Virus record (IMG/VR): IMGVR_UViG_3300012036_000010
Coordinates: 1-32,370 of that record
From: a virus
DNA length: 32,370 nucleotides
Reading direction: 5' to 3' (one strand)
Of this stretch, positions 1-32,370 are shown piece after piece (position 1 is the first letter of the stretch; each line of letters begins with the position of its first letter). Under the pieces are notes generated by a model. The model was not told the origin of the DNA, ran no database searches, and worked only from the letters and a program-made list of their open reading frames with translations. Both the position numbers and the translations under genes were made by a program.

Positions 1-282
1 CACATCGCCTTTGGTTATGCTAAAAACATTATTGGGGGTCGTTGGCCAGAGGGAGAGACTGCTATAAGTAAAAACCCAGAGTCCGCCTTTAATTATGCTA
101 AAAATGTTATTGGGGGTCGTTGGCCAGAGGGAGAGGCTGCTATAAGCAAATATTCAGATTCTGCCTTTGGTTATGCTAAAAACATTATTGGGGGTCGTTT
201 TCCTGAGGGAGAGACTGCTATGAGCAAAGACCCACATCTGTTAAAATTATATCAAGAGATTGTCAACCAAGATGGTTCATGA
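1..282 (+). CDS. C-terminal part of a protein with 26-residue tandem repeats (partial)
   Basis: The frame is open from the first base of the window and stops at TGA 280-282, so only the last 93 residues are seen and the start lies outside. Three 26-residue repeats follow one another, with a consensus close to AFxYAKNxIGGRWPEGExAIS, ending in a short non-repeat tail (LLKLYQEIVNQDGS). Similar tandem repeats with a GRWPEGE or GRFPEAE core occur in other phage proteins of unknown role, from memory; a helical scaffold for binding is my inference. The repeats are coding and keep the frame. The gene is followed by a 160-base AT-rich gap. The function is unknown. Confidence 0.75.
   Translation, partial: HIAFGYAKNIIGGRWPEGETAISKNPESAFNYAKNVIGGRWPEGEAAISKYSDSAFGYAKNIIGGRFPEGETAMSKDPHLLKLYQEIVNQDGS
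7..240 (+). repeat. three 78-base direct repeats, coding
   Basis: Units lie at 7-84, 85-162 and 163-240. They are nearly identical in the central part (ATTGGGGGTCGTT then CCAGAGGGAGAG, slightly changed in the third copy), and each codes for 26 residues. Because 78 is a multiple of three, copies can be gained or lost without breaking the frame. Confidence 0.9.
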
Positions 283-336
283 ATCTCAAAGAAGAGTGTC
301 TAATTGTTTGATTGTGTTGTGGATGCGAATAACATA

Positions 337-370
337 GTTAAATAGTCAGATGCTTTGTCAAGATTAAATA
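337..370 (+). promoter_or_regulatory. candidate phage late promoter boxes (TAAATA)
   Basis: The gap 283-442 holds no gene. It is AT-rich and has two boxes, GTTAAATA at 337-344 and ATTAAATA at 363-370, each sharing 6 of 8 bases with the T4 late promoter TATAAATA. They sit about 75-100 bases upstream of the gene at 443. A gp55-like late sigma factor is coded in this window, which makes such boxes plausible, but short AT-rich motifs arise easily by chance. Confidence 0.3.
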
Positions 371-442
371 TTATTGGGAAAGAAAATTGTTTAATTTTTA
401 TCGATCTAAACATTCCTCCGTTTCTAGAAGCCGGGACCTAAG

Positions 443-721
443 ATGGCCAACATCAAATCAAAGACAAAAGCACGTGCAAAAGATATTAAGCGTGCTAGGA
501 CTAATGAGCATAATCCTATTCGGATTATCAACTGTTCCAATCAAATGATCCCTGTGCAATTGAGTGCAGAGGGCGAAGACTTTTTTCGTGGACAACAGCA
601 GATACAATTGCAATCAGGTAAAGATGTACTGATTGATGAGAAATATCTGATTAAGGGGCAGGCCGAAAACTTGCAACAACGCGGTTTGTTAAAACTAATA
701 AAACCAACTGTCAGCGAGTGA
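443..721 (+). CDS. small virion-type protein upstream of the tail sheath
   Basis: This 92-residue protein has a basic N-terminus (KSKTKARAKDIKRAR, residues 5-19) and a body rich in beta-type sequence (PIRIINCSNQMIPVQL, then IQLQSGKDVLI). The middle resembles small proteins often coded near the tail sheath of large myoviruses, but that is from memory and the function is not established. The ATG at 443 has only a weak ribosome site in front of it (GGGACCTAAG). It is the first complete gene after the AT-rich gap and is separated from the sheath gene by about 78 bases, so it may be co-transcribed with it. Confidence 0.75.
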   Translation: MANIKSKTKARAKDIKRARTNEHNPIRIINCSNQMIPVQLSAEGEDFFRGQQQIQLQSGKDVLIDEKYLIKGQAENLQQRGLLKLIKPTVSE

Positions 722-799
722 TATTCGCCTTCAATAGAATACGCTCCGTTCTAGCAAAATTACCTTTGAAACATCTAATAATTGCGGAGCTTTGAAACA

Positions 800-3655
800 A
801 TGCCAACTTACTTGAGCCCCGGCGTCTACTCAAGAGTGGTCGAAATCGCTCAGCTGCCTAACGCAGCTGGTCCTCTTCGTCCCGGCTTTATTGGTACCGC
901 CCAAAAAGGCCCAGTGAACACGCCAGTATTAATCACTAATGCTCAGCAGTTCATTGATGTCTTTGGAGAGCCCTTCCCCAACAGCTATCTTGGATACGCA
1001 GTCCTGGCTTACCTTGAAGAAGGAAACCAAGCCTACGTGCTTCGAATCGGTGTTGAGTGCGAAGAAGGCCAACCAGCTTCTTTGAATGAAGTCTGCATCG
1101 ACACAAGCGGTTCCCGAATCGAAGGTTGGGGCCGTGTCCCAGTCTTCTCCGGAATCGATGTCGGTCGTTTGACACTGCGTGGTATTGGCAACGGTGCCAA
1201 CGACAACCCACCACCAGTCTCATTCCACCCGTCCAGCATTTTCAACATCAACTATACTGATGCTAGCCTCAGCTCCACCAATGGTGCGACTGCTGCTACT
1301 CTTGGTATTCTTGGGAATTACACTGGCGATATCGACGACTCCTTCACACTCGTCGTCAACAGCGAACCAGACCTCTCTTCAGGAGCAGGCATCGGTGGTT
1401 CCGAATTCCAGATCATCCGAAACAGCGACGGTGAAGTGCTCGTGGACGACGTAATCGTCGACCCAAGTGCTAACAACGTCTCGAACTACATCACTATTCC
1501 AGACGCTGGATTCAGTGTTCGAGTTCAACTGACTTCAGGCGAACTTGATGTCGGTGACACATTCACATGGAATGTCGAGCCCGATAACCGATCCTTCGCT
1601 GTAGCAGTCGAAGGGGCAACGACTCCTAACGTGTACCAAATGCCAACGGCAACGTACACCAGCGTTAATGCTTTCGTCAACGCCGCAAACGCCCTGTTGG
1701 TTTCAGAAGATTACATCTTCGTCAACACGGTGCTCGAAGGTGTTGAGACAGCAGAAATCGTCTCGGTCACTGAAGGCGAGAGACTTCAACTGACAGCGAC
1801 CAACGCTTTTGCTTTGGAAGTCGACACGCAACAATTCGCTTGGGATATCCCACGTGCATTCTTGCTCGGCCTTGATCCAGGTCCTCACATCTTCAGCTCG
1901 CAGAACAACCGAGTTCTGTTGAACGTGATCGGCGAAAATGACACCCAACAAATCGGTGTCTCGGTCGCAGCTGGTAACAACATTACCACTGCCTCGATCG
2001 TCGGAACAATCGACGGAGCTGGAACAAACGGTGGTGAAGTCTACTACGAAGCAATCGAATTGACAGTACCCGGTGGAACAACCCACTTGGTCATCATCGC
2101 TTCCGAAGACCACCAGTACGATACTCTTGAGCTTGAAGCCAACTTCAGTAATATTAAGGTTCTACGATTCGCTGATGAGGTTGATATTCTCAATCCTTAT
2201 CGCCGAAGCTACCGTGGTTTCTTCGACAGCCGATTGTCGCTGCCAGCTCCTGGTCAGAACAACCCTGCCAACCCGCTTTCCTGCGAAAACAACCCGTTAT
2301 CAGCGGCTTGTGTCTCGGACACGAACTACTTCCAAAACATCGTTGGATGGTTCGTCACTCCAAGTGCCGGAACATGGGCAGATGACGTCACAGTTCAGCT
2401 CTCCCTCTTCACCGAGGGTGTGGGTGACATCGCTGGCCGTTACAAGTTGATTGTTCTTGGTCGTGAAGGAGAAATCCTTGAACGAGTCGAAGACTTCACA
2501 TTCGACAAGAACGACAGCAACTACGTCGCTAACCTGATTAACCCAGGTTCCAGCGGTGGCGGTCTTCGCGGAAACCTCTACGTTCATTGGGAAGAGCGTC
2601 CCGGCTTCTTGAACAATGATCCAAACTTGTCGACTTACGAAATTCGTCAGCCTTCGCAGTTTGCTTCTCGTCAGTACACTGGTGGTGCCAATGGTATCCC
2701 AACTGACCCAAGCTTCTCGAATTTGCTGGATGCTGCCGTTATCGGTAGTCCTCAGCTTGCGACTGGTTTGTATGCCTTCGAGAACCCAGAGGGGTTGGAA
2801 GTCGATGTGCTCGCTACTCCAGGATTCAGTTCTGGTGCGGTGATTGGTACTGCGATTCAAATCGTCTCGGGCCGTGGTGACTCAGTCTACCTCGTCGATC
2901 CTCCGTTCGGGCTTCGCCCACAACAAACGGTCGATTGGCACAATGGTATGCTCTTGAGCGATCTGCAGCAAGCGATCAACACGAGCTATGCTGGTCTTTA
3001 CACTGGTTGGTTGCTGGTCTTCGATCAGTTCTCTGGTCAGAACATTTGGATTCCACCATCCGGCCACATTTCCGCTGTCTTCAGCCGCAGTGCTCGTGAA
3101 GGTGATCCGTGGTCGGCTCCTGCCGGTCTTCGTCGTGGTCGGCTCTTGAGCCCAATCGCGGTCGAATACTCGCCAACTCAAGGTGAACGTGATTTGCTCT
3201 ACGGATCGGGCAACAGCGTTAACCCAATTGTGAATTTCACTCAAGAAGGACTGACCGTCTGGGGCAACCGAACGTTGCAACGTGGTGAGTCTCCTTTGAG
3301 TCGGATGGACGTCCGGTTGCTCGTGAACCGCGTACGACGTGGCTTGGCTCAGTTGCTCCGCAACTTTGTCTTTGAGCCCAACGATCGTGTTTTGTGGTCG
3401 CAGGTTCGGGCTTCGATCAATCCGTTCTTGAGTGATATTCAGTCTCGTCGCGGTTTGGTTGAGTTTGTTGTGATCGTGGATGAGAACAACAATACTCCTG
3501 AGCGAATTGATCGTGGTGAGCTTTGGGTTTCGGTGATTTTGGTACCGCAACGCTCGGCTGAGATCGTCGTGCTCAATATTGGTGTTACTCGTCAGAGCGT
3601 TAGCTTGACTTCGGAAGAAGTCTTGTCGGCTGTTGGCGTTATGAATGGTGGTTAA
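800..3655 (+). CDS. tail sheath protein (T4 gp18-like)
   Basis: This 951-residue protein would form the contractile sheath around the tail tube. I chose the ATG at 800, giving MPTYLSPGVYSRVVE, a classic sheath N-terminus, with GGAG at 786-789 as ribosome site; an in-frame TTG at 782 is less likely. The C-terminal third has the conserved sheath core: a segment around ISAVFSRSAREGDPW, then NRTLQRGESPLSRMDVRLLV, then DRVLWSQVRASINPFL and a final strand-rich region that in T4 gp18 makes the handshake with neighbouring subunits. It is clearly longer than T4 gp18 (about 660 residues). The extra length lies in the middle (roughly residues 100-600), which is strand-rich and probably makes surface domains. 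Two terminators follow directly. Confidence 0.95.
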   Translation: MPTYLSPGVYSRVVEIAQLPNAAGPLRPGFIGTAQKGPVNTPVLITNAQQFIDVFGEPFPNSYLGYAVLAYLEEGNQAYVLRIGVECEEGQPASLNEVCIDTSGSRIEGWGRVPVFSGIDVGRLTLRGIGNGANDNPPPVSFHPSSIFNINYTDASLSSTNGATAATLGILGNYTGDIDDSFTLVVNSEPDLSSGAGIGGSEFQIIRNSDGEVLVDDVIVDPSANNVSNYITIPDAGFSVRVQLTSGELDVGDTFTWNVEPDNRSFAVAVEGATTPNVYQMPTATYTSVNAFVNAANALLVSEDYIFVNTVLEGVETAEIVSVTEGERLQLTATNAFALEVDTQQFAWDIPRAFLLGLDPGPHIFSSQNNRVLLNVIGENDTQQIGVSVAAGNNITTASIVGTIDGAGTNGGEVYYEAIELTVPGGTTHLVIIASEDHQYDTLELEANFSNIKVLRFADEVDILNPYRRSYRGFFDSRLSLPAPGQNNPANPLSCENNPLSAACVSDTNYFQNIVGWFVTPSAGTWADDVTVQLSLFTEGVGDIAGRYKLIVLGREGEILERVEDFTFDKNDSNYVANLINPGSSGGGLRGNLYVHWEERPGFLNNDPNLSTYEIRQPSQFASRQYTGGANGIPTDPSFSNLLDAAVIGSPQLATGLYAFENPEGLEVDVLATPGFSSGAVIGTAIQIVSGRGDSVYLVDPPFGLRPQQTVDWHNGMLLSDLQQAINTSYAGLYTGWLLVFDQFSGQNIWIPPSGHISAVFSRSAREGDPWSAPAGLRRGRLLSPIAVEYSPTQGERDLLYGSGNSVNPIVNFTQEGLTVWGNRTLQRGESPLSRMDVRLLVNRVRRGLAQLLRNFVFEPNDRVLWSQVRASINPFLSDIQSRRGLVEFVVIVDENNNTPERIDRGELWVSVILVPQRSAEIVVLNIGVTRQSVSLTSEEVLSAVGVMNGG

Positions 3656-3674
3656 TCGTTAGAGCGATTGTCGT

Positions 3675-3714
3675 CAATGGGGAGCCCCTAGAAGGCTCCC
3701 CATTGGTGTATTTT
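3675..3714 (+). terminator. strong hairpin terminator after the sheath gene
   Basis: The arms CAATGGGGAGCC (3675-3686) and GGCTCCCCATTG (3694-3705) pair perfectly over 12 bases with a 7-base loop, followed by GTGTATTTT. It lies 20 bases after the sheath stop. Near-symmetry means it could also work on the other strand. Confidence 0.85.
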
Positions 3715-3735
3715 GGGGGTCACCCCTTCTTTAAC

Positions 3736-3771
3736 ATGGGGTGTTGGCGGTGTGGTCAACGCCCCATTTTT
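3736..3771 (+). terminator. second hairpin terminator in tandem
   Basis: The arms ATGGGGTGTTG (3736-3746) and CAACGCCCCAT (3757-3767) pair over 11 bases with one G-T pair and a 10-base loop, and run into TTTTT at 3767-3771. Together with the hairpin 30 bases upstream it isolates the sheath operon from the acetyltransferase gene. Confidence 0.8.
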
Positions 3772-3810
3772 GTATTCTTTCCAAACATATTATACTTGGG
3801 GAGACATGCT

Positions 3811-4302
3811 ATGGATATTTTCATGACAGTTGAGTCTCTTGACTCGAAACACCGCACCCAGTTTGAACCTATATTACGATCTTGTATCGATGAGACTCAA
3901 ATCGATCTTGAGCAGAGTATCCCACATTATCTTTATAGTCTTGGGCAGAGTGGTGGGATTATAGGGTTCAATATTTATGGTGATCCTATTGGTTATGTTC
4001 TTTATAATCGGCAGCAGAATAAGCCGGTTCTTTTGATGCATTTTTGGGTGCATCCGAAATTTAGACGTCAGAAGGTTGGGGCTCGGATGATGGCTCATAT
4101 TAGTCGTGCTGAGTATCCTCGTCCGATCATGACAATTTTGAATGAGACATTACTTGCCGCACAATTGTTTTTGAAGTCTCTAGGGTTCGTTTGCACCAAA
4201 ATTATTAATAGCGATGAACTTAATAATGACCAGTACCAGTTCATAGCGAACTCACAAAATCCCATGAATCGTCTTGCGGTTTATAATCCGCAGATCTTCT
4301 AG
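3811..4302 (+). CDS. GNAT-family N-acetyltransferase
   Basis: This 163-residue protein fits the Gcn5-related acetyltransferase fold, which moves an acetyl group from acetyl-CoA to an amine. Motif A is visible at about residues 80-95 (VHPKFRRQKVGARMMAHI), with the R/Q-x-x-G-x-A turn that binds the pyrophosphate of CoA. An Asn at 111 and the late LKSLGF at 121-126 are also typical. I chose ATG 3811 because GGGGAG lies at 3798-3803; an upstream in-frame start at 3703 would place the start inside the first terminator. The gene stands alone between two terminators and the tube genes and looks more AT-rich than its neighbours, so it looks like a later insertion (a moron). The substrate is unknown. 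Confidence 0.85.
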   Translation: MDIFMTVESLDSKHRTQFEPILRSCIDETQIDLEQSIPHYLYSLGQSGGIIGFNIYGDPIGYVLYNRQQNKPVLLMHFWVHPKFRRQKVGARMMAHISRAEYPRPIMTILNETLLAAQLFLKSLGFVCTKIINSDELNNDQYQFIANSQNPMNRLAVYNPQIF

Positions 4303-4346
4303 GAAAAATTACTAATAGCACGAATCATTGTTCAGAGGAATTGCTC

Positions 4347-4943
4347 ATGCCTGGTTTTAACGTTGCACCGTTTGGTGGTGCCCTCCCTGGGGGACCCGCC
4401 AATAACATCGAGACTCGCCGACAAAATCGTTGGATTTTTGAATCCTTGGGTCGTGGTGCGGGTGCTTGGACCACAACTGAGCTTTTGCTCTTGGAGTCGG
4501 CTAGCCGACCGAAGTTCGAGTTCGAGGAAGTGGAAATGCACCACAACCAAGAAACCGTGTACTTCGCTGGTAAGCACAAATTCCAACCAATGAAAATGCG
4601 TTGGTACGATGCTGAGCAAGATCCTGATGTTTCCAAGGGTGTCTATCACTGGATTGAAACAGTGCTAGATATTGGGGACCAGTTGGTTGCTCACCCTCGC
4701 TTTTATAAGCGAGAAGGCTCCCTGCGGATGCTTGATGGTACTGGTCAACCTAATGAAGTCTGGTCGATGATGGGCTGCTGGCCGAAAGATTGCGACTGGG
4801 GTGACCTGGATTACACATCGTCTAAGATCTGCATGATTGAGTGCACGATGCGTTACGATCGAGCGGTTCGTCAATTCTTGGACGGAAGCTGCCCAACTCC
4901 AATCACTCCACAACCAATTGCTCCAAGCTGCCCAGTCGTTTAA
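4347..4943 (+). CDS. tail tube protein, copy 1 (T4 gp19-like)
   Basis: This 198-residue protein would form the inner tube through which DNA passes. It begins MPGFNVAPFGG and has the arrangement seen in gp19-like tube proteins: a central segment (ETVYFAGKHKFQPMKMRWYD) in which a beta hairpin leads to a tryptophan, and a late SMMGCWPKDCDWGDLDY, where the chain describes the deviation from the tube plane. The ATG at 4347 has AGAGGA at 4334-4339. It is the first of three neighbouring genes whose products all begin MPGF. This copy keeps the best match to the family and is probably the main tube subunit; that ranking is inference. Confidence 0.9.
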   Translation: MPGFNVAPFGGALPGGPANNIETRRQNRWIFESLGRGAGAWTTTELLLLESASRPKFEFEEVEMHHNQETVYFAGKHKFQPMKMRWYDAEQDPDVSKGVYHWIETVLDIGDQLVAHPRFYKREGSLRMLDGTGQPNEVWSMMGCWPKDCDWGDLDYTSSKICMIECTMRYDRAVRQFLDGSCPTPITPQPIAPSCPVV

Positions 4944-4958
4944 TACAACTGGTGAAAC

Positions 4959-5564
4959 ATGCCTGGATTCAACGTTGGACGATTTTTCGACGACTGTAAT
5001 GGCGTCGGATTGGTCGGTAATCCCAATTTCCTCGGAAACGGCACTGAAACTGCGAGACGTCATCGTTTTCGTCTTTCAGTGTCGCCGTTGGCTGGTGTTA
5101 CAGATTTTCAACTGATTATTCCAATCGCTTGTGAACAGATTGACAGACCGACTTTACGGATTCAATCTGAAACAGTATGGAACGGAGCTGACTTTTCTCA
5201 TGTGCCCCTACGAGGCGAATATGAGCCAATCACAGCTACTTTCTATGAAATAATTCAAGATTCTTCAGCTTCAGTCAGTTCAACCACTTCAGATTATAGC
5301 CTGACTTTAGAAGCTCTTCTTCAGTGGTGGACTAACGCTTCATTCAGTGTCCAACATTCCCGTTCTGGTTTTGAAGCAGCCCGTCGTGTTGACGTTCTAA
5401 TCGAGCAATTGAATGGCACAGGCGGGACGATATGGGCGTATCGTCTCCTCCGTTGCTGGCCGCATATAATGAACCCTGATAGTTTGAGCTATAAAGATTC
5501 AGAAATATCCAAGATTCAAGTAACTCTGAACTTTGATAAAGTTATTGAACTCAGACTTCCTTGA
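4959..5564 (+). CDS. tail tube-like protein, copy 2
   Basis: This 201-residue protein starts with the same MPGFNV as the preceding gene and shares its plan, including a late RLLRCWPHIMNPDSLSYKD matching the GCWPKDCDWGDLDY segment of copy 1, and a final strand pair ISKIQVTLNFDKV. The central part is more divergent and lacks the FAGKxKF motif of copies 1 and 3. A GGTGA ribosome site lies just before ATG 4959. It probably arose by duplication and could form a special ring of the tube, such as the initiator or terminator ring (roles held in T4 by gp48, gp54 and gp3), but which one cannot be said from the sequence. Confidence 0.8.
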   Translation: MPGFNVGRFFDDCNGVGLVGNPNFLGNGTETARRHRFRLSVSPLAGVTDFQLIIPIACEQIDRPTLRIQSETVWNGADFSHVPLRGEYEPITATFYEIIQDSSASVSSTTSDYSLTLEALLQWWTNASFSVQHSRSGFEAARRVDVLIEQLNGTGGTIWAYRLLRCWPHIMNPDSLSYKDSEISKIQVTLNFDKVIELRLP

Positions 5565-5579
5565 ACTGCGGAGATCAAT

Positions 5580-6155
5580 ATGCCTGGATTTGTTATTGGA
5601 GGGCTTGGTGGCAACCGTGGCGGAATAAGCCCCGGTAAGAGGTACTACACATCGTTCTCTTGGGAAATCGATACACTCAGCTCAGCAATGGGCTCAGATG
5701 ATTCTCAAATCAGAAATGTGGTCGCCCTCCGTACAGCCACCTTGCCCCAAGCGACTTTCGATAAAGTCTCCACTGAAGGCGGGTCAGTAGAATATAAATT
5801 CGCTGGTAAACCAAAATTCGAAGATGTTCGAATCTCATGGTATGATACCGTCGACATTAGCCGATATTATCGACGTTGGTATGAACTAATTTTCGATACT
5901 GATTCTGGAGTAAAAGCTCCGAACGCATATAAGGGTGATGCTATAATTCGGAAGTATCTCAGTGATCGCCCAGACCTTGGCGACACCAGCCCATTAGCTG
6001 CTGGCGTCGATTCTGGAAACACCGAATATAAGCTGTTCGGCTCTTGGCCGACCTCCTTCAAAGAAAGTGAACTCACTTACCTTGAAGCAAGTATCAAGAG
6101 CATCGAAATAACAATCACCTATGATTACTTCGAATCGGAATACAAGAATGACTAA
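5580..6155 (+). CDS. tail tube-like protein, copy 3
   Basis: This 191-residue protein again begins MPGF and has VEYKFAGKPKFEDVRISWYD, closely matching VYFAGKHKFQPMKMRWYD of copy 1, then YKLFGSWPTSFKESELTYLE matching its CWP segment. It is therefore a tube-fold paralogue. The N-terminal segment is rich in Gly (GGLGGNRGGISPGK). The stop overlaps the ATG of the next gene (AATGACTAA), so the two are translationally coupled. Role within the tube is unknown; the pair of copies 1 and 3 is more alike than either is to copy 2. Confidence 0.85.
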   Translation: MPGFVIGGLGGNRGGISPGKRYYTSFSWEIDTLSSAMGSDDSQIRNVVALRTATLPQATFDKVSTEGGSVEYKFAGKPKFEDVRISWYDTVDISRYYRRWYELIFDTDSGVKAPNAYKGDAIIRKYLSDRPDLGDTSPLAAGVDSGNTEYKLFGSWPTSFKESELTYLEASIKSIEITITYDYFESEYKND

Positions 6156-7170
6156 AGAGAAAGACATCAATCTGGAAGATGATGGCGACGATCCACGCAG
6201 CCCACGACGCCCATTATCCGAAGTCGGCACACCTTCCGTATCAAATAAGGAAGAAGTGAATCCAGATATTCGTGATCTCGGCAAGGACATGTCAGATGAT
6301 GACTTTCTGAATGCTCTGGCCAACGCACCAGACGAAATGCTCATCCCATGGGAAGAAGTACCACTCCCAAGCGACGGGCTCTACTACGAAGGCTGGAAAA
6401 ACGGAACCGTTAAAGTCCGAGCCATGACTCAATCGGTCGAAAAAGCCTTCTCCAACCGCCGACTTATCCAAAGCGGCGGAGCAGTCGACAAAATGTTCGA
6501 ACAATGCTCCGAAATGCCAGGAGGCACGAACCCCCAAGATCTACTCATTGGTGACCGAACATTCCTCTTATACTACATTCGAGGTCTGACATTCGGTAAT
6601 CTCTACAAATTCGTCGCGAAATGTCCTAACTGCTCGGCTGAAAACAGCCACACGTACGACATGAACGAACTGTACGGCACGGTCATTCGAGCTAATCCCA
6701 ACATCGGCAACGAACCATTCAAAGTCGTGCTGCCCCACCTCACCGCCGTTTCCGGTCGTGAAGTATATGTCGGAGTGCGATTCCTCCGCCAAACAGACAT
6801 CGCTAACATCATGGCATCCAGACGCTTTAACAAGCGGCTCGATGGCAACACGGTTCGAGCTGGTAACGTCCGAAATCGGAACCGTCGAGGTCAACGCCCC
6901 GGCCAAACAGAAGTCGCATCCCAAGCCGATCAGCTTATGGATGGTTCAGTAGAAAAGACCATTGTGTCCGTCAATGGTAATTCGGAGCCAATGTTGGTAA
7001 ACCGAATCGTGTCCCGTCTACACTCTCGGGATAATGCGGCCATCAGAGACTTCTTGATGGAAAACACCCCTGGTATTGATACTACCGTAAACGTCACATG
7101 TCAGGAGTGCAGTAATGAGGCAATGATGGAATTGCCCATTACTGACGGGTTTTTTCGAACGGCTGACTGA
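6148..7170 (+). CDS. T4 gp26-like tail/baseplate assembly protein (zero-frame product)
   Basis: This 340-residue protein has an acidic N-terminal 60 residues, then the motif LPSDGLYYEGW at about 73-83 followed by VKVRAMTQ, which is typical of the T4 gp26-like baseplate family. A zinc-type cysteine pair CPNC lies at about 159-162 and a second CQEC at 318-321, so the protein may hold a metal. The start ATG 6148 overlaps the stop of tube copy 3; an upstream in-frame ATG at 6121 would overlap more and has no better ribosome site. By position, between tube and tape measure genes, it matches the tail assembly chaperones of other phages, and an overlapping frame at its end suggests a longer frameshifted form. 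It should act during assembly in the cytoplasm rather than in the finished tail; that is inference. Confidence 0.8.
   Translation: MTKEKDINLEDDGDDPRSPRRPLSEVGTPSVSNKEEVNPDIRDLGKDMSDDDFLNALANAPDEMLIPWEEVPLPSDGLYYEGWKNGTVKVRAMTQSVEKAFSNRRLIQSGGAVDKMFEQCSEMPGGTNPQDLLIGDRTFLLYYIRGLTFGNLYKFVAKCPNCSAENSHTYDMNELYGTVIRANPNIGNEPFKVVLPHLTAVSGREVYVGVRFLRQTDIANIMASRRFNKRLDGNTVRAGNVRNRNRRGQRPGQTEVASQADQLMDGSVEKTIVSVNGNSEPMLVNRIVSRLHSRDNAAIRDFLMENTPGIDTTVNVTCQECSNEAMMELPITDGFFRTAD
7147..7158 (+). promoter_or_regulatory. candidate ribosomal frameshift site
   Basis: The zero-frame reading is GGG TTT TTT CGA. A phenylalanyl tRNA on TTT at 7153-7155 could slip one base forward onto TTC (7154-7156), a better match for its anticodon, while a slow CGA codon waits. 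The new frame then reads GAA CGG and stays open to 7348. A minus-two slip on the same run would reach the same frame. No start codon is available for that frame otherwise. Confidence 0.6.
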
Positions 7171-7348
7171 TGAAGAGCTTGAGAGTAGGTATGAATCCCT
7201 CCTAGAGGAACAATACTTACTAAAGACCCACGCCAAATTGAGCCTCTTCGAGCAGGAACAAATTCCTGCCGAAGACAGGCGATGGTGGATTGAAAGGATC
7301 AAAAAAGCTCAAGAAGAGCAAGAAGCTCAAGCAAATAGGCGGCGTTAA
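7157..7348 (+). CDS. frameshifted C-terminal extension of the gp26-like protein
   Basis: The frame one base ahead of the gp26-like gene is open from 7127 to TAA 7346-7348 and contains no ATG or GTG; the first TTG is far inside. From the slippery run onward it codes for 63 residues: ERLTDEELESRYESLLEEQY, then a segment ending in RRWWIERIKKAQEEQEAQ. This is a highly charged, helix and coiled-coil type sequence, unlike a chance frame. A terminator follows 10 bases after its stop, so it fills the space exactly. Fusion to the 336 residues upstream would give about 399 residues, a short-and-long pair like gpG/gpGT of phage lambda. Sequence supports coding; the frameshift itself is inferred. Confidence 0.65.
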   Translation, partial: ERLTDEELESRYESLLEEQYLLKTHAKLSLFEQEQIPAEDRRWWIERIKKAQEEQEAQANRRR

Positions 7349-7357
7349 TGGTCCCTA

Positions 7358-7390
7358 ATGCTGAATTATCAAACCTAATTTAGCATTTTT
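7358..7390 (+). terminator. hairpin terminator after the frameshift extension
   Basis: The arms ATGCTGAATT (7358-7367) and AATTTAGCAT (7377-7386) pair over 10 bases with one G-T pair and a 9-base loop, followed by TTTTT at 7386-7390. It ends the tube and chaperone unit and lies 14 bases before the next start. Confidence 0.75.
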
Positions 7391-7403
7391 AAAAGGTGAA
7401 CCA

Positions 7404-8315
7404 ATGGCCGCATGTGACTGCTATCTAGCAAATTCATTTCCACGAATAAGTGGTCGAACTGGTAATCTAGTCGACCTCAACGTGGACTTCTACAACAACG
7501 GACGACTCGATGATCCATTCTGGATTCAAAGAGTCGAGATCTACCGTTGTAAAGTAGCTCCCGAAAATCTGGAAGCTGTGATCCCATTCGCCGACTGCGG
7601 AGATCCCCTATATCCAGCACCAGCCTGCCAAGAAACATTGCCAATAGACATCGGACAATGCGGAACAGCACCACCACCCGATGGTATCCCAATCCCAGGG
7701 AAATATCACCTACCATTCCTTATCCCATCAGACTTCAAAGCCCCAGAGGTCTACATCGACGTCTGGTACTTCTACCCACGTAACCCATGCATCGGCGACC
7801 AATGTCCAGCCGAATGCCCACCAGACGTTCCGGTCACATCCGGCACCAACCCACCATGTGACTGCACCGACCCAATCTACGAAGACCAACTCGTTACATG
7901 CTGCCACCGATTTTGGGTCTACCCAGACGCATGGCTCTGCAACGATGGCCTACAAACCATCAACTTCGGTTTCGAACCTCTCAATGTTCGATTCAACAGC
8001 CCCGAAGTCAAGCCTCTCGAAGTTGGTCTGATCCCGCTGCCGGTTTACTCCTACAACAAGAATCTCGTAGACCCATTGATTCCTTTTCTGAAGGCATCTA
8101 TTACGGTCGGTACGCAGTATTGCGATGTTCTGGTCCAAGATGCTGAAATGGATCTTGGGTTCCGTCAAGGCAATTATCGAACCAACCCATGGGTTGTGAA
8201 ATGGAACCTCGACACTAGCACCTTCATTCGCGGGACTTACTGGTACCAGATCAAATTGACACTGCCAGATGGAACCACACGTGTTAGTAAGAAATTCTGG
8301 TTCGAAATTCGCTAA
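7404..8315 (+). CDS. cysteine-rich protein, likely structural, function unknown
   Basis: This 303-residue protein has 15 cysteines, nearly all in its first two thirds, and is also rich in proline (segments such as NPCIGDQCPAECPPDVPV). The last third lacks this and is strand-rich, ending GTTRVSKKFWFEIR. There is no signal peptide or membrane segment. So many cysteines in a cytoplasmically made phage protein suggests metal binding or a compact disulfide-stabilised virion part; neither is proven. The ATG at 7404 follows AGGTGA. It stands between a terminator and a primase-like gene inside the tail region, which favours a tail or virion part. I do not recognise the family. Confidence 0.75.
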   Translation: MAACDCYLANSFPRISGRTGNLVDLNVDFYNNGRLDDPFWIQRVEIYRCKVAPENLEAVIPFADCGDPLYPAPACQETLPIDIGQCGTAPPPDGIPIPGKYHLPFLIPSDFKAPEVYIDVWYFYPRNPCIGDQCPAECPPDVPVTSGTNPPCDCTDPIYEDQLVTCCHRFWVYPDAWLCNDGLQTINFGFEPLNVRFNSPEVKPLEVGLIPLPVYSYNKNLVDPLIPFLKASITVGTQYCDVLVQDAEMDLGFRQGNYRTNPWVVKWNLDTSTFIRGTYWYQIKLTLPDGTTRVSKKFWFEIR

Positions 8316-8331
8316 CACCCACACAGGTGTT
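8314..8331 (+). promoter_or_regulatory. short hairpin between the Cys-rich and primase-like genes
   Basis: AACACC (8314-8319) and GGTGTT (8326-8331) form a 6-base stem with a 6-base loop. The right arm covers the AGGTG that would serve as ribosome site for the gene at 8340, so the stem could lower its translation; followed by ATTATT, it could also be a weak terminator. Confidence 0.3.
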
Positions 8332-8339
8332 ATTATTGT

Positions 8340-9464
8340 ATGCGGTACAATATTCCACCTGAACGAATCGAAGCCTGGGTAAGGGCCAATTTCAAGGTCC
8401 ACAAGACCCGAAAGAATGGTGACGAACTGGTCATTATCAACCCCCTAACCGGGCACGATAAACCACGTTTGAACATCAATCTCAATGGCTCTCTGCACGA
8501 CTGGGGCGGAGACGAATGGGCGGGCGACCGCAATCCCAAAACCGGGAAACGCCCCTGCCATATAATCCGATTCGTTCAGCTATACCGCAACACGAGCTTC
8601 CGTGAGGCTCTCCGTGAACTCGTGGGAGACGCAAGCCTCTCACACGCCTATCAGTCTTCAGGTGCAACGGAAACTAAAGAAGAAGCCACGGAGACGTTTT
8701 CGATAGAGATCCCCTCCGGGTTTCGTCCTCTTAATAACCCAGACAGCCTCGCAAAACGCCCCCTCTGGAATTATCTATTATCTCGTGGCTACACCGAGCA
8801 CGAGATCCTAGAACAGAACCTCCACTTTCGAGGCTCGGATATCCTTTGGTTGTACACAGAGTTCGGCGATCTTGTGTACATGCAGAGCCGGAACATCTAT
8901 AACAAGCAGTTCTGGTTTCCTTCTACTGATGTCAGGAACGCCAAGGACGAGAAGATTGGCGAATTAGAAGTGACTCGTGATCATGTTTTGTACGGCTTCG
9001 ACGAATGTCCAAGGGCCGAGTACATCATTCTCACCGAGTCGATCTTCGATCAGAATACTCTTGGGCGGCACGCTTTGTCTTCCGGTGGGGTGATTCTAAC
9101 TGATGGTCAATTGAAACGGATTAAGTTGATAGGCCCCCGTCAGGGCGTTGTGCTTGCACCTGACAATGATAAACCGGCTATTGAGAGTGTTATGGAGAAT
9201 GGTCCGAGGCTGGCGAATATGGGGTATAAGGTATTCTTTTCGATTCCTCCGCAGCTTCCGTACATAAAGAATGGCGAGGAAGTGTTCACGAAGGATTGGA
9301 ATGAGCTTTATACGGGATTAAAATTAACGAAACCCCAGATCGTTGCAACAATGAATCAGAGGTTGGTTCCTTTCACTGAGAAGAGCCGCCTCCAGTTACG
9401 TCAAATGGTTTTTAGACAAGGCAAGGCACAGAAACATGTCCACCGCAGCTCATTCCTCTCATGA
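8340..9464 (+). CDS. TOPRIM primase-like protein
   Basis: This 374-residue protein looks like a DnaG-type phage primase without a helicase part. The TOPRIM fold is seen in residues about 225-325: the acidic strand IILTESIFDQ (Glu 233), then VVLAPDNDKPA with the D-x-D pair (Asp 275 and 277), and later FTKDWNEL (Lys 318, Asp 319). The N-terminal part has INPLTGHDKPRLNINL and SLHDWGGDEW, resembling the substrate-side domain of primases, but without a CHC2-type zinc cysteine set, which is an oddity. It would make primers for lagging-strand synthesis, or be a relative with another nucleotidyl transfer role. It lies inside the tail gene region, where replication genes are unusual. The 3' end overlaps the next gene by 29 bases. 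Confidence 0.7.
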   Translation: MRYNIPPERIEAWVRANFKVHKTRKNGDELVIINPLTGHDKPRLNINLNGSLHDWGGDEWAGDRNPKTGKRPCHIIRFVQLYRNTSFREALRELVGDASLSHAYQSSGATETKEEATETFSIEIPSGFRPLNNPDSLAKRPLWNYLLSRGYTEHEILEQNLHFRGSDILWLYTEFGDLVYMQSRNIYNKQFWFPSTDVRNAKDEKIGELEVTRDHVLYGFDECPRAEYIILTESIFDQNTLGRHALSSGGVILTDGQLKRIKLIGPRQGVVLAPDNDKPAIESVMENGPRLANMGYKVFFSIPPQLPYIKNGEEVFTKDWNELYTGLKLTKPQIVATMNQRLVPFTEKSRLQLRQMVFRQGKAQKHVHRSSFLS

Positions 9465-9813
9465 TGATGGTCTTAAATGGTCCCGCGAAGAGATCAGTGC
9501 GTGGCTTGATGCTCAATGCCCAGAGCTACAAAAGACTTGCCGTGAACTTGGTCGCAAGTGGGCACAAGAAGGTAGGGACTTGGTCGCTGGCTTCAACATT
9601 GTCCGTTACGTATGGGAAAAGGATTTCGAGGCTAGGGCACAAGCTGCTCGTCAGCCCCGTCAGCCCGCGATTCAGTCTCAGTCTTCGGCTCCAGGATTCC
9701 TTGGCGTTGTGCAAGATTACTACCTTGCTCGTCAGGAAGCTAGGATCTACGATAATCTGGCCAATATGGATCAGATGTGGAATGGAAAGCGGAAATCAAT
9801 GTGGGCTCCTTGA
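9436..9813 (+). CDS. small protein of unknown function
   Basis: This 125-residue protein begins inside the end of the primase-like gene (29-base overlap, different frame) with AAGGCA a few bases before ATG 9436. The first 70 residues look helical and charged (WSREEISAWLDAQCPELQKT), followed by a Gln/Pro/Ala linker (ARQPRQPAIQSQSSAP) and a second helical stretch with Tyr and Arg. A short hairpin GGCTC-CTT-GAGCC (9804-9816) covers its stop codon. The overlap suggests coupling with the primase-like gene. I do not recognise the family. Confidence 0.7.
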   Translation: MSTAAHSSHDDGLKWSREEISAWLDAQCPELQKTCRELGRKWAQEGRDLVAGFNIVRYVWEKDFEARAQAARQPRQPAIQSQSSAPGFLGVVQDYYLARQEARIYDNLANMDQMWNGKRKSMWAP

Positions 9814-9852
9814 GCCTAGCGATCCGAGCAAGAGGTAGCCCCAACGGCAGCC

Positions 9853-11313
9853 TCAGACAGAATCCAGTGTGCCTAATAACAATTTGTTGTGACCAGCATC
9901 CCAAATTCTTCGGAAACCATTCATAAACATGTTTTCGGCTTCGGTTTTGTTTGGATCGAATTTATCCAATTTTTCTTTGAGTTTGTGTTTTTGATACTGG
10001 ATTCTATTATAAACAGAGTTGGATTTTATGTATTGGTAGTTCGGTCTGGTTTGGTCTATTAACTTAAAACCGGATCTAATGTAACTCATACCTTGTGAAA
10101 ATCTTCTATCTGCATAGGTCATGATTGAAATGGGTTTATAGTCTGTTACAAACCTTTTAATCATTTTATCCAGACCCCCAACAATAACACAATCTCGGTC
10201 ATATGCTGTCCTGATTATTTCCCATTGATGTTTTTTGTGTGGCGATAGCGAAAAAACCGCTACCAATTTAGAAGAAAACCACATCCCATATACAATCTTA
10301 GCTGATCTATAACCATGCATGTGATTATTATTCAAAAAATCGATTGATTCTTTGTTGGAGATCTTTTTAATCACACATTTTCTAGCGAATATCCTATTAG
10401 ACATACCAATTTTCGATTTTATCATTGATATGATTAGGTCTATGTTACCAATGACTTCCTGATCGGTAAATTGCAATAACATAATATTATTTGCTGCAGC
10501 TAGATCGCATTTCGTTTTGTGTTTGTATTTCTCTTTGTGCAGTTCTGGTCTATTGTACGAATGATAGTATATCCCATTACACTCTATTCCAATATTATAG
10601 TCTGGAATTAAGATGTCTATTTCATATGGTGATATGGCTTTCCTATCCTCTGTGATTATTGATACCCCCAATTTCGAGATGGCATTTTCTAGGTCGTTTT
10701 GACATTTGCTCGCCCCACATCTTCTACATCCTACTATACCACTACAATGTGCTGAAGCAAATTGTTCGAATTTACCATGTTCTGGGCATACTATCTCTAC
10801 TTTTTTGCCTGAGCCAGTATATTTTGATATAGAATAGTCATATTCATTTTTCTGAGATTGTCTCGATTTTTCAATAAATTCTTCTCTTGAGGCTACTAAT
10901 TGATCTTTGATACTTATTCGAGCACATTTGGGGCAATTACCTGGTTTGTTCTTAGAAAAATGTCTAGATGGCAATACTTCGAAATCACCATGTAATTTAC
11001 ATGTTATTGTTATTTTGGTTTTGGAATCAACATATGTTGATTTGCTGTAATCATATCTGCTTCCATGTTTTTCTTTAGATTTTTCTAAGAAGTTGCTTAA
11101 AGACTTTTGGTGATGTTTGTCAGCAATGCTTTTTCCGCATTTTTGGCATCCATATTTAGATTGAAGATGTATACCCGCTTTTTGTTCAAATTTGCCGTGT
11201 TTTGGACAAATTATCAAGACTGTGGATCGCAATGTTTGACAATCGACCAGTGAATAATCGAATTTGTCTCCATGTCTTTTTCTAGCTCTTTCAATGAATT
11301 GTTGATTATTCAT
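9853..11313 (-). CDS. free-standing homing endonuclease with three zinc-finger repeats and a Vsr-like nuclease domain
   Basis: This 486-residue protein has three N-terminal repeats of the type seen in phage homing nucleases: each has a hGxxYDYS-like start, a C-x-x-H-G-x-F segment and a C-x-x-C pair (Cys 36/His 39/Cys 56/59; 105/108/127/130; 176/179/196/199). A nuclease part follows, with ENAISKLG at 210, YEIDILIP at 230-237 and IGIECNGIYYHS at 241-252, which resembles the Vsr or very short patch repair fold. The remaining 200 residues are probably for DNA recognition. It is much more AT-rich than its neighbours, lies on the opposite strand and has gaps of about 40 and 58 bases on its sides, all signs of a selfish insertion. 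Flanking genes appear whole, so it sits between genes, not within an intron. Confidence 0.88.
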   Translation of the reverse strand: MNNQQFIERARKRHGDKFDYSLVDCQTLRSTVLIICPKHGKFEQKAGIHLQSKYGCQKCGKSIADKHHQKSLSNFLEKSKEKHGSRYDYSKSTYVDSKTKITITCKLHGDFEVLPSRHFSKNKPGNCPKCARISIKDQLVASREEFIEKSRQSQKNEYDYSISKYTGSGKKVEIVCPEHGKFEQFASAHCSGIVGCRRCGASKCQNDLENAISKLGVSIITEDRKAISPYEIDILIPDYNIGIECNGIYYHSYNRPELHKEKYKHKTKCDLAAANNIMLLQFTDQEVIGNIDLIISMIKSKIGMSNRIFARKCVIKKISNKESIDFLNNNHMHGYRSAKIVYGMWFSSKLVAVFSLSPHKKHQWEIIRTAYDRDCVIVGGLDKMIKRFVTDYKPISIMTYADRRFSQGMSYIRSGFKLIDQTRPNYQYIKSNSVYNRIQYQKHKLKEKLDKFDPNKTEAENMFMNGFRRIWDAGHNKLLLGTLDSV

Positions 11314-11319
11314 AATCTT

Positions 11320-11333
11320 AGTAAATATAAAAG
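11320..11333 (+). promoter_or_regulatory. candidate late promoter before the tape measure gene
   Basis: The gap 11314-11371 has AGTAAATA at 11320-11327 and, overlapping it, TATAAAAG at 11326-11333, each 6 of 8 to the T4 late box TATAAATA. A start of transcription near 11340 would leave a leader of about 30 bases before ATG 11372. A promoter would be needed here, because the upstream gene is on the other strand. On the minus strand the same AT-rich bases could serve the endonuclease gene. Confidence 0.35.
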
Positions 11334-11371
11334 GTTACTTATTGATTCTAACAAGATATTTTTGAGAAACG

Positions 11372-14300
11372 ATGGCATTTGATCCCAACCTATATGCAAT
11401 ACAAATAGCTCTTTCTATTGACTCTGGTGAGGCTTTTAAAGCTGTAGATGAGTTAGAAAGTAGAATTGGTGGTATTGAAGAGTCTCTGTCTCGTGCCCTC
11501 ACTCAGACTCTTTCTGGTGTGGTCGATGTGACGTCAGAGATTAGCCAATCTCTGGGTGCCATGACAGGCATTATTGATGATCAGAATCAACGGTACGTCG
11601 ATCAATTTGATCAATTAGGCGAGACTCTTGAACGAAATACTGAGGCTACCGATGAGATTCAGAAACAGTTCGATCTGAACGAAGATCTGCAAGAGATTCG
11701 AAAAGAAATGTTCGAGTTGGATGAAGAACGCCAACTTTTACAACAATTGGCTCTTGAGACGATTGCCAGTGAACAATTCTCCGCTCAAGAATTAGACGAT
11801 ATTTATCAGGCCATGGGTCTCACGCTTGAGGAGATTGATGAGTTACATGAGCGTCATGGCGATAATATCGACAGAAATACTACTGGGTCTAGAAGGTATC
11901 GCACCGAATTTCAAGAATTGCTTAGGACTATAGATCAAGTGTCTGATGCGATGTTCGCCAATGCAAATGCATTGGGGAACATGACCAAACAAGCTGAAGA
12001 CTTTGTAACAGCCAATTTCCGAGCATATGGAACTCAACACGATCTCTTGAATGCTGTTGCTCAGACTTCAGCTGAATATGGGGTGTTCACAGAACAAACT
12101 CAGGAAGCTTATAAAGAATTGATGGGAATTAAAGTCCCCATTCAACTTCTTGATGAGTATGCTGGAATGGTCGCTCAAACGTCTCGGATCACTGGGGTCA
12201 GTATTAAGGGCCTAGCAGAGTACACCCGCACGATGCGTGGGGCTGGTCTTGAGCTTGGTGATTTGGCATATGTCATGAATGTTACCACCGCTGCCCAGGA
12301 AGCTTTTGGCTTGACTGCCGCAGAAGTCAACAAGGTCTTGACAGAACAGCTCGATAAGCTTTCTTTGATGACGTCGATTTATGGTAACGAGGTCCCGGCT
12401 GATATGGCTGTGGCTCAATCGATGTTCGCAGGGCTAGCGAAACAGGCGGGAGCCACAGCCGAAGCTATCAGCAAGATCAATGAGATAATGTATGCCACAG
12501 GTTCCGAGGCTTTGGTACTTAATGGCAAATTGGGGCCGACATTCGGGGAGGGCACAGAAGGAAGAGCACAAGCTATCACTGATACTTTCAGCAAAATGGG
12601 CATGGAGCTTTATAATGCTCAGCAAAGTAGTGAGATGACCAGGGCTGAGCTTGATATGTTGACTATTCGATTGGGTGCTAAGGCTAAGGCCCTGGGTGGT
12701 AACATTGATATGGTAACATTCTACCGTAATCTGATTAAAGAGAGCGGCGGTACTATTGAAGGCATGACTGCCGCTATGGAGAATATGCGTGCTGAACATG
12801 TAAGAATACAAGATGAGCAAGCAGCATTCAATGACTCGATGAATACTCTTTATGCTTCAATTCAAGCATTAAATGCTTCGATATGGGCTTTGGTTTCACC
12901 TTTCGTGAATTTCATTGCTCAAGGCATGATCCCGATCATTAGTACAGCCGCCTTCTTGATTGATACGATCGGCAATGTTATTGGTATCTTTACCGGTCTT
13001 TGGGCAGCTTTAGAGGATCTAATCCCACCACTTTATTATGTGCGAATGGCTGCTGCCACCCTTGTTGCAGCATTCATTTTAATCCCGCCAATATTAACTG
13101 GGATTATCGGACTAATGAGCGTTGGAGCCAACGTATTCAATATATTCGGTGCTTCTATCGCTTTTGTGCAGACCAGAATGGCCGGGTTCTTCGCAAGAGC
13201 GTCAGTCGGATTAGCACAACTTGGCACAATGTTCATCTCGTTCATGACAACGCTCGGTGCCGGTCTTAATGCCCTAGGAATGGCTATAGCACCTGTCATG
13301 CTTCCGTTATTAGCATTAAGCGGAGCACTCTTATTAACGGCTACTGCTGCTTACGTGTTCGCTCAAGCGACCGCAATAATCGCTGAACAAGGATGGGCCG
13401 CTGCAGCCGCTATGGCTGGTATAGTCGTGTCAGTAGGATTACTAGGATTAGTCTTGGTCGGTCTTGCAACACTTGCCCAAGGCCCGATTGCATTGGGACT
13501 ATTGGCTATTAGTGTTGCTCTTCTAGCTGTTGGTGCCGCAGCTTACATGGTCGGAGCTGGTATCAATCTCGCGGCTACTGGAATGGCCACACTATTGAAT
13601 GCTATTCCCCCTGATATCGGGGCTCGATTCTTACAATTAGCAGCCGGACTCACGGCTCTATCATTAGTCGCCTATTTTGTCACACCCGGTTTACTATTAT
13701 TGGGGTACGGCTTGGCTGCTATTGCCTTACCAGCCTTCATGGCTGGCTATGGAATTCAATCTTTGGTAACTGGGCTACAAGCTTTGGCTGAGATCGAACT
13801 ACCCGATCTCGGGGGCAAACTGCTACTACTAGCAATTGAAATAGCAGCAGGGGCTTTGATTCTTAGTGCTGTGATGACCCCATTGGCCTTGGCTGGTGTT
13901 GGTCTGTACTTGTTTGCTACTGGACTTCAACAATTGTCTGGCTTTGAGGTTCCTGATCTTGGTGGTAAGTTGATTGCTATGGCTGGTGAACTCTGGGTTG
14001 GTGCTATTATTTTGGGTGCTGTGATGACCCCATTGGCTTTGGCTGGTGTTGGTCTGTACTTGTTCGCTACTGGGCTTCAGCAATTGTCTGGCTTCGAAGC
14101 TCCTGATCTTGGCGGTAAGTTGATTGCTTTGGCTGGTGAACTCTGGGTTGGTGCTATTATTTTGGGTGCTGTGATGACCCCATTGATGGTGGCTGGTGCT
14201 GCTATTTGGGTTTTCGCTAAAGGTTTGGAATCTCTGAGTGGTATTGAGATTGCCGGATTCGGTGGAAAATTAATTGATCTTGCTCTAGAGATGGCACTTG

Positions 14301-15073
14301 CTGCTGCGTTGATCTTGCCCGCTGCTGCCGTCTTGGCCATGTCTGCCCCGGCATTAATTGCTGCTGGTGCTTCGCTTGCTATTGGTGGCGGTGCAATGTT
14401 AATAGGCGCTATAGCACTTGGTTTCAGCACGAGTATGTTGAGTCGGGCCATTGAGAGTCTGGCTGGATCTAGTGAGATATTAGTTGGCTTTACTGCTGCG
14501 GCTGAAAGGTTCGCTGCTTTGAATTTTTCGGCTTTGAATAGTAGTGTTGTGCAGTTGGGCAATGTGTCTACTAATATGGTTAGTCACATTGATAGACTGG
14601 TGACTGCGGCTGTAAGAATGGAGAACACTCAAATTGATGCGAAAAACTTTGCTGATAGTCTTACAACTGCTGCTTCACAATTGGATGATGCGGCTAAATC
14701 ATTGCAAGGCCCTGCTGCCACTTTGACTACTGAGATTGACGGTATTGTTCAACAGGTTGAACGGTTGATAGCCGCTGAAGCTCAGATTAAGGAAATCGGT
14801 AACGATATTGCTGAGGTAATTCAACAGCCAGCCGATAATACTCAACAGCCTAATGAGATGCGTAATGTTGAGCGAGTCAATGAAGCGTTGAATGCTATGG
14901 TTGAAGTTAAACAAGACAATGGAGAAATGGTTGCTCTACTTGCCCGTCTCGTTGAACTTATGGAAGCTGAAGCTGAAGCTGAAGGTCGTAAAGACCGTGA
15001 GGGCTTCTTCCAGAATGAAGGTGGTAGTCAACCTAAAGGTGATAAATTTAAGGAAGCGGGGATCGACTTATGA
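11372..15073 (+). CDS. tail tape measure protein
   Basis: At 1233 residues this is the second-longest protein in the window. Residues about 30-170 are charged and helical (ESRIGGIEESLSRALTQTLS), residues 200-480 are a helical and Ala/Gly-rich domain, and residues about 510-1030 are a long run of hydrophobic helices with many Ala, Gly, Leu and Ile, typical of tape measure proteins whose length fixes tail length. The last 200 residues return to charged helices (QQVERLIAAEAQIKEI) and end in a polar tail. Within the hydrophobic part a 50-residue unit is repeated (residues 833-982). The ATG at 11372 follows GAGAAACG; the stop overlaps the next start in ATGA. Position after tube and chaperone genes supports the call. 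Confidence 0.9.
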   Translation: MAFDPNLYAIQIALSIDSGEAFKAVDELESRIGGIEESLSRALTQTLSGVVDVTSEISQSLGAMTGIIDDQNQRYVDQFDQLGETLERNTEATDEIQKQFDLNEDLQEIRKEMFELDEERQLLQQLALETIASEQFSAQELDDIYQAMGLTLEEIDELHERHGDNIDRNTTGSRRYRTEFQELLRTIDQVSDAMFANANALGNMTKQAEDFVTANFRAYGTQHDLLNAVAQTSAEYGVFTEQTQEAYKELMGIKVPIQLLDEYAGMVAQTSRITGVSIKGLAEYTRTMRGAGLELGDLAYVMNVTTAAQEAFGLTAAEVNKVLTEQLDKLSLMTSIYGNEVPADMAVAQSMFAGLAKQAGATAEAISKINEIMYATGSEALVLNGKLGPTFGEGTEGRAQAITDTFSKMGMELYNAQQSSEMTRAELDMLTIRLGAKAKALGGNIDMVTFYRNLIKESGGTIEGMTAAMENMRAEHVRIQDEQAAFNDSMNTLYASIQALNASIWALVSPFVNFIAQGMIPIISTAAFLIDTIGNVIGIFTGLWAALEDLIPPLYYVRMAAATLVAAFILIPPILTGIIGLMSVGANVFNIFGASIAFVQTRMAGFFARASVGLAQLGTMFISFMTTLGAGLNALGMAIAPVMLPLLALSGALLLTATAAYVFAQATAIIAEQGWAAAAAMAGIVVSVGLLGLVLVGLATLAQGPIALGLLAISVALLAVGAAAYMVGAGINLAATGMATLLNAIPPDIGARFLQLAAGLTALSLVAYFVTPGLLLLGYGLAAIALPAFMAGYGIQSLVTGLQALAEIELPDLGGKLLLLAIEIAAGALILSAVMTPLALAGVGLYLFATGLQQLSGFEVPDLGGKLIAMAGELWVGAIILGAVMTPLALAGVGLYLFATGLQQLSGFEAPDLGGKLIALAGELWVGAIILGAVMTPLMVAGAAIWVFAKGLESLSGIEIAGFGGKLIDLALEMALAAALILPAAAVLAMSAPALIAAGASLAIGGGAMLIGAIALGFSTSMLSRAIESLAGSSEILVGFTAAAERFAALNFSALNSSVVQLGNVSTNMVSHIDRLVTAAVRMENTQIDAKNFADSLTTAASQLDDAAKSLQGPAATLTTEIDGIVQQVERLIAAEAQIKEIGNDIAEVIQQPADNTQQPNEMRNVERVNEALNAMVEVKQDNGEMVALLARLVELMEAEAEAEGRKDREGFFQNEGGSQPKGDKFKEAGIDL
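13868..14317 (+). repeat. 150-base direct repeats inside the tape measure gene
   Basis: Units begin at 13868, 14018 and 14168 with GCTGTGATGACCCCATTG. The first two are nearly identical over their whole 150 bases; the third keeps the start and then diverges. A more diverged protein-level copy precedes the first (LPDLGGKL matching VPDLGGKL). Each unit codes for 50 residues, so copy changes would lengthen or shorten the tape in steps without frame loss. Confidence 0.9.
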
Positions 15074-15672
15074 GCAGCCGTTATTTAATCACAAAAGATA
15101 GCGAGATAATTGAAGACGTTCAATTATTCTTAGCATATCGTAGTCAACAGGTCGAATTTCAGTTTCCGCCAACGATCGAGAATGATTCAAGGCGTGTCAA
15201 CTGGAAAACCGATAATATTCCAGGCCGTGATCCAATTGCGGTTTATGAGAGCAACTCTGCTCGTGAGTTGACTTTGAAAATCGAGTATATCGTCGAAGAC
15301 CCGAGTGTTGAGAACAATGGGCAGATCTGGAGCATTGGTAAAATCAAGCAGCAGATTAATCTATTGAAAGGTTATTTCACTGGTGTGGTTGGTGCTCCGG
15401 CTAGAGAAGGTGGCAGTTTTGTGGCTGCTGGCTCTATGACAGCATACTTTTGGCATACTCGGATAACCGGTACTAGTGGTTGGAGTGTTCGTATTGGCAA
15501 TGTTAGCACATCATATAAAGGCCCGCAAATTGGTGGGGGTGGTGACAGTCATCCATTGAAGACCACTTTGAATGTGGATATTGCAACTGTGAGTTTTGGT
15601 ACGCCGGAAAATCCTGAGGCATATTGGGATGGTTTGAAGCCCTTCCCAGAATACGAGGACTTGTGGTTCTAA
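15070..15672 (+). CDS. tail tube/baseplate junction protein candidate
   Basis: This 200-residue protein follows the tape measure gene with an ATGA overlap. Its first half contains VEFQFPPTIENDSRRVNWKT and a segment NIPGRDPIAVYESNSARELT leading to a strand-rich LKIEYIVED, a pattern found in baseplate hub adaptor proteins that carry a tube-like domain, such as the LysM-type proteins coded next to the tape measure in many contractile tails. A clear LysM motif is not visible. It probably joins tube to baseplate; T4 gp48 or gp54 would be the functional counterpart. The match is by pattern and position only. Confidence 0.6.
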   Translation: MSSRYLITKDSEIIEDVQLFLAYRSQQVEFQFPPTIENDSRRVNWKTDNIPGRDPIAVYESNSARELTLKIEYIVEDPSVENNGQIWSIGKIKQQINLLKGYFTGVVGAPAREGGSFVAAGSMTAYFWHTRITGTSGWSVRIGNVSTSYKGPQIGGGGDSHPLKTTLNVDIATVSFGTPENPEAYWDGLKPFPEYEDLWF

Positions 15673-15673
15673 A

Positions 15674-15991
15674 ATGACAAGATATGATAACGCCGAAGAC
15701 GTCTATTACAGAGGGTCCGAAACCAAGGCCCGTCTTCGCAACTACTCTTGGCTGCGAGTCCGACCTATCGACTCAGATATTGGCGCTTTTAAAGTGACCA
15801 CTCAGACTGCCGGATCGCCTCGTCGCATAGCTCAACAGATTTATGGTGATCATCGCCTTTTTTGGGTTTTAGCATTATTTAACTCGCGATGGTACAGCGA
15901 TGCTAGAGCCACATCTGTATTGAATTGGCCCGTAGCTGGCCAGATTCTATATTATCCTAGACGATATGTCATCAATCCAACGTTGACTTAA
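15674..15991 (+). CDS. baseplate wedge protein (T4 gp53-like)
   Basis: This 105-residue protein has the features of the gp53/LysM-like wedge family: SPRRIAQQIYGDHRLFWVLA, an alternation of Ile-Ala, Tyr-Gly and Trp, then Leu and Asn (LFNSR), and a late WPVAGQILYYPRRYV, where Gly and Pro mark the end of the fold. In T4, gp53 staples neighbouring wedges together. The gene begins one base after the preceding stop and its own TAA overlaps the stop of the reverse-strand hub gene in TTAA (15988-15991). Confidence 0.8.
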   Translation: MTRYDNAEDVYYRGSETKARLRNYSWLRVRPIDSDIGAFKVTTQTAGSPRRIAQQIYGDHRLFWVLALFNSRWYSDARATSVLNWPVAGQILYYPRRYVINPTLT

Positions 15992-17316
15992 TTCCGAGGT
16001 TTTTGGCCGACTTCTTGACCCTTAGCATTTAAATCCATTTTGCTTAGTTGCATCTTTGTTGTCCAATTGTTTTCATGCCAAGTGTGTTCGAATCCGTAGA
16101 CGAGCCAATTACCGGCTAGAAAATAACTTCTGGAACCACCTTTGAAATTGTTACGCCAATCGACGTAGACATTGTCAGCACCCATTCCAATCGTGCTGTC
16201 CCATATACCATGCCCTTTTATGGTTAGATCCATTGTGAATAGTTTATACACGCCTCGCATGTACTCAGTTCTGGCGTAGGCATCGAAATATTTGAGGTAT
16301 GGGAAATCAATTTCTCCGCCACTATAGTATTCTGGCGGAGAATCAACAAATGATCGACCGAACCGACCTTTTTTGAACGTCTCTTTCTCGGGTCTGATTG
16401 TTGATCGTAATGCTCCGCTCTTCGGTTGATACGGAACGTATTTCCCACCAGTGTTGCTATCAGTGATTATAGCTTCCTTAGGGCGATTTGTTTGATCGTA
16501 AACCTGACCCAGAGTCGCAGTTACGCCAGCTGTGACAAGGCCCATTTCATGATGACCTAGACTTGGGTTTAGAACTGCCTCCCATCTTAGCATGTCACCA
16601 TTACCGTTTTCATCCATCTTGCGGTAGTAGCCTAGTTCTCTCGGTTGGAATGTGCTCAGTGGGCCTACCTTGACTTCATTGTTGTGGACGCCAATTACCC
16701 AAGGTGTTCTTGAATCATCTAAAGATGATGCTAAATGGATTAGATGAGATAGCATGTCTCGTGGCGATCTTCTCATCATCCACCAAACGTTGTTTTTCGA
16801 ATCATTGGTATCTGGTATCGTTATTTGAGCGTCAGGCATATAACGATTGATGACTTTTCTGATGACTTGGCTCACGTTTCCTTCGAAAGCCCCGCCGTAT
16901 GCGTCTCCAATTCGAAGATAATAGTTCAGAGGGTCTATGGCTATGAATTCTGTGTAATCGATCTCAGCCTGACCATGAGGATAAACCGTGGTAATATACC
17001 CAAATATATCCCTAGTCGCAGCTTTTGGATAACCCTGCGGTCCAGGCTCGTATCTGATTTTGACTTTGACTGGTACGGGATTGGATCGAACTTGAGACAT
17101 GAATCTTTTATTGCCTGCACCACCTTCAAATAAAGCATCAAGGATTGCGAAGTTGGGGTTTTTCAATTGGATTCTTATCGCATATCCATTGTTTATGAAT
17201 GCCTTGATTTTCAATTCTTTTACATAATCCCCAAGATTACGATTGTCAATCGAAGGCATGAAGACATCGACTGCGGCTCTCTGACCTACAATTGGTTTTA
17301 ATTCAGCGTTGGACAT
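15988..17316 (-). CDS. baseplate hub protein (T4 gp27/gpD-like), on the minus strand
   Basis: This 442-residue protein looks like a tail hub protein that links tube and spike. The middle has VSQVIRKVINRYMPDAQITI followed by NNVWWMMRRSPRDMLSHLIH, close to the segment of T4 gp27-like hubs in which DAQI is followed by WWMM. The end, NWLVYGFEHTWHENNWTTKM, matches the typical closing strand pair of hub domains. It is coded against all neighbouring tail genes. The start CAT (17314-17316) directly abuts the ATG of the next plus gene, and the stop overlaps the gp53-like stop in TTAA. There is no room for a promoter, which must lie within the plus-strand genes around it, and no strong ribosome site is seen. 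Confidence 0.85.
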   Translation of the reverse strand: MSNAELKPIVGQRAAVDVFMPSIDNRNLGDYVKELKIKAFINNGYAIRIQLKNPNFAILDALFEGGAGNKRFMSQVRSNPVPVKVKIRYEPGPQGYPKAATRDIFGYITTVYPHGQAEIDYTEFIAIDPLNYYLRIGDAYGGAFEGNVSQVIRKVINRYMPDAQITIPDTNDSKNNVWWMMRRSPRDMLSHLIHLASSLDDSRTPWVIGVHNNEVKVGPLSTFQPRELGYYRKMDENGNGDMLRWEAVLNPSLGHHEMGLVTAGVTATLGQVYDQTNRPKEAIITDSNTGGKYVPYQPKSGALRSTIRPEKETFKKGRFGRSFVDSPPEYYSGGEIDFPYLKYFDAYARTEYMRGVYKLFTMDLTIKGHGIWDSTIGMGADNVYVDWRNNFKGGSRSYFLAGNWLVYGFEHTWHENNWTTKMQLSKMDLNAKGQEVGQKPRN

Positions 17317-17580
17317 ATGATAGCAATCGTAAAGTACAAAGAACGGGCAAGAGTCGTTTTTATTTTAGGTCAAGAGGGAAGTAAAGTGTATGCTCTGGCA
17401 AGCGAAAGAATTCCAGAGCCCCTTGCATCCCCATTATCTAAAATTCTCTATGAAACCGAAGATTTAGGATACAGGATCGGCATTCTGAAAGAACAGTTCC
17501 CCACGATATATAAGTTAGCCCTGCGTGTGTTTGACTCCAAACAACTAAAGATCATTGAGAAATATGAAAAGCCGAGATAA
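17317..17580 (+). CDS. small protein of unknown function
   Basis: This 87-residue protein starts at ATG 17317, the base right after the start codon of the reverse hub gene, so CATATG holds both starts. It begins with a strand-rich MIAIVKYKERARVVFIL and ends helical (LALRVFDSKQLKIIEKYEK). It overlaps the spike gene by 17 bases and may be needed with it. A role as spike or hub partner is only a guess from position. I do not recognise the family. Confidence 0.65.
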   Translation: MIAIVKYKERARVVFILGQEGSKVYALASERIPEPLASPLSKILYETEDLGYRIGILKEQFPTIYKLALRVFDSKQLKIIEKYEKPR

Positions 17581-19798
17581 AGTAGTCGAACAGAATTGGG
17601 AAAACGTTCTTAATCGCCCGCCTCTACAATCGCTCAAACGTAGCGGAATCTACCGGGCTAAAGTGATCGAAACCAACGATCCACTTAACATGAACCGGCT
17701 CAGGGTCAAAGTACCCGAACTCCACGACGACGGCATGCCAGCTGAATATGCACCATGGGCATGCCCAGCCCCAAGCATAGGCGGACGTGGAGCATTCTTC
17801 TTCGTATCCGCCACAATCGGTGATTGGGTCTGGATACAATTCGAAAAAGAAGACCCCCATACGCCCGTCTACACAGGATTCGCAAATCCAACAAGACGCG
17901 GTGCTTATTCAATCCAACAAATCCACATCGAAACCCAACCAGTCCTTGACGAAAACGGAAACGAAAACAGACGACGAGTAGGCGATTTCGACTCCCGCTA
18001 CCTACCAAAAGACGGACGCCCCATGAAAACGGGCTACGTCGACACCTACGGCAACTCGGATATGTCCAGTGCCGTAGGCTACTTCCCAATCGAACACCAA
18101 GAAGCCCCAGCACCAGCTGATCTTGGGACTAATTCATCCACATCAATCACTCGCCGACGAAGCCCTCCACAGGTCAACAACCCTGATCTCAAGTACATGT
18201 TGCGAATGACCAAATACGGCCATCTGCAACTCATGAGTGATCAAGGATATTATTGGAAAAAAGAAGAACAAGGTATAACTGACTCAAGGAGGCAGGAACT
18301 TGGAGAATTTACAGGCGACCGAGATCTAGACTACGCTTACGAGGCCAAGCGATGGTTGGCTATTCAACGTTTGATCTCTGAAGACGATCCAACCAGCAAA
18401 GACCGACGACGTCAGCTCTTCATGACTCGATATGGTCACGTCTTCGATATGAGAGACGTTGGGTGGGGGCAGTTAGGGCCGATCGCTTCGAAATCACGAT
18501 CTGGCGAATATGGCCCAAGACGCTACGTCAGCGACGAAGAAAAACGTGATCAGCGTTTCATGCGAATGCGTACGAAAGGCGGCATGTACTTCATCATGGG
18601 TGACAGAGGATTCCACCCCGAAGAAGACAAATACGTCAAACGTCGCCTATACGATGACTTAAGGCTACAAGACCAAGAACTTGAGCGACATTGGGGTGGA
18701 ACCAAAGACGCCCGTTTTATGGGGTTCATCTCTCGTTACGGTTGGAAGTTCATCCTCGACGATCGCGGAAGTGACGCAAGGAACGCCGACAAACGCGACC
18801 GCCCTCGTGGGCAGGGTATTTTGCTTAAGGGCCGAAGAAGACCAGGGACGGGCACGGACGAGGAAACGAATGCTCTAGGCAAGCAGCGTGGATTCTGGCT
18901 TCAGGTCGTAGAACGTGATGCCTTGAACCATATGCAGATGGGAAGCCCGATGGGTCATTCTATCGAGATGAGTGATAAGTATCAATACTTGATGATGGCG
19001 TCTACTTTAGGTCGTCGCTGGGGTAGTGAATGGAAAGGATTCAGGAGACATGAATACAATCCTCGCACCATGATGCAGAGGAACCCCGAAAAGAATTCTC
19101 ACCATTTGAAGCTTGATCATGCTAACGAGTATATTAGGCTAAAGACTCGTGGTGGTCGTGGTCCGCAGCCAATCGGTAATGTTGTCGAGAAAGGCGTTGG
19201 TAAGAGAGAAATACAGCAAGGTTTCGAAGCTAGGGACGGCAAAGAGGGCGATGGGCCTTGGGTCGAGCTTGTTGATGCTCAGCGTCGTGGTATTTGGATG
19301 AGCAAGAGCCAACAGCTTCTGATTTTGCGTGGTAAGAAGCGTAAGAGGCTTTATATCTGGTTGAATGATGCTCCTAATCGGGAGATTGTGATCTTCAATG
19401 GTGAAAGAAATGGGAAAGTTAAGATCTACACCCAGGGTAGTATTGAGCTTAAGGCTGCGAAGGATATTACTCTTGATGCTGGGCGGTTGTTGAATCTGCG
19501 TGGTCGCCGGGTTCAAATGCAGGCTGATGCTGGTGCGAAGATGACTCTTGCGAGTAACATTTTCACTAATTGCAGAATAAGTGGTGCGGAATTCCGTGGG
19601 TTCTTCCGTGGTGTATTCCCTGGTCCTGGTGCTGGATTCCCAGTTACTTCTGGCACTGTTTCTGTCGAGCCTTTGGAACCTCCGACTCGTCCAGAGAAGA
19701 TCGAGCCATCCGATCGGGGCCAAACGTATAATGGGCCTTATGAGGGAATTGATCCATCTGAATTCAACCCTCAAATTGATGATAGTACCGAGAACTGA
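17564..19798 (+). CDS. baseplate spike protein (gp5/VgrG-like), no lysozyme domain seen
   Basis: This 744-residue protein begins with an OB-fold of the gp5/gpV type at about residues 28-108 (IYRAKVIETNDPLNMNRLRV, then IGDWVWIQFEKEDPHTPVYT). The middle (about 200-480) has repeated segments of the form RMTKYGHLQLMSDQGY, MTRYGHVFDMRD, MRTKGGMYFIMGDRGF and SRYGWKFILDDRG. The late part (about 590-670) has IELKAAKDITLDAGRLLNLR and VQMQADAGAKMTLAS, the pattern of the triple beta-helix spike. A Pro/Glu-rich tail follows. Unlike T4 gp5, I see no lysozyme motif. I chose ATG 17564, 9 bases after a TTG in the same frame. It pierces the host envelope on contraction. Confidence 0.85.
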   Translation: MKSRDKVVEQNWENVLNRPPLQSLKRSGIYRAKVIETNDPLNMNRLRVKVPELHDDGMPAEYAPWACPAPSIGGRGAFFFVSATIGDWVWIQFEKEDPHTPVYTGFANPTRRGAYSIQQIHIETQPVLDENGNENRRRVGDFDSRYLPKDGRPMKTGYVDTYGNSDMSSAVGYFPIEHQEAPAPADLGTNSSTSITRRRSPPQVNNPDLKYMLRMTKYGHLQLMSDQGYYWKKEEQGITDSRRQELGEFTGDRDLDYAYEAKRWLAIQRLISEDDPTSKDRRRQLFMTRYGHVFDMRDVGWGQLGPIASKSRSGEYGPRRYVSDEEKRDQRFMRMRTKGGMYFIMGDRGFHPEEDKYVKRRLYDDLRLQDQELERHWGGTKDARFMGFISRYGWKFILDDRGSDARNADKRDRPRGQGILLKGRRRPGTGTDEETNALGKQRGFWLQVVERDALNHMQMGSPMGHSIEMSDKYQYLMMASTLGRRWGSEWKGFRRHEYNPRTMMQRNPEKNSHHLKLDHANEYIRLKTRGGRGPQPIGNVVEKGVGKREIQQGFEARDGKEGDGPWVELVDAQRRGIWMSKSQQLLILRGKKRKRLYIWLNDAPNREIVIFNGERNGKVKIYTQGSIELKAAKDITLDAGRLLNLRGRRVQMQADAGAKMTLASNIFTNCRISGAEFRGFFRGVFPGPGAGFPVTSGTVSVEPLEPPTRPEKIEPSDRGQTYNGPYEGIDPSEFNPQIDDSTEN

Positions 19799-19801
19799 CG
19801 T

Positions 19802-20485
19802 ATGATATTAGATTTCCCTTCTGGTTTTTATAAAAATATTCTCCCGCCTTCTCCGGAGAATAGAGGGAATGTTACATATGTCATTAGTACCGAGGCCCCA
19901 CCGCGTGGGGCTCTTTTCTTCCTGAAGATTACTAATAATTTAGCTGTTGCTTCTCCGTCTTTGGTCGCAACTGATCCGCAAGGGACGATCCAATTTGGTA
20001 CTTTGCGATCTTTTCGAAATATTTCGGTTATCGATACTTCACCAAGACCTATTGGGTCTGTGCTCGAATTTAATGACGAATACAAGACCTTGGATGTTCG
20101 GAATGGTTCGTTAGACGAGTCCGTCGATTTCCCAAGGTTTAGCAATGTTTCGACGGACCCTGTTAACGCTAAATTGTATCAAGCTTACGTGACAGCTCAG
20201 AAACAATTGTTGACGGCATCTCAAGAATCTAGTATTAAGCAAGTTCAGATCGAGAACACAGAACGTTCCACTAATGCTGCCATTTCGAGTTTGCAAGCTA
20301 CGCAAGAAGCTTTAAAGATCCTAGTTAATGACCAAGAACTCTTGGACACTGTAACCGATCTTGAATCTCAGATTGCTGCAAATGAGAGTTTGATCGACAC
20401 TTTGCGTGATGAGATTTTAGCCTTGGACGTTCAGCGTTCACAATTAGCTGATTCAGTTCGTCGTTTGTCTAAGGTGATCTCATGA
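19802..20485 (+). CDS. protein with a C-terminal coiled coil, probable baseplate part
   Basis: This 227-residue protein has a globular N-terminal half (MILDFPSGFYKNILPPSPEN, then strand-rich) and a long helical half from about residue 125, with spaced Leu, Ile, Ala and many Gln, Glu and Asp residues (LESQIAANESLIDTLRDEIL), a likely trimeric coiled coil. It lies between spike and gp25 genes with 3 bases before and a 4-base ATGA overlap after it, so it is co-translated with baseplate genes and probably belongs to the baseplate. The family is not recognised. Confidence 0.65.
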   Translation: MILDFPSGFYKNILPPSPENRGNVTYVISTEAPPRGALFFLKITNNLAVASPSLVATDPQGTIQFGTLRSFRNISVIDTSPRPIGSVLEFNDEYKTLDVRNGSLDESVDFPRFSNVSTDPVNAKLYQAYVTAQKQLLTASQESSIKQVQIENTERSTNAAISSLQATQEALKILVNDQELLDTVTDLESQIAANESLIDTLRDEILALDVQRSQLADSVRRLSKVIS

Positions 20486-20871
20486 CCGCACGTTATATCG
20501 GATACAATCCACCATTTGTTGGTGGGCCACAGGGCATTATGAGCCAGCAATCGGATGATCGATTGATTGCTAATGATGTACTACAGAATCTTTTGATTCT
20601 GCCGGGTGAGCTGCCTTTCAGGCCAGGATTTGGTGTTAATCTTCGAAATTTTACGTTCGAGAAGCTGAATAACAAGAACCTGTCCTTACTCGAACAAGAG
20701 ATCGCAACGCAAATCATTGCGAACGATCCACGCTTAATCATAAAGAAGCTCGAATTGCTACCGTTTCCGGACACTTCTCAATTAGAAATCAATCTGGTCG
20801 TGACCTTGATCGAAGATCCCGATCGCAACATTGAGATCAAACGACTGATCCAAGTATTGGCTAGGAATTAA
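20482..20871 (+). CDS. baseplate wedge protein (T4 gp25-like)
   Basis: This 129-residue protein belongs to the gp25/GPW family, which starts sheath attachment at the baseplate. The family pattern is visible: I-x-x-x-L-x-x-L-L-x-x-P-G-E-x-P-F-x-P in NDVLQNLLILPGELPFRPGF (residues about 31-50), followed by GVNLRNFTFE and a region with ANDPRLIIKKLELL and strands EINLVVTLIE. The gene begins at ATG 20482 overlapping the preceding stop and ends one base before the gp6-like gene, the same order as in other contractile tails. Confidence 0.9.
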   Translation: MTARYIGYNPPFVGGPQGIMSQQSDDRLIANDVLQNLLILPGELPFRPGFGVNLRNFTFEKLNNKNLSLLEQEIATQIIANDPRLIIKKLELLPFPDTSQLEINLVVTLIEDPDRNIEIKRLIQVLARN

Positions 20872-20872
20872 G

Positions 20873-22474
20873 ATGACAACAGAAATCAACATCCCAACTG
20901 AACCACGAAGTTTCGCTGTTGAGTTGCCCTCTTCTAATCTGAGACAACTAGACTTTTCAGCATTAGACTACGACACCGCTCGGCAATCCCTTATCGAGTA
21001 CGTCCGGACCTACTACCCAGATGACTTCAATGATTTCGTAGCCAGCAATGGTTTCGTCATATTGATGGATATCATAGCTGCGTTGACTGACAAATTGTCA
21101 CTACGTACTGATTTAATGGCTAATGAGGCATTCTTACCAACAGCTGTGACTGAAGAGGCCGTTGAAAATCACTTGCAATTGATTGGTCAACGGATTCGTC
21201 GTCAAACTCCCGCCACAGTCGAAATGGAAGTCACGGTCGACCGTCCAGTATTCACTGATGTACTAATTCCGCCTGGATCATTGGTTTCTACCATTGGACC
21301 AGATGGATCTGAGCTGTTCTACGAAGTTTATAAGGGACCGGGTGATTGGACCAGTAATATTGTCATCCCAGCCGGTAAGCGTGGTGTTGTGGCCTGGGGC
21401 GTGCAAGGTCAATTTGTCGCTGAATTCAATGAGGTCGCTCTAGGCGGGCCTAACCAGCGATACGATCTATTTGACGATAGCATCCTGCCTGATCCAATTT
21501 ATGTTGAGGTCACTTATGGTGGTGTCACTAGAAATTGGCGGGTAATTCAAGAACCGATTCAGATTTATGGCCCGCAAGATGAGGTCGTCGAGATTCAATT
21601 CTTTACCACTATTGAAGGCCAACCCGTTGCTCGTTTCATTTTCGGAGATGATTTCAACGGCAAAGCACCAATTTCGGGTTCTGAGATCGTTATCAGGTAT
21701 CGGACCGGTGGCGGGACAGCTGGACGGATAGCAGCTGGTGCTATCGATCAGCCCCGTACTATCCGTCTGGACGGGAGATCGTTCTCCGTGAACTTTAGGA
21801 ACATTTCACCTAGCGTCGGGGGTACGAACCGCGAAAGTGTCGCGGACGCTAAACGGAGAGCCCCTAGCACATATGCTTTACATTCTGTTGTGGTGACAGC
21901 AAATGATTATGCTCATTTCGCCAATAGCTTCAGTCATCCGGTTTATGGTGAGATTGGTAAGTCTGCTGTGATTTTGGAGACTTCTCCCAACAAGAACATC
22001 GTTGATCTTTATGTCCTTGCTGCTGGTAATGATGGTTTACCGATTTCGGCAACCGTCCAATTGAAAGAAGCTCTCGTCAGTTCGTTGTCTAGTTTGAATG
22101 TTGTGACTGATGAGATTCGGATTAAGGATGGTATAATCCATGCTATTGATCTTGAGATGATTGTCGTGTTGGATCGGAATGTTGATGGTCGGATTGTCCA
22201 AAATAAAGTCAATGATGCTTTGACTGGGTTTTTTGCATTGGATAATTTCGATCTTGGAGAACCATTGTATATTTCTAATTTGATAGAGACGATTGAGCAG
22301 ATCGGAGGCGTGAGGTACATAGATTTAAAGTCACCCAATAAGAACATCATCGCTAGTGGCAGACTTGCAGATGGCGATCCCAACTTCATTGGGGTTAATG
22401 AGATCATCACTCTTGGTACCAGCAAAGTTGACTTTTTCTACGACAACATCGCTCCTGGGAATGCTGTGCTATGA
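20873..22474 (+). CDS. baseplate wedge protein (T4 gp6/baseplate J-like)
   Basis: This 533-residue protein forms the wedge ring with gp25 and gp53. Its N-terminal part has LDYDTARQSLIEYVRTYYPD and LMDIIAALTDKLSLRTDLMA, a segment typical of gp6 and J proteins, followed by EAFLPTAVTEEAVENHLQLI. The middle is strand-rich (RFIFGDDFNGKAP, then VIRYRTGGG), and the last third repeats the family order of SVVVTANDYAHFANSFSHPV and an insertion-like domain with LVSSLSSLNVVTDEI. It starts one base after the gp25-like stop. Its stop overlaps the cupin start in ATGA. Confidence 0.9.
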   Translation: MTTEINIPTEPRSFAVELPSSNLRQLDFSALDYDTARQSLIEYVRTYYPDDFNDFVASNGFVILMDIIAALTDKLSLRTDLMANEAFLPTAVTEEAVENHLQLIGQRIRRQTPATVEMEVTVDRPVFTDVLIPPGSLVSTIGPDGSELFYEVYKGPGDWTSNIVIPAGKRGVVAWGVQGQFVAEFNEVALGGPNQRYDLFDDSILPDPIYVEVTYGGVTRNWRVIQEPIQIYGPQDEVVEIQFFTTIEGQPVARFIFGDDFNGKAPISGSEIVIRYRTGGGTAGRIAAGAIDQPRTIRLDGRSFSVNFRNISPSVGGTNRESVADAKRRAPSTYALHSVVVTANDYAHFANSFSHPVYGEIGKSAVILETSPNKNIVDLYVLAAGNDGLPISATVQLKEALVSSLSSLNVVTDEIRIKDGIIHAIDLEMIVVLDRNVDGRIVQNKVNDALTGFFALDNFDLGEPLYISNLIETIEQIGGVRYIDLKSPNKNIIASGRLADGDPNFIGVNEIITLGTSKVDFFYDNIAPGNAVL

Positions 22475-22830
22475 ACGATCCGCTAGATTATCAAGTCAAG
22501 AACTGGGGCAAATCGGCATATCTCGGTTCTTACAATGGTGTGATGGTCTGGCAGGGATTTATAGTGAAGGGCGATGGCGATGGTAAATGTAGTGTGCATC
22601 ATCATGCACGTGATTACAATGAGATTATAGTAATCTCGGGAAAGATTCGGATCAATCATTTCCACGAAGATGATTTAATTAATCCTGATCGCTTTGTGGA
22701 TCTTGTCTCCGGTGAGCGTGCCACCATTCATCCTGGTGTAATTCATCAGTTTCAAGTTTTAGAGGACGGAGTCATAATGGAATTGTATTGGTCCAAACCC
22801 GTCTTTGATATAGTGCGACACAATGTCTGA
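22471..22830 (+). CDS. small cupin-domain protein
   Basis: This 119-residue protein is a single cupin. Motif 1 is SVHHHARDYNEIIVISG (residues 41-57) with three His (43-45) and Glu 51, and motif 2 is GERATIHPGVIHQF with Pro 88, Gly 89 and His 92, so the metal ligands are present. Small cupins of this kind bind a divalent metal and work on sugars or as oxygenases or sensors; the substrate is unknown. It overlaps the gp6-like gene by 4 bases and the next gene by 8, so it is made along with the baseplate. It could also be a virion part with a metal-binding fold. Confidence 0.8.
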   Translation: MNDPLDYQVKNWGKSAYLGSYNGVMVWQGFIVKGDGDGKCSVHHHARDYNEIIVISGKIRINHFHEDDLINPDRFVDLVSGERATIHPGVIHQFQVLEDGVIMELYWSKPVFDIVRHNV

Positions 22831-23191
22831 AAAATCAGTTATACTCTGGAATGTTCATTTCGATCAAGATAAATTCAGTTATACTTATAACAACTTCGAA
22901 AAGCTCATCCAGGCCGTTGATACTTTCGCTGATCTACAAATCAGCGATGGTATAGCTAATAAAGATGAGGCTATTGAGAAAGTCTCATCTAATGTTAAAG
23001 AGCATTTACAATTGGACGAAGCTGAAGGGATGTACGTCATTATGATCGGTGACGCACAGGTTCAAATCAAGAAAATCATTCTTGATGAACAGAATCCAGT
23101 GGTTAAGGCTTTGATCGCGGCGTATCCGCAAGTGAATAAGAAGACCAAGAAATCAATTGATCTTCTTATTTCGGAACCTCTATCTTCTTAA
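22823..23191 (+). CDS. small protein of unknown function
   Basis: This 122-residue protein starts with MSEKSVILWNVHFDQDKFSY and then has mixed helix and strand (VIMIGDAQVQIKKIILDE). It overlaps the cupin stop by 8 bases, and its TAA overlaps the stop of the next reverse gene in TTAA (23188-23191). The sequence is acidic with a Lys-rich late part (PQVNKKTKKS). No family is recognised. Confidence 0.65.
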   Translation: MSEKSVILWNVHFDQDKFSYTYNNFEKLIQAVDTFADLQISDGIANKDEAIEKVSSNVKEHLQLDEAEGMYVIMIGDAQVQIKKIILDEQNPVVKALIAAYPQVNKKTKKSIDLLISEPLSS

Positions 23192-23481
23192 CGCTCAGTA
23201 TCGAGTTCGGCTAGTAGTTGTTGTTTCATCTGCCGAGTGAATTGAGCCCCCAATGCTGCAGTATCATAGGGGTGTCCCTGTGTGAATACAATGGGGGTAT
23301 CGCCATCGTGGGGTTTGATGATGATAACAGCATCGCATTCGCCCGGAACGTTCTCCTTGATCGTGGTCATTAGTTCGACCATTCGCTCATCAAAGGTGTT
23401 TTCTGGTTGATTCGCTTCGTGTTGTTCTATCTTAGAAGCGAAATTTTCGTCAATCGGCTCTTGGGACGCATTATCTGACAT
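23188..23481 (-). CDS. small protein of unknown function, on the minus strand
   Basis: This 97-residue acidic protein (MSDNASQEPIDENFASKIEQ, then CDAVIIIKPHDGDTPIVF) lies between plus-strand genes. The stop overlaps the stop of the preceding gene, and the start codon overlaps the start codon of the following gene in CATG (23479-23482). This is the same edge-to-edge fit as the hub gene. No room is left for a promoter except inside the gene at 23480. No strong ribosome site is visible, so translation may be weak. Function unknown. Confidence 0.6.
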   Translation of the reverse strand: MSDNASQEPIDENFASKIEQHEANQPENTFDERMVELMTTIKENVPGECDAVIIIKPHDGDTPIVFTQGHPYDTAALGAQFTRQMKQQLLAELDTER

Positions 23482-24115
23482 GTTAGAGACTCTTTCTTTG
23501 AATTCGGATGAAGTTTATGAAATCTGTCAAAGACACTTTACCAATGTTGGATTGCCACTGCGTCCAGCGAAAGGCACGCCTTTAAAACTTAGCTACATCT
23601 GGAAACACGTACAAAAACTGACCAAGAAGTTCGTTGAATGGGACTTCACTTCTGACGAGATCGACGCATACATACGTATCGCAGCCCATCGAATTAGCCG
23701 ATTGCCGCCCAGGCAGCAAAGTCTCCAGAATGTCGTCAAAGCTGACATACTAGACTTCTGTTATGACGAACTTCAACGGCAACAGACGAGCATTGATGAG
23801 CTACAAGTTGAATTCCATCAAATACACGAATGGTTCAAGGCAACATGTGGCACCGACGCACAGAGTCAGTTGACTCATTTGCTTCGAAGGCATAAAGCAG
23901 GTGCTCTCCCAAATATCATCGTGTATTTTCAACAAGGGCAACTGAGCAAAGCCTACATTGCGTTCTCTTCAGTATGCCGCGAAGCTCTTAATGTCATTGC
24001 TCACCACCATCCCGACGAACGCAAGTTCTGTGCCAGCAATGCCGCGTTGCATTACATGACGCACTACAAGTTCAAAGCACAATCTTCCTCAATTAAGCAG
24101 ATCCTCGGAGAGTAG
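23480..24115 (+). CDS. protein of unknown function upstream of the ribonucleotide reductase
   Basis: This 211-residue protein is mostly helical, with segments such as IWKHVQKLTKKFVEW, LDFCYDELQRQQTSIDELQV and LKQI-type tail, and several His residues in AHHHPDERKFCASNAALHYM. It ends 4 bases before the reductase start, and its last bases supply the GGAG ribosome site (24107-24110) of that gene, so the two are linked. A DNA- or protein-binding role is possible. The family is not recognised. Confidence 0.65.
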   Translation: MLETLSLNSDEVYEICQRHFTNVGLPLRPAKGTPLKLSYIWKHVQKLTKKFVEWDFTSDEIDAYIRIAAHRISRLPPRQQSLQNVVKADILDFCYDELQRQQTSIDELQVEFHQIHEWFKATCGTDAQSQLTHLLRRHKAGALPNIIVYFQQGQLSKAYIAFSSVCREALNVIAHHHPDERKFCASNAALHYMTHYKFKAQSSSIKQILGE

Positions 24116-24119
24116 TTTT

Positions 24120-27100
24120 ATGTCCGGTCTTTTGTCAGATCCCAATTTTCACAGTAACGACACAGTACACAATTCAACCCGCATAGTAAGGAACGTAGTA
24201 GACAGCTACGGATTCACAGCGGGGCCAGACGAGGAATTCGGCCTCAACGACTCATTCCTCAACGGATTCAAGGGACGAGACCCTGAATTTGGATACAACG
24301 GACTAGGCGAAGTCACCTATTATCGCACCTATTCAAGGCTGAAAGAAAACGGCGGCAAAGAACACTTCTGGGAAACAATCAATCGAGTCGTCGACGGAAC
24401 ATTCGAAATCCAACGCCGACACTGCCACCGATTCAACCTCCCATGGGACAGGATGCGAGCACAAGACTCAGCACAAGAAATGTTCCAACGCATCTGGGAC
24501 TTCAAATTCGTCCCGCCCGGACGCGGCCTTTGGGTCATGGGCACACCATTCATGTGGCGAGCAGGCGGAGCAGGATTAAATAATTGTTTCGCACACGAGA
24601 CAGAATTTATCACAAGAGAAGGGATCAAAAAGCTTGGCGATTGCGTCAACACCACACAAAAGATTTTGACTTCTGGTGGCAAATGGGTCGATGCGAAAAT
24701 CAAAAGCTTTGGAGAACAACAACTTACTAAAGTTGTGCTCCGTCGTGGTCGATGGCGTAAAGTTATTCATGCCACTCCAGATCACCGTTGGTTTGTTCAT
24801 TCTAAATCACGAAAATTCGCCACAGTTGGTGCTGCCGATGATTCGAATAATACTTGTACTCGTGAATGTACCACTGAAGAGTTGAAAGATGGTCTTCGGT
24901 TGTCAATGAATTTTGGTCAAGGAATTAATAATTCCAATTTACGACCAAGTGCGTTTGGTATCGCTCATGGTGTCTGTTTCGGCGATGGCACAACCGGATC
25001 GGATAATGAAAGTCATGGAACATATTTGTATTTATGCAAACCCAAAGACGCACAGCTAGAAAGGTTTTTCCTTGCGTCCCATCGCACTGAAGCCCCAGAA
25101 AGGGGTGAACACGGTGCGATACGTGTTGCTGATCTCCCGAGAGCTTTTAGAAGGGCTCCAGATTTAAACGAATCGTTGACTTACCTTTACGGTTTCTTGT
25201 GCGGATATTTTGCAGCTGATGGAGACGTCACCGACAAGGGGACTGTCAGAATTGCATCATCTGAACGGCAAAATTTGGAACTTGTTCAATCTGTTTGTGC
25301 TATTCTTGGAATTGGGACGTTCGAGATCTCACAAGGTCTGCAGACAATCAAAAAAGATGGACAAGTTAAGAAATTTATTGGATATCGTCTTACTTTGATG
25401 GCCGAGTACCTTAATCCAGAATTTTTCTTGATCGATGATCATCGTGAAAGATTCGAAATTCGAATTAGTGCAAGTCGGAAGAAGATCTCCACATATCAGT
25501 CATGGTATGTCGATTCTGTGGAATCCACTTGTAGAACAGAAGAAGTCTTTTGTCCTCAAGTTCCTGAAACTTATTGTTTCACATTGGCTGGTAATATTCT
25601 TACTGGTAACTGCGGATTCGTCAGCACGAACCAAGACTTCCACGAAGACCCGGCCCAACCCTTTGCTTTCGCAATGGACATGCTCATGTTGGGCGTCGGC
25701 ATCGGATTTGACACAAAGGGAGCCGACGTAGTAATGGTTCGCAAACCCGTCGACAGACGAACCAAATACATCATCGACGACAGCCGAGAAGGATGGGTCT
25801 TGGCATTCATCGATCTGGTGCACTCCTACACACTACATCCCGAGTACGGCAGATTCACCTACGACTTCAGTGAAATCCGACCCAACGGAACACCTATTAA
25901 AGGATTCGGCGGCGAAGCATCAGGCCCCGGTGAACTCGAAAAACTATTGTTCCGTGTCGATGATTTCTTCGGCAAAATGGTCGGTCGACGCATGAACAGC
26001 GTTGATATTACCGATCTGATGAACATGGTCGGCAAATGCGTCGTCGCGGGTAACGTCCGACGAAGTGCTGAGATCGCATTTGGTTTCCCTGGCGATATTG
26101 AATATCGCTCGATGAAGAACCCCGTTCGAGATCTGAGCGGCGAAGAAACCGAGAAATTCTACAAGGTCACTGGCGACCTTTATGGCAAAAACCGTTACTC
26201 AGCGACCGTTGAAGACTTCACTGGATGCGATATCCAGAGCGATAAGCTCGATAGAGCAATTGACGTCTGGAACGCTTGCAACGATCGTCGCTGGGCTTCA
26301 AACAATTCAGTGTTCAGCGAAATCGGCATGGACTACACTGACGTTGGCCAGCAAACAGCTGCTAACGGCGAACCCGGTTACATCTGGCTTGATAACATGC
26401 GGGATTATGGCCGCATGAAAGACGGTTTTCAGCCTGGGATTGATGGTCGTGTGATGGGGAGCAACCCATGCTTTGCTGGTTCTGGAAATTTGTTTACAGA
26501 TTCTGGTTACAAAAACATTGAGAATTTGTGGAAAGAACAAGGAGCATTGTTGTTTGATGGTTTTGATGCCGACATGCTAGATAAATATGGTAGCCAATCT
26601 ATTATTAATAACAATGGAATTTCTAAAGCCACTAAAATTTATAAAACTGGTGACAACCAAGAAGTTTTTAGAGTTAAATTCAATGATGGTTCATGGATTG
26701 ATGCCACAGAAACTCATGAATTTATAGTTCTTAATCGTACTGTGCGTAGAATTGGTGGCGGGAAAAAGAAAACGTTTTTTGATGAGCAGCGATGCAAATT
26801 GGCCAATTTGCAAATTGGTCAATTGATACCTTTAAATCAGCAAGTTCATTTCGGCACATTTCATGATCCTGTTTATTCTGAGCTTTCTGGATGGTGTATT
26901 GGCGATGGGTCTTTAAGCCCACGATCATCTGGCCAAACAAGAGCAGAATGTACTGTTTATGATGAAGATTCTGTTGATGTTTTGCCACGTTTGCGTGGAT
27001 TGATGTTACAATTGTTTGAAACTCATAGTAAATCTAAAAATGTTCAGCCAGAGTATGCCGGTTGGGAAAGAGATTTTTCGGGTTCTTCATTTGATCATCA

Positions 27101-28571
27101 AGAGACTAGAATTGGTTCAAATGTTTTAGGTCGTCTTTTAGCCGAAGATGGTGTTATCTGTGGAAATAAACACCAAGTGCCCTTTAGCGTTTTAAACGGC
27201 ACGAAAGCCACACTTTGTGCATTCCTTCGTGGTTTAGCTTCTGCAGATGGCTATGTCAATTTAACTAAGAATTCTATTTCTATTAGAATTTGGCAAGTAA
27301 ATGATTCTTTGTTGCGTGAATGTCGTCTTTTGCTCAATCAACTTGGTATTGCGTCCACTGTTCAGTTTCGACACAATGAACGCAAATTGAAAATGAATGA
27401 TGGTAAAGGTGGTCTTAAAGAATATAATTGTAAGCCAGGTTGGGAGTTAATTGTTTCTGGTATAAAACAAACTTCTAAATTCTTAGATGATATCGGATTT
27501 ATTCAAGATTGGAAATCTGCAAAAGCCGTTCAATGGTTACAAAGTCATCGTGGTTCAAATAATTCTAATACTGGTAGATATGTTAACATCGAATCGATCG
27601 AATCAATTGGTTGGCAACCAGTTTACTGCTTGACTGAACCAGAAACCAATCAAGTTGTTGTTAATGGTTATCAAGTTGGACAATGCGTAGAACAGACCCT
27701 CGAATCGTACGAATTGTGTAATCTTGTCGAGACTTTCCCGTCGAAGCATGACAATGAAGACGATTACATGCGGACCATCAAGTACGCTTACTTGTACGGC
27801 AAAACGGTCACGCTCTTGCCGACTCACAATAACCGCACCAACCGCGTTATGCTTCGTAATCGCCGGATTGGCTTGAGCCAATCAGGTATTGTCCAGGCGA
27901 TGGAGAAGTTCGGGCGACGTAGATACCTGCAGAATTTCTGCGATGCTGCCTACAGCGAAATCCGAAGATGGGATAACATTTACAGTGAATGGCTCACCTG
28001 TCGAGAATCAGTCAAAGTCACCAGTGTCAAGCCGTCTGGCACAGTCAGCCTACTGGCTGGTGTGGCTCCTGGTGTTCACTTTCCTGAGGCCCGGTCATAC
28101 TGGCGTCGAATGCGTATTAATAAGAATCACTCGCTGGTTGGTATCCTTGCAGAAGCGGGTTATCACATTGAGCCTTCTGTTACTGATCCGGACAATACTA
28201 TCGTTGTCAAGTTCGGTGTCGAAGATGAGGGCGTCCGTCCAGTAGCCGATGTTTCGATCTGGGAACAGATGGACAATGTTGCTTCAATGCAATACTACTG
28301 GGCTGACAATGCCGTTAGCGTGACGATCAAGTTCGATCCGGATGAAGCCAAAGACATTCCCACGATTCTGTCTCATTACGAGGATCGAATCAAGGCAGTG
28401 AGTTTCCTGCCGAAGACGAACCATGGGTACGTACAAGCTCCTTATGAAGCTGCTGATCGTGAAGAAGTGAGGGATTATCTTGCTGGTTTGAAAGAGATTG
28501 ATATGTCTCAGTTGGTTGAAGAAGCCGTTGGTGAGAAATATTGTGATTCTGACAAATGCGTGTTGAACTGA
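24120..28571 (+). CDS. nrdJ: class II adenosylcobalamin-dependent ribonucleoside-triphosphate reductase with two inteins
   Basis: The frame codes for 1483 residues. Removing two inteins (342 and 405 residues) leaves 736, close to the 739 of the Lactobacillus leichmannii enzyme. It reduces ribonucleoside triphosphates to deoxynucleotides using coenzyme B12 to make a thiyl radical. The key cysteines are present: Cys 498 (after intein 1, in LNN|CGFVST, matching Cys 119), Cys 1189 (after intein 2, in NP|CVEQTLESYELC, the radical Cys 408) and Cys 1200 (Cys 419), spaced 11 residues as in the known enzyme. The C-terminal pair that is re-reduced by thioredoxin is CDSDKC (Cys 1475 and 1480). A GGAG lies 9 bases before ATG 24120. 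Extein parts near the start are A/C-rich and those at the end are G/T-rich. Confidence 0.95.
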   Translation: MSGLLSDPNFHSNDTVHNSTRIVRNVVDSYGFTAGPDEEFGLNDSFLNGFKGRDPEFGYNGLGEVTYYRTYSRLKENGGKEHFWETINRVVDGTFEIQRRHCHRFNLPWDRMRAQDSAQEMFQRIWDFKFVPPGRGLWVMGTPFMWRAGGAGLNNCFAHETEFITREGIKKLGDCVNTTQKILTSGGKWVDAKIKSFGEQQLTKVVLRRGRWRKVIHATPDHRWFVHSKSRKFATVGAADDSNNTCTRECTTEELKDGLRLSMNFGQGINNSNLRPSAFGIAHGVCFGDGTTGSDNESHGTYLYLCKPKDAQLERFFLASHRTEAPERGEHGAIRVADLPRAFRRAPDLNESLTYLYGFLCGYFAADGDVTDKGTVRIASSERQNLELVQSVCAILGIGTFEISQGLQTIKKDGQVKKFIGYRLTLMAEYLNPEFFLIDDHRERFEIRISASRKKISTYQSWYVDSVESTCRTEEVFCPQVPETYCFTLAGNILTGNCGFVSTNQDFHEDPAQPFAFAMDMLMLGVGIGFDTKGADVVMVRKPVDRRTKYIIDDSREGWVLAFIDLVHSYTLHPEYGRFTYDFSEIRPNGTPIKGFGGEASGPGELEKLLFRVDDFFGKMVGRRMNSVDITDLMNMVGKCVVAGNVRRSAEIAFGFPGDIEYRSMKNPVRDLSGEETEKFYKVTGDLYGKNRYSATVEDFTGCDIQSDKLDRAIDVWNACNDRRWASNNSVFSEIGMDYTDVGQQTAANGEPGYIWLDNMRDYGRMKDGFQPGIDGRVMGSNPCFAGSGNLFTDSGYKNIENLWKEQGALLFDGFDADMLDKYGSQSIINNNGISKATKIYKTGDNQEVFRVKFNDGSWIDATETHEFIVLNRTVRRIGGGKKKTFFDEQRCKLANLQIGQLIPLNQQVHFGTFHDPVYSELSGWCIGDGSLSPRSSGQTRAECTVYDEDSVDVLPRLRGLMLQLFETHSKSKNVQPEYAGWERDFSGSSFDHQETRIGSNVLGRLLAEDGVICGNKHQVPFSVLNGTKATLCAFLRGLASADGYVNLTKNSISIRIWQVNDSLLRECRLLLNQLGIASTVQFRHNERKLKMNDGKGGLKEYNCKPGWELIVSGIKQTSKFLDDIGFIQDWKSAKAVQWLQSHRGSNNSNTGRYVNIESIESIGWQPVYCLTEPETNQVVVNGYQVGQCVEQTLESYELCNLVETFPSKHDNEDDYMRTIKYAYLYGKTVTLLPTHNNRTNRVMLRNRRIGLSQSGIVQAMEKFGRRRYLQNFCDAAYSEIRRWDNIYSEWLTCRESVKVTSVKPSGTVSLLAGVAPGVHFPEARSYWRRMRINKNHSLVGILAEAGYHIEPSVTDPDNTIVVKFGVEDEGVRPVADVSIWEQMDNVASMQYYWADNAVSVTIKFDPDEAKDIPTILSHYEDRIKAVSFLPKTNHGYVQAPYEAADREEVRDYLAGLKEIDMSQLVEEAVGEKYCDSDKCVLN
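24585..25610 (+). mobile_element. intein 1 with LAGLIDADG-type homing endonuclease
   Basis: The intein spans 342 residues (156-497), from Cys in LNN|CFAHETEFIT to TGN|CGFVST. Block A begins with Cys 1; block B has HATPDHRWFV with the T-x-x-H. Two endonuclease motifs are visible, GIAHGVCFGDGT and YGFLCGYFAADGDV, each ending in an acidic Asp. The end is ETYCFTLAGNILTGN followed by the extein Cys. The DNA is more AT-rich and differs in codon choice from the extein, as expected of a mobile intein. Confidence 0.92.
26469..27683 (+). mobile_element. intein 2 with LAGLIDADG-type homing endonuclease
   Basis: The intein spans 405 residues (784-1188), from Cys in GSNP|CFAGSGNLFTDSG to YQVGQ|CVEQT. Block B has DATETHEFIV. 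The endonuclease motifs are SELSGWCIGDGSLS and CAFLRGLASADGYVN. The last residue is Gln rather than Asn, with Gly before it, so the end is not the canonical His-Asn; Gln ends are known in some inteins. The DNA is strongly AT-rich (many TTT, AAT and GAT codons) compared with the surrounding extein. Confidence 0.9.
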
Positions 28572-28598
28572 CACACCGTTTTTGATAATTGAGCAGAC

Positions 28599-28636
28599 AG
28601 ACCCCTGTAGAATAAAATTTATTCTATCAGGGGTCT
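28599..28636 (+). terminator. long hairpin after the ribonucleotide reductase gene
   Basis: AGACCCCTG (28599-28607) pairs with CAGGGGTCT (28628-28636), and the inner TAGAATA pairs with TATTCTA (28608-28614 and 28620-28626), giving about 16 base pairs with one bulged T at 28627 and a small AT loop. It lies 28 bases after the stop. The following sequence (TGTCGTATT) is only partly T-rich, so termination may depend on stem strength. Confidence 0.7.
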
Positions 28637-28665
28637 TGTCGTATTAGGATTCTCGAACGTATTAA
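28636..28665 (+). promoter_or_regulatory. candidate sigma70-type promoter before the helicase gene
   Basis: TTGTCG (28636-28641) and TATTAA (28660-28665) are 18 bases apart, each 4 of 6 to the consensus. Transcription would start near 28672, leaving GAGG (28686-28689) as ribosome site for ATG 28698. The upstream terminator makes a new promoter necessary here, but the match is weak. Confidence 0.35.
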
Positions 28666-28697
28666 AAACACGTTGATCTTACACTGAGGTATGATGG

Positions 28698-30323
28698 ATG
28701 AGAGCTGTACTGAGAGATAATAAACACGTCTATCTCGACACAATTTCGGATGCCGAATCCCAGATTTTATGGGAAGCGTTTACATTCGAAGATCCGAATG
28801 CTTATAGAACCACAAGCACGGCTCGTAGCTGGCAGGGAAAATATCGAAAATTCGATCGTATCAATAAACGGGTAGTCAGAACATTCTTAGGGCGTCTGGC
28901 TTTCCAATGCCGGAAACATGATCTCCCATTTCATGTTGAAGATCAACGCCCAAAATGGAAATACACCTACATCGACGAAAAGCTTGTCGATAAGGATTTC
29001 TTGCCCGGCATCACTCTCGAAGACTACCAAATAGCCGCAATTAAGAAGGGTATCAAGTGTGAGTGCGGCATATTCAAACTCACCACCGGGGCCGGTAAAA
29101 CAGAGATCATAGCCGGGATGTGTAAGGCAATTAATTGTCCTACTCTGATTCTTGCTGATATGACCGTTGTGGTTTCTCAACTTAGCGATAGACTGAAATT
29201 GCGTGAAGTGGCTAGTGAGATCGGTATGTTTTTCGCTGGCGAAAAGCCTAACGGAGAGCAGATCGTCATCGGATCTATCCAAAGCCTCAACCCGCCCAAA
29301 CCGCCCAAGGACGAGCCAGAAGAGGGCTCGTATAAGAACGAAAAGACATTCAAGCAGGCTCATAAGCGTTGGGAATCATCGCTTTTGGCTTATGAGACGC
29401 GGAAACGCAATTATAAGATGTTGATGGAGTATGTGAAGAATGCGGAGATGATAATTGTTGATGAATGTGATCACAGCAACTCTTCGACTTATAAGCAAGT
29501 AATTCGTAAGCTTTTTAATGGTCGACGTCGATATGGGTTCTCGGCTACCCCGTTTGATGATGAAAAGCCGATTTCGAATTTGAATGTCGAAGAGAATTTC
29601 GGCTACATTATTTTCGAAATGCAACGTAAAGAAATCGAGGCTCGGGGCCGGATCATTCCGTTGAAGTATCGAATGATGGTTTATGAAGACCCCCAATTCG
29701 ATCTTCATAATAAGATTGTTTTGGATGAAGCGACGAATCTGTTCATGGTTGAGAATCAGAGATTCCATGATCTAATTCTTGCTATTGTGCAATTCCATGC
29801 TGGTGAGAAGAATATGATCCTTGTGGATAGAATTCCGTTGGGTGAGAATTTGCTTGAGTCGGCTCGTGCGAGAGGTATGACTGCAGGGTTCATTTATGGT
29901 AAGACGCCAAAGCGGGAGAGGACTGAATTTATTGATCGTTTTGCTGCTGGGGACCTCGATGTTCTAATTGGAGGGAAAATAGTTAATAGAGGTCTTGACG
30001 TCAAGGGTGGCGTCGATAACCTGATAATGGCTGCTGGCGGGAAATTGAGATCCGATTTCCTGCAGAAGATTGGACGTGCTCTAAGGGTAAATAATAGAGG
30101 ATTCAGCTACGTGTACGACGTGCTGTTCCGATGCAATCATTACCTGTACGAGCATGGCAAAGCCAGACTCAAAACCATCGTCGATGCAGAATACGATTCT
30201 GCGGTCAATTTTGGACATGATACAATAGATGGTCCTACTCTCATCAAACGCAACTTCCGACCTCCGGCCAAGCCTAAAGCCGGACAGAGAAGAATTGAAG
30301 AAAAAACACTATTTCATCAATGA
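28698..30323 (+). CDS. uvsW: superfamily 2 DNA helicase (UvsW-like)
   Basis: This 541-residue protein has the complete SF2 motif set: Walker A TTGAGKTEI (129-137), DECD box IIVDECDH (252-259), motif III SATP (282-285), motif V GGKIVNRGLDVKG (425-437) and motif VI QKIGRALR (456-463), with a Q-type EDYQ at 108-111. The first 100 residues form an extra N-terminal domain. T4 UvsW of similar length and order unwinds branched DNA and controls the switch from origin to recombination-dependent replication. A 30-residue charged insertion lies between motifs Ib and II (PPKPPKDEPEEGSYKNEK). ATG 28698 has GAGG at 28686-28689. A 29-base overlap with the sigma factor gene couples them. Confidence 0.9.
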   Translation: MRAVLRDNKHVYLDTISDAESQILWEAFTFEDPNAYRTTSTARSWQGKYRKFDRINKRVVRTFLGRLAFQCRKHDLPFHVEDQRPKWKYTYIDEKLVDKDFLPGITLEDYQIAAIKKGIKCECGIFKLTTGAGKTEIIAGMCKAINCPTLILADMTVVVSQLSDRLKLREVASEIGMFFAGEKPNGEQIVIGSIQSLNPPKPPKDEPEEGSYKNEKTFKQAHKRWESSLLAYETRKRNYKMLMEYVKNAEMIIVDECDHSNSSTYKQVIRKLFNGRRRYGFSATPFDDEKPISNLNVEENFGYIIFEMQRKEIEARGRIIPLKYRMMVYEDPQFDLHNKIVLDEATNLFMVENQRFHDLILAIVQFHAGEKNMILVDRIPLGENLLESARARGMTAGFIYGKTPKRERTEFIDRFAAGDLDVLIGGKIVNRGLDVKGGVDNLIMAAGGKLRSDFLQKIGRALRVNNRGFSYVYDVLFRCNHYLYEHGKARLKTIVDAEYDSAVNFGHDTIDGPTLIKRNFRPPAKPKAGQRRIEEKTLFHQ

Positions 30324-31137
30324 AATCGTTGAATGGAAACTGACCCGGTATATCTGGACCGGGACCACTAGTGTAATCTACCGAAACTCCATCATGGAGC
30401 ACGCCAATGAGCTGATTATTCAACTCATTCGCAAACAGGGCCTCTACAACATCTACCGAGGTCATGATCCCAGTGCGTTGAACGAGCTTGTGCATGTCGC
30501 GTACATGCAAATCGAACGCACCCTCTACAAATACAGAGCCCGTGCTCATTGTCGCGGTTGCTTCTCGTATGATCGCCCCAATGCCTCGGTTCTTTATGAT
30601 CCGGCTGCTTTCGAGTTCGGGATAATCAATCCGGATCGATTGGTGCAGATGTACCCCAAGTGTCCACATTGTGGACAGGTCTTAAAGAATGACGGGTATA
30701 TCGAGCCTTCCCAAGGGTTGTATGGTGGGACTTATCATGTTCTTTATAGGGGCATGTCTAAGGTCTTTAACATGTGGTCGCAGGTGGCTCGCACGGTTAT
30801 CCTGGCGTATGTGAAGAAGGACACTCGGGACGTACGCAATGGTGATAATTACACTGAGTTTATCTCGCGTAAGCACTCAAATGGCAACAATGAGCAGTAT
30901 ACTAGTGCTTTGCTGCAGGCTAAGCGGGAGATGTGGTTTAATCCTGATTATTGTGATGTGGTTGATGCTTTGATTGAGCTTTCGAGCGAGTCGGACCCTG
31001 ATAAGAATTTCAAGAAGAAATTATGTACTATATCTGGAGTCGAACGTAAAAGTGTTGACCATGCATTGGTCGTCCTACGTGTAATGATGGAATTGCATGC
31101 TGAGAATTTCGATGCACGAGAATTGCGATGCAGTTAA
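30295..31137 (+). CDS. late transcription sigma factor (T4 gp55-like) with a zinc-ribbon insertion
   Basis: From TTG 30295 the protein is 280 residues. The start KKKHYFINEIVEWK resembles the N-terminus of T4 gp55, and the next part (ANELIIQLIRKQGLYNIYRG, LNELVHVAYMQIERTLYKYR) and FNMWSQVARTVILAYVKKDT resemble sigma region 2 as found in gp55. Between these two halves lies an insertion with C86-x-x-C89 and C123-x-x-C126, a probable zinc ribbon. gp55 guides host RNA polymerase to late promoters. An in-frame ATG at 30229 exists but would overlap the helicase gene by 95 bases with a poor ribosome site. The rest of the protein has a helical C-terminal part. The homology is by pattern, so I am fairly but not fully sure. 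Confidence 0.7.
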   Translation: MKKKHYFINEIVEWKLTRYIWTGTTSVIYRNSIMEHANELIIQLIRKQGLYNIYRGHDPSALNELVHVAYMQIERTLYKYRARAHCRGCFSYDRPNASVLYDPAAFEFGIINPDRLVQMYPKCPHCGQVLKNDGYIEPSQGLYGGTYHVLYRGMSKVFNMWSQVARTVILAYVKKDTRDVRNGDNYTEFISRKHSNGNNEQYTSALLQAKREMWFNPDYCDVVDALIELSSESDPDKNFKKKLCTISGVERKSVDHALVVLRVMMELHAENFDARELRCS

Positions 31138-31325
31138 ATCATATTACTGACGGTGCTTTCTTTCCTCATAAGTGGGGAGATCCTGTCAGTTCATTTGTTG
31201 ATCCCAAGGAACGAGATAGATGGCTAAAACGAACAAATCCGACTGGGTCCTCGCAGTCTGCACCGGCCAAGCCCCGGCGTTCGAAAAAGTCCAAGAAATC
31301 CTCGAAGGAAAAAACATCCAAATAA
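31128..31325 (+). CDS. small basic protein of unknown function
   Basis: This 65-residue protein starts within the last 10 bases of the sigma factor gene. The first half (FFPHKWGDPVSSFVDPKERD) looks like a real protein, and the second half is Lys/Ser-rich (KPRRSKKSKKSSKEKTSK). The second half overlaps the gene at 31220 by 106 bases in another frame, so only one of the two may be constrained there. Without this gene the stretch 31138-31219 would be empty. A nucleic-acid-binding tail is possible. It could also be a chance frame. Confidence 0.4.
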   Translation: MQLNHITDGAFFPHKWGDPVSSFVDPKERDRWLKRTNPTGSSQSAPAKPRRSKKSKKSSKEKTSK

Positions 31326-31714
31326 CGCCCAGGGATTACATTGAAGCCTGTCAGCGGAACGGGCTTAACCCGGACATAGATCCTACCTTTATCAAAATTG
31401 CAGAAGGTAGTGCTACCCTTGAGGATGTTAATCTTCTATTAGAGGATGTTGCAAGCTCCGTGCGTGATAGAATTCAACGCCGGATTAGGAAGAACCCTAC
31501 CAAGGGGCATATAACTCCAGGTGGTCATCAGAAACTTGGTAACATTCGACCTTCTGGAAGAGTGAACCCCAAGCGTAAACGATCGGGCCACACTCAGGAA
31601 CATGGTAGAGGTGAACATGGACACGACAAATCAACCGACTCCCAGCGACAATCCGCAGCCAACGAGTCCGCAGATAACGAACCCGATGGAAGAGATGGAG
31701 GCGATGCTGAGTGA
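31220..31714 (+). CDS. protein of unknown function before the small terminase
   Basis: This 164-residue protein starts at ATG 31220 with AAGGA at 31208-31212. Residues 1-95 look globular and helical (AFEKVQEILEGKNIQITPRD, LEDVNLLLEDVASSVRDRIQ), followed by a basic, low-complexity tail (RVNPKRKRSGHTQEHGRGEH). The last 98 bases overlap the small terminase gene in another frame, and the tail is probably shaped by that. Position before terminase hints at a packaging-linked role, which is only inferred. Confidence 0.6.
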   Translation: MAKTNKSDWVLAVCTGQAPAFEKVQEILEGKNIQITPRDYIEACQRNGLNPDIDPTFIKIAEGSATLEDVNLLLEDVASSVRDRIQRRIRKNPTKGHITPGGHQKLGNIRPSGRVNPKRKRSGHTQEHGRGEHGHDKSTDSQRQSAANESADNEPDGRDGGDAE

Positions 31715-32192
31715 GCTTGATGGCACACTCGCAGACCCGCCACAAGTCGGAGAGTTAATGGAGCAAGAATCCTCTAGCCAAAAAGTTACGCAGAGGATTA
31801 TCCAGGAAACCGACGACCAAATTGAAGAAGACGACCGTGACGAATTCGAAGACTACGTCATCGAAAAAGCACAAGCAATAACAAATCTTGTACTCACTAA
31901 CTGTGCTGAAGATCGCGAAGAAGCAACAGCCGCCATTCAAATGATCAAAGACCTGATTCAAAGTCAGGACAAAGTCGTCCACGGCGGAACTCTACAAAGA
32001 CTTCTCCAAGCAATCGACACCCGATCCAGCATCAGCCAAACCGTCGTCAAAGTCCTGGAATCTCAGGCGAAAATTCTATCTGCTCGCAAAGGTCCCTCTA
32101 AGAACATAACTAATAATTCAACCAATACAGCGGTTGGAAGTGCTGGCCTCGTAGCCATGCTCGAAAACGGTATGAAAAGTAAGGGTCAATAG
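31617..32192 (+). CDS. small terminase subunit (T4 gp16-like)
   Basis: This 191-residue protein starts at ATG 31617 with AGAGGTGA directly upstream (31607-31614). The N-terminal 70 residues are Pro/Gln/Glu-rich and disordered-looking. The body is helical with EKAQAITNLVLTNCAEDREE, then IQMIKDLIQSQDKVV and SISQTVVKVLESQAKILSAR, similar in plan to the central helices of T4 gp16 that oligomerise into rings. Its TAG overlaps the GTG of the large terminase gene (TAGTG). In packaging it recognises or stimulates DNA cutting by the large subunit. The assignment rests mainly on this neighbour and on the helical plan. Confidence 0.65.
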   Translation: MDTTNQPTPSDNPQPTSPQITNPMEEMEAMLSELDGTLADPPQVGELMEQESSSQKVTQRIIQETDDQIEEDDRDEFEDYVIEKAQAITNLVLTNCAEDREEATAAIQMIKDLIQSQDKVVHGGTLQRLLQAIDTRSSISQTVVKVLESQAKILSARKGPSKNITNNSTNTAVGSAGLVAMLENGMKSKGQ

Positions 32193-32370
32193 TGAACGAA
32201 CTCGAAAAAGAAATACACAAATGCCAAAGCTCTATCGCATATTTCCTATCCCAACATTGCCACATTCAGCACCCATCAGCTGGCATCATCCCGTTTAACC
32301 CATTCAAGTATCAACTCAACGCACTAAGCCAATTCGACAGCCACAGGTTCAACATCGTAAAAAAATGCCG
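32192..32370 (+). CDS. terminase large subunit, N-terminal part (T4 gp17-like, partial)
   Basis: The frame runs from GTG 32192 to the window end and is cut off. GTG overlaps the preceding stop by one base, with AAGGG at 32181-32185. The 59 visible residues include FLSQHCHIQHPSAGIIPFNP and KYQLNALSQFDSHRFNIVKK, matching the start of gp17-type packaging ATPases, where a PF-x-x-x-x-Y-Q element precedes the adenine-binding motif and then Walker A. The ATPase and nuclease motifs lie outside the window. The pattern is distinctive though short. Confidence 0.8.
   Translation, partial: MNELEKEIHKCQSSIAYFLSQHCHIQHPSAGIIPFNPFKYQLNALSQFDSHRFNIVKKC

Follow-up and report, generated by a model that had tools for sequence, protein, structure and literature searches.

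In the viral stretch analyzed here (hereafter the window, 32,370 nucleotides in total), a baseplate hub gene of the gp27/VgrG type is located back to front inside a plus-strand baseplate operon. Comparison with relatives indicates that this reversed arrangement is real, old and inherited. According to the reading that we favor, and which we consider fairly likely, the hub gene and a small partner gene, SML, form a travelling head-to-head pair, and the promoter or promoters of the hub would be embedded antisense in the coding sequence of SML.

The hub gene (15988–17316, minus strand; 442 aa, ATG start) is supported by the list of open reading frames, by the fold of its product and by its relatives. 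Its position on the minus strand inside plus-strand baseplate genes, as originally predicted, is confirmed, and the gp53-, gp25- and gp6-like wedge genes, the OB-domain spike and the tape measure around it are all on the plus strand. The hub gene converges with the gp53-like baseplate wedge gene (15674–15991, plus; PHROG 7145, E 3e-7, with PF11246 slightly under the cut-off), and the two stop codons share the four nucleotides TTAA (15988–15991), exactly as claimed. On the other side, it lies head-to-head with SML (17317–17580, plus; about 90 aa), and the claimed contact of the divergent start codons in CATATG (17314–17319) was also found, with CAT at 17314–17316 and ATG at 17317. Downstream of SML is the spike gene with its OB domain (17555–19798, plus; PHROG 430 and PF04717, Phage_base_V), for which an alternative start at ATG 17564 is possible. 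Upstream of the gp53-like gene are g15070 (15070–15672, plus), a conserved gene of the baseplate operon judging from the gene order of relatives, and the tape-measure gene (11372–15073, plus; PHROG 4372); a primase-like gene (8340–9464, plus; PHROG 47) borders the slot usually occupied by the hub in relatives. Four-nucleotide overlaps of convergent stops are also present in L064, L066 and L071 and, in the relative G004, of which 400 kb were read, 14 out of 76 convergent pairs show them; since they are common in this group, the hub/gp53 stop junction taken alone is ordinary. A long N-terminal extension of the hub into SML was ruled out by an in-frame stop 51 nt before the hub ATG of the window, and such a stop is present at most 51 nt upstream of the hub start in 23 of 25 close-packed loci.

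The name gp27-like was originally a guess. Searches of the hub protein sequence against PHROGs, Pfam and the PDB gave no match, and none of 30 relatives is assigned to a hub family by the sequence libraries. An AlphaFold model built from a 30-row alignment (pLDDT 78.6, pTM 0.83) matched T4 gp27 (1wth_D) in a fold search with Z 20.9 over 330 residues and the hub-spike of a contractile injection system (7aef_q) with Z 23.9; VgrG and gp27 hubs match the model across almost the whole chain, so that the guess was right by fold. The genomic context agrees, with the PF04717 spike (17555–19798) and relatives of gp53, gp25 and gp6 close by. On the basis of the modelled fold and of this context, the product of the gene is a gp27/VgrG-type baseplate hub. 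From the structural point of view, the SML model is small and beta-barrel-like; the protein belongs to no known family and fold searches gave no confident match, the best viral hit (E 2.7e-3) being unnamed and below confidence. Hub and SML are two conserved protein families that the searched sequence libraries miss. Their profiles found no significant match in Atu_ph07, LR756511 or T4.

The window is a virus record that is probably metagenomic, which speaks for considering an assembly artefact or a misjoined contig. The layout recurs, however, in a second contig from another IMG/VR record (L001/L004, 99.66% identity over 8 kb), where it is identical, and in diverged relatives from other samples: L014/L064 (66% aa identity) keep both junctions, with the 4-nt stop overlap and CATATG, while L011/L066 (31% aa identity, on a 408-kb contig) keep the 4-nt stop overlap and have CATG at the starts. 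An assembly artefact is therefore refuted, and we regard it as exceedingly improbable. The original prediction had named plus-strand relatives together with signs of assembly error as evidence against itself; relatives with a co-oriented hub do exist, and no sign of an assembly error was seen. The virus group consists mostly of very large members, several of them on contigs of more than 300 kb.

Gene order was compared in 64 loci, including the window, which were collected by profile scans and comprise some near-copies (e.g., L071 and L073). Hub and tape-measure gene point the same way in 50 loci, and the hub is reversed in 14, so that the view that hubs are normally co-oriented holds both in this group and in T4 (51>27>28>29). 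SML is the 5′ neighbor of known family of the hub in nearly all 64 loci, and in 44 of them the two genes are head-to-head. In most relatives the pair is placed directly upstream of the tape-measure gene, and four arrangements can be distinguished. In arrangement A (16 loci) SML, hub and tape measure follow one another in tandem; in B (31 loci) SML diverges from a co-oriented hub followed by the tape measure, and it is SML, not the hub, that opposes the operon direction; in C (7 loci) the pair is inverted in the place it has in B; in D (7 loci, window included) the inverted pair is found between the gp53-like gene and the spike gene. In the remaining 3 of 64 loci the hub is co-oriented and no SML was recognised. 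Start codons overlapping by two bases in CATG are found in 23 loci spread across B, C and D, which indicates that the head-to-head pair was inverted and moved as a unit. The comparison of gene order proposed with the original prediction thus points to the movement of a two-gene cassette, not of the hub alone, and the hub is back to front in the tail operon because hub and SML moved and flipped together.

In a tree built from the spike, gp53, g15070, gp25 and gp6 proteins, the window and L064 fall together with loci of arrangement B, and the remaining D loci with those of C. With groups named after the tree had been seen, the AU test rejected D as a single clade (p-AU 0.0015) and did not reject a single clade of all inverted loci, C plus D (p 0.09). 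As the tree has no known root, the direction of the change of arrangement is not established. Only short, chance-like inverted repeats were found at the cassette borders. A scan of genome contigs returned no relative, and a literature search for a reversed hub gene found nothing specific. In the window, the position upstream of the tape measure where relatives have the SML/hub pair is taken by an HNH/DUF723-type endonuclease gene (9853–11313, minus) in a stretch of about 34% GC. This gene is missing there in L064/L014, where the pair is relocated identically, and it was consequently rejected as the cause of the relocation. A second reversed gene (23188–23481, minus; 97 aa, no family) is tightly flanked by plus-strand genes, with which it shares 4 nt at the stops and 2 nt at the starts, and it is conserved in L064–L073, L009, L010 and L015.

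Since the hub has no spacer in front of it, any promoter of its own must be within SML or farther off. Codon constraint was scored column by column against codon usage in 25 close-packed head-to-head loci, and two constrained runs emerged in SML, namely NTA-CTA (z 5.2 and 5.6) and TTA-TCT-TTG (z 7.4, 9.8 and 6.3). No such run is present in the SML of spaced or tandem loci, and none comparable was found when about 4,200 columns from ten further genes of the genomes with close-packed loci were scored; there, the best sum of three z values was 14.1 against 22.6 in SML. Among the tested genes of the close-packed clade, this second-highest clustered synonymous constraint, with its sum of 14.1, belongs to a phrog_150-type gene (6121–7170 in the window), in which a further embedded element might be concealed. 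On the hub strand, the SML runs correspond to TAGTANATA, at about −52 to −58 from the hub ATG, and to CAAAGATA, at about −165 to −174. The form CAAA[AGT]ATA occurs on the hub strand in 16 of the 25 close-packed loci, against 1.1 expected under synonymous recoding, and TAGTANATA in 10 of 25 against 0.7. Neither is found in the SML of tandem and spaced control loci, and both are absent from the SML of L083, where SML and hub are 843 nt apart.

In two long relatives, motifs of which CAAAGATA and TAGTANATA are variants are over-represented ahead of genes. CAAANNTA is enriched there in the sense orientation, with 30 copies against 5.2 (17 antisense) in the first relative and 9 against 0.5 (2 antisense) in the second, mostly 25–50 nt ahead of gene starts; GTAAATA is likewise sense-enriched in both. 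Moreover, the spaced loci L101, L102 and L104 carry GTA[AGT]ATATA 47–59 nt ahead of the hub. The element near −170 is farther from the hub start codon than most copies of the motif elsewhere (25–50 nt). As the motif tests were post hoc and the loci share ancestry, p-values are to be read as indicative; a first consensus test (GTAAATATA, best mismatch) gave a weak signal (p 0.03), the column-wise test being the informative one, and de novo motif EM returned diffuse motifs only. Other candidates were discarded: the enrichment of a Bacteroidetes-type TAnnTTTG promoter in SML orientation was stronger in the opposite, hub orientation, clustered codon constraint that might betray a hidden plus-strand element was not found in the hub, and sigma-70-like matches were at chance level. 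In the simplest interpretation of the constrained elements, hub promoters are probably embedded antisense in SML.

The claim that the junctions leave no room for a promoter is not borne out in this form, because promoter-like elements are found in close-packed relatives within the neighboring gene, antisense to it: absence of intergenic space is not absence of a promoter. As regards evidence for a promoter belonging to the hub itself, the strong elements are those of the CATG relatives, and the window has a degenerate candidate. The window and L064 contain no exact copy of the elements and no excess codon conservation at that place; they have instead one-mismatch variants, CTAAAATA in the window (17361–17368, minus; about 50 nt ahead of the hub ATG, a low-confidence candidate) and CTAAGATA at the same place in L064. 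The embedded elements would act as promoters, and the existence of a counterpart in the window is inferred from the relatives only. Elsewhere in the window, promoter-like sequences are found on the plus strand upstream of the sheath gene (CAAAATTA, about 755–762) and of gene 7404 (CAAACCTA, 7370–7377), both with a counterpart in G005, and upstream of the tape-measure gene (GTAAATATA, about 11321).

The mechanism that we propose is as follows. Hub and SML travel as a head-to-head pair which, in the lineage of the window, is found between the gp53-like gene and the spike gene with its hub reversed. Transcription of the hub would start from its own promoter or promoters, antisense within the SML coding sequence, and the 5′ part of the hub mRNA would be antisense to that of the SML mRNA; with promoters so placed, the 5′ ends of both mRNAs probably overlap. 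Plus-strand transcripts coming from upstream and reaching SML and the spike gene would pass antisense through the hub. It had been claimed that the two strands must be transcribed across each other, and this is correct in that transcripts of the two strands necessarily overlap, unless each of them stops precisely at a junction. Such overlap is a consequence of how the genes are arranged; regulation is not.

The favored reading has to be weighed against others, a serious one being compaction without regulation, which we rate slightly above even. The pair would have been reversed by chance recombination, with tight junctions arising under selection for genome compactness and no regulatory role for the overlapping transcription. 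The 408-kb relative has 152 strand switches among 592 called genes as well as common 4-nt convergent overlaps, the reversed gene at 23188–23481 is tightly packed too, and embedded promoters are compatible with such a history, being merely a way to express the hub. The persistence of CATG over three arrangements and down to about 30% protein identity exceeds what it needs, but may be simple inheritance. The constraint in SML might also reflect an RNA structure, a regulator-binding site or a replication signal, as it acts on DNA or RNA rather than on protein and the promoters are only predicted; however, the elements match motifs sense-enriched upstream of genes, occur in the hub orientation only and are missing where SML and hub are in tandem or far apart, which makes this explanation improbable.

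The original prediction went further and proposed that overlapping RNAs of hub and operon limit or time hub production. The gene layout fits, noncontiguous operons have been reported in phages (PMC7154746, PMC11087260), and the embedded elements in relatives imply a 5′–5′ mRNA overlap. Nevertheless, the hub is co-oriented in 50 of 64 relatives, and in tandem with SML in 16, so that the hub does not generally require it; we consider such antisense coupling doubtful. Equally tentative, and rather unlikely in our judgment, is the idea that SML/hub is a selected regulatory unit in which overlapping starts and embedded promoters couple hub synthesis to that of SML. If this were true, the 5′–5′ overlap would hold down the supply of hub or match it to the spike, and the whole unit could flip or move in the baseplate operon with its coupling retained.

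Among known systems, the T4 hub cluster (25, 26 / 51, 27, 28, 29) resembles the loci described here in its gp27-fold hub, in the position of the hub beside the tape-measure gene (compare arrangements A and B) and in a switch of strand, with divergent genes, inside the hub region. Unlike in the window, gene 27 of T4 is co-oriented with 28 and 29, in tandem after 51, and genes 26 and 51 diverge with a spacer, their starts not overlapping. The T4-type late promoter is likewise short, AT-rich and placed some tens of nt ahead of genes; its sequence is TATAAATA, while the motifs here are CAAANNTA and GTAAATA, and it was dismissed as a candidate since TATAAATA is absent from both strands of the window. 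A gp55-type late sigma factor (phrog_234, phrog_12791) had no match in six related records, possibly fragments, while the T4 positive control matched; a phage RNA polymerase beta subunit (PF00562) had none in seven related records that include fragments. Should the embedded elements prove to be promoters, the 5′ ends of the mRNAs of hub and SML would overlap, as in an excludon. Among described architectures, the noncontiguous operon comes closest, the likeness being one of gene layout alone. Examples are menE-menC-MW1733-ytkD-MW1731 of S. aureus and ith-1/tha-1 of phage 80alpha (PMC7154746, PMC11087260). There, as here, an opposite-strand gene is found between the genes of one operon, with little room for a terminator; in the window this agrees with the gene order, from which the flanking genes are also presumed to form one operon. 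Here, by contrast, the gene on the opposite strand encodes a virion structural protein, and it moved together with SML, to which it is head-to-head.

In these loci, a two-gene cassette carries a structural gene from one strand and place to another, and promoters probably lie hidden antisense in coding sequence. Phage tail modules are usually regarded as rigid, one-direction operons. If this is confirmed, a virion-assembly module would offer a case of antisense-overlapping transcription that is testable from sequence, and neither the direction of operons nor the gaps between genes would be a good guide to transcription units in large phages.

Other features of the window and its relatives are worth recording. 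A B12-dependent ribonucleotide reductase gene (24120–28571, plus) is interrupted by an intein-like sequence with intein splicing and two LAGLIDADG stretches, and the homologous reading frame is much shorter in L009 and L011. Three tandem tail-tube paralogues (4341–6155, plus) follow an unusually long tail sheath gene (957 aa). A cysteine-dioxygenase-like gene (22471–22830, plus; PHROG 7851) lies inside the baseplate operon, its counterpart in L065 being on the other strand. Finally, 14 tRNA genes are clustered in the 408-kb relative (L136; G004, 60001–80000).
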